Shown here: positions 1 through 64,000 of the stretch, in pieces
How positions within the stretch are numbered: position 1 is the first letter of the stretch
Layout of the letters: the number at the start of each line of letters is the position of its first letter
DNA from: Asparagopsis taxiformis
Lineage: Eukaryota; Rhodophyta; Florideophyceae; Bonnemaisoniales; Bonnemaisoniaceae
DNA length: 64,000 nt
NCBI GenBank assembly: GCA_030407315.1
Contig: JALQPE010001801.1
Location: 1-64,000 of the forward strand
Direction of reading: 5' to 3'
Made by a program: the position numbers and the translations under genes
Notes under the pieces: generated by a model
Databases searched by the model: none
Told to the model about the DNA's origin: nothing
Seen by the model: the letters and a program-made list of their open reading frames with translations, nothing else

Positions 1-218
1 CCTCCCGGCAGAATAGGCATCACGGGACCCCACTAATTGTTGGGCTATAGGCTTGCGTTGAGGGCTTGCGTTCTTCTGTCGTCTTCATCCGCATCATTCC
101 GAGCTGCCCTGTCTTCGGCCTACGATCTTTCTTGACCGGGATGGAAAAACTGTCTTGTGGCGAACATTGACAGGTGCCGGTTGACTTTGCCTGGCAGACC
201 GGCGCGGAGCATTGGCGA

Positions 219-1150
219 TTACTTCTTCTTCGAATCCCAACCGCCTGATGAAACCAAACGAACATTGTCGGGAATCGGATACGACGCATTCCTGAAATAC
301 GTGTGATACCTCGTTGTCGTGTGTGACACAACTCTGTCGACATGCCCTGCCCCGGCATGTTGTACATGGCCGTGACCGATGAAGACTGAACGTGGCGGAA
401 CGATTACCTTCTTCAGCTTCATCGTCTTGGCGTACATATCTAATTCCAGCGCTTTGGAAAAGACGTACTTGTGGGACCCTGGACACACCCAGATAGGGAA
501 TGGGTCATCTCCGTTGGCAATAACAAAGTAACCCGGAAGTTGATCTTTGCGGTCGCGAGGAGGAACAGGGAAATCATTGTGTGGGACCTGCCGAGGACAC
601 CCCTTTCCCGTTATCAAAAACGTCCCCCAGATGCCGGCATGACAAGTTTTTCTCCCGGTAAACCGCACTCCTCCAGCCCTATCAGCCGGACAAGGATTCC
701 CAACCACACATCCAGCAGGGCTCGCCGCGTCACAAACTTGAACCGGTCGATATGCGTCTCATCGTTCTCGGCATAGTCAACCAGGCAGTGGCGCGTAGAC
801 GTGAAGCGAGCCCTCCCCTCATTCCGGTTCTTCTCATCTGTTTTCATCGTCCCCTGTATTGACAATGGGACTCCACAGCTGCCGGTTCCCAGGGTCCTTG
901 TGCACCTCCTCCCCCTCCCACGTTCCCAAAAGTACCGAAACAATTCCTGGTTAGGATTTCTTCCATGAGACCCAAGTCAAATGGGAACTTGTCCGACGCA
1001 TCGAGGTAGCTTACATCCGCGAAATTGTGCATCACCGTATACCCTCGCTCGTTGATTTCCGTTCGGCAATTGTGGAAGTACGCCATACCAGTGCCGGCCT
1101 CATACGAATCCTTCCAGCTTGTAGACATTCGCGCAACCTGGGCGAAGTCC
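219..1150 (-). other. 2OG-Fe(II) dioxygenase (PhyH-like) domain segment
   Basis: This is the C-terminal part of the broken fusion. Read across two frame changes it carries the whole active-site set of a double-stranded beta-helix dioxygenase: an ERGYTVMHNF start typical of phytanoyl-CoA-dioxygenase-like folds, an HxD metal motif (HND, plus-strand 573-581), a PGSH loop (471-482), a distal metal-binding His in HVQHAG (about 355-375), and an Arg in the TTRYHTYF strand (about 298-320) that would bind 2-oxoglutarate. Such enzymes oxidise lipids, proteins or methylated DNA bases. The substrate cannot be read from sequence; linkage to a ParB domain and a neighbouring DNA methyltransferase suggests nucleic acid. 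Confidence 0.6.
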
Positions 1151-2689
1151 AGCCTCGAGGGTAGAAACGTCGATGTAGGCTCACACATCGCCTTGGCAGC
1201 CATCTTCCACGCTGCGAAAAACATCGGATAGATGGTCTCGATCTCGAAAACAAGATGACGAGCCCGATGTTGTTCCGGAATATGCAGCCCCTCAAACACA
1301 GGGTCCATCGCCACTTGCTTCAAATACCTCACCTCTCTGCCCTCCTCATCGATTTCCACACTCTCCAATAACAACCTGAGCTCAATCGGGGGCAGACAGC
1401 CAACCCTCACCGATGCGATGACGTCCGCGGGACGCTGCGCCAGATGATGCCCTTCGGCTCGGTCTTTGACTTCGAAATCGTCAGGAAGAGATGGCATACG
1501 GTCGTCGAACAGGAGGTCGTGTTCAGAAGGAGAGTCACGAACGATGTAACCGTCTTCATCGACTTCCACTCCTTCCGGAACAGTGAATGTAATTGTCACT
1601 TCGCGGACCCCCTTGCTTTCGACTTGGCCCTCGTCTGCACCGTTTTTGTCTTCCTCGTCCGAAGCGGTATGGACAGATTCTTGGTTGGAGGGAGTCGCAC
1701 CAGCACGTTGGTTATCTTGGGGGACAATCTCAACGGCAGAATCGGGGGAACGGGCGGAGTCTTCGTCACCCTCATCACCGAAACAGTGGCTTGTTGTTGA
1801 TCGGTGGGTTTATCAACAACGGCCTGCTCTTCTTCCCCGGCGGATTGTTGTACCACAACCGGCTCTTCTTCCTCGAGGCGTGTGCTCCCCGTCGAGCGAA
1901 GTCGCTGTGAACGGCGGCGGATGCCATGCGAAGCAGGCTCATGTTCGACATTCCGCTGCTTCTTGTGAGTGAGTCTCACATTGGCAGCAGAAGGGCGGCG
2001 TTTGCGTCGAGCCTTAGTCTTCTTCTTCAATGTCGGATTGAAAAACTCTTTCAAGTTCGTTTCCAAATCCTGTAAACGCGTGGTTCTCCGTCGCATTCGA
2101 ACCTCACTGCTCCGGTCGTCCCCTCTATACATTGCAATGGCATTGGTGAGATGCCATTGCAACTCCTTCGGCTGCTTAACCGACCCAATTGCCATCTCTG
2201 TGCTCAGAAATGACTTGCGCATAATACTCTTTGGGCGCCCATACGCAGCGTACAGAGAATTTGCTATTGCAGTCACGCGACGGACGTATGTATAGAAGTC
2301 GTTCACGTCAAAGCGTCCATCCGGACGTCCACCATGAGCAGGGTTCAAGTACTCCGAAAGACCACGCAAGACGAAGACAAAGTTTTCTTCCAGCAACTCG
2401 CGCACTATCTTGTGGTCCAGGTGCGTTATCCCAATCTCGTTGCGGCGGCGCTCGGAATTGTTCAGCTCACGCAACACTTCGTCGAGAACAGGATGCTTCA
2501 GCGTTGCTATAGCCAAACGCGTCCACCGCCGGGCCGTGTTCGTTGAATTCATCATCCCCATGAACTGCGCCTCGAACAATGTTCGGATGACATCAGACTC
2601 ACGCAAGTCGCCAGCGTTTTCCACGTTATTTGCAACAGCAATCGTACGGATGAACTGCTGGATGGACGACAAGATTCGAACCAGGGAGC

Positions 2690-3323
2690 GCTCCGTCAGT
2701 TGCGTCCCAGTCGTATGGTTCGACTCTGCACTCTTGTGGATGATCTCATGAGGCTGAAGATCACTGTCGTCCTTGCGGCGAAGGTAGTACAGAGGCTAGT
2801 AACCCAGCAGAGCTGAGTAACCCGCGCAAGCGGTTTGCCTGTGTGCAGCTGTGTGGTTCTGGTGCATACGGTGAGGCGCGTGAAGTCATCGGCAATGCTA
2901 TGCATAGCATTGAGACGATGCAGTCCGTCGATCACGGTCACGTTCGCATTGGCATGGAATTTGCCATTCTGGAACAGACGCGTGTCGGCGGGCAGATGCG
3001 TGTTCTGCGACCTCAGCACCGTCACAGTGATACGCGAAGAGCTCACATACCCCACAGCCAACATATTGTTGCGCAGGTCCTCCACGTGGTCTTCTTTCAC
3101 ATCCCGAAGGGTCACGGCCGGTTCCACTAGCTGCCTCACCAACACAGTCGCTCCTTCTCCGACGTAATCCGACGTCACAAACTTGGGCACCGTAATTTGC
3201 GTCCCCTGCTGCTCACGAATGCTTTCCGCCACCTCCGGTTCGTCGTCCACCTCGGTTACGTCCTGCGTAGTAGCTTCGGTGACGTTGGAGCGAGCAGGGT
3301 GCTTCGTGCCTCCACTGGAGGCT
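2690..3323 (-). other. ParB/sulfiredoxin-like domain segment
   Basis: The minus-strand translation has the ParB-N pattern: a segment ending LRNNMLAVGY before a hydrophobic strand, then the diagnostic DGLHR box inside VIDGLHRLNAM (plus-strand 2905-2938). ParB-N folds bind or hydrolyse CTP, and some family members are nucleases. Past this box the frame changes: the continuation HKSAESN followed by LTERSLVRIL lies in the next frame and runs into the ORF that ends at 1596. The domain assignment rests on the DGxHR box and flanking pattern only; no profile search was possible. Confidence 0.6.
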
Positions 3324-4215
3324 CTAGCAGAGCGAGCAGTGTTTCGTGCCTCCACTGGAGGCTCTGGCAGAGCGAGCAGGGCGCTTCGTGCCTCCCGAAA
3401 CCGGAATGGAGCGTGCTGGATGCTTCGTACCCCCCGAACCAGTGATTTCGCCTGCCGGACCGGTACTGGGCATCCGTCCCGAGCTGGCCCTGGTTCGTCG
3501 CTGCGTTGAAGTTTGACGCTGCAGCAGGGGTACGAATGTCGCTAGGGCCATCCTCCGCAGCGGGGCGCATCATCCGAGTATCCAAGGGTAAAACGCCGCG
3601 GCGTATGCTCCACCCATCGTCTCCGGCGGTCCCTCGGCGCCATCAAACATGTACGGGAACGGGAGGTCCTTGAACTTGTCCTTAGTCGCAATGTTGCGCA
3701 CGACGATATAGTCGGCCTCGTCGGTTTCCGGCAGCTTGTGGTTGTGCAGCGTGCGCGGAAGGCCAACATCGCCACCAGCAGTGCTCATCGAAGCCGTCCC
3801 AATATGCACAGCCGCACCGTCCACGTCCGCAAACAAATTGACATCGACGCCGCGCTTGAGTCCGCGCGACTCCGCTGACGCGCTCACTTGATCGCCGCAA
3901 ACCTTTGAAAACAAACTGCTGAAATGCGTATACGCCATGGTTGTTGAGTTGGAAAGGGAAAGAGATGGTTGATGTTGACGTATTGAGTGATGTGGATGGT
4001 ATGTTTCACGTTGAAGAATGGTCGTGAACGCCAATCGCTGGAAATAATAACACAATACAACCGAAATTTTGTTAGGTACACACCTATCGTGACCGCTGGA
4101 ATGCAAGAGAGGCAATCGAGATGTGAGTGTCCGTTCGGAACGGGCCCGAGTCGGGCTCTCGAAACCTGACGAGGTGGCGTGAAGCAGGCAGTGTCCTTGA
4201 TGTGTAATGTGTTTA

Positions 4216-4445
4216 AATTACAGCTGTCAAGCTAGGCGGCTTTTGGGGCGGCTGCGAGCACCCCTTTATCCGGGGGACACCCTGATTTGAGTTAAAATTT
4301 GGGCTATTCTCAAAAACATGCACATGTGAACATGTTTTTGAGATGGGGGTGTGCCGTACGGCACAATCGACCCGCTCAAATCAAGTTTTTTACAATATTT
4401 TTGCTGCCCGAAATTCTACAATTTCTGGGCTGGCCAGCAATGCAT
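4216..4445 (+). repeat. Hairpin module, copy 1 (left outer copy)
   Basis: The module starts with an outer tail (AATTACAGCTGTC, then GCGAGCACCCC) and CCTGATTTGA. It continues into a 12-bp-stem hairpin (CTCAAAAACATG, 10-nt loop, CATGTTTTTGAG), then the 14-bp palindrome GTGCCGTACGGCAC, and ends near CTGGCCAGCAATGCA. The outer tail is shared, inverted, only with the copy at 9415-9663, which makes these two the likely matched ends of one element around the methyltransferase-SET gene. Confidence 0.75.
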
Positions 4446-4984
4446 AGCTATCTGCTCTAAACCGATTCTAACAAGCAGAAAGAATCCTCTCCTTCATGAC
4501 GATGCTCTCGAATTGAGTGCAATGCAACGGACTCCCTCCAAGAGAACGACAAAGCATCGTCTTTTCCAAGGCATTTCCGTACGAAAATAATCGAAAAACA
4601 TATTTGACTTAACCTAACAGCTATCGCGAGCACCGTACTCAGCTATATTTCCTCTGTAATTTCCTTCCTCCAACCAATCAATAGCCGCTTGGTCACAGGC
4701 TTAAAAGCCTTCCACTATCTGTCCTATCCATCGAAGACCCTCGGAGGGTTCGATCCAGGCCTTGATCACCCATGATGGGTGTGCAACCCGAGAAATTGAA
4801 AATGGAACATATTGCGACAGGGACGAGATATCATTCAATGAAAGAGAAGTTCTCTTTCGTTTACTTTTTTCTAACAAGATTCTAAACGTCTACAAACCCT
4901 ATGTCGTCCGTCCGTTTTCATCCCGGAGAGATGTGGATGTGAGGTAAGACGCAGTGGTGATGTTGTGTTGATTCCCACAGACGG

Positions 4985-5210
4985 AGTGGAGGAGGTGGCT
5001 ACGGAGGAAGCCTGGAGAACTTCTCCGGTACTGACATCTCACATGTTGAGAACATGTGAGATGTCAGTACCCATGGATGAGAAGAAACACATGTTCAGGT
5101 CCGGTTCGGATATTCGATCCATTAACGGAGGTGGTGGAGGAGGCTATGGTGGAAGCCTGGAGAAGAATAGAGTAGTCCTATACCCATGGATCACAAGAAG
5201 ACGTTGTGGG
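4985..5210 (+). repeat. Diverged tandem duplication, GGA-rich
   Basis: Two units share GGAGG-GGCTA-GG-GGAAGCCTGGAGAA and, further on, ACCCATGGAT followed by AAGAA. The first (about 4990-5090) contains the hairpin insertion and the second (about 5130-5210) does not. No coding function is evident. Confidence 0.55.
5027..5071. repeat. Perfect 21-bp-arm hairpin with 3-nt loop
   Basis: GGTACTGACATCTCACATGTT (5027-5047 is the exact arm) is followed by GAG and then its exact reverse complement (5051-5071). It sits in one copy of a diverged tandem duplication whose second copy (about 5130-5210) lacks the hairpin, so it arose after or during the duplication. Confidence 0.9.
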
Positions 5211-5459
5211 CTCCTTTTCGAAGCCCATTCGTCTCTTGAATAAATTTAGCACCCAAATCATATACGATTGCCGAGTTGACACCCCGTATGTCTCGTTGGT
5301 AGAAATAGCAGGGGTTCCACCACTCAGCTGGCGGGAAGTAGTTACTGATTATATGAGATATGGCTTAGCTCCCGCCAAAACCGATAGCTCTGGGCTCAGG
5401 TTCTCCAAATGTGGTTATACGAATGTGTTCTGACAATGCTAGAAGACGAATATCTGCAT

Positions 5460-5660
5460 CCTGATTTGAATTAAAATTTGGGCTATTCTCAAAAACATGC
5501 ACATGTGAACATGTTTTTGAGATGGGGATGTGCCGTACGGCACAATCGACCGCCGAAATCGATGTTTTTTGCAATATTTTTTCTGCCCGAAATTGTAGAA
5601 TTTCTGGTCTGGCCAGCAATGCATCTGAGCTGGACATCCCCATGTCCAGTGGCCGTCCGG
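5460..5660 (+). repeat. Hairpin module, copy 2
   Basis: Same hairpin and GTGCCGTACGGCAC palindrome as the copy at 4216, starting directly at CCTGATTTGAATT and lacking the outer tail. It ends in GAGCTGGACATCC. It lies 330 bp upstream of the methyltransferase-SET start codon and is an inverted partner of 9415-9663. Confidence 0.75.
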
Positions 5661-5989
5661 ATGTCGCTCACCTGGTAAGCGTGATGCACCTGTGACAACC
5701 TATGTGACTGCAGTCACAGCCGCCATGGCGGCCGTGCAGTACAACACTCAAAGACAGGGAATCACAATCTTTTTAAAATTTTTCTCTACCACGTATCCGT
5801 CACAACTTATTACCTACACCGGTTACGGGTTTCAAGACCTTTCCAGTGCTGTGTACCCGTATACTCTGTTCCGTTCGATATCAACCAGTGTTCCTCACGA
5901 AAGAGTGCAAACGTCACGAGATACGTCGTCAAATTTGACTGTCTCGCCGAGCGGTCGCCATCCTGTACCGAATTTCCACTCATTCCATT

Positions 5990-8900
5990 ATGACGAATAA
6001 GCGCAGGCGCAACAGCAATCCGATCGTTGACGACGCAACCGTGCCAATTCTGCGCGAACCCGCTAGCCCTTGGGAGGATTCTAGTGACATGGGTACACGT
6101 CGAAACGTAGGTCGCGCCGCCCGCGAAACTACTCTCGCTGGCAAAGACTTCCTCCGCCTCTTGCTGGATTTATTCGCCCACTCAAGTTTCGCAGACTTGA
6201 CGGACAAGCCGGGAGGTTTCACATACGCGGACCTTGGCGCTTGGGTTGCGCAGGGCACGGAAGAACAATTTCTGGCGCTGCAAGGTCGACTCAGCATGGC
6301 CTTCAGCGGTCGTTCGAAGAATGCTGGAGTCGAGGCGGATGTTGCCGAAATCGTCATGGCAGAGATGAACGTTGAGCGAGCCAAGCAGATTGTTCGTCTG
6401 GCATTACCGATTGCCGAGTTTTCAAGACAGGATGAGCGTATCGGGCAATGGGTTGAGCACTGCATCCTTTCTGGGATCGTGCCGCAGACCTTCCTTATTG
6501 GATGTAACATGCTTCCTTCGCCACTACAGGCGCCGCAGCGCGGGGAACCAAGCGCCTTCGTTCTTGCTCCACCGGAAACGTTCGAGGTATTGATGTATTT
6601 CCAAGCGTTGTCTATCATCCGAAATCACAACAAGAACCTGCCGCGTCGCCGAATAGGCGACGCGGCCGAAGAGGGGAACGAAGCCGCACGCGTCCCAGCC
6701 CATCGGAAAAGCACTAATCGAGCTTGTTACGTGGTTCAAGTTTTATACCATGCTTGGACCGATGTGGCCTTCGCCGCAAAGTTTTCCAGCTTCGAAGAGT
6801 TGATGGCGCCGTACATCATTTTCGACAGCAGTGAGCATTGGTTTGACGTGCTCGATGAAGGTCTATTCGCACCGATGGAGCAGAAGCTAGATCTCTACCA
6901 CGACAAAGCTCCCCTATCTCATCCTGATGGATATGGTGGAAAAGTAGAGACAAGAACCAGTGCGCAGCACAGTGCATTTAGGGACCTTGTGAGGAAGTTC
7001 TTCGACCGGTTGCAGTTTCTTATCGTCAACCCGGACCTGTACACCTGGCCGGAGTCCGACCGCTGGGGGGCGCTGGAAATATACTTGTCAAGCGGAAATC
7101 CGGACAAGCTGCCAGCGTACTTTGACACCCTCGACGAAGACGTTATGGCTGTCCTCCGCCCGGCACCACAAGCCGCGGACGCAGAAAAGGTCCCCAAGCC
7201 GGTTGATGACACTCCCACTCGTCGCAACACAGGAGGGAGAGGTTTGGTTCCGTCGACAAGACACACAACCAGGCTTCAACTTGGACCTGGGAGGACCAGT
7301 CTTACTGCCCAAGGGCCGTCTCCCCCGTCACCGTCACCCCATGCGACAGAAGAGCAGGAAAGTGAAGGGCAGGCTCTCGCAAAGGACTTTCTTTCGAAAA
7401 TGAGTCAGTATTGCCGGGTGTACGACGTCCCTTTCGAAGATTTGGTCAGTGCCGACGAGAGCCGAGAACACGTGCCCATCACGGGCAACGTTCAGCTCAT
7501 TCTGACTGATCCGCCCTACAATGTTCGTCGTAAGAGGAACGATTCCAACTCTTCGTACGACAGGCTAACTGCAGAAGATATGCAGGCTAGCATCGAAGTG
7601 TTTGACGAGCTGTTGCGCCCCGGTGGCCACGGCATCGTGTTCTGCTCCGTTTTGCAGTTCTACGAATGGTTCCATTACTTGGAAACGTACAAAGGACCGC
7701 AGTCAGAAGGCCCAACCGATGCTGCTGCCAGTGATGACGGGTCGGATGAAGAAGAGGTTACGTCCATGAATTCGGACTCCGAAGCATCGCAGCACAGTGG
7801 CGAAGAAAGTGCGGATGAGGAGGAGGACGAGGAGGAGGAGGACGTCGTTCGGAATTCAGTTTTCTTCGTTGACGAGGTACCTCTGTTGTTTGTCCGACTA
7901 CCTGGGCACCTCTATCAAATGCCGGGGCGGAAGAGGTACCAACGCATGAACATGGCAGAGGTCGCTATCCACTTCTGGAAGCGAGGTGTTCCGTTCAAGA
8001 CTGGAAGCGAGATGGTGGCCTATAGGAACCACGGATACATGGACGGCACGTACCCGGCGTGGTGCAACGTCACCATCAATATGCCCGCCATCGATTCGAA
8101 TGAGATGGTGTGGCGAACAAGGAGCACAACCGGTGCTACGGTCAGAGTTCGTGCAGAGCAGAAGAGCGTCGCTCTCATGATGGAGTTGATCAGCCAGCAT
8201 TCACAGCCTGGTGATATTGTTGTCGATCCATTCTCTGGCACTTTCGCAACGGGAAAAGCAGCTATGAGCTTGCCTGAGCACCGTGTTTTCGTCGGCAGTG
8301 ACATGGACAAATTGTGTGTGGCACGATCGCTTCCAAAGCTGTGTGCAGTCATGTCACGTGTAATTCTTTCAAACAACACTGACATGAGGGTCACGACAGA
8401 AGCGAAACAGAGTGCTGAGAAGTTCTTGGCGTCCCCCTCTGTCACGATGCGTACGCAGAGGGAACGCAGGATCATCGAACCCCCACCTGGCCTTCCCCTG
8501 TACCAGAGGTTCCCGAAATATATTCGGCAGTACCTCTGGCAGCTGTGCCCAGAGTCGATTGCGTCGCACGAGCACATGGAAAAACCGGTACATTATTGGC
8601 CACCTTCCCTGCGCCGCTGGTTGCAAACTGAAAACCCTCGCGTGATGCGGGCACACGATTGTGTTGCGAAAAAATTGAGCGTTCGACCATCGCTGATTAA
8701 GCATCCAAATGCAGGAAGAGGGCTCTTCGCTGAACAGACATTTAATGTTGGCGACGAAGTATGTGCATACTACGGAACTGTTGTGTACTCTGATATGAGC
8801 AAGGAGTCGATGAGGTTCGCGTACGGAGAGGGTCACATGGCGATAACGAAGGAAACATTCTTGATGTATGCCATCAAGCTGTATGCAACAGCGGAGGACG

Positions 8901-9187
8901 ACGAAAACATCGAGCATCCAATTTGGATTGTTCCGGCTCCGTTCTGTTCGGCGCAGTTCATCAACGACCCGCGGTATTTGCGAGGTGAGGACACTCCGGC
9001 GGAAGACACCAGGCGGATGGCCAACGTCGAGTTTGTCGAGAACTACAGCAGCGGTTCGACGGGGAAGAAGCTCAAGGCGAAGGACCTAGAAAATCCGAAG
9101 ATCATTGTAGTACGTGCAATCCGCGATATCCGTCCGGGGCAGGAGCTCTACGTTCATTATGGGACAGCGTTTAGAGCATGGAATTAG
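5990..9187 (+). CDS. DNA amino-methyltransferase fused to a SET domain
   Basis: An uninterrupted 1065-codon frame runs from an ATG to a TAG. Residues 1 to about 480 are not recognised. Residues about 500-790 form an AdoMet-dependent DNA amino-methyltransferase: the catalytic DPPY is at 507-510 (TDPPYNV) and the AdoMet-binding motif DPFSGTFATG is at about 746-755. Catalytic-before-cofactor order is the beta class of bacterial N6-adenine and N4-cytosine enzymes. A very acidic insert (about 575-625) sits in the target-recognition region. Residues about 898-1062 are a SET domain, the fold of protein lysine methyltransferases: AGRGLFA near the start, INDP followed by ANVEF in place of the usual NHS box, and GQELYVHYG at the end. 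All key motifs are present, so both activities look possible. DPPY is more typical of adenine enzymes. The gene lies between inverted hairpin modules and diverges from the ParB-dioxygenase gene. Confidence 0.9.
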   Translation: MTNKRRRNSNPIVDDATVPILREPASPWEDSSDMGTRRNVGRAARETTLAGKDFLRLLLDLFAHSSFADLTDKPGGFTYADLGAWVAQGTEEQFLALQGRLSMAFSGRSKNAGVEADVAEIVMAEMNVERAKQIVRLALPIAEFSRQDERIGQWVEHCILSGIVPQTFLIGCNMLPSPLQAPQRGEPSAFVLAPPETFEVLMYFQALSIIRNHNKNLPRRRIGDAAEEGNEAARVPAHRKSTNRACYVVQVLYHAWTDVAFAAKFSSFEELMAPYIIFDSSEHWFDVLDEGLFAPMEQKLDLYHDKAPLSHPDGYGGKVETRTSAQHSAFRDLVRKFFDRLQFLIVNPDLYTWPESDRWGALEIYLSSGNPDKLPAYFDTLDEDVMAVLRPAPQAADAEKVPKPVDDTPTRRNTGGRGLVPSTRHTTRLQLGPGRTSLTAQGPSPPSPSPHATEEQESEGQALAKDFLSKMSQYCRVYDVPFEDLVSADESREHVPITGNVQLILTDPPYNVRRKRNDSNSSYDRLTAEDMQASIEVFDELLRPGGHGIVFCSVLQFYEWFHYLETYKGPQSEGPTDAAASDDGSDEEEVTSMNSDSEASQHSGEESADEEEDEEEEDVVRNSVFFVDEVPLLFVRLPGHLYQMPGRKRYQRMNMAEVAIHFWKRGVPFKTGSEMVAYRNHGYMDGTYPAWCNVTINMPAIDSNEMVWRTRSTTGATVRVRAEQKSVALMMELISQHSQPGDIVVDPFSGTFATGKAAMSLPEHRVFVGSDMDKLCVARSLPKLCAVMSRVILSNNTDMRVTTEAKQSAEKFLASPSVTMRTQRERRIIEPPPGLPLYQRFPKYIRQYLWQLCPESIASHEHMEKPVHYWPPSLRRWLQTENPRVMRAHDCVAKKLSVRPSLIKHPNAGRGLFAEQTFNVGDEVCAYYGTVVYSDMSKESMRFAYGEGHMAITKETFLMYAIKLYATAEDDENIEHPIWIVPAPFCSAQFINDPRYLRGEDTPAEDTRRMANVEFVENYSSGSTGKKLKAKDLENPKIIVVRAIRDIRPGQELYVHYGTAFRAWN

Positions 9188-9414
9188 GGTCACGAAAGAT
9201 GTTTTCATTTCGACTACAAATAAAGCTACGTTCCAGAGTTGAAGTATATCATATAATGCAGCATGTCCAGCCACCATTAGTCCAGGGTGAAACCTATTGA
9301 GCAGTACTCGCCTGTCAAAAACCAATCGTTCACACTCTAGGTGCACTTCGTCCGAGCAGTGAACCTGACTGCTTGGATGCTGTTATGCGTGCAGATGCAA
9401 AATACACGACCAAG

Positions 9415-9663
9415 TTGAAATGGACGCCCGGTGGATGTCCAGCTCAGTTGCATTGCTGTCCAGCCCAGAAATTCTACAATTCAGGGCAGAAAAAATATTG
9501 CAAAAAACATCGATTTCAGCGGGTCGATTGTGCCGTACGGCACACCCCCATCTCAAAAACATGTTCACATGTGCATGTTTTTGAGAATAGCCCAAATTTT
9601 AATTCAAATCAGGACGTCTTCCGGACATAGGGGTGCTCGCGGCCTAGCTCGACAGCTGTAATT
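9415..9663 (-). repeat. Hairpin module, inverted copy 3 (right end)
   Basis: This is the reverse complement of the modules at 4216 and 5460, with the same 12-bp-stem hairpin and GTGCCGTACGGCAC palindrome. Beyond CAAATCAGG it continues outward through GGGTGCTCGC and GACAGCTGTAATT, matching the tail of the 4216 copy inverted. No convincing target duplication was found at the two ends. Confidence 0.75.
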
Positions 9664-9845
9664 GTACCTCATTAAATACTGTTGATGACTGCCTACCGTA
9701 TACAATCTGGGCTGTTGGCGTATTCTCCGGTACTTGACCTGACCTGAACGTTCATCGCAGACCGTTGTGGTTACCGACACTATACAGCAATCTTTTTTGT
9801 ATCTCGTGCAACTCAATCGTTCCATCGCTTCGGGAAAGCTTCATT

Positions 9846-12129
9846 ATGCCGCCGCGTATTGCGAAGAAAGCTCCAAAGCCTCCGGGCCTCCAGAAAACCC
9901 GGTCAGCAGCTGCTGTATCGAGTGCCCGACAATCCCGTGCGAAGAAGCGGTCTGGGCCTACCGGCAGCATTGAACCGCGGTCCGGTAGTCGCAAGACGGA
10001 CCGGCGCAGAACTGGGGATCCGCAGCGAGAAAGTGAGGAAGGAGGAACGGCGCGGAGAGAGATGGGGCTTGACCGAGGCAAGCGTGCTCGCAGGGACAGT
10101 GAACATCATGATGATGACATGATAGTGGCTCAAAACATGTTGGAATTGCGGCAGAGTGCTATGGCAAAGGTAGTTCCTCCCGGGTTGGCAGATGCGGAGG
10201 TGCTGCAGACGGAGTCCCAGCCGGGGGTTCGCGAGACACTGGAGGCTGTGACCCCCACTGCGCCAACTATGCCGAGTACATCAGCCCCAGCAGGTAATGC
10301 AGTCAGGGACCCGAGGATAGCGGCAAGGGATGTTGTTTCTGAGCAACGTTCACAGGATGCCAACTATCATCGGCGGTCAGGTGGTACTGAGGGGAGAGAG
10401 CAGCCGGAGTGCGGGCCTCGTCACAACAGACTGTCATTGGTGCCAAATATGCGCGTAACGCCCCCGCGACGTCAGGCTATTGCCGATGGAGGACATCATA
10501 TTCCCGATAGCGTGCGAGATGGGGGACGGTGAGGGCAGAGAGGTTGCATCCGCCGGAATCCATCGATTTAATGGCGAGTCGCATCAATGCGCAGAAGAAG
10601 AAGATCGCGGAGCTGGAAAAAAAGTGTTTAGCCAGGACATAGCAAACAAGGCGCTCACCACGGAGATAGTTGCGTTGGAGGCTAAGGTGAAGACTCTGCA
10701 GGCGGAAAATGCCAGCCTTACTGCAATTGCGAGAACAGGTAGAATCAGTGATCACGGTGGCGGTAAGTCGAAAATACAGAAAGCCATTCCTGTGAAATAC
10801 CTTGGAGTTCTTAGGGCGGTTGAGGAAAACCTGACAAAGTGGTGCAAGAACGAGACTATGGAGCTGGACCCTATAGCGGAACAAACGCAGAGACGTTGGA
10901 CTGGACGTACCATCGAGGTAGAGCCGGTAGAAGGGACACTTTGGAGCGAAAACGGTGTAGGATATATTGCTACCCCTCCGGGCTATATCATCAAGAATCT
11001 GCAGTGGTATACACCTTCGTACAGGGACGAGAGTGATCTGCTGAATGACTTGGTGCGACACGTACTGCGTCAAAGTCCGTGGTGTGATGTGTTTTCCGAT
11101 GAGGAGCAGCGTGTGTGCTGTCAAGAGGCTGTGGCGGGGAGCAAGGAATTGAAAGTGAAGGTGACGCAGAAACTGTCCGACGTGATGAGTGCACGGAAGC
11201 GTAATGCGAGGGACAGATTGTTCGGTTCGCTGGGGTACACGAAATTAATGTCTAGATGCACGATGCTGACGACGCGAGCTGAGATGGACGAGCGAGAGGA
11301 TCAAAAGCGCGAAGCGTCTGAGAAGCTTTTGAAACGGGAAAGCAACGGTGATTTGGATATGGGGAGGTGGCGAACGGCACCGTTCTCAGAGCTGCGATAC
11401 AGCAAAGGCATGGTTCCTGACAGCTTCGAAATGGAAGTGAATGGTGATGCATGGTTTAACAACCGAGTAGCTGTGAATGTGCTGGACATCTTCAGGGGTT
11501 ATTCGATACGACCAGAACAAGTAATGGACATAGAGACGAGCATACTAACGCTGGCGCGCCTGGATGCTTGGCTAGTGACTACTGTGGAGTGTTTGGATGA
11601 ACCGAAGGGGAAAGGAGGTGCACGGCAGAAGGAGTTTACAAGGCGGTACAGTCAATATGTGGGGGTAGCTTTTCAGCAATTAGTTGGTATGGTGGTGTAC
11701 TGCATGTCTTGTCTCCAAGGCTCGCAAGCAAGGGAAGAAACGGACGTTGTCGAGAGCGAACAGCGGACTAGTGCACAGTCACGGCATGTGTTTGCAAGCC
11801 GTACTGTGACGAGAGAGGCTGTTGAAGTGTGGCAAAGCGGAGAGGGGTCTGGAATTGTTCATGTCGTTGATGATGTAAACCGCTGCTCATCACTTGTTCT
11901 AGTGTCCGAGGATTGGATTCAATCGCATATTACGTCAAACCTCGGTGCTGTAATGGATTGTGTGATTGCGCAAGGACTAATTGGCGCAGAACTTTTCGTC
12001 GTTGACCCATATGCTGGACACCTGAGTGCAAACCTGAATGTCGAAATCAATGCCCCACAGTATGGGGGCATGGAGCGGCGCCATGCAGCCACTGCTGATA
12101 ACGGTTTTGGCGTAATGGAGGATGGTTGA
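9846..12129 (+). pseudogene. Coiled-coil protein of unknown function, companion of the Plavaka-like transposase
   Basis: The gene starts at an ATG (MPPRIAKKAPKPPG) with a basic, disordered N-terminus. Frame 9846-10532 ends early; the reading resumes in a second frame (about 10520-10620, containing ASRINAQKKKIAELEKK) and then in a third (about 10620 to the TGA at 12129). The shifts coincide with a G5 run (10521-10525) and an A7 run (10617-10623). The joined reading puts a leucine-heptad coiled coil in the middle (ELEKK, then IVALEAKVKTLQAENASL). The C-terminal half has no motif I recognise. It converges on the transposase gene, with 77 bp between stop codons, so it is probably the accessory gene of the same element. 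Either the gene is broken or the runs are sequencing errors. Confidence 0.55.
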
Positions 12130-12206
12130 AATTAGTGCAGTAAATGTGACGTTGACTAGAAGGCTTATCATGTAGTACATTATCAATAGAGTGCTGCGAT
12201 TTAGAT

Positions 12207-15200
12207 TTATTCTTCTTCATTATCATCTGTGAACTGGTAATCAGTGTTGGTGTAGAAGCGGTTGAGATAGAAACGGTGGTCCGACCAGTGCATTTGTTTC
12301 GTAAATGGCTTGACTGGAAAGTTACTTCGTACGATGTGCACGGTGCCAGATATAGTAGATGCAGGAATGAGGTCAAACCAAGGACCACCTGCACTGTGGG
12401 ATGCAGTGTCATTGCTGTCAACGGATCCGTTGTCCGGGTCCCATGTGGACCACTTTAAACAAATGCACCCAAGTGATTTTTCCACAGCGGTTTTTGGGGC
12501 AAAGCAGGTCATATACTGAACGAAAGCGAGTTCTACAGGTTGAAACAGGTTTGGAGACTGCAGGCGTACCAGTGCCAGGACGCGCCCTACCCATATGGTT
12601 CTGTAGTCATCGGCAGTTCCGGAGATGACGACAAAGGAGTACTGCGATCTCTTTGCGGGGCCGAATGATGAAGTTGCAAAGACGCGCTGCTGCTTGTGCC
12701 TCGACACGTTTGTGGGGCGAAGCATGCCACTGTGCGGGTCAAAGTCGTCGGCATCTGGGACGTACCCTCCCATGACGTAGGCGGACTTTACCACGGTGAC
12801 GGAAATGTCCATGTCATGTATTGGAGGGCCTTCTGCCGTGGCGCGCAGTCTAGCGAGGGTGAGGAACGCTTGTGCAGCTGTGTCACCGAGTTGCTGGAAT
12901 AGCGTTATGGTGCCAGACGGGAACGAGGAGTTGTGCAGAGGCAAAAGAGTGGCAGGATCGGGCTGTCCGTCGATATCTGCAACGAGGAGGGTTGCATCGG
13001 GCAGCAGGGAGGCAAAGTCGTGCAGTGCAACGGTGAATCCGTCGCGAACGAGTACTGCACCGTCTGTGGGCGATATCATGCGTGGGTTTCCCAATGTGTT
13101 CGATGGGGTGTGACCAGTTGGAGTGGCCAAGGAGAATTCCATGTGGCGAATAGTCTTTTCCATGGCTGTGGAGCGCCTTCGAGAGGTTTTCCTATAACTC
13201 TGTTTGAACAGAAGATGCGAGTGTTCGTAGGGGCCTGCATCAATGTGTTCCAGGGCGCCATATCTCTGCAAGTCACCGGGAAGATGGTCTAGAAGATGGA
13301 ACTTGAAAGTTTTGAGACCTGTGGTGTGGAATGGGCCGAGGGTGGAGAGCATTGATTGTTTGAAATAGGAAATGGAGTTCTGGAGGCTTTCTAGTTCGGC
13401 GGCAGTCCAGTGCTTGATGCGACCGCGTTTCATGACCCATGCGACGAGGTCAGAGTATTGCGTGCAGATGGAAGTGAGGGGGGCTGTCTCTACTTCGTCA
13501 CAGCATGTGTCAATGAATGCTGCGATGAAAGGGAACACCATGTCGACATGGTGATAGTCTTTGGCTGCGAGCATGCCGCGTATGCCGTCCTCCGTGAAGA
13601 GGCCGTTCAAATTGGTGCCCTTCTCACCCTTGGAGAAGTCGACATGAAGACCGGTGATGTAGTAGTCGCGTTCGATAGCGGACAGAATGCTGTTTGAGCC
13701 GGCGAGGATGGATTTTTTCACCTTCTTGAAGGTGCGAGGTGTCCCGGAATGGGAGGCAGTGGTGGTGGTGAGGTCTGGGGAGCTGAGGCGGTGGACAATG
13801 CACTGTTTGATGAGCTTTGAGATGCCGAGGTGGAGATTGTGCAGAGGCTCGAAGGAGAAAATGTTGTAGGGGTCTAGGGGACTGTTGGTGGGTAAAAGAG
13901 CGGTCGATTCGAGGACAGAGTGTTGTTCGAGGAGGGAGAGAGCTTCGAGCGGAGCAGTTGTATGCTCCTGAGCGCTCTCTTGGCGTGCAGAGCGTGTATC
14001 ATCGAGGGAGCGGGGCTGGTGTGGCGCGGTGGATTCAAGTTGAGTGGCGGGGATGTAGCAGCGGTGGCAGGGATGTGTGGTGGTAGTGCTGTTGCGAGTG
14101 CATGACAGCTCTTTGGCCTCTGGAAAGTCGCAGCAATAATTGGCTAGGATGGGAAAGCATTGGCGGGCAGTTGCAGTGGAGTCTGTGCAGGGGAACCCGG
14201 AAGAGAACGCGGTGGATAGGGACGAAAACACTTTTTCGAGTGCTTTATGAAGAATATCAATTTTGCGAGCGCGACTAGCAGAACTAGAGGTTGTCGGCAT
14301 TTCATCACCGAACAAGGCGTTGGACGAAGGGTTAACAATGTACGGAAGATACCCGACGATGGTGAGGCCGGTACGGATGCAGTGGCGACGGAGGGGGGGC
14401 GGAGAAGTTGAGCAGTGTGACGTGTATGGGGTATGCGACGATTGCGGAGCTCTTGAGGCTTGTGCTGCTCTTGTCGGAGTACACTTGGAGGAGGCCGGCA
14501 AAGGAGGAAGGTGTGGGATCATTTTCCTCTGCCCATACGACCTGTGGATCTTCCGAGAGCTGCACGCGCTGTCTAGTAACCTGGTGCAGCGTTTTCGCGA
14601 ATTCTGTGTGTAGGGGATGAGAAAATATTGCGGTGCCGTCTGGGGCGGTCTGTGGGGAGGGGTGGAAGAGAGTATTTTGGTCGTTAGCCAGTGCTAACTG
14701 CCTGCGGAGCATGTCGACTGGGTCGCGGAGGTACAGCTGTGCCGAGTACTTACCAGTTTTGTCTGGAATGATGTGGCTCTTGTAACCTTCGGTGCGGAAA
14801 TGTGTTTCGACCATGGAAGCGGTAACGTGGCGACATTCTTCTACGGTGCGAACGGCGCTGTTGAACTTTTCTAGGGAGAATGCGGGGTCTTGTAGGATGG
14901 TGATGACTTCGCTCACGCGGCCAGCGCCGGCCTTGTACTCGAGGGTTGTGAGACTGGCGGCGAGGGATTGCACGAGGAGGTCTGCGCGGGAGGGGGTTGA
15001 GGTTGGTGGCAGTGGAGCGTCACAGGGTGAGTCGCTGGAGGAAGCACGACCAGATTCTGGGTCTGGGGAGCTGGGTTGCGGGGAATCATGGTCGCCGTTT
15101 CGAGCAGGCTCATGGGTGACGGCAGGGACACGAGCGTTGTTGAAATGTTGGGGAGAGGGGTTGAAACGGTAGCGACACGTTCGCTCATGCAGCGCGAGCG

Positions 15201-15438
15201 CATAAGCATCTACGCAGTAGTAGAAGCACCCTTCATACTTGCATTCCATGTCGAGTTTTGACGCAAAAGGGAGGATTGCGAGCTGAACAGGGGAGACTGT
15301 GCCGTCCAGATGCGACCAATTTTTTTTTGTGGTGCTTTCGAGACTTGGAATGTAACGTGTTCGTAGTTTTTGGGTAGTAGTTTTGTGCTCACTCCAGCTG
15401 ACATCCCAACGGTGGAATTTAACCGAGAGTTCAATCAT
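12207..15438 (-). pseudogene. Plavaka/CACTA-like (KDZ-related) transposase, one frameshift
   Basis: The first frame (ATG at 15438) carries a C2H2-type zinc finger near its start (CKYEGCFYYC with a later HERTC), a proline/serine-rich linker, and the YSDKSS-AYPIHVTLLNFS strand that is the first catalytic region of Plavaka-type transposases (usual form: SDKT followed by a YP-hTLGNI strand). The second frame carries VGYLPYI, PILANYCCDFPEAKEL, a CHRC pair, EPLHNLHLGISKL and a late DHLPGDLQRYGALEHIDAGP segment, all in the order expected for this superfamily. It ends with TAA at 12207. The frames meet at a seven-base run (plus-strand G7, 14393-14399), so one indel there joins them into a protein of roughly 1070 residues. 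It may be a natural frameshift or a sequencing error. Confidence 0.7.
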
Positions 15439-15826
15439 TTCCAACTGTTACATCACATTGCGTGCTGGCAACGTGTGCATGGAAGGACGAACGACTGCCC
15501 TGGGAGATGAATTTTCAATTAATTCATTTGTAATAATAAACTTTTTTATTTCCGAACTTCGTGGAATCTGAATGTGCTTTACAGCGGATATGCCACGGAT
15601 CATGTAAGGAAAGCAAATGGATTCTCATATATATGATTATATTTTTATATTCGTTGTTCTCGATCCGGATCTCATTGTTCGGGGAATCAGAGACCATGGC
15701 TTGGGCCATACTCAATCTCACTGCCGGCGATGATTTCGAGTATGCACAGCAAGACTTAAGCGGACGCTGAAAGCTGTCCGGTCGACGCCGCAGGCTCCAC
15801 TCCGCCCTCATCACTGACTGAGATTC
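15439..15826. other. Upstream region of the transposase, no clear gene
   Basis: There is a short AT-rich segment (15520-15660) and a plus-strand frame around MAWAILNLTAGDDFEYAQQD (15694-15770) without homology I recognise. The transposase promoter should lie here. Confidence 0.3.
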
Positions 15827-15950
15827 TTTGACCGCCTTTGCTTTGTTTAGTGTAGAGGATGGAACGAAGGTACGTGCGCGAATCTTGATCAAGATTCGCG
15901 CACGTACCTTCGTTCCATCCTCTACACTAAACAAAGCAAAGGCGGTCAAA
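15827..15950. repeat. Perfect 124-bp palindrome, no spacer
   Basis: The arms 15827-15888 and 15889-15950 are exact reverse complements, 62 bp each, with the centre at TTGA|TCAA. The left arm contains a cassette signal like those downstream (TTTAGTGTAG, then GATGGAACGAAG, then GTACGT), so it probably derives from the adjacent array. Palindromes this long and perfect are unstable in vivo and are also a known product of fold-back in library or assembly steps. Confidence 0.95.
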
Positions 15951-16132
15951 GGGAAGCGTGGAGTTTGAGTATGACTATTTCCGTTGATGCGATATTTTTC
16001 CTTGGAAGCATGTTGACTCATGGTGTGTATTGAGCGGAGGATGGAAGAGAGGCACGTGAAGTTATGAAAGTATGCTGCGAGGGAAGGTTGGTTTTGAGTC
16101 TGACTGTTGTGGTTGATTCCAATGTTGTGTAG

Positions 16133-17075
16133 ATGATGCAGGAATGTTGATGACGGAAGGTAAGTTTCATTGAGTGCCAAGATGTGCTTTGCGAAGATAT
16201 GGACTGCTGACTATGATTATTATTCATTGCAAGGTTTTTGGATCATGGTTCGTATTGTGTGTAGGATGGATGAGAGGTACATTTGCGAGTTCTCAGGGTA
16301 TGTAGCAAGGCAAACGTTGCTTTTCAATCTGACTGTTGCGATTAATTCCGATGTTGCGTAGGTGATGGAGGAATAGTGATGACGGAAGGTAAGTCACATT
16401 GGGCGCCCAGACCGGTTGTGCGAAGATGCGGAATGCTGACTACTTTTCTTGGCTACACGATTACGTGATTTATGGTTTTTATTGTGTGCAGGATGGAACA
16501 GGTAAGGTAAGTGTGCGAGTTTTGAAAGCAGCGAGGGAATGTTGGTTTTGAGTCTGACTATTTCCATTGATGCGATATTTTTCATTGGAAGCCTATTGAG
16601 TCATGGTGTGTATTGTGTGGAGCGAAGGTAAGTGTGCGAGTTTTGAAAGTAAGCAGCGAGGGAAGGTTGGTTTCGGGTCTGACTGTTGTGGTTGATTCCG
16701 ATATTGTGTAGGTGATGCAGGAATGGTGATGACGGAAGGTAAGTTTCATTGAGCGCCAGGATGTGTTTTGCGAAGATATGGAATGCTGACTTTGATTATT
16801 CATTGCAAGGTTTTTGGATCATGGTTTGTATTGTTTGTAGGATGGATGAGAGGTAAGTAAGGGAGTTTCCTAGGATATCTGTCGTGGTAAGCGTTGGTTT
16901 TGAATCTGACTGTTGGGGTTGATGTTGTGTATGTGATGCAGGAGTGGTGAAGCAGGAACGGCAGGACTCAAGGAGAGTGAAGAAGGGATGTAGGAAGATG
17001 GGGAATGAAGCTGTGAGGTGTTTCCGGTATGTGTATATTTTGGGGCATACGATAGAAGTGAGAGTGGGTTTCTAG
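16133..17075 (+). CDS. Micro-exon-like cassette array (predicted spliced gene, partial)
   Basis: Repeated units carry a short exon-like block bounded by AG before and GTAAGT or GTACAT after: 16133-16159 (27 nt), 16265-16276 (12), 16362-16388 (27), 16492-16501 (10), 16712-16738 (27), 16841-16852 (12), and a terminal block 16942-17075 ending in TAG. The gaps alternate near 103 and 85 bp (105, 85, 103, 102, 89) and each has a CTGAC branch-like site 25-55 bases before the AG. In one shared phase the 12+27 blocks encode a 13-residue unit (WMRGDAGMVMTEG, with variants) without stops, and the phase stays open through the last block, which adds about 43 residues. A degenerate unit near 16601-16627 must supply 5 nt for the 10-nt block to keep phase. 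No start exon was found and splicing is predicted, not shown. Confidence 0.4.
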
Positions 17076-17304
17076 TGGTGTAAGATTTTGCTGACCATGT
17101 TCGTGTTTGATGTCTTGATGATTTAATGGGCTGGGGCGGTGTCGAGGAAAGCGGGGATGGAATTGGGAAGGAGCGGATTTTTTGTAATCAAGGTTGTGAG
17201 GGTTCTTGAAGTATGTGCGGATGGTGGTGCATGGCGTTCGGATGGTAGGGAGAACGCGATAGTGAGGGAGATCGGTGATCGACGATATGCTGACAGGTAT
17301 TTTG

Positions 17305-17448
17305 TATTCTGGCTGGATACGTATTTCATATTCTGGCTGGATACATATTCCGTATTCTTCCTGGGTACGTATTTCCTATTCTAACCGGGTATTTATTTCC
17401 TATTCTGACCAGATATGTATTTCCTATTCTAGAGAGACGTATTGTATA
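17305..17448 (+). repeat. 24-bp tandem repeat, six units
   Basis: Units begin TATTCT at 17305, 17329, 17353, 17377, 17401 and 17425 with consensus TATTCTG-C-GG-TACGTATTTCC. The sixth is degenerate. The unit length is a multiple of three and a plus frame stays open through it, but nothing else supports coding. Confidence 0.85.
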
Positions 17449-17558
17449 CGAGCAGTTTCGTAAATGAGAGAATAAAATACGGTCTGATATGGGCCCTGAA
17501 TTTACCATCCGCTGTAATTTCTTCCCTCCCGGTTTTCGCTGATATATTTTATACTGAA

Positions 17559-17771
17559 TGTCGGGTCCTAGTATTCCGCCTAATGTACTAGAGAAAGTGG
17601 ATGTCGGGCCCTAGTATTCCGCCATATGTACTAGAGAAAGTGGACGTCCGCATCCAAAAAATTTTTATTTTTTTTGGACGCGGAGGTTCATTTGTTCTAG
17701 TAAATCTCGGGGCCGATTAGGACCCGTACTAGAGAGACTGGACGTCCGCGTCCACTTCCGAAAACACAGAC
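17559..17771. repeat. CTAGTA / GGACGTCC repeat cluster
   Basis: There are two tandem copies of a 45-bp unit (GTCGGG-CCTAGTATTCCGCC, then GTACTAGAGAAAGTGGA), then an imperfect inverted pair of GGACG motifs around a T-rich centre, then GTACTAGAGAGACTGGACG up to ACACAGAC. The last 46 bp (17727-17772) match, inverted and with few mismatches, the sequence at 53294-53339. Both sites abut a broken transposon gene, so this is probably the end of a separate element family. Confidence 0.65.
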
Positions 17772-19373
17772 TTGGATCGTGCGGGTCAGGAGATTCAGTA
17801 CCTGTCGGGCGACGATGCTCGCAGTAGTATCGACAGTCGTATCCAGACGTTGAACCAACAACAGAGGGGTGTGTTTGACAGAATCATGGACACGGTTCAC
17901 TTGCGTGCGAACGAAAACATGCTGGAGACGGATGGGAAGGCATTCTTCCTGCAGGGGCATGCTGGGGCTGGAAAAACGTATCTGTTGTCTCTGCTCCGAG
18001 ACGCTGCAATGGCAGAGGGCTTCTTTGTTGAGATCACTGCTACCACTGGTATCGCAGCAGCGCTGTACAAGGGAGGTCGAACGCTTCACAGTTTGCTCGG
18101 AATCGGAGTGGATGACCAGGACAGCACTGAACAGCATGCACGTCTTTCGAAATACGGTCCAAACACTCAGCGTGGAAGTCTCATTCGCAAAACGTCGTTG
18201 CTGATTGTCGACGAGTCTTCGATGATGCAGAAGATTCTGTTTGAGCATGTGGACACAATTCTGAAGGACCTTCGTGTGAGTAGCAGCGGGGCGGATGAGA
18301 ATGAAGAATCGTCTGTGTCGAGTAGACCGCTGTTTGGCGGAATCACGGTTGTGTTTTCTGGCGACTACTTGCAGTTGCTTCCCGTTGTTCCATCACGGCG
18401 ACTAGTGGAGGACGAGCACGGAAACCAGAGTTACATCAACGTCGCATTGCTTGACGAGCTTCCGTGGTCATCTCCGCTGTGAGGATCAATGCAGATTGTT
18501 CGGATTATGCGTCAAGTGCGGCAAGCAGATGACGCCGAGTTTGCACGACTACTGATGAAGCTGGCCAAGGGCACATTTGAATCGAGCGCAAAGCTTCCGC
18601 TGCGATCTACCGGGGACCGCAATGCAGCGTACAACTTTCTCTGGAGATGGATTTCGTCTGGGAACAAACACGATGTGGATCTCGATCGCATGATTGTGTG
18701 TCCTACAAACGCATTGGTGGAGGAGCACAACAAAAAGGCATTGGCCAAGTTTCCTGGGCGTTCGAGAAAGTTTTACTCTGCGACAGTCATCAAACCTAAG
18801 CCCCCGACGCAACAGAATCCGGTACAGGATGTGGTCGTTCCGGAAATGACGTACAGCTATACGCCTTCGGGTGTTCCTCCGCACAAACTCGAGCTCAAAG
18901 AAGGGTGTCCGGTGATGGTTATCCGCAACGTTTTGCACCCGCACATTGTGAATGGGTGCATGTTTACGGTTGAGAAGATGGGTAGAAAGACAATACTGCT
19001 TGCTCGGAAAGATGAGCATGGGACGACGTCAAACTTTCTCCGACATCGAATAGACTTTGCATTCGAGTTTACGGGGGTGAAAGTGCTGAGGAGACAGTTT
19101 CCGATAAGACTGGCGTTTGCCGCAACGGTTCACAAGTCGCAAGGGCAGACGATGAAAAAGCTAGTGGTCGATCTCAGCTCCAACTTTTTCTCCAACGGGC
19201 TGCTATACGTTGCACTGTCTCGCGTACGCAAATCGAACCACGTGCTTCTGCTGCACAAGAGTGAGGATACTCCGATCGGGGCCGAGACCATACATGATAT
19301 GCCTGTAGCTGTAGGGAACCCTGTGCTCCCTGAAGCGGTTGCGTTTGCAGAAGGGAGCAGCAATAGTAGTTGA
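17772..19373 (+). pseudogene. PIF1-type helicase, 5'-truncated with internal TGA
   Basis: One frame runs from the repeat boundary near 17733 to a TGA at 19371-19373, broken only by an in-frame TGA at 18480-18482. Before the stop it has the Walker A motif GHAGAGKTYL (about 61 residues in), TATTGIAAALYKGGRTLHSLLGI, the Walker B motif LLIVDESSMM, and VVFSGDYLQLLPV. After the stop it has CPTNALVEEHN, RLAFAATVHKSQGQTM and LYVALSRV. These are the superfamily 1B helicase motifs of PIF1 proteins, which unwind DNA 5' to 3' and form the helicase half of Helitron RepHel proteins. No Rep nuclease domain and no ATG precede it; the frame begins within the neighbouring repeat. It is probably a remnant of a Helitron or of a dispersed PIF1 gene. 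The internal stop lies between LPWSSPL and GSMQIVR, where a Trp codon is likely ancestral. Confidence 0.85.
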
Positions 19374-19489
19374 GCTGTTATCGATAGTGTTGAATCAAGG
19401 CGGAGAGGGTCTAGATGACATTCTCGGCTATCGTATTGAATGACAGGAGTGTAAAGAATCAATTGCATTTCAAATCAAATTTAAAACAG

Positions 19490-19720
19490 AGAGGGCGCGC
19501 GCGCAGCGCGTGCAAACGTCTGTGTTCCTTTTCCTCACTATAGTAATGATTGTGTCTGTTTCCCCTCCACTTTCAACTAAATTTCTACATTCTACTGTAC
19601 GACCGACTACTGTATTATCACACTATATCTGCTCCATTTATTCCAATTCACCCCCAACTACCCACTAACAAAATTCAGCAGCAGCAAACCTCGACATCTG
19701 TTCGTCCACTTGCCATATCA
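19490..19720. repeat. GCGCGC-flanked repeat, copy A
   Basis: It starts at a GC alternation (GGCGCGCGCGCAGCGCG) and continues through a TATAGTAA and a later TTCAGCAGCAGC segment. A diverged second copy lies at about 21640-21870 on the other side of the mariner element. Further GCGCGCGCGAAGCGCGC lies at 22231. It looks like a non-autonomous element or a local duplication. Confidence 0.5.
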
Positions 19721-19896
19721 GTGTAGGCCGCACACCATAACACTCTACGTTTACTGGTTGCGCCACAACACTGTAAACCATACACTTCCTTATCCACCTA
19801 CACTATACCATACACTATCACAGTGTACGCTCTGGCCATACCACTATCAACGACACTCAGTGTCATCGTAAATTGCTACCAATTCGCCTTACTGTA

Positions 19897-21466
19897 CAGT
19901 GCGCGAAATTTTAATGTCACACCACTCATGACCATGGCAATTCCACTGATTCGTTCCGCTTCAACAAAGCACAGTGCATGGTTCCCTTCCCCATAACGGT
20001 CAGAATACAATTCATGCAACGGATTCATTGCGGCGCCCCTCATTATCCATTTATGTGCCAATATTGGTGCGAAATTTTATTGTCGGCGCGAAATCTTATA
20101 CAGACACAAACCTTTGTGGATCCTAAAGCTCACCAAAATGTCAGCTTCAACCTCCCAAACTTTGCACATATAATGCTTGCACTGTTTCCTTTGGAATCCA
20201 ACTGTTGCAATAGCATTACGAAAACCCCAAATACCGCGTGGGCGTCAACTGAATGATGCTGAGAAGGCTGCATTAGTGGCTCACCATCACCACGGAATGA
20301 GCCATGGTGAGATTGCATCTGAGATTGGACGCTGCAGGAGTACCGTGCAAAAGTTTTTAGCCCTTCCGAAAGTATCTCAACAACGCAAATGGGTGGCTAG
20401 GAACAAAAAGGTGACCGATGCTGCTAAAAGAGCTTTATTACGTGAAGCTTTTAAGGGTGAAATGAGTGCTGCCGAACTGAAAAAACATTTCAAACTGGAC
20501 ATAGGCGTGCGAAGAGTCCAACAGATACTAAGCGCGGTACCATACTTGAGGTACGAGAGAATGAAAAAGGCCTGCTTCAGGCCTAAAAGACATAAAGAAA
20601 TGAGGCTAGAATGGGCAAGGCATCATTTGGAGTCAGGTATAGTTTGGCGTCGACACATCTTCACAGATGAAAAAAAAGTTTAATCTTGACGGCCCTGATG
20701 GCCTAGCATGCTACTGGCATGACTTGAGGAAGGAGCCTGCGATATTTTCGAAGCGACAGCAGGGAGGGAAATCTCTGATGATTTGGGGAGCAGTTTCTTA
20801 CAAAGATTTGTCTGACCTTTACATTTTAGACGGTAATGTAGACTCTTCACGGTATTGCCAAACACTTAACGAAAATCTCCTACCTTTTGCACGGAAGCAT
20901 CATCAAAATAATTGGAAGTTGGTTCATGATGGTGCTAGTGTCCACAGGTCAAATGAGACAAAACGTTGGCTTTCGGATAATGATGTGGATGTATTGGAGT
21001 GGCCAGCAAAAAGTCCAGACCTCATTATCATTGAAAATGTTTGAGGTATTCTTGTAAGGAAGGTTTACGCCGGCTGCAGGCAGTTCAATGGGCTTCGCGA
21101 GCTCGCAGATGCAATCTGAGAGGCATGGAATGAGATAGAAGTATCAACGGTAAGAAAACTATACGATTCGATTCCCAAACGTCTTCTTGGTGTGATAGAA
21201 AACAAGGGTGGGCCTACAAAGTACTAGTCACACTATAAAAATTCTTTGCAATTTGCTGTCTGTATAAGATTTCGCGCCGACAATAAAATTTCGCACCAAT
21301 ATTGGCACATAGATGAACAATGAGAGGTGCCGCAATGAATCCGTTGCGTGCATTGCATTCTGGCCGTTATGGGGAAGGGAATCATGCACTGTGCTTTGTT
21401 GAAGCGGAACGAATCAGTGGAATTGCCATGGTCATGAGTGGTGTAACATTAAAATTTCGCGCACTG
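19897..21466 (+). mobile_element. Tc1/mariner element with long TIRs
   Basis: The element is 1570 bp, flanked by TA on both sides (19895-19896 and 21467-21468), the usual target of this superfamily. Its ends are inverted, CAGTGCGCGAAATTTTAATG on the left and its complement on the right. The inverted similarity extends about 210 bp on each side (to about 20106 and from about 21260) and repeats the GCGCGAAAT motif at the inner edge. It encloses one decayed transposase gene. Confidence 0.9.
20195..21227 (+). pseudogene. Tc1/mariner transposase pseudogene
   Basis: The reading has a helix-turn-helix N-terminus (LNDAEKAALVAHH, then GEIASEIGRCRSTVQKFL), then catalytic segments FTDEKK, LVHDGASVH and SPDLIIIEN, that is the D, D and E of a DD34E-type enzyme. 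The breaks are one extra A in an A8 run (20669-20676) after FTDEKK, and in-frame TGA at 21042-21044 and 21117-21119. The first TGA replaces the Trp expected after IENV. It ends in TAG at 21225-21227. The element cannot move by itself. Confidence 0.85.
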
Positions 21467-21639
21467 TATCAGTGGCCACAGCCACCCTACCCCACCCCAT
21501 GCGACACGCTGTCCCATACTCGATGCATCCACCAGCAACCCTGCACTGCTCCGCGCGCGCCAGCGCACCCCGCCACCGCTCCCCGCTCCCACCACCCTCC
21601 GCGATCCTCTCGCCCACCGCATCCCCCGACCTCTCCGCA

Positions 21640-21870
21640 CTCCAGACGCGCGCGAAGCGCGCGTTTAGCTCTTGTTTCTCCTTATAGTAACGATTTAGCT
21701 AGAATCACTGTTAGATTTCTACTCTATTACATGGTCGTTGAAAGTCATTCCTAGCCAATAGAACCGTTTTTCTTCATAGTTACATCCAAAAATAAACCCC
21801 AACTAGCCAATAAAAAAGTTTCAGCAGCAGCGAATCTCATAATCTACTCGCCCACTTGGCACTGTACAGT
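21640..21870. repeat. GCGCGC-flanked repeat, copy B
   Basis: Diverged copy of the 19490-19720 segment: GC alternation, then CTTATAGTAACGAT, then TTTCAGCAGCAGCGAATCTC. Between the two copies lies the mariner insertion. A related GC-rich inverted motif at 22231-22257 may be the other end. Confidence 0.45.
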
Positions 21871-22259
21871 ACGCTACTTTACGAAATACTCTTGCCCTAC
21901 TGGCTCATATGGCAAGCTCAGTTGTACTTAGCCATGTGCAGTGCAACTTGCCTAGTAACCGCTGCACATGGCCATTTCAGTAGTGTACAGAGAAGTAGAG
22001 GGAGAATAGTGTATGCACAGGGGGCTCTGTATGCAGTTGCGACACTGTAATCCAGTCCTGTAAAAGTGTATCCAAGCCTAGATAGAGATGCGAATACGGT
22101 ACTAATGAGGACATGCTACACTACCATAGTATGTGAGGGTGTATGGGTATCTAGGAATGGGAATCTACTGGTGGATTGCGAGCTAAGACCTGCGTACTCT
22201 GGCAAACAGAATTTCGGTGCATCAGATTCGCGCGCGCGAAGCGCGCTCCAGCGCGTAAA

Positions 22260-25200
22260 GGGCACTTGTTTGACAGTTGAAAATTTCTCAGGTGTTCCAA
22301 AACATCCCTTCAGAGAGGGTAATTGTAATTACTTGATGGGTAAATTACTTCTGACCATCCGACAAAGAATACTCCACTACGCATAAATCATCACTACTCA
22401 CTCTGCACTTGCTAATCATTTCAATAACAGTGCATCTAACGACAGAGACAAATTGTCCAATTTATCATGTTGTCAACGTTGAATGGAAGGGCACTTCAAT
22501 AATCGAATCCAGTGATCAGGCTTGATGGACGAAGAATTTCGGTCTCGAAGCTCATGTCGGACATGGTTTTTTTCTGTGCCATCCCGTATGAATCCAGACG
22601 GGAAGCTATACCCATGAAGTGCACAGAAAAGTCGTATATTTCGGAATCTGTAGCAAGCGAAGTATGAAGACGGCAAGCTAGAAATGTGTAGACGTTCTAG
22701 ATTTTTCCGGAAGGAAAACAGAGTGCGTCCTTTACTGCCGGAGCGGATTTGGGGAATCATGCGCGAACGATGCACAACAGCAGAAACTGCTTTGAATTTT
22801 CCTTTGGAGAGAACATGCAAATATCATTATTTTAGCACCTCTGATACGACTTCTGGCTTGGCAGCCGTCTGATCTCTGCATATCCTGTTACCGTTTCAAT
22901 TTGGTTGAGAATATCAAAATATGTGGTACACAAATTGAAACTTCCTACACCTTGGCAAAAAAATCTACACCACTAAATTACAAATATTGGAGTAGTTTCA
23001 TATCAGCTTATCATAGGCTACGAAGTGGCGTCGGTGTCGTATCATGTGTTCGTCCTCAAACCAGCACCGTCTTTGCTGGTGACTAGCCTGAAATCTTTTC
23101 CTATTCCTTCAAAGCATGTAATTCTATCAATACAGTCCATATCATATTTCAAGGGGTTGAAGCATCAAAAATCGAGAGAAGTAGACTGCTGGATTCGGTT
23201 AACGTTTGCAATACGAAATAGCATTAGTGATGGCATTGAGAGAAATATAAATGATGTAAACAATGTCCCCACAGAACGAAACCTATCCATGATGAGAATA
23301 TTAACAGCGAACATTGCATTATAGAATTTCGTTGCGCAAAAAGTGTCAAGCTGCTTTTATTCCTCGAAGCAGATAAATTAGTGAAATGTAACTGTGCATG
23401 CCTGGATATCTCTGATGCATGAGGGGCAATATAAACGCTCATTCACATCAATGAAGAGAGCTCAGCCTTGTCCCTAACGAATTGCAACAGCGAATTGAGC
23501 TAAAAGTGGCTGGAACCCATGAATTTCAAGCGCGGCGATAGCCATGGTGATTTAGCATGTGCAATTCGGAGGGGAGAATTTTAACACAATATTATATATA
23601 ATGTGTTACTACCTCAGGATTGCGCGGTTGTCTGCTGAACGAAGAGTCTCGCTACGGGAAGAGAAAAGGTTTGAAAATGTAGAAGTGGTGATGAGAAAAA
23701 GGCCGACGTATGCAGTGGGGGATGTGGGGTTTGCACCGCATTGATAAACAAGTTGTGAAGGTTTATCGTATACGAGTACAAATTATATTGACGATCATAA
23801 AAGGATTAAACGTGAGCGCACAGAAGTTGCATCTTGTGGCACTGTGTGTTCGTGCAACGGAAAGAGAAGTGCAGTTAGGGAGCCAGCTTGCATCTATTTT
23901 GCCCCGTGCAATGGCGGTGGGAGACATATCGGTATGAAAGGGGTGTCAAACTTGATTGGACAGCGCGGAGCGAGTATGCAACTGTAAAGTTGCTGTGAGG
24001 GAACAGTGATTACAAGTTGTTCCAACCATGCGTGACATTGGCATGGCCAACACAGAGTGTTTGAAATGGGGCCGTGAAGCTGCATGAAAAAATCTGTTCC
24101 ATTGGGGTGGGTAAGCGATCAATCATTATTTCGCCGTTCGCGAGTACGTGTGGAATGAGACCGACCTATTGAGCTATGGTGGCGCGCTTAATGACGTACT
24201 GGCGCTCAAGTTTACTGTTTTCCAGGCCAATCTGTTGTAAAACAGTATGCAAGCATGAGAATATAAAAGCCCTCATTAAGCATCGCGGACGAGTATGATA
24301 TAATTATCATGTCTCTGTTGCAATTCTATGCCGTGTTGGCACGCAGGGCTGCAAGGCCGCACACCCTACCTCTTCATGTATTATACAATGCACTGATTGA
24401 GATAAGTTGTAAGGCACGGTAGCTGATTGGCAGCACAATGTTTTGCTTTCCATTCTTGGTCCATTACTTGTTCATATAACAAGCAGACACTTTTATATGG
24501 CGAGGCAGCACAGTGTTCCAATGAAAACTCAGAACGTGTTTGATAGCCCAACACCATTCAATTTCATGTCATGTCAGCCTAGGCCATACTTTATACAAAC
24601 GCTGCTCAATATCTTGCGTAACTATAAGCGCTGTAATTTTCTTATCGTCTTTTCCAGATACTATCAAGCACCTCTATTCCAGATCGCTTTCTTGTTTCGG
24701 ACACGACGACAACTTCCAGTGGAGTGGAGCGCAATACAGCACAGCGCTGCAGCGAACTGCTCTCCTCTGCTTTTATTGAATTGATGTTACGCTCGTCCCC
24801 ACTTCCTATTTTTCGCTCAGCATTAACTCCGCAGAAACGAAACGAAGCAGAGGCCTTGTTTGATTGGAAATATTCTTGCACTTTCACGCTCCCATGTTGA
24901 TAGTTTCGCCTCGACCACATATGCAACAGATTTTTGGCGTCGAGCACTTTAAGAAAAATTAATCACAACCTTCATGCTTTCTTCCTCTCCACTTCTCATT
25001 TGCCCGCGCCATGCTTCTAATCATGTATGACGTACTTGTTTCATCTCTCTCCCGCATTCGTACCTCACCTCTGACTTTAATATCTTTCCATTGCGACCGC
25101 ATAAACATAGAGGGGGTGGACTGCCCTTCAAGTCTCCGCGCATTAATCCTGACATGAGTAACGGATTGCACATCATTCGCGACAAATCTAGAAATGACCT

Positions 25201-25340
25201 TGTCTTGAACACTTCATCGTCTACACTGAAAAATAGAGTACCCTTTCGTTTAGTCACAAAATTTTCCACAGGTATACTATATTGCTTCCTTGAACTTATT
25301 GAAACAAATTCAATGTCGTTTCAGACCATACCTCTGCTCT
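22260..25340. other. 3 kb without a recognised gene
   Basis: Only short frames in all directions, AT-rich, with no protein motif, RNA gene or strong repeat that I can identify. It may contain eroded elements. The region near 25340 is the 3' flank of the minus-strand gene. Confidence 0.4.
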
Positions 25341-27104
25341 CTATTCCCCTGAGCCCCCGGTCTTGTGTTGCATCAATATGTTTTCAATCGCGAACCTTGA
25401 GTCATCAGCTTGTCGACTGTGTTCCTCAACAGGAGCCGTATTCCCATGTTCCGCTACGTGCATACTCTGCCTAAGAGGTACCGGATCACCTCTCGAGTCC
25501 TCAGAAATATTCCTAGGTCGGCTTCGTTCCATTCGGTAACGAAGAAGCTCCTGTGGTAAACGACTGTAGCAACGCTGTTCCCGTTGTGTCGAATGATCGA
25601 CAGTGGGGGAGGAATAGTCTCTTTCAATTTCAGCTCCGGTACCAGACACTAACGGTTGACCTTGACCTACGATTTGCCGGCGAAAAAGATCAGTTTGCAC
25701 CGATGCGATGTTATCACGCTCATCACCTCGGTACTGTGGTTGCGACTGGAAAAAATCCTGATTCTGTCTGTATAATAGTCCCCCATTCCCTTGATTGTCT
25801 TGTATGTCATCATATATAGGGTTCGCATCCCCGACTTCACGATGAGGGTGGCGTAAATGTTGCATATTCTGATACCGCCGCATGTTAGGCCTCATATCGG
25901 ATTCAGGAAGAGTACTTCCATGATTCAGAGGAAGTAGGTCCCCAGAAAGTCCATCTTCGGCACCCTTTTCAAGACGTAATCCAGACGCGCGCGGGATTCT
26001 AGATTCAGTGCCCTGTGAGCGAGGGATAGTCCGAAACACTTGATTTGCCGCGGGATTCAATTTCTGACCGGACATCCCCTGCATTGAAGGCAATGGAACT
26101 TGATCTCTGTCAAGGTGATGTGAAGAAATAATTTTCTCGACAGAATCCGGGATGTTCGCGTTTTGCTGTTGTCGTCCATGAAGTCCCTGGTTCCTCCCGT
26201 CCCCTGACTGGAATGAGTTGAGATTAATCAGTGGTTCTCCCAGCACAGTTTGCCCACCCCTTATTCGCCGAGGTGGCTGAGTTTCTACGACTTGCTGTAC
26301 CCCCGAGCGCTGGGAGATACCCAGTAGGGGGATGTCGTCACCGGGGCATCGCATTGCCAACGAACGTGCTTGATGAACAACGTTGTCCGTAGTTCTTAGG
26401 CCTCTTTGATCATTGTGTCCGAAACCTGACGTGCTGAATCGGTTTTGAATCTCGAATCCGCCAGATGGACCGAAAGATTGTGAAGCTACTTGTCTCGGGA
26501 AGTAACATTCACTGCCGAAGCTGTCTGGTGGTTGTGATCCTCGATCAGATGGCAAATCGACATCGCTGATCGACCGAACGCCAACAGCGTTACGAACTGC
26601 GCTAGGTTTCGGAGCACCACAGTTTGTGCACAACTTTCTGCGCACGTGATTCACCTGAAGATGGAGCAGAAATAGGAGCGAAGTTAAGTTAGTATCTCGC
26701 ATCGTTCGAAAACAAAATATGAGGTACTTGCAACTTACGTGGTCGCATGCCTGGCAGAATCGATGAGCTCTTCCCGGGTTGGGAAGAGGAAGCGCAATGT
26801 TATAGATGATTCCTCCGGGTGGTTCCGCAGTGGTATGGGGTATATTGTTAGGTCTCGGAGCCCCCTGAGATATTGCACTGAAGTTTGGGATCGGGGGGTG
26901 GAGAGGCTGCAGTAAGGGTGCGGAAGTGTCCGCGGGATTGGCGAGCATCAAATCATTGTCATTCGATTGGTTGCCGACAGCTCGAAGACGGGGGCTCTTT
27001 GGAGCAACGATTTCTGAAGGGCGGGTGAGTCTAAATGCCGAGCTTGGAAGCTCATCTGAACGGTGCCGCTTTCTGGAACCAGGTAACCTTGAACCGTCTT
27101 CCAT
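25341..27104 (-). CDS. Zinc-ribbon protein with disordered C-terminus, one intron
   Basis: The gene runs from the ATG at 27104 to the TAG at 25341-25343, with a predicted intron 26655-26738 (84 nt, phase 0). The intron has donor GTAAGTT, branch TACTAAC and acceptor TCTTCAG. Its length is a multiple of three with no stop, so it also stays open if retained. Splicing brings two cysteine pairs together: FCQAC, DHVNHVRRK, LCTNCGAPKP. This looks like a small zinc-binding ribbon or knuckle; retention would separate the pairs with 28 extra residues. The rest is low in hydrophobic residues and rich in Q, S, P, R and G, so probably disordered. A regulator or RNA/DNA-binding protein is plausible, but the family is not recognised. 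It is the only convincing host-type gene here. Confidence 0.7.
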   Translation of the reverse strand: MEDGSRLPGSRKRHRSDELPSSAFRLTRPSEIVAPKSPRLRAVGNQSNDNDLMLANPADTSAPLLQPLHPPIPNFSAISQGAPRPNNIPHTTAEPPGGIIYNIALPLPNPGRAHRFCQACDHVSCKYLIFCFRTMRDTNLTSLLFLLHLQVNHVRRKLCTNCGAPKPSAVRNAVGVRSISDVDLPSDRGSQPPDSFGSECYFPRQVASQSFGPSGGFEIQNRFSTSGFGHNDQRGLRTTDNVVHQARSLAMRCPGDDIPLLGISQRSGVQQVVETQPPRRIRGGQTVLGEPLINLNSFQSGDGRNQGLHGRQQQNANIPDSVEKIISSHHLDRDQVPLPSMQGMSGQKLNPAANQVFRTIPRSQGTESRIPRASGLRLEKGAEDGLSGDLLPLNHGSTLPESDMRPNMRRYQNMQHLRHPHREVGDANPIYDDIQDNQGNGGLLYRQNQDFFQSQPQYRGDERDNIASVQTDLFRRQIVGQGQPLVSGTGAEIERDYSSPTVDHSTQREQRCYSRLPQELLRYRMERSRPRNISEDSRGDPVPLRQSMHVAEHGNTAPVEEHSRQADDSRFAIENILMQHKTGGSGE

Positions 27105-27224
27105 TGTCGGGAATAAGAAAGGTAACGGAAACGAGATGTTCGAAGGGGAAGAAATGCATTAAGCAGAGGCAAGTATTGGAAGCAAGCGCTGAGTGGGATG
27201 AATCGGCACAGCAGTTGTTTACAA

Positions 27225-27233
27225 TATATATAT
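27225..27233 (-). promoter_or_regulatory. Possible TATA element of the zinc-ribbon gene
   Basis: TATATATAT lies about 120 bp upstream of the start codon on the minus strand. It is an alternating AT run, so it could be chance. Confidence 0.3.
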
Positions 27234-27239
27234 CTCGGT

Positions 27240-30200
27240 GAAGGGCAGCTCGAGAACAATCGTGTTTTCCATTCGGGACAGAAGATTCTGAGAGGAACAG
27301 TACAGAATAAGGACGGCAAAGTGCGGTTATGTAACTGAATAGGGTGTCACGGGCTGTAAAGGAACGGAAATTTAGGCAAGAGAAAGATTGTCGTAGACGA
27401 GCTATAATACTCTACTGTATTAGAGATGTACTATGCTCTACTGTACTGTGCGAATTTTGTCTTGTGCTGCGGCTTATGATGCGCCGCATACTTGTGAACT
27501 GAAGAGAGGAAAAAGCTCGCGAGCAAACGCGAACGGCTTGGTTTGGCCTTGCCAGTCGGAAGCAAAGCAATTACATGGAGATGCGCATCTTTGATTGATA
27601 TGGAGCCAATTGCGCGCGCGAGTAACTGTTTGTAAAGTCAGTGTAGACCACCACACTCAATCGATATCACACCTTCCTGACTAAATACACTTATGATGCG
27701 CGTGCGCACCCGCCGCCGGCAGGCAACTCGATACGCTCAGGCTTCTATATGACATGTAATTATTTTAGCTGCTGTTTAGTTTCTATTGCTATTTAATACA
27801 CTATTCAGTACGTTATATTGCGGTATTCACTGCCATATGGCTATTAACACCGGCGTGCTTTTTGCTGTGGCGCACGCCATGACGTTTTCCGTACGCCGCC
27901 ATTAAATAAGTATCAAACCTTGAGTTGCCCATACCGCGCACTTGGTTACACCATTATTGGCACCTAGACAGGTTTTCCAGTAACTCTCTTATATGCTTAA
28001 CTTCCGCTCTAGGTATATCCGCGTAGCAAAGCAGGCCACTATCCAACTGTCTATTCATGCATGCGATACACACCTCCAACCACATTACAACTCAACCTTG
28101 GATTTGGGACGTACGCAACGCTTATAATATCAACTGCAGTATCTCATTCTTACGGAACCTGTTCCTATTTTTTAACTATATCGACATATAACTGCAGCGA
28201 TGTTCCCGGGGAACACCAGCTCAGCTGCCGTATCCCACTTTTATAGCTGGTTACATCATTGACTGGTAATGTATCCTTCATACATATTTTCTCCTCACTA
28301 CCAACATAATCGAGGCTATACCTCTCCTTTCCGGCGGAAGGACTCCATCAATACAGTTAAACCACTCAACGCACGTCACCGATATATCTTAGCTGCCAAT
28401 TGTCCGATCAAACGTACACTGCTGCTGCCACTACTGAACTGTTGTTGCAAAATATACGCTCATGTCCCGTTGATGGCTTTCACTCGTGATCGCAACAATG
28501 CAGGAGGACTGCACGATTAACGTGCCAGTACAGTCATCTATTGCTGTTATCGCAGCATCCCGTACCGCGATTCGTTATGTGAGCAATTACGCCGCCAATG
28601 CATGGTGAACACAACAGAACTACATAATTTGATGCTATTCAGGCGCATGCCCTTCAAGCATTTCTCATCATTTTCGCTGGTGCAATAACACCGACGTGCG
28701 TAAAAGCATCAGCACTCGAGTGGAACGCTGATGTCATATTCCATCGGCTTTTTCCATGTGTCTGATCCGAATTAGGAGACATGGGTCGCAAACTGCTCTA
28801 GCAGACGACTTAAATTATACATTGTCCTGCGACATGTAAAACGCGACTCCCTGAAGCGTTGTGAGAAACTCTATCATTCAGCACTGCTGTCATGGCCTGT
28901 GTCAATTCGAAAGTTCAAACGGTTGGAATACAGTAGATATATTGCAATACCAATCTACAAAGGGAGGCCATGTCATATTAAACATAAAAAGGCTCGCGAA
29001 ATAGCGAGTGGTATTCTCGTAGAGCCAGCTCCCGGCCAGTACGTTGAGAAAATCGAGAGCACTACACGAGTGCAATCTTGTGATGTCCGAAACGTGTCTG
29101 CATGTGCTTTTCTCGCTGCAAGTGTGAAAGCGAGGTTTGTCGCCACATCATCTACGTTTACCATTACATTTAAAGATAACGACGCAGTTCGCAAGATAGC
29201 ATTCCGATTTTAGAAGGGCACACCATACACACGTAAGGTGTGAGTGATAGCGTGTTGGAAATTTCCATTTCACGGTCCAACACAGCAGCCGCAGCCCCAC
29301 ATTCACTACTGGGCGAAGCGCTCTCGCGACTGGTATAATCCGACATAAATAACTACTGTTACCACCGTACTGCAAGTAATGATTTCAAAAATTGTCCAGC
29401 CCCCATATTACACATGTTTTATTCATACTGTAATGCCTTTCAATGTACCAGAAATGCTTGGTCAGCAAACTGCACGACAGCAATTCTGCAATCGATGATC
29501 GAAGCGATCATCATGCGTAGCTTCATTCTCTCGATGTGCCAACGCCTCCCAACTTGGATTCTGTGTAGGTGTGCTGTATATAGACATTACACAAATAACA
29601 AATTTCGTTCTCATTACTTTTTTTTTGGCGACGTCCGGCGGCAGACCATCTTGTCGAGACGAGACCGGAGATCCTTATAGTTAGTCCCGACGGCGCCGAT
29701 GACAGCTTACAGTTATCGTACTTTTAGCTAGTCACTTTTTTTTCAGTATTTTCGGAAAATGAAATCAAAACTGATGGTCTGTGTGCGATCTACCCCAGGT
29801 ATGACGGATATCAGGCCAGTCCAATCACAACTTCTCAACTCGGGCCTCCGCGAATCAAATTCATCCATCTGTACTTCCAAGGACCAACAGAAATTCTAAT
29901 ATAGAACCCCTTGATGACCAACTGCAGAAGCTTTTCTCAGACCCAGAATTTCAACCTTCGAAAAAAGTCTCGTCACACTGTTCCTGACACGATGTACCCC
30001 TCCACGGCGGTTAATTTTTGTTGGAAACATCACTATCCCTTAAATGTACAGAAAAAAAGTAGAGGTGGCGCACAGAAAAAGGCCCTTGGTTAGTCCGCAC
30101 GCGGTCCAGAATTTGGGGACAGGACCGGATGTGAACTAGACTATGTGGGCGTAAGGATGACTTGAACCGGATCGCGGTACAAAAAAAGGGGGCTAGGTGT

Positions 30201-30564
30201 TGGACTACGAAGAATATTGTGTCTGCGCAGACACTATATATATCACCTGGTTATATGCGTATGTCAACTCACAGAGACCGGAAGCTATGGAATTTGGCAT
30301 AGTTGCTTGCAGTTGTATTGTGTTTTGAGGGATGGAAGATGATTGTTGGGGTGTTTGGATATAAGGAAAGTGTGGCAAAGGGCCTCTGCAGAAAGATTGC
30401 CAGTCTGTACATGCCGCCGGGATTGAAGGTGTTCTTTTTGAGGGGGAGGTTGTTGTGGAGAAATTGGAGATAAGATACATGACTTTTTGAGAAGAAAGCT
30501 GTAGGTGGAACAAATAATTTTGACGATTGTGACGATTGAAGCTTCAAAGACAGCTTCCGAGAAT
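27240..30564. other. 3.3 kb without a recognised gene
   Basis: Short frames only. AT-rich sequence with several TTTTTTT runs near 29615 and 29737. I see no TIRs, tRNA or protein motif. It ends at the CTAG that borders the piggyBac array. Confidence 0.4.
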
Positions 30565-30701
30565 CTAGTGTCTATCGGACAAGTGGCCTCATATGAGGTC
30601 AAATGACCTCATATGAGGCCACTTTTTACCACTGTAGTTTAAATTGAAAAAATAAACGAATAGCTCCAATTTTACCACTAGAAGACTCGCCGGCGAGATT
30701 A

Positions 30702-32891
30702 ATGATATGGCAGGGCAGAGTGAATGCTGAAATTTTAATCCTTCCATCAGAAAACTACGTCAACTCAATCTCGATCCTGAAATCACAAAAAATGGTGAAA
30801 CCAGTTGATTGTCGCCAAGTTGTCGGAAACAGGGTTCTCGCCCCTGCCAGACAACTGACATCTATCTCCAAATGTCGCAGGATGTATGGCGCCGGATGGA
30901 AGACAAAGATGATATCCGGAACTGTCATTCGAGTCATTAAGGAGAGAGGCAACAAGCGAATGATGACATCTATCGAGGCTGAGTGGGAGCTGGCCGATGG
31001 TAACAAGGTGACATCCCTGCGTCTCTGCAGTGTGAAGGCACCTGCAGGTGATGAAGAAGACCGTGTGACCGAAGGAGGAGATCAAGCTCAAGACACCGGG
31101 AGTGACGGGAATGAGGCCGAAAAATCAGATGCAGTCACGCCGCAAGAGCGTGACTTGAGTACGAGTGTTAATACTCAGCCATGTGACACTGGGTCAACCG
31201 ATGGGCCGGTTGTCATATGCAATGACGTGGAATGGATTGTATCTGATGTATCTATGCAAATGAATGGTTGGCGCCCCAATCGGTCGTGGAGGGTGATTGG
31301 GCCATTGGATGAGATAATATCTGAGGGGCACGGTCCATCAGATATGACACCATATGACTATTTCCAGTGGATGTTTCCGATGGGATTTTTAAGTACTATC
31401 GTGTCATACTCCAATTACGAACTGGAAAAGCGGAATCTCAAATCGACCTCGCTGGGAGAGATTTTGAAGTATTTTGGAGTCATTGTACTCATGTCACGAT
31501 TTGAGTTCAGTGGTAGGCGCTCTCTCTGGAGTAGTCAATCCGGGACTAAATACATCCCCACACCAATGCTCGGGCACATCATGTCACGCAAACGGTTTGA
31601 AGAGCTGAGGCAATACGTGACATACTCCAAGGTTCGTGACGAAACTGACAGGTGGGGTGTCATATCTGAGTTTATCACCGCCATCAATGACCACAGAAGC
31701 TCTCAGGTATTCCCTTCAGATTCTATATGTGTGGATGAGAGTATGTCAAGGTGGTATGGTCTGGGAGGTGACTGGATCGACATCGGACTCCCACATTACG
31801 TCGCGATGGACCGTAAGCCTGAGAATGGATGTGAGCTGAAAACTGCATCATGTGGCAATAGTGGCATCATTCTCAGGATGGATGTTGTGATGTCAGCTGA
31901 GGAGACACGTGGAAAAGCATTCGAGTCCGAAACGACGCATGGTGCTGCCGTCACATTAAGGCTCGTCGAACCATGGTTTTATACTCATCGCCTCGTGTGT
32001 GCCGATTCATACTTTTCCTCTGTTGAAACGGCAGAAATACTCTTCAAGCATGGGCTACGTTTCACTGGTGTCGTCAAGAATGCTACAAAGGGATACCCGC
32101 TCCAGCATTTGTCCCACTTGGAAGTCACTGGAAAGGGTGAACACGTGTCTATGGTTGCTAAAGATAGAGATGGTCCGGATCTGATGGCAGTGATGTGGAT
32201 CGACCGTGACAGAAGGTACTTTATTAGTACAGCCGGTACTACTCAGCCTGGGACGCCAATATTCCGAGAGCGTTATCGAAGCAGGAATGGAAGGACATGG
32301 AAGGAGGAAATTGACATTCAGATCCCGCAAGTATGTGAAACATATTATGCGACGTGTTCGCAGGTTGACCGTCACAACCGATGTCGCCAAGATGACCTTA
32401 TGCTGGAGAAGAAATTTGAGGTCAAAGAATGGTCGGCACGTGTCAACACGTCACTTTTGGCCATATGCGTCGTGGATGCCTGGAAGCTGTACTGTGGAGC
32501 CATGCACAACAGGGGCAGGATGACACCTCATCAGTTCTATACCCAATTGGCTGAAGGACTGATTGACAACTCCATGGATGCAATTGGATTACGTCAGCGA
32601 CAATCAGATGCACCTGATGTAGAAGAGATGGAGAGCGGTAGTGGCATTGGAACTCATTTGACGCCGACTACTCGCACTCGCAGGACTTCCAATGGTAGGG
32701 ATAGCAATGCTATCTATCAAGGTCGTTGCGATATTTGCAAGGGAACGAAGAAGTCGAAGTTCGTATGCTCCACTTGCAAACGACTATACCGAAAGGACGT
32801 CTTTATCTGTCACCATCAGACAGGTCGTGATTGCTTTAAAAAGCATGTCGAGATGTGTCACGATCTTTCCTACGAAGGTCCTTTTTACTAA
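30702..32891 (+). CDS. piggyBac transposase, copy 1
   Basis: 729 residues, intact, ATG to TAA. Residues about 200-620 are the DDE_Tnp_1_7 catalytic region. The likely metal-binding aspartates are D345 (CVDESMSRW), D435 (CADSYFSS) and D556 (QVDRHNRC). The C-terminus (about 675-722) is the cysteine-rich zinc-binding domain (CDICKGTKK, CSTCKRLY, CHHQTGRDC, HVEMCH) that binds element ends in this family. The N-terminal 190 residues are a basic segment followed by an acidic, disordered one. MVKPVDC, 30 codons in, is an alternative start. The enzyme would excise and reinsert the element without leaving a footprint. One residue (E17 in place of A17) distinguishes it from copies 2-6. Confidence 0.93.
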   Translation: MIWQGRVNAEILILPSENYVNSISILKSQKMVKPVDCRQVVGNRVLAPARQLTSISKCRRMYGAGWKTKMISGTVIRVIKERGNKRMMTSIEAEWELADGNKVTSLRLCSVKAPAGDEEDRVTEGGDQAQDTGSDGNEAEKSDAVTPQERDLSTSVNTQPCDTGSTDGPVVICNDVEWIVSDVSMQMNGWRPNRSWRVIGPLDEIISEGHGPSDMTPYDYFQWMFPMGFLSTIVSYSNYELEKRNLKSTSLGEILKYFGVIVLMSRFEFSGRRSLWSSQSGTKYIPTPMLGHIMSRKRFEELRQYVTYSKVRDETDRWGVISEFITAINDHRSSQVFPSDSICVDESMSRWYGLGGDWIDIGLPHYVAMDRKPENGCELKTASCGNSGIILRMDVVMSAEETRGKAFESETTHGAAVTLRLVEPWFYTHRLVCADSYFSSVETAEILFKHGLRFTGVVKNATKGYPLQHLSHLEVTGKGEHVSMVAKDRDGPDLMAVMWIDRDRRYFISTAGTTQPGTPIFRERYRSRNGRTWKEEIDIQIPQVCETYYATCSQVDRHNRCRQDDLMLEKKFEVKEWSARVNTSLLAICVVDAWKLYCGAMHNRGRMTPHQFYTQLAEGLIDNSMDAIGLRQRQSDAPDVEEMESGSGIGTHLTPTTRTRRTSNGRDSNAIYQGRCDICKGTKKSKFVCSTCKRLYRKDVFICHHQTGRDCFKKHVEMCHDLSYEGPFY

Positions 32892-33154
32892 GTATGCTCT
32901 CTCTATGGGTGCTTTAAACGCCCTTTAGTCACGCATTGATATCCAAAATAGAAAAATGAGATACTCCTTTAGCCCCCTCCGATTCTGACTGGCGTTCTCG
33001 ACTTGCTCAGTAAACTTCTGCTTATGGCGGAATTCCCCTTTATGAAATGTCACCTTATACTGTCTCATGTTCAAGTGGGCGCGTAAGCATCCTAAAGCAG
33101 AAGTTGCAACTAAGAATCGGCGAGTTCTCCGAAGAGAATTTTCGAGCTGCCCAA

Positions 33155-33228
33155 GCAACTCAGCGAGGAGTCGAACCTCCGCCCTCTGGCTTTCCCGAGA
33201 GGTGCCAACCACTCAGCCATATGAGGAC
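33155..33228 (-). ncRNA. tRNA-like sequence with Pol III A and B boxes, one per array unit
   Basis: On the minus strand an A box (TGGCTGAGTGGTTGGC) is followed by CCTCT...AGAGG, able to form a 5-bp anticodon-like stem, and then a perfect B box (GGTTCGACTCC, plus 33167-33177). The acceptor stem does not pair and the anticodon-like loop is 10 nt, so a working tRNA is unlikely. It may be a tRNA-derived remnant or an internal Pol III promoter. A hairpin GAGTTGC-TTGG-GCAGCTC follows. The same sequence occurs at 36049, 38943, 41837, 44731, 47625 and 50518. The A box abuts a CCTCATATG half-site of the terminal palindrome. Confidence 0.45.
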
Positions 33229-33402
33229 ATGTGTCCGAAAGGCAAGCAATGCTTTATACAATGCAATGCTTGCGTTAGAAGTTTTATAAAAGCGATATAA
33301 AGAGGGAATGCTAAATTCTAATAATTTCTAGTAGATTTTTTTTCTGCCTCATATGAGGCCAGGGTTGACCTCATATGAGGAAATTTTAATGTCCGATAGA
33401 CA

Positions 33403-33462
33403 CTAGACAAGTAAAGTTTATCCTTGTAAATGTTAGCGAACCATGAGAGAGGGCACCCCTAG
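33403..33462. repeat. 60-bp inter-element spacer, first of six
   Basis: CTAG, 52 bp of unrelated sequence starting ACAAGTAAAG, then CTAG. Exact copies lie at 36297-36356, 39191-39250, 42085-42144, 44979-45038 and 47873-47932. It is probably the original genomic segment between two insertions. Confidence 0.9.
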
Positions 33463-36296
33463 TGTCTATCGGACAAGTGGCCTCATATGAGGTCAAATGA
33501 CCTCATATGAGGCCACTTTTTACCACTGTAGTTTAAATTGAAAAAATAAACGAATAGCTCCAATTTTACCACTAGAAGACTCGCCGGCGAGATTAATGAT
33601 ATGGCAGGGCAGAGTGAATGCTGAAATTTTAATCCTTCCATCAGCAAACTACGTCAACTCAATCTCGATCCTGAAATCACAAAAAATGGTGAAACCAGTT
33701 GATTGTCGCCAAGTTGTCGGAAACAGGGTTCTCGCCCCTGCCAGACAACTGACATCTATCTCCAAATGTCGCAGGATGTATGGCGCCGGATGGAAGACAA
33801 AGATGATATCCGGAACTGTCATTCGAGTCATTAAGGAGAGAGGCAACAAGCGAATGATGACATCTATCGAGGCTGAGTGGGAGCTGGCCGATGGTAACAA
33901 GGTGACATCCCTGCGTCTCTGCAGTGTGAAGGCACCTGCAGGTGATGAAGAAGACCGTGTGACCGAAGGAGGAGATCAAGCTCAAGACACCGGGAGTGAC
34001 GGGAATGAGGCCGAAAAATCAGATGCAGTCACGCCGCAAGAGCGTGACTTGAGTACGAGTGTTAATACTCAGCCATGTGACACTGGGTCAACCGATGGGC
34101 CGGTTGTCATATGCAATGACGTGGAATGGATTGTATCTGATGTATCTATGCAAATGAATGGTTGGCGCCCCAATCGGTCGTGGAGGGTGATTGGGCCATT
34201 GGATGAGATAATATCTGAGGGGCACGGTCCATCAGATATGACACCATATGACTATTTCCAGTGGATGTTTCCGATGGGATTTTTAAGTACTATCGTGTCA
34301 TACTCCAATTACGAACTGGAAAAGCGGAATCTCAAATCGACCTCGCTGGGAGAGATTTTGAAGTATTTTGGAGTCATTGTACTCATGTCACGATTTGAGT
34401 TCAGTGGTAGGCGCTCTCTCTGGAGTAGTCAATCCGGGACTAAATACATCCCCACACCAATGCTCGGGCACATCATGTCACGCAAACGGTTTGAAGAGCT
34501 GAGGCAATACGTGACATACTCCAAGGTTCGTGACGAAACTGACAGGTGGGGTGTCATATCTGAGTTTATCACCGCCATCAATGACCACAGAAGCTCTCAG
34601 GTATTCCCTTCAGATTCTATATGTGTGGATGAGAGTATGTCAAGGTGGTATGGTCTGGGAGGTGACTGGATCGACATCGGACTCCCACATTACGTCGCGA
34701 TGGACCGTAAGCCTGAGAATGGATGTGAGCTGAAAACTGCATCATGTGGCAATAGTGGCATCATTCTCAGGATGGATGTTGTGATGTCAGCTGAGGAGAC
34801 ACGTGGAAAAGCATTCGAGTCCGAAACGACGCATGGTGCTGCCGTCACATTAAGGCTCGTCGAACCATGGTTTTATACTCATCGCCTCGTGTGTGCCGAT
34901 TCATACTTTTCCTCTGTTGAAACGGCAGAAATACTCTTCAAGCATGGGCTACGTTTCACTGGTGTCGTCAAGAATGCTACAAAGGGATACCCGCTCCAGC
35001 ATTTGTCCCACTTGGAAGTCACTGGAAAGGGTGAACACGTGTCTATGGTTGCTAAAGATAGAGATGGTCCGGATCTGATGGCAGTGATGTGGATCGACCG
35101 TGACAGAAGGTACTTTATTAGTACAGCCGGTACTACTCAGCCTGGGACGCCAATATTCCGAGAGCGTTATCGAAGCAGGAATGGAAGGACATGGAAGGAG
35201 GAAATTGACATTCAGATCCCGCAAGTATGTGAAACATATTATGCGACGTGTTCGCAGGTTGACCGTCACAACCGATGTCGCCAAGATGACCTTATGCTGG
35301 AGAAGAAATTTGAGGTCAAAGAATGGTCGGCACGTGTCAACACGTCACTTTTGGCCATATGCGTCGTGGATGCCTGGAAGCTGTACTGTGGAGCCATGCA
35401 CAACAGGGGCAGGATGACACCTCATCAGTTCTATACCCAATTGGCTGAAGGACTGATTGACAACTCCATGGATGCAATTGGATTACGTCAGCGACAATCA
35501 GATGCACCTGATGTAGAAGAGATGGAGAGCGGTAGTGGCATTGGAACTCATTTGACGCCGACTACTCGCACTCGCAGGACTTCCAATGGTAGGGATAGCA
35601 ATGCTATCTATCAAGGTCGTTGCGATATTTGCAAGGGAACGAAGAAGTCGAAGTTCGTATGCTCCACTTGCAAACGACTATACCGAAAGGACGTCTTTAT
35701 CTGTCACCATCAGACAGGTCGTGATTGCTTTAAAAAGCATGTCGAGATGTGTCACGATCTTTCCTACGAAGGTCCTTTTTACTAAGTATGCTCTCTCTAT
35801 GGGTGCTTTAAACGCCCTTTAGTCACGCATTGATATCCAAAATAGAAAAATGAGATACTCCTTTAGCCCCCTCCGATTCTGACTGGCGTTCTCGACTTGC
35901 TCAGTAAACTTCTGCTTATGGCGGAATTCCCCTTTATGAAATGTCACCTTATACTGTCTCATGTTCAAGTGGGCGCGTAAGCATCCTAAAGCAGAAGTTG
36001 CAACTAAGAATCGGCGAGTTCTCCGAAGAGAATTTTCGAGCTGCCCAAGCAACTCAGCGAGGAGTCGAACCTCCGCCCTCTGGCTTTCCCGAGAGGTGCC
36101 AACCACTCAGCCATATGAGGACATGTGTCCGAAAGGCAAGCAATGCTTTATACAATGCAATGCTTGCGTTAGAAGTTTTATAAAAGCGATATAAAGAGGG
36201 AATGCTAAATTCTAATAATTTCTAGTAGATTTTTTTTCTGCCTCATATGAGGCCAGGGTTGACCTCATATGAGGAAATTTTAATGTCCGATAGACA
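33463..36296 (+). mobile_element. piggyBac element, copy 2
   Basis: Full-length element with both ends, both pairs of CCTCATATGAGG and flanking CTAG. I saw no difference from copies 3-6. Confidence 0.9.
33596..35785 (+). CDS. piggyBac transposase, copy 2
   Basis: Intact 729 residues, the same protein as copy 1 except A in place of E at residue 17. All three catalytic aspartates and the C-terminal cysteine cluster are present. Confidence 0.93.
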   Translation: MIWQGRVNAEILILPSANYVNSISILKSQKMVKPVDCRQVVGNRVLAPARQLTSISKCRRMYGAGWKTKMISGTVIRVIKERGNKRMMTSIEAEWELADGNKVTSLRLCSVKAPAGDEEDRVTEGGDQAQDTGSDGNEAEKSDAVTPQERDLSTSVNTQPCDTGSTDGPVVICNDVEWIVSDVSMQMNGWRPNRSWRVIGPLDEIISEGHGPSDMTPYDYFQWMFPMGFLSTIVSYSNYELEKRNLKSTSLGEILKYFGVIVLMSRFEFSGRRSLWSSQSGTKYIPTPMLGHIMSRKRFEELRQYVTYSKVRDETDRWGVISEFITAINDHRSSQVFPSDSICVDESMSRWYGLGGDWIDIGLPHYVAMDRKPENGCELKTASCGNSGIILRMDVVMSAEETRGKAFESETTHGAAVTLRLVEPWFYTHRLVCADSYFSSVETAEILFKHGLRFTGVVKNATKGYPLQHLSHLEVTGKGEHVSMVAKDRDGPDLMAVMWIDRDRRYFISTAGTTQPGTPIFRERYRSRNGRTWKEEIDIQIPQVCETYYATCSQVDRHNRCRQDDLMLEKKFEVKEWSARVNTSLLAICVVDAWKLYCGAMHNRGRMTPHQFYTQLAEGLIDNSMDAIGLRQRQSDAPDVEEMESGSGIGTHLTPTTRTRRTSNGRDSNAIYQGRCDICKGTKKSKFVCSTCKRLYRKDVFICHHQTGRDCFKKHVEMCHDLSYEGPFY

Positions 36297-36356
36297 CTAG
36301 ACAAGTAAAGTTTATCCTTGTAAATGTTAGCGAACCATGAGAGAGGGCACCCCTAG

Positions 36357-39190
36357 TGTCTATCGGACAAGTGGCCTCATATGAGGTCAAATGACCTCAT
36401 ATGAGGCCACTTTTTACCACTGTAGTTTAAATTGAAAAAATAAACGAATAGCTCCAATTTTACCACTAGAAGACTCGCCGGCGAGATTAATGATATGGCA
36501 GGGCAGAGTGAATGCTGAAATTTTAATCCTTCCATCAGCAAACTACGTCAACTCAATCTCGATCCTGAAATCACAAAAAATGGTGAAACCAGTTGATTGT
36601 CGCCAAGTTGTCGGAAACAGGGTTCTCGCCCCTGCCAGACAACTGACATCTATCTCCAAATGTCGCAGGATGTATGGCGCCGGATGGAAGACAAAGATGA
36701 TATCCGGAACTGTCATTCGAGTCATTAAGGAGAGAGGCAACAAGCGAATGATGACATCTATCGAGGCTGAGTGGGAGCTGGCCGATGGTAACAAGGTGAC
36801 ATCCCTGCGTCTCTGCAGTGTGAAGGCACCTGCAGGTGATGAAGAAGACCGTGTGACCGAAGGAGGAGATCAAGCTCAAGACACCGGGAGTGACGGGAAT
36901 GAGGCCGAAAAATCAGATGCAGTCACGCCGCAAGAGCGTGACTTGAGTACGAGTGTTAATACTCAGCCATGTGACACTGGGTCAACCGATGGGCCGGTTG
37001 TCATATGCAATGACGTGGAATGGATTGTATCTGATGTATCTATGCAAATGAATGGTTGGCGCCCCAATCGGTCGTGGAGGGTGATTGGGCCATTGGATGA
37101 GATAATATCTGAGGGGCACGGTCCATCAGATATGACACCATATGACTATTTCCAGTGGATGTTTCCGATGGGATTTTTAAGTACTATCGTGTCATACTCC
37201 AATTACGAACTGGAAAAGCGGAATCTCAAATCGACCTCGCTGGGAGAGATTTTGAAGTATTTTGGAGTCATTGTACTCATGTCACGATTTGAGTTCAGTG
37301 GTAGGCGCTCTCTCTGGAGTAGTCAATCCGGGACTAAATACATCCCCACACCAATGCTCGGGCACATCATGTCACGCAAACGGTTTGAAGAGCTGAGGCA
37401 ATACGTGACATACTCCAAGGTTCGTGACGAAACTGACAGGTGGGGTGTCATATCTGAGTTTATCACCGCCATCAATGACCACAGAAGCTCTCAGGTATTC
37501 CCTTCAGATTCTATATGTGTGGATGAGAGTATGTCAAGGTGGTATGGTCTGGGAGGTGACTGGATCGACATCGGACTCCCACATTACGTCGCGATGGACC
37601 GTAAGCCTGAGAATGGATGTGAGCTGAAAACTGCATCATGTGGCAATAGTGGCATCATTCTCAGGATGGATGTTGTGATGTCAGCTGAGGAGACACGTGG
37701 AAAAGCATTCGAGTCCGAAACGACGCATGGTGCTGCCGTCACATTAAGGCTCGTCGAACCATGGTTTTATACTCATCGCCTCGTGTGTGCCGATTCATAC
37801 TTTTCCTCTGTTGAAACGGCAGAAATACTCTTCAAGCATGGGCTACGTTTCACTGGTGTCGTCAAGAATGCTACAAAGGGATACCCGCTCCAGCATTTGT
37901 CCCACTTGGAAGTCACTGGAAAGGGTGAACACGTGTCTATGGTTGCTAAAGATAGAGATGGTCCGGATCTGATGGCAGTGATGTGGATCGACCGTGACAG
38001 AAGGTACTTTATTAGTACAGCCGGTACTACTCAGCCTGGGACGCCAATATTCCGAGAGCGTTATCGAAGCAGGAATGGAAGGACATGGAAGGAGGAAATT
38101 GACATTCAGATCCCGCAAGTATGTGAAACATATTATGCGACGTGTTCGCAGGTTGACCGTCACAACCGATGTCGCCAAGATGACCTTATGCTGGAGAAGA
38201 AATTTGAGGTCAAAGAATGGTCGGCACGTGTCAACACGTCACTTTTGGCCATATGCGTCGTGGATGCCTGGAAGCTGTACTGTGGAGCCATGCACAACAG
38301 GGGCAGGATGACACCTCATCAGTTCTATACCCAATTGGCTGAAGGACTGATTGACAACTCCATGGATGCAATTGGATTACGTCAGCGACAATCAGATGCA
38401 CCTGATGTAGAAGAGATGGAGAGCGGTAGTGGCATTGGAACTCATTTGACGCCGACTACTCGCACTCGCAGGACTTCCAATGGTAGGGATAGCAATGCTA
38501 TCTATCAAGGTCGTTGCGATATTTGCAAGGGAACGAAGAAGTCGAAGTTCGTATGCTCCACTTGCAAACGACTATACCGAAAGGACGTCTTTATCTGTCA
38601 CCATCAGACAGGTCGTGATTGCTTTAAAAAGCATGTCGAGATGTGTCACGATCTTTCCTACGAAGGTCCTTTTTACTAAGTATGCTCTCTCTATGGGTGC
38701 TTTAAACGCCCTTTAGTCACGCATTGATATCCAAAATAGAAAAATGAGATACTCCTTTAGCCCCCTCCGATTCTGACTGGCGTTCTCGACTTGCTCAGTA
38801 AACTTCTGCTTATGGCGGAATTCCCCTTTATGAAATGTCACCTTATACTGTCTCATGTTCAAGTGGGCGCGTAAGCATCCTAAAGCAGAAGTTGCAACTA
38901 AGAATCGGCGAGTTCTCCGAAGAGAATTTTCGAGCTGCCCAAGCAACTCAGCGAGGAGTCGAACCTCCGCCCTCTGGCTTTCCCGAGAGGTGCCAACCAC
39001 TCAGCCATATGAGGACATGTGTCCGAAAGGCAAGCAATGCTTTATACAATGCAATGCTTGCGTTAGAAGTTTTATAAAAGCGATATAAAGAGGGAATGCT
39101 AAATTCTAATAATTTCTAGTAGATTTTTTTTCTGCCTCATATGAGGCCAGGGTTGACCTCATATGAGGAAATTTTAATGTCCGATAGACA
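36357..39190 (+). mobile_element. piggyBac element, copy 3
   Basis: Full-length, same structure as copy 2. Confidence 0.9.
36490..38679 (+). CDS. piggyBac transposase, copy 3
   Basis: Intact 729 residues, identical protein to copy 2. Confidence 0.93.
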   Translation: MIWQGRVNAEILILPSANYVNSISILKSQKMVKPVDCRQVVGNRVLAPARQLTSISKCRRMYGAGWKTKMISGTVIRVIKERGNKRMMTSIEAEWELADGNKVTSLRLCSVKAPAGDEEDRVTEGGDQAQDTGSDGNEAEKSDAVTPQERDLSTSVNTQPCDTGSTDGPVVICNDVEWIVSDVSMQMNGWRPNRSWRVIGPLDEIISEGHGPSDMTPYDYFQWMFPMGFLSTIVSYSNYELEKRNLKSTSLGEILKYFGVIVLMSRFEFSGRRSLWSSQSGTKYIPTPMLGHIMSRKRFEELRQYVTYSKVRDETDRWGVISEFITAINDHRSSQVFPSDSICVDESMSRWYGLGGDWIDIGLPHYVAMDRKPENGCELKTASCGNSGIILRMDVVMSAEETRGKAFESETTHGAAVTLRLVEPWFYTHRLVCADSYFSSVETAEILFKHGLRFTGVVKNATKGYPLQHLSHLEVTGKGEHVSMVAKDRDGPDLMAVMWIDRDRRYFISTAGTTQPGTPIFRERYRSRNGRTWKEEIDIQIPQVCETYYATCSQVDRHNRCRQDDLMLEKKFEVKEWSARVNTSLLAICVVDAWKLYCGAMHNRGRMTPHQFYTQLAEGLIDNSMDAIGLRQRQSDAPDVEEMESGSGIGTHLTPTTRTRRTSNGRDSNAIYQGRCDICKGTKKSKFVCSTCKRLYRKDVFICHHQTGRDCFKKHVEMCHDLSYEGPFY

Positions 39191-39250
39191 CTAGACAAGT
39201 AAAGTTTATCCTTGTAAATGTTAGCGAACCATGAGAGAGGGCACCCCTAG

Positions 39251-42084
39251 TGTCTATCGGACAAGTGGCCTCATATGAGGTCAAATGACCTCATATGAGG
39301 CCACTTTTTACCACTGTAGTTTAAATTGAAAAAATAAACGAATAGCTCCAATTTTACCACTAGAAGACTCGCCGGCGAGATTAATGATATGGCAGGGCAG
39401 AGTGAATGCTGAAATTTTAATCCTTCCATCAGCAAACTACGTCAACTCAATCTCGATCCTGAAATCACAAAAAATGGTGAAACCAGTTGATTGTCGCCAA
39501 GTTGTCGGAAACAGGGTTCTCGCCCCTGCCAGACAACTGACATCTATCTCCAAATGTCGCAGGATGTATGGCGCCGGATGGAAGACAAAGATGATATCCG
39601 GAACTGTCATTCGAGTCATTAAGGAGAGAGGCAACAAGCGAATGATGACATCTATCGAGGCTGAGTGGGAGCTGGCCGATGGTAACAAGGTGACATCCCT
39701 GCGTCTCTGCAGTGTGAAGGCACCTGCAGGTGATGAAGAAGACCGTGTGACCGAAGGAGGAGATCAAGCTCAAGACACCGGGAGTGACGGGAATGAGGCC
39801 GAAAAATCAGATGCAGTCACGCCGCAAGAGCGTGACTTGAGTACGAGTGTTAATACTCAGCCATGTGACACTGGGTCAACCGATGGGCCGGTTGTCATAT
39901 GCAATGACGTGGAATGGATTGTATCTGATGTATCTATGCAAATGAATGGTTGGCGCCCCAATCGGTCGTGGAGGGTGATTGGGCCATTGGATGAGATAAT
40001 ATCTGAGGGGCACGGTCCATCAGATATGACACCATATGACTATTTCCAGTGGATGTTTCCGATGGGATTTTTAAGTACTATCGTGTCATACTCCAATTAC
40101 GAACTGGAAAAGCGGAATCTCAAATCGACCTCGCTGGGAGAGATTTTGAAGTATTTTGGAGTCATTGTACTCATGTCACGATTTGAGTTCAGTGGTAGGC
40201 GCTCTCTCTGGAGTAGTCAATCCGGGACTAAATACATCCCCACACCAATGCTCGGGCACATCATGTCACGCAAACGGTTTGAAGAGCTGAGGCAATACGT
40301 GACATACTCCAAGGTTCGTGACGAAACTGACAGGTGGGGTGTCATATCTGAGTTTATCACCGCCATCAATGACCACAGAAGCTCTCAGGTATTCCCTTCA
40401 GATTCTATATGTGTGGATGAGAGTATGTCAAGGTGGTATGGTCTGGGAGGTGACTGGATCGACATCGGACTCCCACATTACGTCGCGATGGACCGTAAGC
40501 CTGAGAATGGATGTGAGCTGAAAACTGCATCATGTGGCAATAGTGGCATCATTCTCAGGATGGATGTTGTGATGTCAGCTGAGGAGACACGTGGAAAAGC
40601 ATTCGAGTCCGAAACGACGCATGGTGCTGCCGTCACATTAAGGCTCGTCGAACCATGGTTTTATACTCATCGCCTCGTGTGTGCCGATTCATACTTTTCC
40701 TCTGTTGAAACGGCAGAAATACTCTTCAAGCATGGGCTACGTTTCACTGGTGTCGTCAAGAATGCTACAAAGGGATACCCGCTCCAGCATTTGTCCCACT
40801 TGGAAGTCACTGGAAAGGGTGAACACGTGTCTATGGTTGCTAAAGATAGAGATGGTCCGGATCTGATGGCAGTGATGTGGATCGACCGTGACAGAAGGTA
40901 CTTTATTAGTACAGCCGGTACTACTCAGCCTGGGACGCCAATATTCCGAGAGCGTTATCGAAGCAGGAATGGAAGGACATGGAAGGAGGAAATTGACATT
41001 CAGATCCCGCAAGTATGTGAAACATATTATGCGACGTGTTCGCAGGTTGACCGTCACAACCGATGTCGCCAAGATGACCTTATGCTGGAGAAGAAATTTG
41101 AGGTCAAAGAATGGTCGGCACGTGTCAACACGTCACTTTTGGCCATATGCGTCGTGGATGCCTGGAAGCTGTACTGTGGAGCCATGCACAACAGGGGCAG
41201 GATGACACCTCATCAGTTCTATACCCAATTGGCTGAAGGACTGATTGACAACTCCATGGATGCAATTGGATTACGTCAGCGACAATCAGATGCACCTGAT
41301 GTAGAAGAGATGGAGAGCGGTAGTGGCATTGGAACTCATTTGACGCCGACTACTCGCACTCGCAGGACTTCCAATGGTAGGGATAGCAATGCTATCTATC
41401 AAGGTCGTTGCGATATTTGCAAGGGAACGAAGAAGTCGAAGTTCGTATGCTCCACTTGCAAACGACTATACCGAAAGGACGTCTTTATCTGTCACCATCA
41501 GACAGGTCGTGATTGCTTTAAAAAGCATGTCGAGATGTGTCACGATCTTTCCTACGAAGGTCCTTTTTACTAAGTATGCTCTCTCTATGGGTGCTTTAAA
41601 CGCCCTTTAGTCACGCATTGATATCCAAAATAGAAAAATGAGATACTCCTTTAGCCCCCTCCGATTCTGACTGGCGTTCTCGACTTGCTCAGTAAACTTC
41701 TGCTTATGGCGGAATTCCCCTTTATGAAATGTCACCTTATACTGTCTCATGTTCAAGTGGGCGCGTAAGCATCCTAAAGCAGAAGTTGCAACTAAGAATC
41801 GGCGAGTTCTCCGAAGAGAATTTTCGAGCTGCCCAAGCAACTCAGCGAGGAGTCGAACCTCCGCCCTCTGGCTTTCCCGAGAGGTGCCAACCACTCAGCC
41901 ATATGAGGACATGTGTCCGAAAGGCAAGCAATGCTTTATACAATGCAATGCTTGCGTTAGAAGTTTTATAAAAGCGATATAAAGAGGGAATGCTAAATTC
42001 TAATAATTTCTAGTAGATTTTTTTTCTGCCTCATATGAGGCCAGGGTTGACCTCATATGAGGAAATTTTAATGTCCGATAGACA
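39251..42084 (+). mobile_element. piggyBac element, copy 4
   Basis: Full-length, same structure as copy 2. Confidence 0.9.
39384..41573 (+). CDS. piggyBac transposase, copy 4
   Basis: Intact 729 residues, identical protein to copy 2. Confidence 0.93.
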   Translation: MIWQGRVNAEILILPSANYVNSISILKSQKMVKPVDCRQVVGNRVLAPARQLTSISKCRRMYGAGWKTKMISGTVIRVIKERGNKRMMTSIEAEWELADGNKVTSLRLCSVKAPAGDEEDRVTEGGDQAQDTGSDGNEAEKSDAVTPQERDLSTSVNTQPCDTGSTDGPVVICNDVEWIVSDVSMQMNGWRPNRSWRVIGPLDEIISEGHGPSDMTPYDYFQWMFPMGFLSTIVSYSNYELEKRNLKSTSLGEILKYFGVIVLMSRFEFSGRRSLWSSQSGTKYIPTPMLGHIMSRKRFEELRQYVTYSKVRDETDRWGVISEFITAINDHRSSQVFPSDSICVDESMSRWYGLGGDWIDIGLPHYVAMDRKPENGCELKTASCGNSGIILRMDVVMSAEETRGKAFESETTHGAAVTLRLVEPWFYTHRLVCADSYFSSVETAEILFKHGLRFTGVVKNATKGYPLQHLSHLEVTGKGEHVSMVAKDRDGPDLMAVMWIDRDRRYFISTAGTTQPGTPIFRERYRSRNGRTWKEEIDIQIPQVCETYYATCSQVDRHNRCRQDDLMLEKKFEVKEWSARVNTSLLAICVVDAWKLYCGAMHNRGRMTPHQFYTQLAEGLIDNSMDAIGLRQRQSDAPDVEEMESGSGIGTHLTPTTRTRRTSNGRDSNAIYQGRCDICKGTKKSKFVCSTCKRLYRKDVFICHHQTGRDCFKKHVEMCHDLSYEGPFY

Positions 42085-42144
42085 CTAGACAAGTAAAGTT
42101 TATCCTTGTAAATGTTAGCGAACCATGAGAGAGGGCACCCCTAG

Positions 42145-44978
42145 TGTCTATCGGACAAGTGGCCTCATATGAGGTCAAATGACCTCATATGAGGCCACTT
42201 TTTACCACTGTAGTTTAAATTGAAAAAATAAACGAATAGCTCCAATTTTACCACTAGAAGACTCGCCGGCGAGATTAATGATATGGCAGGGCAGAGTGAA
42301 TGCTGAAATTTTAATCCTTCCATCAGCAAACTACGTCAACTCAATCTCGATCCTGAAATCACAAAAAATGGTGAAACCAGTTGATTGTCGCCAAGTTGTC
42401 GGAAACAGGGTTCTCGCCCCTGCCAGACAACTGACATCTATCTCCAAATGTCGCAGGATGTATGGCGCCGGATGGAAGACAAAGATGATATCCGGAACTG
42501 TCATTCGAGTCATTAAGGAGAGAGGCAACAAGCGAATGATGACATCTATCGAGGCTGAGTGGGAGCTGGCCGATGGTAACAAGGTGACATCCCTGCGTCT
42601 CTGCAGTGTGAAGGCACCTGCAGGTGATGAAGAAGACCGTGTGACCGAAGGAGGAGATCAAGCTCAAGACACCGGGAGTGACGGGAATGAGGCCGAAAAA
42701 TCAGATGCAGTCACGCCGCAAGAGCGTGACTTGAGTACGAGTGTTAATACTCAGCCATGTGACACTGGGTCAACCGATGGGCCGGTTGTCATATGCAATG
42801 ACGTGGAATGGATTGTATCTGATGTATCTATGCAAATGAATGGTTGGCGCCCCAATCGGTCGTGGAGGGTGATTGGGCCATTGGATGAGATAATATCTGA
42901 GGGGCACGGTCCATCAGATATGACACCATATGACTATTTCCAGTGGATGTTTCCGATGGGATTTTTAAGTACTATCGTGTCATACTCCAATTACGAACTG
43001 GAAAAGCGGAATCTCAAATCGACCTCGCTGGGAGAGATTTTGAAGTATTTTGGAGTCATTGTACTCATGTCACGATTTGAGTTCAGTGGTAGGCGCTCTC
43101 TCTGGAGTAGTCAATCCGGGACTAAATACATCCCCACACCAATGCTCGGGCACATCATGTCACGCAAACGGTTTGAAGAGCTGAGGCAATACGTGACATA
43201 CTCCAAGGTTCGTGACGAAACTGACAGGTGGGGTGTCATATCTGAGTTTATCACCGCCATCAATGACCACAGAAGCTCTCAGGTATTCCCTTCAGATTCT
43301 ATATGTGTGGATGAGAGTATGTCAAGGTGGTATGGTCTGGGAGGTGACTGGATCGACATCGGACTCCCACATTACGTCGCGATGGACCGTAAGCCTGAGA
43401 ATGGATGTGAGCTGAAAACTGCATCATGTGGCAATAGTGGCATCATTCTCAGGATGGATGTTGTGATGTCAGCTGAGGAGACACGTGGAAAAGCATTCGA
43501 GTCCGAAACGACGCATGGTGCTGCCGTCACATTAAGGCTCGTCGAACCATGGTTTTATACTCATCGCCTCGTGTGTGCCGATTCATACTTTTCCTCTGTT
43601 GAAACGGCAGAAATACTCTTCAAGCATGGGCTACGTTTCACTGGTGTCGTCAAGAATGCTACAAAGGGATACCCGCTCCAGCATTTGTCCCACTTGGAAG
43701 TCACTGGAAAGGGTGAACACGTGTCTATGGTTGCTAAAGATAGAGATGGTCCGGATCTGATGGCAGTGATGTGGATCGACCGTGACAGAAGGTACTTTAT
43801 TAGTACAGCCGGTACTACTCAGCCTGGGACGCCAATATTCCGAGAGCGTTATCGAAGCAGGAATGGAAGGACATGGAAGGAGGAAATTGACATTCAGATC
43901 CCGCAAGTATGTGAAACATATTATGCGACGTGTTCGCAGGTTGACCGTCACAACCGATGTCGCCAAGATGACCTTATGCTGGAGAAGAAATTTGAGGTCA
44001 AAGAATGGTCGGCACGTGTCAACACGTCACTTTTGGCCATATGCGTCGTGGATGCCTGGAAGCTGTACTGTGGAGCCATGCACAACAGGGGCAGGATGAC
44101 ACCTCATCAGTTCTATACCCAATTGGCTGAAGGACTGATTGACAACTCCATGGATGCAATTGGATTACGTCAGCGACAATCAGATGCACCTGATGTAGAA
44201 GAGATGGAGAGCGGTAGTGGCATTGGAACTCATTTGACGCCGACTACTCGCACTCGCAGGACTTCCAATGGTAGGGATAGCAATGCTATCTATCAAGGTC
44301 GTTGCGATATTTGCAAGGGAACGAAGAAGTCGAAGTTCGTATGCTCCACTTGCAAACGACTATACCGAAAGGACGTCTTTATCTGTCACCATCAGACAGG
44401 TCGTGATTGCTTTAAAAAGCATGTCGAGATGTGTCACGATCTTTCCTACGAAGGTCCTTTTTACTAAGTATGCTCTCTCTATGGGTGCTTTAAACGCCCT
44501 TTAGTCACGCATTGATATCCAAAATAGAAAAATGAGATACTCCTTTAGCCCCCTCCGATTCTGACTGGCGTTCTCGACTTGCTCAGTAAACTTCTGCTTA
44601 TGGCGGAATTCCCCTTTATGAAATGTCACCTTATACTGTCTCATGTTCAAGTGGGCGCGTAAGCATCCTAAAGCAGAAGTTGCAACTAAGAATCGGCGAG
44701 TTCTCCGAAGAGAATTTTCGAGCTGCCCAAGCAACTCAGCGAGGAGTCGAACCTCCGCCCTCTGGCTTTCCCGAGAGGTGCCAACCACTCAGCCATATGA
44801 GGACATGTGTCCGAAAGGCAAGCAATGCTTTATACAATGCAATGCTTGCGTTAGAAGTTTTATAAAAGCGATATAAAGAGGGAATGCTAAATTCTAATAA
44901 TTTCTAGTAGATTTTTTTTCTGCCTCATATGAGGCCAGGGTTGACCTCATATGAGGAAATTTTAATGTCCGATAGACA
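42145..44978 (+). mobile_element. piggyBac element, copy 5
   Basis: Full-length, same structure as copy 2. Confidence 0.9.
42278..44467 (+). CDS. piggyBac transposase, copy 5
   Basis: Intact 729 residues, identical protein to copy 2. Confidence 0.93.
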   Translation: MIWQGRVNAEILILPSANYVNSISILKSQKMVKPVDCRQVVGNRVLAPARQLTSISKCRRMYGAGWKTKMISGTVIRVIKERGNKRMMTSIEAEWELADGNKVTSLRLCSVKAPAGDEEDRVTEGGDQAQDTGSDGNEAEKSDAVTPQERDLSTSVNTQPCDTGSTDGPVVICNDVEWIVSDVSMQMNGWRPNRSWRVIGPLDEIISEGHGPSDMTPYDYFQWMFPMGFLSTIVSYSNYELEKRNLKSTSLGEILKYFGVIVLMSRFEFSGRRSLWSSQSGTKYIPTPMLGHIMSRKRFEELRQYVTYSKVRDETDRWGVISEFITAINDHRSSQVFPSDSICVDESMSRWYGLGGDWIDIGLPHYVAMDRKPENGCELKTASCGNSGIILRMDVVMSAEETRGKAFESETTHGAAVTLRLVEPWFYTHRLVCADSYFSSVETAEILFKHGLRFTGVVKNATKGYPLQHLSHLEVTGKGEHVSMVAKDRDGPDLMAVMWIDRDRRYFISTAGTTQPGTPIFRERYRSRNGRTWKEEIDIQIPQVCETYYATCSQVDRHNRCRQDDLMLEKKFEVKEWSARVNTSLLAICVVDAWKLYCGAMHNRGRMTPHQFYTQLAEGLIDNSMDAIGLRQRQSDAPDVEEMESGSGIGTHLTPTTRTRRTSNGRDSNAIYQGRCDICKGTKKSKFVCSTCKRLYRKDVFICHHQTGRDCFKKHVEMCHDLSYEGPFY

Positions 44979-45038
44979 CTAGACAAGTAAAGTTTATCCT
45001 TGTAAATGTTAGCGAACCATGAGAGAGGGCACCCCTAG

Positions 45039-47872
45039 TGTCTATCGGACAAGTGGCCTCATATGAGGTCAAATGACCTCATATGAGGCCACTTTTTACC
45101 ACTGTAGTTTAAATTGAAAAAATAAACGAATAGCTCCAATTTTACCACTAGAAGACTCGCCGGCGAGATTAATGATATGGCAGGGCAGAGTGAATGCTGA
45201 AATTTTAATCCTTCCATCAGCAAACTACGTCAACTCAATCTCGATCCTGAAATCACAAAAAATGGTGAAACCAGTTGATTGTCGCCAAGTTGTCGGAAAC
45301 AGGGTTCTCGCCCCTGCCAGACAACTGACATCTATCTCCAAATGTCGCAGGATGTATGGCGCCGGATGGAAGACAAAGATGATATCCGGAACTGTCATTC
45401 GAGTCATTAAGGAGAGAGGCAACAAGCGAATGATGACATCTATCGAGGCTGAGTGGGAGCTGGCCGATGGTAACAAGGTGACATCCCTGCGTCTCTGCAG
45501 TGTGAAGGCACCTGCAGGTGATGAAGAAGACCGTGTGACCGAAGGAGGAGATCAAGCTCAAGACACCGGGAGTGACGGGAATGAGGCCGAAAAATCAGAT
45601 GCAGTCACGCCGCAAGAGCGTGACTTGAGTACGAGTGTTAATACTCAGCCATGTGACACTGGGTCAACCGATGGGCCGGTTGTCATATGCAATGACGTGG
45701 AATGGATTGTATCTGATGTATCTATGCAAATGAATGGTTGGCGCCCCAATCGGTCGTGGAGGGTGATTGGGCCATTGGATGAGATAATATCTGAGGGGCA
45801 CGGTCCATCAGATATGACACCATATGACTATTTCCAGTGGATGTTTCCGATGGGATTTTTAAGTACTATCGTGTCATACTCCAATTACGAACTGGAAAAG
45901 CGGAATCTCAAATCGACCTCGCTGGGAGAGATTTTGAAGTATTTTGGAGTCATTGTACTCATGTCACGATTTGAGTTCAGTGGTAGGCGCTCTCTCTGGA
46001 GTAGTCAATCCGGGACTAAATACATCCCCACACCAATGCTCGGGCACATCATGTCACGCAAACGGTTTGAAGAGCTGAGGCAATACGTGACATACTCCAA
46101 GGTTCGTGACGAAACTGACAGGTGGGGTGTCATATCTGAGTTTATCACCGCCATCAATGACCACAGAAGCTCTCAGGTATTCCCTTCAGATTCTATATGT
46201 GTGGATGAGAGTATGTCAAGGTGGTATGGTCTGGGAGGTGACTGGATCGACATCGGACTCCCACATTACGTCGCGATGGACCGTAAGCCTGAGAATGGAT
46301 GTGAGCTGAAAACTGCATCATGTGGCAATAGTGGCATCATTCTCAGGATGGATGTTGTGATGTCAGCTGAGGAGACACGTGGAAAAGCATTCGAGTCCGA
46401 AACGACGCATGGTGCTGCCGTCACATTAAGGCTCGTCGAACCATGGTTTTATACTCATCGCCTCGTGTGTGCCGATTCATACTTTTCCTCTGTTGAAACG
46501 GCAGAAATACTCTTCAAGCATGGGCTACGTTTCACTGGTGTCGTCAAGAATGCTACAAAGGGATACCCGCTCCAGCATTTGTCCCACTTGGAAGTCACTG
46601 GAAAGGGTGAACACGTGTCTATGGTTGCTAAAGATAGAGATGGTCCGGATCTGATGGCAGTGATGTGGATCGACCGTGACAGAAGGTACTTTATTAGTAC
46701 AGCCGGTACTACTCAGCCTGGGACGCCAATATTCCGAGAGCGTTATCGAAGCAGGAATGGAAGGACATGGAAGGAGGAAATTGACATTCAGATCCCGCAA
46801 GTATGTGAAACATATTATGCGACGTGTTCGCAGGTTGACCGTCACAACCGATGTCGCCAAGATGACCTTATGCTGGAGAAGAAATTTGAGGTCAAAGAAT
46901 GGTCGGCACGTGTCAACACGTCACTTTTGGCCATATGCGTCGTGGATGCCTGGAAGCTGTACTGTGGAGCCATGCACAACAGGGGCAGGATGACACCTCA
47001 TCAGTTCTATACCCAATTGGCTGAAGGACTGATTGACAACTCCATGGATGCAATTGGATTACGTCAGCGACAATCAGATGCACCTGATGTAGAAGAGATG
47101 GAGAGCGGTAGTGGCATTGGAACTCATTTGACGCCGACTACTCGCACTCGCAGGACTTCCAATGGTAGGGATAGCAATGCTATCTATCAAGGTCGTTGCG
47201 ATATTTGCAAGGGAACGAAGAAGTCGAAGTTCGTATGCTCCACTTGCAAACGACTATACCGAAAGGACGTCTTTATCTGTCACCATCAGACAGGTCGTGA
47301 TTGCTTTAAAAAGCATGTCGAGATGTGTCACGATCTTTCCTACGAAGGTCCTTTTTACTAAGTATGCTCTCTCTATGGGTGCTTTAAACGCCCTTTAGTC
47401 ACGCATTGATATCCAAAATAGAAAAATGAGATACTCCTTTAGCCCCCTCCGATTCTGACTGGCGTTCTCGACTTGCTCAGTAAACTTCTGCTTATGGCGG
47501 AATTCCCCTTTATGAAATGTCACCTTATACTGTCTCATGTTCAAGTGGGCGCGTAAGCATCCTAAAGCAGAAGTTGCAACTAAGAATCGGCGAGTTCTCC
47601 GAAGAGAATTTTCGAGCTGCCCAAGCAACTCAGCGAGGAGTCGAACCTCCGCCCTCTGGCTTTCCCGAGAGGTGCCAACCACTCAGCCATATGAGGACAT
47701 GTGTCCGAAAGGCAAGCAATGCTTTATACAATGCAATGCTTGCGTTAGAAGTTTTATAAAAGCGATATAAAGAGGGAATGCTAAATTCTAATAATTTCTA
47801 GTAGATTTTTTTTCTGCCTCATATGAGGCCAGGGTTGACCTCATATGAGGAAATTTTAATGTCCGATAGACA
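45039..47872 (+). mobile_element. piggyBac element, copy 6
   Basis: Full-length, same structure as copy 2. Confidence 0.9.
45172..47361 (+). CDS. piggyBac transposase, copy 6
   Basis: Intact 729 residues, identical protein to copy 2. Confidence 0.93.
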   Translation: MIWQGRVNAEILILPSANYVNSISILKSQKMVKPVDCRQVVGNRVLAPARQLTSISKCRRMYGAGWKTKMISGTVIRVIKERGNKRMMTSIEAEWELADGNKVTSLRLCSVKAPAGDEEDRVTEGGDQAQDTGSDGNEAEKSDAVTPQERDLSTSVNTQPCDTGSTDGPVVICNDVEWIVSDVSMQMNGWRPNRSWRVIGPLDEIISEGHGPSDMTPYDYFQWMFPMGFLSTIVSYSNYELEKRNLKSTSLGEILKYFGVIVLMSRFEFSGRRSLWSSQSGTKYIPTPMLGHIMSRKRFEELRQYVTYSKVRDETDRWGVISEFITAINDHRSSQVFPSDSICVDESMSRWYGLGGDWIDIGLPHYVAMDRKPENGCELKTASCGNSGIILRMDVVMSAEETRGKAFESETTHGAAVTLRLVEPWFYTHRLVCADSYFSSVETAEILFKHGLRFTGVVKNATKGYPLQHLSHLEVTGKGEHVSMVAKDRDGPDLMAVMWIDRDRRYFISTAGTTQPGTPIFRERYRSRNGRTWKEEIDIQIPQVCETYYATCSQVDRHNRCRQDDLMLEKKFEVKEWSARVNTSLLAICVVDAWKLYCGAMHNRGRMTPHQFYTQLAEGLIDNSMDAIGLRQRQSDAPDVEEMESGSGIGTHLTPTTRTRRTSNGRDSNAIYQGRCDICKGTKKSKFVCSTCKRLYRKDVFICHHQTGRDCFKKHVEMCHDLSYEGPFY

Positions 47873-47932
47873 CTAGACAAGTAAAGTTTATCCTTGTAAA
47901 TGTTAGCGAACCATGAGAGAGGGCACCCCTAG

Positions 47933-50764
47933 TGTCTATCGGACAAGTGGCCTCATATGAGGTCAAATGACCTCATATGAGGCCACTTTTTACCACTGTA
48001 GTTTAAATTGAAAAAATAAACGAATAGCTCCAATTTTACCACTAGAAGACTCGCCGGCGAGATTAATGATATGGCAGGGCAGAGTGAATGCTGAAATTTT
48101 AATCCTTCCATCAGCAAACTACGTCAACTCAATCTCGATCCTGAAATCACAAAAAATGGTGAAACCAGTTGATTGTCGCCAAGTTGTCGGAAACAGGGTT
48201 CTCGCCCCTGCCAGACAACTGACATCTATCTCCAAATGTCGCAGGATGTATGGCGCCGGATGGAAGACAAAGATGATATCCGGAACTGTCATTCGAGTCA
48301 TTAAGGAGAGAGGCAACAAGCGAATGATGACATCTATCGAGGCTGAGTGGGAGCTGGCCGATGGTAACAAGGTGACATCCCTGCGTCTCTGCAGTGTGAA
48401 GGCACCTGCAGGTGATGAAGAAGACCGTGTGACCGAAGGAGGAGATCAAGCTCAAGACACCGGGAGTGACGGGAATGAGGCCGAAAAATCAGATGCAGTC
48501 ACGCCGCAAGAGCGTGACTTGAGTACGAGTGTTAATACTCAGCCATGTGACACTGGGTCAACCGATGGGCCGGTTGTCATATGCAATGACGTGGAATGGA
48601 TTGTATCTGATGTATCTATGCAAATGAATGGTTGGCGCCCCAATCGGTCGTGGAGGGTGATTGGGCCATTGGATGAGATAATATCTGAGGGGCACGGTCC
48701 ATCAGATATGACACCATATGACTATTTCCAGTGGATGTTTCCGATGGGATTTTTAAGTACTATCGTGTCATACTCCAATTACGAACTGGAAAAGCGGAAT
48801 CTCAAATCGACCTCGCTGGGAGAGATTTTGAAGTATTTTGGAGTCATTGTACTCATGTCACGATTTGAGTTCAGTGGTAGGCGCTCTCTCTGGAGTAGTC
48901 AATCCGGGACTAAATACATCCCCACACCAATGCTCGGGCACATCATGTCACGCAAACGGTTTGAAGAGCTGAGGCAATACGTGACATACTCCAAGGTTCG
49001 TGACGAAACTGACCGGTGGGGTGTCATATCTGAGTTTATCACCGCCATCAATGACCACAGAAGCTCTCAGGTATTCCCTTCAGATTCTATATGTGTGGAT
49101 GAGAGTATGTCAAGGTGGTATGGTCTGGGAGGTGACTGGATCGACATCGGACTCCCACATTACGTCGCGATGGACCGTAAGCCTGAGAATGGATGTGAGC
49201 TGAAAACTGCATCATGTGGCAATAGTGGCATCATTCTCAGGATGGATGTTGTGATGTCAGCTGAGGAGACACGTGGAAAAGCATTCGAGTCCGAAACGAC
49301 GCATGGTGCTGCCGTCACATTAAGGCTCGTCGAACCATGGTTTTATACTCATCGCCTCGTGTGTGCCGATTCATACTTTTCCTCTGTTGAAACGGCAGAA
49401 ATACTCTTCAAGCATGGGCTACGTTTCACTGGTGTCGTCAAGAATGCTACAAAGGGATACCCGCTCCAGAATTTGTCCCACTTGGAAGTCACTGGAAAGG
49501 GTGAACACGTGTCTATGGTTGCTAAAGATAGAGATGGTCCGGATCTGATGGCAGTGATGTGGATCGACCGTGACAGAAGGTACTTTATTAGTACAGCCGG
49601 TACTACTCAGCCTGGGACGCCAATATTCCGAGAGCGTTATCGAAGCAGGAATGGCAGGACATGGAAGGAGGAAATTGACATTCAGATCCCGCAAGTATGT
49701 GAAACATATTATGCGACGTGTTCGCAGTTGGACCGTCACAACTGATGTCGCCAAGATGACCTTATGCTGGAGAAGAAATTTGAGGTCAAAGAATGGTCGG
49801 CACGTGTCAACACGTCACTTTTGGCCATATGCGTCGTGGATGCCTGGAAGCTGTACTGTGGAGCCATGCATAACAGGGGCAGGATGACACCTCATCAGTT
49901 CTATACCCAATTGGCTGAAGGACTGATTGACAACTCCATGGATGCAATTGGATTACGTCAGCGACAATCAGATGCACCTGATGTGGAAGAGATGGAGAGC
50001 GGTAGTGGCATTGGAACTCATTTGACGCCGACTACTCGCACTCGCAGGACTTCCAATGGTAGGGATAGCAATGCTATCTATCAAGGTCGTTGCGATATTT
50101 GCAAGGGAACGAAGAAGTCGAAGTTCGTATGCTCCACTTGCAAACGACTATACCGAAAGGATGTCTTTATCTGTCACCATCAGACAGGTCGTGATTGCTT
50201 TAAAAAGCATGTCGAGATGTGTCACGATCTTTCCTACGAAGGTCCTTTTTACTAAGTATACTCTCTCTATGGGTGCTTTAAACGCCTTTAGTCACGCATT
50301 GATATCCAAAATAGAAAAATGAGATACTCCTTTAGCCCCCTCCGATTCTGACTGGCGTTCTCGACTTGCTCAGTAAACTTCTGCTTATGGCGGAATTCCC
50401 CTTTATGAAATGTCACCTTATACTGTCTCATGTTCAAGTGGGCGCGTAAGCATCCTAAAGCAGAAGTTGCAACTAAGAATCGGCGAGTTCTCCGAAGAGA
50501 ATTTTCGAGCTGCCCAAGCAACTCAGCGAGGAGTCGAACCTCCGCCCTCTGGCTTTCCCGAGAGGTGCCAACCACTCAGCCATATGAGGACATGTGTCCG
50601 AAAGGCAAGCAATGCTTTATACAATGCAATGCTTGCGTTAGAAGTTTTATAAAAGCGATATAAAGAGGGAATGCTAAATTCTAATAATTTCTAGTAGATT
50701 TTTTTTCTGCCTCATATGAGGCCAGGGTTGACCTCATATGAGGAATTTTAATGTCCGATAGACA
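47933..50764 (+). mobile_element. piggyBac element, copy 7 (diverged 3' part)
   Basis: Both ends are present, and the right CTAG is at 50765-50768. The element is two bases shorter because of single-base losses after the coding region and in the right terminal zone. All the differences from copies 2-6 that I found lie right of about 49012. Confidence 0.9.
48066..50255 (+). pseudogene. piggyBac transposase, copy 7, premature stop
   Basis: Codon 560 changed from CGA to TGA (49743-49745), directly after the third catalytic aspartate (LDRHN). The remaining frame continues to the usual TAA. Nearby changes include H to N in PLQHLSH and V to L before the aspartate. A truncated product would keep the three aspartates but lose the C-terminal zinc domain, so it could at most act as a partner or inhibitor. 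Confidence 0.9.
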
Positions 50765-51062
50765 CTAGCGAGAAAAATTATTTTACTCATCGCGAAAATA
50801 ACTTTCTCTGAACATATGTATTGGATTGCATATCCGACAGTATGGATGATCCATATCAACCCGGTATCACCAAGCAATAGAAAAAACGTAGAGGACAAAT
50901 AGGACAACGAATTTAAGTGGAAAATTGTTAAAAAAACAAAATTCTACAAGGGAATATAAAAAAGGTTTCGCCATGACTAGTGACTATCGGACAATGCGTG
51001 CATCCGAAAATCGCCACTCCACCACCATGCCACTCAAGTGACTGTATTGCAATGCCCGAGCT
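50765..51062. repeat. Right flank with a stray piggyBac-type terminus
   Basis: CTAGTGACTATCGGACA at 50977-50993 matches the element end with one base change, but no palindrome pair or coding region follows. It is a solo end or the relic of an older, deleted copy. The rest is AT-rich and featureless. Confidence 0.5.
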
Positions 51063-52036
51063 GTCGATTCGACTTAGGGTAGTGAGCCGATTCGGCTAAG
51101 CACCGCAAGGTGTTCGAGCCCTCCTGTCTCGGTAGTCAGGCTCAGGGTAGAGGTAGTAGAGCTAAGGCGGATCGCCTGCTTGACTGTGGGTTGTAAGGCC
51201 ACACAGACGGTACGTCGAGAATCATGGTTCAAGTGATACTGCTTTGCAGGTGAGAGATTGGCTTGTCAGGCCAACCCTAAAGGGGTAGAAGGGATAGCGC
51301 AAACACTGGATCAGTGGTGCACTGAAGTGGTAGTGTGTGACGGTGATACACCGGGTGTCAACGGACACTTAGTTTGTGAGGGGAATGACCAACGGTCGAG
51401 GAGGAAATGAAGGGGAGCTGATGCAGCGTGAATGGTTGTCTACCAAGCAGATGAGGGTACCTGATAGGTGGAAAAGGGGTGAGTGGGCACGTGAACCACG
51501 AGAGGCACGTGCAGGTAAGAGAACCTGGAAGGGCAGAGGGGAAGCTGATGCAGCGAGATGGCGATGCCAGAGGCGCTGGTACAGCGGTAAGAGTAGGGCC
51601 GTACTTGTGCCACGCACTATAGCCACAGGCGGAGTAGGAAAACAGTTACTGCGATCCGCAGGATGGGGGCGAAGCGACACGATCAGGTCCGGTGGTACAC
51701 CAAGAGGCCGAAGACTCCTGATAGAGGGGCACGCGCGCCACAGGCTGCGCGTGGTAAGGGATAATGCTGATACAGTGGGTGGAGTGCCAAGGGCAAACGC
51801 TGGATCAGCGACGAACGGGTACCGGAAGGGTGCCAAGTACTATAGTCAAGGGAGAAGCAGGCTGACTAAGACGGCGAAACGCACCTTGGGAGCAAAATGA
51901 CAACCGAACTTCCGGTGACTTTACAATCGAAGAACTGGGCGATCCGCCGTAAAATAAATACTATGTTACAGCACGGTGGCTAGCCCTAAGTGAACTTCTA
52001 CGGTTGTCAGTGGATAGGCTAAATACTGGTACAGTA
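51063..52036 (+). other. Array of small hairpins with 3-nt loops
   Basis: Non-coding in appearance. It contains many perfect short inverted repeats of 5+3+5 or 4+3+4 nt. The 5-bp ones are at 51085 (AGCCG-ATT-CGGCT), 51165 (AGGCG-GAT-CGCCT), 51304 (CACTG-GAT-CAGTG), 51341 (CGGTG-ATA-CACCG), 51574 (CGCTG-GTA-CAGCG), 51649 (CTGCG-ATC-CGCAG), 51798 (CGCTG-GAT-CAGCG) and 52024 (TACTG-GTA-CAGTA). The 4-bp ones are at 51063, 51206, 51387, 51417, 51469, 51490, 51544, 51559, 51691 and 51938. Several are preceded by a shared context (G-CAAAC or CTAAAT). Stem sequences differ while pairing is kept. Function unknown. Confidence 0.6.
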
Positions 52037-52089
52037 GGGCGGTCGGAAAAACCCTAAGTGGCCGGGGTGGCCGGCGTGGTTAACCCTCT

Positions 52090-52439
52090 GTTAGTGTAGT
52101 GTACAACAGCTAGTGCTGGTGTACAACTTCAGTGTACCACAGAGTCCAAGTGTACTGCGTCCAGTGATTCACTTTGGACAGGCAAAGTATCCAAAATACA
52201 ATGGGAATCAAAGTTCCAAAAAATATGTTACAAATTATTGGTGTTTCACCATGAAAGGCGGTCCACCACATGGCTTTGCACCACAGTGACCAACAAAAAC
52301 ACGAGAAAAGTGGCGGAAATTCGCTACTTCAGAGGATATGATCCGGGGTTTCGAGGCTCCGTTCACTCCGCCACTTTACTTTCATTCCTATAGATAGTAT
52401 GGATAGTATCCACGTGTAGGTAAGAATCAGGTATTTGAA
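52090..52439. other. Upstream region of the Harbinger-like relic
   Basis: Contains short inverted pairs: GTGTAC around an AGCTAGTGCT core (52100-52125), and AAAGTGGCGGA (about 52313) with TCCGCCACTTT (about 52367). One of these may be an element end, but no matching right end was found because the 3' part is truncated. Confidence 0.3.
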
Positions 52440-53300
52440 ATGACACCGCTCTCGAAACAGCACCACCTGATAACAGCAGCTTCTGCCGTTGCAGTCTGCT
52501 CAGCGGCACTCGCAGTGATGCTCATAGTCGTAAAAACATCACCAAGGCATCAGGAGAAGGCAGTGCAGGAGCAGGAAACCTGCAAAGTACCGCCGTTTGG
52601 CACTGTTGCAGCCAGTGCAAACTAGCTTGAGTACACCTTGGAATCAGATCTTGGCGTGTGGAACAGACGACGACTTTCTGGTATCAACTAATTTTACGAA
52701 GGATATATTGTTACACAAACTGTTACCAATATTTGAGGAGAAAAGAAAGCTTTATCGCTTCGGGAGTCCGTTCCGAAGAGGACCAAAGAAAAAAGGTCGG
52801 AATCCGCAGCTGAAAACGGTAGACCTTCTCGGTTTGTCACTATGGTACATCAAGTCAAAGCAGACTGTATACAGTCTGTGTCCCTTATTTTGAGTCGTAG
52901 ATAGCACTATTGACATATGGCTCGACTACAGCCTGGACGTGCTATGTAAAGCCGTGAAAACAGATATGAACTGTGCAATACGTTGGCAAAGTTTTGAAGA
53001 GATGAAAAGATCGGAACAGCTATTGACTGAAAATAGGAAGTATGGGTCACTATTAAAAGGTTCATTTGGAGTGACATATGGTTGGATAATGCCTTGCGCT
53101 GTGTTTTCGGACCCAAACATGCAGAATGCTTACTTTGAAGGTTTTACACGGTCTGTGGAAGTGAAAAACTTGTTCGTGTTCAATTCCTTCGGTGAGATTA
53201 TTCACGCCGCTGTCAATTACCCTCGAAGATGGCATGAAAAGAAAATTGCTACTATGTCTGGGTTGTACGATCGAAAGCTATCAGATGACATGCGTCTGTG
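52440..53300 (+). pseudogene. Harbinger-like (DDE_Tnp_4) transposase relic
   Basis: The ATG at 52440 opens a short frame with a hydrophobic stretch. A frame change near 52600 leads into TPWNQILACGTDDDFLV, LLPIFEEKRKLY and a basic GRP-like segment, then LLGLSLWYIKS. An in-frame TGA at 52891-52893 follows. The same frame continues with FGVTYGWIMPCAVF, NLFVFNSFGEIIHAAVNYP, RRWHEKKIA and GLYDRKLSD, the DDE region of HARBI1-like proteins. The usual GSWHD is RRWHE, so a catalytic aspartate seems lost. Coding similarity stops at 53294, where the CTAGTA/GGACGTCC repeat begins. It is inactive. Confidence 0.65.
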
Positions 53301-53520
53301 TTCTCGGAAATGGACGCGGACGTCCACAACCTCTAGTACACCTAGTATTACTAGGCGGACGTCCATGTTCTCCAGTATTTTTGGATGTCCGCCTAGAACC
53401 GGACGTCCATGCGGTCTAGTACGTCTAGTATTACTAGGACGACATTCATTGTTTCTAGTACCACGGATGTCCCCCTCGGGATGGACTTCCGCCATGTCTA
53501 TGTCCACCTAGGACGGGCGC
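53294..53520. repeat. CTAGTA / GGACGTCC repeat cluster, second locus
   Basis: Repeated TCTAGTA, TATTACTAGG and GGACGTCCA motifs in both orientations. The first 46 bp are the inverted counterpart of 17727-17772. It truncates the Harbinger-like gene here, just as the other copy abuts the helicase relic. Confidence 0.65.
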
Positions 53521-53639
53521 CGGTTCAGAAATTCAAAAATTTCGACCCCAGAAATTTCTGCCGCCGTGCTCGACATGGATGTCCGCATCCATCACGGCGA
53601 CCACTCTATTTTTCCTTGTCGGTCGACTCCAATTTTGTC

Positions 53640-54560
53640 TTTAATTTTTTCATCCTCTCGCTCACACCCCCTTCCATTTGGTGCTCACCTCCCCCGTACT
53701 GTACCTCAAACACCCCCAATACCACTCTAGCACGCATTTTCAGCTACCTATCCCCGCTTCCACGGTGCACACCTCCATTCCATACCTACTTTTCTGCTCT
53801 ACCGTACAGATTTCGTATAACCAGTCCTCATAATACCTCAGAATAGGGAAAAACATCCCCTATCCCCTCGACCATGCTCTCCCCCATCACCTTTGCAACG
53901 TATTGTTCTTCAATACCCTCTCTCCTCTACCTTCAACCCATCTCCTTCGCCCTCTCCACAAACTTCCCCTGCAGCTTACTCTTCGACCTGCTCCACCCCT
54001 CCCTCCCTCACCTGCTACATGCCCCCACGCCATCCGCATCTTCGATACCGTATACACCACCACCACCGGCCCACGCTCCCGCTCCCCCGCCGTCTCCCCA
54101 GAAACCTCCCCGCTCTGAACCACATATCAACCCCCCACTTCGCACCCATCCCCCCACTCTCCTCCCTCCCCAAATACAATAACCCTCTTCTTCCCCATCA
54201 CATTCCCACTCACCACAGCCAGAACAGACGCCACCCCCCTTCCCACCTCTTTCTCCTCACTTTCCTAAAACCCCCTCCTCTCGGGGCCTTCAACCGCACC
54301 CTCCTACGGTCCCACCTAAACACCTCCTCCGCCCTCACTACCCCAACACCCCGCAGCGTCTCCCCAATCCCCATAATATGCTTGTCGGCACTCCTCTCCG
54401 AATCACACTCCAATCTAAACCCGCACTCCGTACATTTCCACTTCCCCCTGTACCATCCCATCCCAAGATTCCATCCACCCCCCACAGAACACATCCTCAT
54501 ACCACAGAAGAATTTTCTTCCTCTCATACCTCATCCTTAAAACCTCCATCTCCTCCATGT
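53640..54560. other. Strongly pyrimidine-biased strand segment
   Basis: For about 900 bp the plus strand is very rich in C and T and poor in G. Frames on both strands are low-complexity products of this bias. One minus frame (54527-54210) has CTECGFRLEC and a later His, resembling a zinc finger, but its composition makes this weak. Confidence 0.5.
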
Positions 54561-54939
54561 AAATTTCGATGTAAATATTTTCTCCACTATGCAAACTCAT
54601 ACATGTATGAGCGTATGCCTTTCCGCTTCGTCAACCCTGAATATTTGTATTCATGTATTCATAAAATGGAGCCACCCACATCCCTATCCCGTTCTGCAAG
54701 CTTTACAAACCACCAGACGCATACTCCACAACTATACAACAAACACTACTCGCTATCTCAGACGACGCGGTACACAAGTAGCGTAGTCTCAACCTTCCGT
54801 GACGCCTTCCCTGATGCGTACAAGTGCGAAACACGTCTAGACGTATATCAGAAGTGAGCGCGGGAATTTTCGGCACAGGAGATGCTGGGCCACCAAATTG
54901 ATTTTTCGGAAATTTTAGAATTTCTGGGCTGGCCAGCAG

Positions 54940-56893
54940 TGCAATCGAGCTGGACATCCACCGGACGTCCATTTCAGGTTGATCGTGAGAGAGTAGGGCG
55001 GGACCATGATGAAACAAGGACCAAGACCTGTCCCTGACGTGTTGAGCCTGAAATCGACCCTTCGTAAGACGCGATTTTGGCTTACAGTTGGTGCTTACAG
55101 AAGCCAGTGATGACCCCGGTCCGGGCGGCAGCCGGTTCCTGGGGCCGTTGTGGCCAAATTAGACACCTTGATTTGAATTGAAATTTGGGCTATTCTCAAA
55201 AACATGCACATGTGAACATGTTTTTGAGATGGGGGTCTGCCGTACGGCACAATCGACCCGCCCAAATCGATGATTTTTCACAATTTTTTTCTGCCCGAAA
55301 TTTTAGAATTTCTGGGCTCGCCAGCAATGCAATTGAGCCGGATATCCACCAGACGTCCATTCTGGGTTGTTCGTATGCTGCTCACATCTACGCATTACAG
55401 CAACCACGCAGGCGGGCCCACTGCTCATACGAAGTGCACGTAGCATGTGCAGCATGATGGATGAGCAGTGTTTGTCGTGAGAAAGTGAGGTGGGAGCATG
55501 TCGAAACAAGGACCAAAACTTCGCCCTGGCGTATTGAGCCTGAGCCTGGAATCGATCCTTCGTGACATGTGGCTTTGCTTACAGTTGGTGCTTACAGAAG
55601 CCAGCGATGGCCCCGCTCGGGGCGTCGGATGGCTTCTTCTGGGGCCGTTGTGGCCAGATTAGACACCTTGATTTGAATTGAATTTTGAGCCATTCTCAAA
55701 AACATGCACATGTGAACATGTTTTTGAGATGGGGGTGTGCCGTACGGCACTTTCGACCGCCCAAATCGATATAATTTTGCAATTTTTTTCTGACTGAAAT
55801 TTTAGAATTTCTGGGCTCGCCAGCAATGCAATTGAGCTGGACATTCACCGGACGTCCATTTCAGGTTGGTTGAGTATTGCACATGGATACAGTTTTGCAG
55901 CTATTTCTCAGCCCAACATTTTAGAATTTCAGGGCTGACCAGCAATGTAACCGAGCCGGACTTCCACTGGACGTCCATTTCAAGTTAGGCTAGTGCTGCA
56001 TATTTGCTCGCATCGCAGCAACTAAGCAAGTGTTGACAGCACCGAGATGCCATGCAGACAAGGGGAATCGGCTGCAAACGGCTTCCCTGGTCGGCGGCTG
56101 GATGTCTGGATGTGAATGGCTGCAAGCATGGAAATCTTGCTACCGCACAGCGCATACACACTGCAGCAGCACATCACTGACGCATGCGAAAGTTGGGTGC
56201 TGCAGTGCGTGGTTGTTTGTGTGTTTGTGTGTTTGTGTGTGTATGACGAACCTTGTGGTATCCCTAGGCGTGCACTGGTTCAAAAAGTTTGGACTGCCCC
56301 ATCGGTCGTACTTTGGCGCATTTACATGCATCGGAGAACGACCAAGGAGGTAGAGCAGCAATCGCTGTTGGCTGAGCGTCCAAACTGGAGGGCTTGGGGC
56401 AATGGTTCTATAGCAGTCATTTATAGGACGCCCACCGTTGATGACTGAGATCCACGGTGGGTTTAGTATTCATGGTGTTGTCCTGCATTGGCGGACGTCG
56501 AAGACGAGTACTTCCAGTGAGCGTCCAAGGTGAACAGCTCAGCAGAGGATTATGATGTGGATGTGAAGGCATGGATGAGGCCAGCAGGAACGTTTCTGCA
56601 AGATGGGCGTGAGTGGGTAAGTGAGCGGGGAGGGGCCGCTCGGGGCGCTTGGTAGCTTCTGGGGCCGTTGTGGCCAAATTAGAATCAAGCCTATGTCCGG
56701 CGGACGTCCTGAATTGCTTTATTTTTTGGGCTATTCTCAAAAACATGCACATGTGAACATGTTTTTGAGATGGGGGTGTGCCGTACGGCACTTTCGACCG
56801 CCCAAATCGATGTATTTTTGCATTTTTTTTCTGACTGAAATTTTAGAATTTCTGGGCTCGCCAGCAATGCAATTGCGCTGGTCATTCACCGGA
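54940..56893 (+). repeat. Left arm of a large inverted repeat
   Basis: The left arm contains two tandem units of about 500 bp (each a hairpin module plus GCTTACAGTTGGTGC and GGGGCCGTTGTGGCC segments) and then about 1 kb of unique sequence ending in a module. Its inverted partner is 59512-61027. Full hairpin modules lie at about 55166-55370, 55666-55860 and 56695-56893; partial ones at 54898-54975 and 55895-55985. Confidence 0.8.
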
Positions 56894-59511
56894 CGTCTAT
56901 ATGCGCTCAAGCGATTGCTGTCTGCTTCAAATACCTGAGACATTATTGCCCCACACGACATAAAGTCCCCCAACATGCGACGCCCATCAAACATAAACAT
57001 TTTCATGCTCTTACTACATTCTAGTCGCACACATACATCCATCTTCAAACAAAAAATGTCATTTAAACACCACCAGTCCCGCTTCATCGTACGCCAATAC
57101 CGCCCAGTCGCCCAGCAGACAAGCTAGCCGTGCAGAAAATAAGCACTGCCATCTACGACGGAAACGACTGGATCTCATCATCGCTCTCAGCATTTCCAAC
57201 AAGCCCGACATGTTTCCCCTACGTCACCCTGCGAAACGATACCATTGTATACTTCTGCATTCTCCGTCAATTGCATTCATTCAATCTGCGCAATGAATTC
57301 TTCAATCTCGAAGCCGGCCGGGTTTTCTGCCTATCCTGCAATAATGGCATTGGAGAAAGTTCTCTAGCAATGGCCACTAAAGCCTTGATGCAACTACACG
57401 GTGCTGATTGCTTCTATCGCTTCCTCAAATCTGTCGACATTTACAACATACCATCCATCCGACACATTTCCAAACTAAACTAGACTGTTCATTGACAAAC
57501 TCGTGTGTAGCCCCATTTAGACCACTCACCACTGGTATCTGCTGAGTCACCGCGCACTGCCCTGGTGCTCCCTCCTGAATTCGCTTGGGCTGTCTCAATA
57601 CATTCCGTACTATGCCTATGAAGCAGTCCCGTTATGGATCAGCGTTCTGCGTGTTCAGCACATCATCCCCACGTTACCAGAGCTGCAATTTCTCAGCGGT
57701 ACGGGTATCATCAATCCTTAGCACAGATGTGATACAGCAGCCGATGCAGGTCAATTTCTAGACTCGTAATTTTGCACTCAAGAAGGGAGATCGGTATGGA
57801 AATTGTCCAGGCATAACAAACCGCCTGTCCTGCTCTCCTGCAGAGCAAGCTCCATCGATCCAGTCGATCAGGAACCTGACGACATGTAGTCGGCGTTCGT
57901 TCCGGACGCGGAAAGGGCAAATTTTTGTGTGGCGTTTGCAGATTCAGTCGCAACGGGAAGCGATGAAACTTTCCGCATGGCGTTTGACTGCGGTTTATCT
58001 GAGACAGACATCGAGCGATCGGTGTTTCTGTCCAGATGAAGCTGGAGATCAATGCCGTATTTGAGCTGATAATTGGAGCAAAGATTTGAAACAAATTTTC
58101 TGTGCAAATTTACGACGCGACACGGCGGAGGGTGGATAACTCAAAGTTAGATGTTATTGGTTGAGCCAACATTACAAGACCGTACCGACGACACGCGCAA
58201 TCATTGATTTTTCGCTCATTGCTTAGAGAGCAAAACTGTCCAATGGTCGTATCAAGTTAGACCAGCACATATTTCCGCAACATCTTGGTGGAACGAAGTC
58301 GGTGCTCACGAAAGCCTGAGAGCTGCCTTGAGTCGAGGATTTTGTACGCCGCCTTATCTGTGGTAGTTTCATACTGCGTTGTTTCACCGTTGGACTTGTG
58401 CCACGCACACTTGGATCTCTCTCCATACGTACGTGTAGATAAGATGTGAATTGAGCTACAATAGCATACCAAACTGGAAACCAGTATCTACATGCTTTGT
58501 GAGAATATAATGCCTCTTCCTCGAGAAAAGGCCTCCTTCGGAATACTAGATTTCATTCAACCATATCCATCCATCTCCCATCGCTTCAGCATGAAATCAT
58601 CACCATTCCATCCATCGCAACATTCGTCTCTATCCAAACACTACTCTCCACACATCTCCCCGATCTTTCAGTCCGACCGTACCCGGCGGCGGCCGAGAGA
58701 AACGTACTGGCCATTGTTAAAAGTATCTACGACGGCAATGAGCGCATATATTAAATCATTCTCTATGTGAACACAGACCCTAATTGCCTCTCGTTTGTGG
58801 CAGAAATGAAACAAACACAAAGACTGCAACTCGTCCATGCGAGAAGCAAAAGCTACAGATTTTTAGCAAGTATCGATAGCTACAAAGAACCACTGCAACG
58901 TTTATTCTAGACTTGTATACATTTTCATTAGCACTTACATTACCATACACGAATAGTATTGCATTAAAGATTTTTATGAGAATGACAGGGGTCAGCGGCC
59001 GGGTTCCCTCCAGCTCAGCTTGGCTCAGCTCCGGATGCAGATGTGGTGAAGGGAAGAGAGAAAAGTCAGATATTCTACCATGATCTGATTTGATTTGCAA
59101 TCCGAGAACTTCTTGACTCCCAAAAGGTGTAAACAGTATCTCTGCATATTGGCATCGACCAAAAGAACTGCAGCACTAACTCAATTTTCATTGCAGAGAT
59201 CAGCACAACGTATTCGTCTTGAGTGTCACAAGTTGCAATTAGATGGCGCTGACTCGAAGCTAGGAGAGTTGGTAGTTGTGCCGAGTCGGCGTCTTCGGTT
59301 TGATCGCTCGTGTAAATATCCAAGCAAAATGGCAGGCAAGGAGATACAAAGCCACGCAACAATCAAGCTTACCACATTCCCCAGCCAGAATCACCATAGA
59401 AATCCTTGCAGTCTGCATCACACAGATCATCTTACGCAGTGCGTGCTGCCCAGGTCGTTATTCGGCCCTATCCAGAAACACTTTTAGGCCTAGTGCAACC
59501 AGTAGATCTGA
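56894..59511. other. Core between the inverted arms
   Basis: 2.6 kb with no recognisable transposase or other known gene apart from one unknown frame at 57130-57483. If the arms are element ends, this is a non-autonomous element. Confidence 0.45.
57130..57483 (+). CDS. Unknown 117-codon frame
   Basis: The frame has ordinary composition and a folded-protein look (AIYDGNDWISSSL, NLEAGRVFCLSCNNGIG, ALMQLHGADCFYRFL) and ends in TAG. It opens at GTG, so its true start would need an upstream exon; a nearby ATG (57057) lies in another frame and stops quickly. No family recognised. It could be the 3' exon of a small gene or chance. Confidence 0.25.
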   Translation: MQKISTAIYDGNDWISSSLSAFPTSPTCFPYVTLRNDTIVYFCILRQLHSFNLRNEFFNLEAGRVFCLSCNNGIGESSLAMATKALMQLHGADCFYRFLKSVDIYNIPSIRHISKLN

Positions 59512-61027
59512 AATGGAAATGGACGTCCGGTGAATGACCAGCGCAATTGCATTGCTGGCGAGCCCAGAAATTCTAAAATTTCAGTCAGAAAAAAAATGCA
59601 AAAATACATCGATTTGGGCGGTCGAAAGTGCCGTACGGCACACCCCCATCTCAAAAACATGTTCACATGTGCATGTTTTTGAGAATAGCCCAAAAAATAA
59701 AGCAATTCAGGACGTCCGCCGGACATAGGCTTGATTCTAATTTGGCCACAACGGCCCCAGAAGCTACCAAGCGCCCCGAGCGGCCCCTCCCCGCTCACTT
59801 ACCCACTCACGCCCATCTTGCAGAAACGTTCCTGCTGGCCTCATCCATGCCTTCACATCCACATCATAATCCTCTGCTGAGCTGTTCACCTTGGACGCTC
59901 ACTGGAAGTACTCGTCTTCGACGTCCGCCAATGCAGGACAACACCATGAATACTAAACCCACCGTGGATCTCAGTCATCAACGGTGGGCGTCCTATAAAT
60001 GACTGCTATAGAACCATTGCCCCAAGCCCTCCAGTTTGGACGCTCAGCCAACAGCGATTGCTGCTCTACCTCCTTGGTCGTTCTCCGATGCATGTAAATG
60101 CGCCAAAGTACGACCGATGGGGCAGTCCAAACTTTTTGAACCAGTGCACGCCTAGGGATACCACAAGGTTCGTCATACACACACAAACACACAAACACAC
60201 AAACACACAAACACACAAACACACAAACACACAAACACACAAACAACCACGCACTGCAGCACCCAACTTTCGCATGCGTCAGTGATGTGCTGCTGCAGTG
60301 TGTATGCGCTGTGCGGTAGCAAGATTTCCATGCTTGCAGCCATTCACATCCAGACATCCAGCCGCCGACCAGGGAAGCCGTTTGCAGCCGATTCCCCCTT
60401 GTCTGCATGGCATCTCGGTGCTGTCAACACTTGCTTAGTTGCTGCGATGCGAGCAAATGTGCAGCACTAGCCTAACTTGAAATGGACGTCCAGTGGAAGT
60501 CCGGCTCGGTTACATTGCTGGTCAGCCCTGAAATTCTAAAATGTTGGGCTGAGAAATAGCTGCAAAACTGTATCCATGTGCAATACTCGACCAACCTGAA
60601 ATGGACGTCCGGTGAATGTCCAGCTCAATTGCATTGCTGGCGAGCCAGAAATTCTAAAATTTCAGTCAGAAAAAAATTGCAAAATTATATCGATTTGGGC
60701 GGTCGAAAGTGCCGTACGGCACACCCCCATCTCAAAAACATGTTCACATGTGCATGTTTTTGAGAATGGCTCAAAATTCAATTCAAATCAAGATGTCTAA
60801 TCTGGCCACAACGGCCCCAGAAGAAGCCATCCGACGCCCCGAGCGGGGCCATCGCTGGCTTCTGTAAGCACCAACTGTAAGCAAAGCCACATGTCACGAA
60901 GGATCGATTCCAGGCTCAGGCTCAATACGCCAGGGCGAAGTTTTGGTCCTTGTTTCGACATGTTCCCGCCCTACTCTCTCACGATCAACCTGAAATGGAC
61001 GTCCGGTGGATGTCCAGCTCGATTGCA
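59512..61027 (-). repeat. Right arm of a large inverted repeat
   Basis: Inverted partner of 54940-56893, nearly identical over the inner 1.3 kb. It has only one unit where the left arm has two: its outer part matches the outer left unit and its inner part the inner one, as expected after loss of one tandem unit. Full modules lie at about 59515-59735 and 60594-60800; partial ones at 60481-60560 and 60985-61027. Confidence 0.8.
60176..60246 (+). repeat. ACACACAA octamer microsatellite
   Basis: About nine units in the right arm. The homologous place in the left arm (about 56212-56242, inverted) has only three to four, so the tract changed length after the arms were duplicated. Confidence 0.9.
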
Positions 61028-61052
61028 TTCACTACGGTGTTGAGAATGAAAA

Positions 61053-61400
61053 CAGACAGTAAATTTACTGTCTGAGACAGTAAAAATTACTGTCTGGCCA
61101 AGACAGTGCGCGGAGACAGTAAAATTTACTGTCTGGAAATTTCAGAATACTGCTGCAGCAGTAAACTGGCACGAAATCTGGACAGTACCAAAAACAGTAA
61201 AATTTACTGTCCAGAACAGTAAATTTTACTGTCCGGAAGTGTTGCCGCCAGACAGTATGTGCAGACAGTACATTTTACTGTCTGAGACAATACATTGTAC
61301 TGTATTACTGCACTGTCTGGGGAAATCTGTAGACAGTAGTGTAGATAGCAAATTGTATTGTCTGCGGGTAGTACCGTGCATTGTTTGACAACACTGTCTG
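61053..61400. repeat. Cluster of AGACAGTAAA palindromes
   Basis: Palindromes with core ACAGTAAA/TTTACTGT: 61053-61074 (22 bp, perfect), 61075-61095, 61114-61134, 61194-61210 and 61216-61232, plus TACTGCTGCAGCAGTA at 61148-61163. More degenerate ones run to about 61400. They may be clustered protein-binding sites or the nested ends of a small transposon. Confidence 0.8.
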
Positions 61401-61931
61401 GTGGAGTGGACTTAGAGGAAATATGGAGCATAGTGTTGGTGTGAAGGTAAATATTGGAATGGTGTGTGGTATACGACTATATTAATTGTGATGGTGCTTT
61501 ACAGATAGTTGGGTGCGGGGAAGCTAGATGCTGAATAGGACGTTGGAGAAAGGAAGATTGGGAGAACAGAACATATCTGGTTTGTCTCACCGTAAGGAGA
61601 GAATGTACATAGTAGCTATAATATGTTGAGTTTAGCATTTCAAATTATACCTATCTATCTTTGCATTGAAAGTGTCTAGTAGGAGACGTCAGTCTGGTAG
61701 CGAGGTGTGGTATGCACAGGACGTGGGTGGTGGCAAAGGAAAGAATACGCACCATCCACCACTAAATTATGAAAAATAACCGTTACGGAGCACTGGGAAG
61801 CATTATTATTATGTAGAGTAGACCAGGATGGATGCATCCACTGAAATGATATTTGCTACAACACTGCTGTACTAAGCGTGACATCCTTCAAAGCAATTCT
61901 CCTTTTAGCAAACTCCAATTGCAAGGTCAAG
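61401..61931. other. Upstream region of the second coiled-coil gene
   Basis: 530 bp, AT-rich, no gene seen. The frame of the next gene extends back to a GTG at 61878, but the first ATG is at 61932. Confidence 0.4.
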
Positions 61932-63458
61932 ATGAATCCCGAAACCTCCGTAAGCATCGCCGCATTTTCCGAAATAACGCGTGAGGGCTTTTCGAACATC
62001 ACTGCAGAGTTGAAAGCCCTGAGTGATAAAATGGATGCCGTCGAGAAGAGCACCATTCAATTACGCGAGACTCTCGGAAATGTCGCCAAGACTGTCTCCA
62101 TGCTAAACACCGATATGCAGGAGGTCAAGAGCATCGTCGATGGGCTTCTGAGCCAGGGACAAGGACATCCGAAGAAGATCGCCTCCGAGAAGGACAGGGA
62201 ACGTCTCCGCATTGCGCAGGATGCGGAGAAATCGTTCACGTTCGAAATGGTGTGTGCTGTGCTGTGTGCTGTTGTTCCAACGTACACGAAGGCAATGGTG
62301 GATAAGAGGGATAGGCATTTCAACGGATGCCAGCTAATCAATACGCTGATGTTCGCCAGGCAGAGCAATGAGCGAAAGGATGTGTTCAATAGGACGCTTG
62401 CCGGCCGGAACCACATTGAATTGCGCTGCCAAGTTGTGACCTCTTTAATCAAGAATACGTGTCAAAACAATTCTTTCAGAGAGGGAGGAGACCGTTCCAG
62501 CTCCAATGGAACGTCGGAAGGTATCGAACGGTGGAGGGCGCGGGGGTATGTGACTACCGGGACCATTGAGGAGACAATTCGCGGAACGGACTCTGCTCGC
62601 ATGGATGGAATGCATGGGACGTCCGAGGGAAGTGATGGGGCCGCTCGAAAGCAGAAGCGAAGAAAGGTTGGAGACAATGGGCCGTTGCACAGAAAGGAGG
62701 TAGGCATCACTGTGACGAAATCGGCACTCACAGCAGTGACCGGGTTTATGAACAAGTCCAGAGATCATGTGCGAAACCGGTTCATCCGAGATCTTGGATT
62801 CGTTCTATACAGTGGGTTTCAAGGTTCAGTCCGAATGGAGCATCATTTGCACGACGGTGGGCTGGACATTGAGTCAGTTCCAAGTCTGTACTCGGCGCAG
62901 AGGAAAATGAATGCAGCGGAGCGTGCAGCAATGGATGACAAGAATATGAAGATTCTTCGCGACTTCATTGCAGTGCGAAAAGAAATGCTATTCAAAGTCG
63001 AGTACGAAGTTCAAATAATTGGAGAACCGGACAAGAGGTTTTTGACTAGGAGGATCAATTTAGTAGAGGTTGCACTGAACTTTGCAGTCGCCTACACGCA
63101 ATGTTCTGATAAGAACATGTTCCTGCGACGTTCAGAATACTCCTTGCAATTCATCTACATACTTGCATACGGGTTCCGAACGATTTTGAAATTTCAAAGT
63201 GGAACAGAGGTGGAAGGAGCGCAAATCCGGGAAATCAATGAAGCAGTGAAACTGCTTCTTCCCGGGGAGCGGGTGAGTAGTCGGTTCATGAATGAGGAGG
63301 TTTTGACTATATCGCGTGATAGATATGAAGAACTGAACGTAGACGATGGGGGGGAATCAGTGCTGGAGGAGAGCTTCAGGTCTATGGAAGAGGACGGAGG
63401 AGATGCAGAATATGTGAAGGTATTCGTCGATGATGAAATCGAGAATGAAGGGGAGTAG
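61932..63458 (+). CDS. Coiled-coil protein of unknown function
   Basis: 508 codons, intact, ATG to TAG. The N-terminal 90 residues form a likely coiled coil (FSNITAELKALSDKMDAVEKS, then LRETLGNVAKTVSML). A hydrophobic, cysteine-bearing segment follows (FEMVCAVLCAVVPTYTKAM), then a charged linker with a basic patch (RKQKRRK). A helical C-terminal half includes KSRDHVRNRFIRDLGFVLYSG, and the tail is acidic. No family recognised. Layout and a short stretch (VT, then RDxxRxRxxxxLG) resemble the gene at 9846-12129, so both may be accessory proteins of one transposon family. That link is weak. Confidence 0.6.
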   Translation: MNPETSVSIAAFSEITREGFSNITAELKALSDKMDAVEKSTIQLRETLGNVAKTVSMLNTDMQEVKSIVDGLLSQGQGHPKKIASEKDRERLRIAQDAEKSFTFEMVCAVLCAVVPTYTKAMVDKRDRHFNGCQLINTLMFARQSNERKDVFNRTLAGRNHIELRCQVVTSLIKNTCQNNSFREGGDRSSSNGTSEGIERWRARGYVTTGTIEETIRGTDSARMDGMHGTSEGSDGAARKQKRRKVGDNGPLHRKEVGITVTKSALTAVTGFMNKSRDHVRNRFIRDLGFVLYSGFQGSVRMEHHLHDGGLDIESVPSLYSAQRKMNAAERAAMDDKNMKILRDFIAVRKEMLFKVEYEVQIIGEPDKRFLTRRINLVEVALNFAVAYTQCSDKNMFLRRSEYSLQFIYILAYGFRTILKFQSGTEVEGAQIREINEAVKLLLPGERVSSRFMNEEVLTISRDRYEELNVDDGGESVLEESFRSMEEDGGDAEYVKVFVDDEIENEGE

Positions 63459-63684
63459 TATCGGATGAAACCAGTTTCGGTGTAGTAGACGAAGAATGAA
63501 GAAATAAAATTTCTGTTGAGGTGAATTTTGTAATAGATGGAAGTAGATAGGTGCGAGACATCAGGAAACCAGTCAGACGATAGTGTCAAGTCGAAGGAAC
63601 AGCGCAGAGACAGGTAGTGGAATAGTCGAAGTAGGAAGGGGCGAGGGTATCCGTCTTTACTAGAAATTGATGGCCACAGGAGCT

Positions 63685-63993
63685 CTAGAATGGAATACCC
63701 AGGAACAGGATAACTACGGATAGGTGTGCTTTATCATTTTTGCTCCGGACTGCAGGTGGCAGGTGGAGGAGAGGGTGGGTGGGTAGTGTCTGAATCCGCA
63801 TTGAAGCCAAGACGAGAGATAGCCTCATAGCCAATGTCTTCAAGCTCCTGGCATATAGTAGTACCACTGAAAATACAGCAAGGTAAGCGTAGATGTAGTG
63901 TACCAAACGTCTCTGCGGTTGATAGAGGCTGGAAAGTGCTGTAACAAGCTCGGCGCTGAATACGTCTCCACAGTAACGAAAACGTTGCTCCAT
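63685..63993 (-). CDS. Unknown 102-codon frame near the window edge
   Basis: It opens at an ATG at 63993 and converges on the coiled-coil gene. It contains a hydrophobic stretch (LAVFSVVLLYA). A TATTTTCAG at its centre could be a splice acceptor, so it may be the last exon of a gene beyond the window. No family recognised. Confidence 0.2.
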   Translation of the reverse strand: MEQRFRYCGDVFSAELVTALSSLYQPQRRLVHYIYAYLAVFSVVLLYARSLKTLAMRLSLVLASMRIQTLPTHPLLHLPPAVRSKNDKAHLSVVILFLGIPF

Positions 63994-64000
63994 AAGTAAC

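Follow-up and report, generated by a model that had tools for sequence, protein, structure and literature searches.

Asparagopsis taxiformis, a red alga, carries a DNA methyltransferase-SET fusion gene and a ParB-like/dioxygenase-like fusion gene that ride together as the cargo of a DNA transposon of about 19.9 kb, which has terminal inverted repeats and encodes a Plavaka transposase. At least 175 copies of this element, counted by the methyltransferase-SET gene, are present in the genome. The best explanation, to which we give a probability of about one half, is that the two genes form an element-borne writer/eraser module that would keep the transposon expressible and let it escape host silencing. 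The window, i.e. the whole stretch of DNA analysed, comprises the first 64,000 nucleotides of contig JALQPE010001801.1 in a 141-Mb assembly. The sequence-only reading had proposed a four-domain system on a mobile element, and this is supported: all four domains (ParB-like, oxygenase-like, DNA methyltransferase, SET) were located, the two genes share transposon copies, and another family of this genome has ParB, methyltransferase and SET combined in a single protein.

The transposon and its gene pair

The features of the element in the window are listed in Table 1. Three further copies could be aligned with the window from position 65 (the C250 copy from 694) to 15888, except in a variable intergenic stretch, and from there on to the right end. 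The element ends read TCTGTG..CACAGA, and terminal inverted repeats beginning with TCTGTGTT were found at the left end of the C2181 copy and at the five right ends examined. In the C2181 copy 30 of 32 bases match between the repeats, and CG stands on both outer flanks in this one copy with both ends in hand; four of the five right ends are followed by CG and that of the window by CT. Plavaka transposons are described, in the available text of PMC12730594, as having 2-3 bp target-site duplications and TGT..ACA or CATCA..TGATG ends. A left border at the ParB stop codon, derived from the C2505 copy, was rejected, as at least 40 copies match 140 bp past that stop.

Table 1. Features of the transposon and its genes in the window
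Feature	Position	Strand	Remarks
ParB-like/dioxygenase-like fusion gene, decayed copy	1..3938	-	start codon 3938; last codons past contig start; several indels; 40-bp tandem duplication
Oxygenase-like core, HND...PGSHK...H...R	219..707	-	no change at the catalytic residues among 5 aligned sequences
ParB-like N-terminal domain	2820..3199	-	motif DGLHR within VIDGLHRLNA; hhalign of C250 copy
R repeat	4250..4445	+	312-507 bp upstream of ParB-gene start; 16-bp palindrome at 4350
R repeat	5457..5639	+	351-533 bp upstream of methyltransferase-SET start; palindrome at 5529
DNA methyltransferase-SET fusion	5990..9187	+	single uninterrupted open reading frame, 1065 aa, intact
N6_N4_Mtase domain	7490..8311	+	residues 501-774; beta order (DPPY before DPFSGT); 39-aa acidic insert
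SET domain	8714..9163	+	residues 909-1058
R repeat, opposite orientation	9433..9644	-	202-413 bp upstream of third gene; palindrome at 9529
Third gene of element	9846..12129	+	two overlapping frames, 9765-10532 and 10480-12129
Plavaka transposase	12207..15444	-	split here into two frames (771 + 370 aa); profile match in first
43-bp tandem repeat	17555..17640	+	2 copies here, many in C2505
Right terminal inverted repeat	17739..17770	-	all five right ends examined stop here

The transposase was recognised by a match of the open reading frame at 12207-14522 to PF18759 (1.5e-16), a profile with 123 scored matches genome-wide. Its frame spans 1036-1037 aa in many copies among the matches listed, and its distance from the SET domain is fixed, at +4.8 to 6 kb on the opposite strand in 32 of the 43 pairs listed. 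The third gene showed no detectable relationship to the open reading frame at 61878 of element 2.

The sequence-only reading would have been undermined if the two genes never occurred together, and they do: from the 123 oxygenase and 175 methyltransferase-SET matches listed, at least 27 pairs within 13.5 kb were found on 26 contigs, and among these 27 the orientation is divergent in 19 and otherwise in 8. The pair thus recurs genome-wide in a fixed geometry, more than chance would give. Among the matches listed, copies without a methyltransferase-SET copy nearby amount to 27 of 40 for the ParB part, 25 of 40 for the oxygenase part and about 97 of 123 for the ParB/oxygenase gene, proportions that may or may not hold beyond these matches.

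The methyltransferase-SET gene

The DPPY and AdoMet motifs and the SET domain pointed out earlier do belong to one gene, a single open reading frame with Pfam matches above the cut-offs for both N6_N4_Mtase (PF01555; 3e-15, 57.2 bits, cut-off 26.7) and SET (1e-6, 29.5 bits, cut-off 22.4). DPPY is found at residue 507 and DPFSGT at residue 746. In beta-class N6/N4 methyltransferases motif IV (DPPY) precedes motif I, and by this order the enzyme is assigned to the beta class of N6/N4 DNA methyltransferases. It is of a bacterial or phage type, with DpnA (4e-8) and CcrM (0.002) as relatives in the PDB. In the SET domain FIND/ND occupies the position of the canonical NHS motif in both algal families, and the tyrosine of the last motif is retained in both.

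At least 43 full-length, near-identical copies of the gene were found. The variants among 20 copies (10 synonymous, 7 nonsynonymous) are left aside as evidence for selection, since protein score had decided which copies were included. When the whole product served as a protein query, with scores computed for the 8,000 candidates that had most words in common with it, only a near-identical copy of itself came back. Viral contigs contained no relatives of this gene or of the ParB/oxygenase gene, so a viral origin of the pair is not supported.

The ParB-like/dioxygenase-like gene

The divergent neighbour had been described as carrying DGLHR together with a complete HxD/PGSH/H/R dioxygenase signature. 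Both motifs are indeed in the sequence, but the gene in the window is not one open reading frame, being broken by indels, and its end lies past the contig start. Aligned with the C250 copy it shows 32 gap letters across 3281 bases. In other copies the gene is a single exon; among the 123 matches listed 43 have frames of at least 1330 aa (18 of these of 1364 aa). The C250 copy has an open reading frame of 1100 aa, in which foreign DNA replaces the sequence just 5' of the oxygenase core, while P0002 (367 aa) shares about 110 near-identical residues with the end of that frame and then continues with the oxygenase core through to its end. A protein search with the ParB/oxygenase frame returned no match, low-complexity words having perhaps crowded the candidates, and a phage tblastn search with the 1100-aa frame gave one chance-level match. 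With the relative P0005 as query, tblastn against plasmids gave three matches at chance level.

The oxygenase-like core retains the HxD...H facial triad and distal R that are features of 2-oxoglutarate/Fe(II) enzymes. A search with the core alone found four relatives among 30 candidates, and the alignment of five sequences shows no change at H, D, SH, H and R, the other four sharing 75, 50, 33 and 31% identity with the query across the full alignment. Shuffling P0002 produced a strict form of the signature in 6 of 20,000 cases. The sequence-only reading was to be refuted if the dioxygenase or ParB part had no profile match, and for Pfam and NCBIfam this is literally the case, a lack that is partly answered by the invariant catalytic residues in relatives and by profile-profile matching of the ParB part. 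In the window-type gene neither the oxygenase nor the ParB domain was recognised in Pfam and NCBIfam (E<=10) or PHROGs, the last giving one match at 0.19 to a family of unknown function; sequence searches of the PDB found no match for either, and hhalign of the oxygenase part against one PhyH protein gave 0.6%. By hhalign against six annotated ParB proteins, the ParB part of the C250 copy reached 48% alone and 91% when joined with the fusion-family sequence, with controls at 0.07%, 0.7% and 5.1%.

As to the substrate, a search for cytosine-C5 methyltransferases (PF00145) gave no match in this genome, and 5-methylcytosine is therefore an unlikely target of the oxygenase. The TET/JBP family was absent among the Pfam matches of the oxygenase part at E<=10. 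Both results would also suit an oxygenase that acts on protein or histone methyl-lysine rather than on DNA, the pair being then a histone writer and eraser alongside a separate DNA mark; the fusion to a ParB-like domain, however, suggests DNA as the site of action, and this reading seems unlikely.

The gene is under purifying selection: its variants comprise 63 synonymous and 53 nonsynonymous changes, where the expected synonymous share is 0.23-0.30 (p <= 4e-8). This bears on another explanation, that the genes were captured from the host or from bacteria and now travel as passengers without a function. The broken ParB/oxygenase copy and transposase of the window would agree with it, as would the 80 of 123 ParB/oxygenase frames below 1330 aa among the matches listed, but besides the selection the catalytic residues are invariant in distant oxygenase relatives, and methyltransferase and SET are retained in a second, 23% identical family, so that the passenger explanation is already disfavoured and appears very improbable.

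A second family: a ParB-methyltransferase-SET protein

In the same genome a second family, of which one copy was read, combines ParB, methyltransferase (2.3e-16) and SET (4.1e-6) in one protein. It is homologous to residues 193-1061 of the methyltransferase-SET protein of the window (7e-49), with the identity given above. A search against Pfam gave no ParB match for this fusion; it matches an annotated ParB-like phage protein at 5e-5, and by itself it aligns with annotated ParB proteins at an hhalign probability of 96.7%. Streptococcus and Bacteroides phage regions were examined for a ParB-methyltransferase fusion and set aside.

The R repeat

A 183-bp repeat, R, with a 16-bp palindrome lies about 200-530 bp upstream of three genes of the element. 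The exact palindrome occurs 6,301 times in the genome and its reversed control 0 times; the core is 98-100% conserved in 73 distinct copies, and the repeat is kept between two elements. The possibility that the R repeats are the termini of a smaller nested transposon was rejected, as all 20 methyltransferase loci, that of the window included, run unbroken rightward into the rest of the element.

The palindrome is a candidate parS-like site for the ParB-like part. A bolder, rather doubtful possibility is that the transposon carries a complete epigenetic switch anchored on DNA: a ParB-like CTPase clamp would load at R palindromes and spread, delivering the ParB-methyltransferase-SET writer in one family or the opposing oxygenase in that of the window, in which case thousands of R sites would serve across the genome as addresses for marks, in a host that lacks 5-methylcytosine machinery.

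Possible function of the gene pair

If the pair serves as a writer/eraser module against silencing, the methyltransferase-SET protein would be a dual writer, acting on a DNA amino group, most likely N6 of adenine because of the DPPY motif, and on lysine, probably of a histone. The ParB-like fold would hold or target the oxygenase protein on DNA, where the oxygenase may remove or edit a mark other than 5-methylcytosine. Both proteins might thereby set the chromatin of the element at or around the R repeat in front of the three genes, which would keep the transposon transcribable and let it evade host silencing. According to the text available of PMC12695648, eukaryotic 6mA is tied to transcriptionally permissive chromatin, although it is made by an enzyme family different from the one found here. 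Against the anti-silencing module stand the broken genes of the window's own copy and the fact that self-restraint fits the same anatomy. The ND in place of NHS in the SET domain also speaks against it, as do the lack of profile matches for the ParB and oxygenase parts, the low hhalign values (48% for the window-type ParB part alone, 0.6% for the oxygenase part), the pairs that are not divergent and the many copies without a partner gene nearby.

Under such self-restraint, or copy-number control, the writer would silence the element's own copies and the eraser would lift the silencing briefly. Bacterial Dam methylation restrains some transposons. Beyond the shared anatomy, a very high copy number would select for host tolerance, and R repeats before three genes would be suitable control points; the full-length, near-identical methyltransferase-SET copies and at least 40 ParB copies at 98-100% identity indicate, on the other hand, recent and vigorous amplification, which makes restraint improbable, though worth keeping in mind. 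Another explanation could be self-recognition or licensing of transposition, in which methylation of the terminal GGACGTCC-type motifs or of R would mark DNA as belonging to the element for the transposase or for a nuclease, and ParB would cluster the ends. The bacterial or phage type of the methyltransferase and the repeated palindromes would suit this, as would the enrichment of ParB-methyltransferase fusions in phages (PMC12704722, in the text available), but the SET domain has no evident role there, the scan of the element proteins revealed no nuclease, and only 4 GGAYGTCC sites are found in the window's part of the element; licensing is somewhat harder to credit than restraint.

Should the anti-silencing module be confirmed, the notion of transposons with chromatin enzymes of their own would widen: beyond single genes (TET, SET) there would be a writer paired with an eraser, and amino-methyl marks would join 5-methylcytosine, the host being a red alga. 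One protein potentially writing both DNA and histone marks, and a ParB-like module attached to the writer of one family but to the eraser of the other, would offer a direct test of the coupling of these marks, and the exact palindromes are a ready readout, since the model predicts that they carry a mark or a bound protein. More generally, the gene pair suggests an element equipped to control the chromatin around itself.

Comparison with known systems

Among the papers listed in the literature searches, judged by titles and the beginnings of abstracts, none concerned an amino-methyltransferase-SET fusion in a transposon. The closest parallels include TET/JBP-bearing fungal DNA transposons, including Plavaka (PMC12730594, as far as its available text goes), which share the transposase superfamily and have an oxygenase gene beside the transposase, and for which anti-silencing is the reading proposed. 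The algal oxygenase, in contrast, is not TET/JBP by profile, and the algal element adds the methyltransferase-SET fusion and the ParB-like domain in a red-algal host without a C5-methyltransferase match. The Phytophthora HarbingerS and MuDR elements, as cited in the same text, are also DNA transposons carrying a SET gene, whereas the algal SET shares its protein with a DNA methyltransferase. In bdelloid rotifers, also eukaryotes, a bacterial N6_N4_Mtase is joined to a chromatin domain as N4CMT-chromodomain, and its marks are associated with transposons and a histone methyltransferase partner (PMC8885841, in the text available); N4CMT is a host gene with SPPY, fused to a histone-mark reader, while the algal enzyme has DPPY, is borne by a transposon and has a histone-type writer as its fusion partner. 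Phage and bacterial fusions, as described in the available text of PMC12704722, likewise join the ParB-CTPase fold to PF01555, often on mobile elements, but they are prokaryotic, and the terms 'SET domain' and 'dioxygenase' are absent from the main text of that paper. Transposons with TET or SET genes are already known, and the combination present in A. taxiformis adds a variant to them.

Extent and copies of the transposon

The ParB-like, oxygenase-like, methyltransferase and SET domains are carried as a linked module by a transposon of the Plavaka type (Table). Copies on contigs C2181, C250 and C2505 of the same assembly were 96-98% identical to window 65-4445 (C250 from 694) and 99% identical to window ~5050-15888 (C250 from 4276); the intergenic stretch between the two blocks is variable and rearranged among them. 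The copies extend to window 17770, where all five right ends examined stop. The C2181 copy has both ends (C2181:92344-112232, 19,889 bp), with terminal inverted repeats TCTGTGTTYTCGGAARTGGACGCGGACGTCCA that agree at 30 of 32 bases and a CG outside each end.

Table. Features of the window
Feature	Position	Strand	Remarks
ParB/oxygenase gene		-	element gene, first in order
Methyltransferase-SET ORF	5990-9187	+	element gene, second; 1065 aa
Third gene		+	element gene, third
Plavaka transposase		-	element gene, fourth
R repeat (183 bp)	312-507 bp upstream of ParB-gene start
R repeat	351-533 bp upstream of methyltransferase start
R repeat	202-413 bp upstream of third gene's start
Palindrome	15826-15951		perfect, 63+63 bp, in element's right part
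PIF1 helicase	17771-19373		two frames
Tandem array	30702-49745		2,894-bp unit, seven times, head-to-tail
Second element, left end	53295-64000		five R repeats (three +, two -)
Coiled-coil-like ORF	61878-63458		in second element, different

At least 175 copies of the methyltransferase-SET gene were counted, comprising 138 SET matches of near-equal score, taken as copies by score alone, plus 37 more full-length matches to the protein. Each of the 20 methyltransferase loci examined (window included) runs unbroken rightward to about window 10680. Past the R repeat, 15 of 20 ParB loci (window included) carry more of the window's element in a 1.5-kb flank, one of them with the methyltransferase sequence reversed, and the remaining five carry none of it there.

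Pairings were counted among the matches listed, where an unpaired copy signifies neither absence nor presence of a partner. The 43 listed Plavaka/SET pairs within 12 kb divide into 32 with the transposase on the opposite strand, 4.8-6 kb downstream, nine with it on the same strand, 9.4-9.8 kb upstream, and two that show neither pattern. Oxygenase/SET pairs within 13.5 kb, drawn from 123 listed oxygenase matches, were divergent in 19 of 27 cases, and six of the other eight had the methyltransferase cassette reversed. A listed methyltransferase-SET copy lay within 13 kb of 13 of the 40 ParB-start copies listed (12 divergent), compared with a mean of 4.4 and a maximum of 10 in a shuffled-contig control, and near 15 of the 40 ParB-end copies listed (11 divergent). 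Among the copies listed, methyltransferase-SET is reversed relative to the transposase, at near-constant distance, on C138, C358, C480, C495, C503, C110, C135, C436 and C213, consistent with flipping between inverted R repeats or with a single inverted subfamily.

The methyltransferase-SET protein

Pfam domains N6_N4_Mtase (residues 501-774, 3e-15) and SET (residues 909-1058, 1e-6) were both matched above their curated cut-offs. DPPY (507) precedes DPFSGT (746), the beta order, with a 39-residue acidic insert between them. The closest solved structures, DpnA (4e-8) and CcrM (0.002), are named as adenine or modification methylases. According to PMC8885841, bacterial N6A enzymes carry DPPY and most N4C enzymes SPPY; since the methyltransferase here has DPPY, 6mA may be regarded as its likelier mark. 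The SET part has FIND at the expected NHS position and retains the final tyrosine. A further N6_N4 methyltransferase gene (637 aa, 1.3e-14) adjoins a truncated ParB/oxygenase gene at the C250 locus (L051:7977-9890).

The genome contains 150 scored PF01555 matches, whose frames fall into several length classes (about 1186, 1106, 943 and 701-999 aa among the matches listed). Frames of ~1186 aa account for 43 of the methyltransferase matches listed, one of which, L064 (C92:50000-54599), was read over 1155 residues of its frame. This single chain joins a ParB-like domain at the N-terminus to a DPPF methyltransferase (2.3e-16) and SET (4.1e-6), and is homologous to residues 193-1061 of the window protein (23% identity, 7e-49). 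Its N-terminus matches a phage protein annotated as ParB-like (5e-5) and, at 1e-3, a ParB from a plasmid, the remaining matches being weaker. Against a profile built from six ParB-annotated proteins it scored 96.7% in hhalign, partly by choice, because the six had been picked as its matches. The window-type gene played no part in that selection. By itself its ParB part (C250 copy) scored 48%, and in an alignment with L064 it scored 91%, against control values of 0.07% for a different stretch of that protein, 0.7% for the oxygenase core and 5.1% for a PhyH protein. These profile results suggest that one family carries the ParB-like domain on the methyltransferase, the other on the oxygenase.

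The ParB/oxygenase gene

The window copy of this gene is decayed. In other copies it is a single exon, and the protein begins with MADTHFSS, followed by the ParB-like domain (~residues 250-335), a basic middle, the oxygenase-like core and an acidic tail, EEEEQFSDG. The C250 copy is open for 1100 aa and then interrupted by foreign DNA; P0002, a protein relative of the core, shares ~110 near-identical positions with the last true residues of this ORF and continues to the protein end. Frames reach 1330 aa or more in 43 of the 123 matches listed and are shorter in the other 80.

The gene has been shaped by purifying selection, as indicated by the excess of synonymous variants: 63 against 53 nonsynonymous in 23 copies, where synonymous changes would be expected to make up 0.23-0.30 of the total (p 5e-13 to 4e-8, variants being treated as independent for simplicity). 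Nineteen copies were chosen by DNA similarity to a 601-base piece at the gene start; the remainder (window, C2181, C2505 and the reference C250) came from loci around the methyltransferase gene.

The core had no match in Pfam, NCBIfam, PHROGs or PDB searches, and hhalign gave 0.6% against one PhyH protein. Searching 5.8 billion proteins gave 30 candidates, four of which were relatives (E 1.8e-86 to 2.2e-17; 98, 53, 42 and 46% identity to the query). The HxD histidine and aspartate, an SH, a distal H and an R are invariant in the five-sequence alignment. The HxD...H...R pattern is required of 2-oxoglutarate/Fe(II) oxygenases, and by this residue pattern the core is a putative member.

The R repeat

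A further R repeat occurs past the ParB-gene end in five of seven aligned copies. The R core is 98-100% conserved across 73 distinct copies, taken from the loci examined, and the flanks fall to 80%; part of this conservation reflects the shared descent of recent copies. The core contains CTCAAAAACATG-N10-CATGTTTTTGAG and a 16-bp palindrome, TGTGCCGTACGGCACA, which has 6,301 exact sites in the genome, against none for the reversed control and ~0.03 expected by chance (arithmetic). Many of the first places listed are spaced ~387 or ~500 bp. We take R to be a putative protein-binding or structural site.

The second element retains the R core with altered flanks and small changes at the palindrome edges, so the three exact sites of the full 16 bases in the window are all in the first element. 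Its terminus and ~1.7 kb are shared with the left end of the C2181 copy (93.5%), and no ORF of at least 150 aa was found between its inner R repeats.

Other features of the window

Each unit of the tandem array carries a piggyBac-like DDE_Tnp_1_7 transposase ORF of 729 aa (559 aa in the last, cut copy; one was scanned by Pfam). The second arm of the 63+63-bp palindrome is missing in C2181 and C250, so the palindrome either arose by recent inverted duplication or is an artefact of assembly. The PIF1 helicase starts where the element ends on the right; insertion of this copy into or beside the helicase is therefore possible.

Host genome and possible function

The window corresponds to C1679:1-64000 in a eukaryotic assembly (141.5 Mb, 3156 contigs). 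Of 13 matches to phycobilisome proteins (PF00502), 11 are on C469, in gene pairs, presumably apc, cpc and cpe, near an 892-aa frame that we take to be the core linker; C469 therefore looks like a plastid, and the host like a red alga. Two matches of equal score on it, at 33273 and 210443, are separated by 177 kb, which would fit a circular genome assembled with overlap.

The cytosine-C5 methyltransferase family PF00145, which covers Dnmt1/3 and Dnmt2, had no match in an exon-by-exon search of the whole draft assembly (positive controls were prokaryotes). Demethylation of 5mC by the element's oxygenase is therefore unlikely.

We think that the module keeps the element expressible; the sequences show its domains and their linkage, and its substrates, targeting and outcome we infer as follows. 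The methyltransferase-SET protein would lay an amino-methyl DNA mark and a histone mark on the element, and the ParB-guided oxygenase would oppose or edit these marks. The same module may instead serve self-restraint of the element or license its transposition, and its chemistry may concern histones only.

Among the papers listed in a literature search, judged from titles and abstract starts and with few subscription journals covered, none dealt with an amino-methyltransferase-SET, ParB-methyltransferase-SET or ParB-oxygenase fusion in a eukaryotic transposon. TET/JBP-carrying transposons, Plavaka included, are already known (PMC12730594), as are the SET-carrying transposons HarbingerS and MuDR (cited in PMC12730594) and, at the host level, a methyltransferase-chromodomain fusion (PMC8885841).
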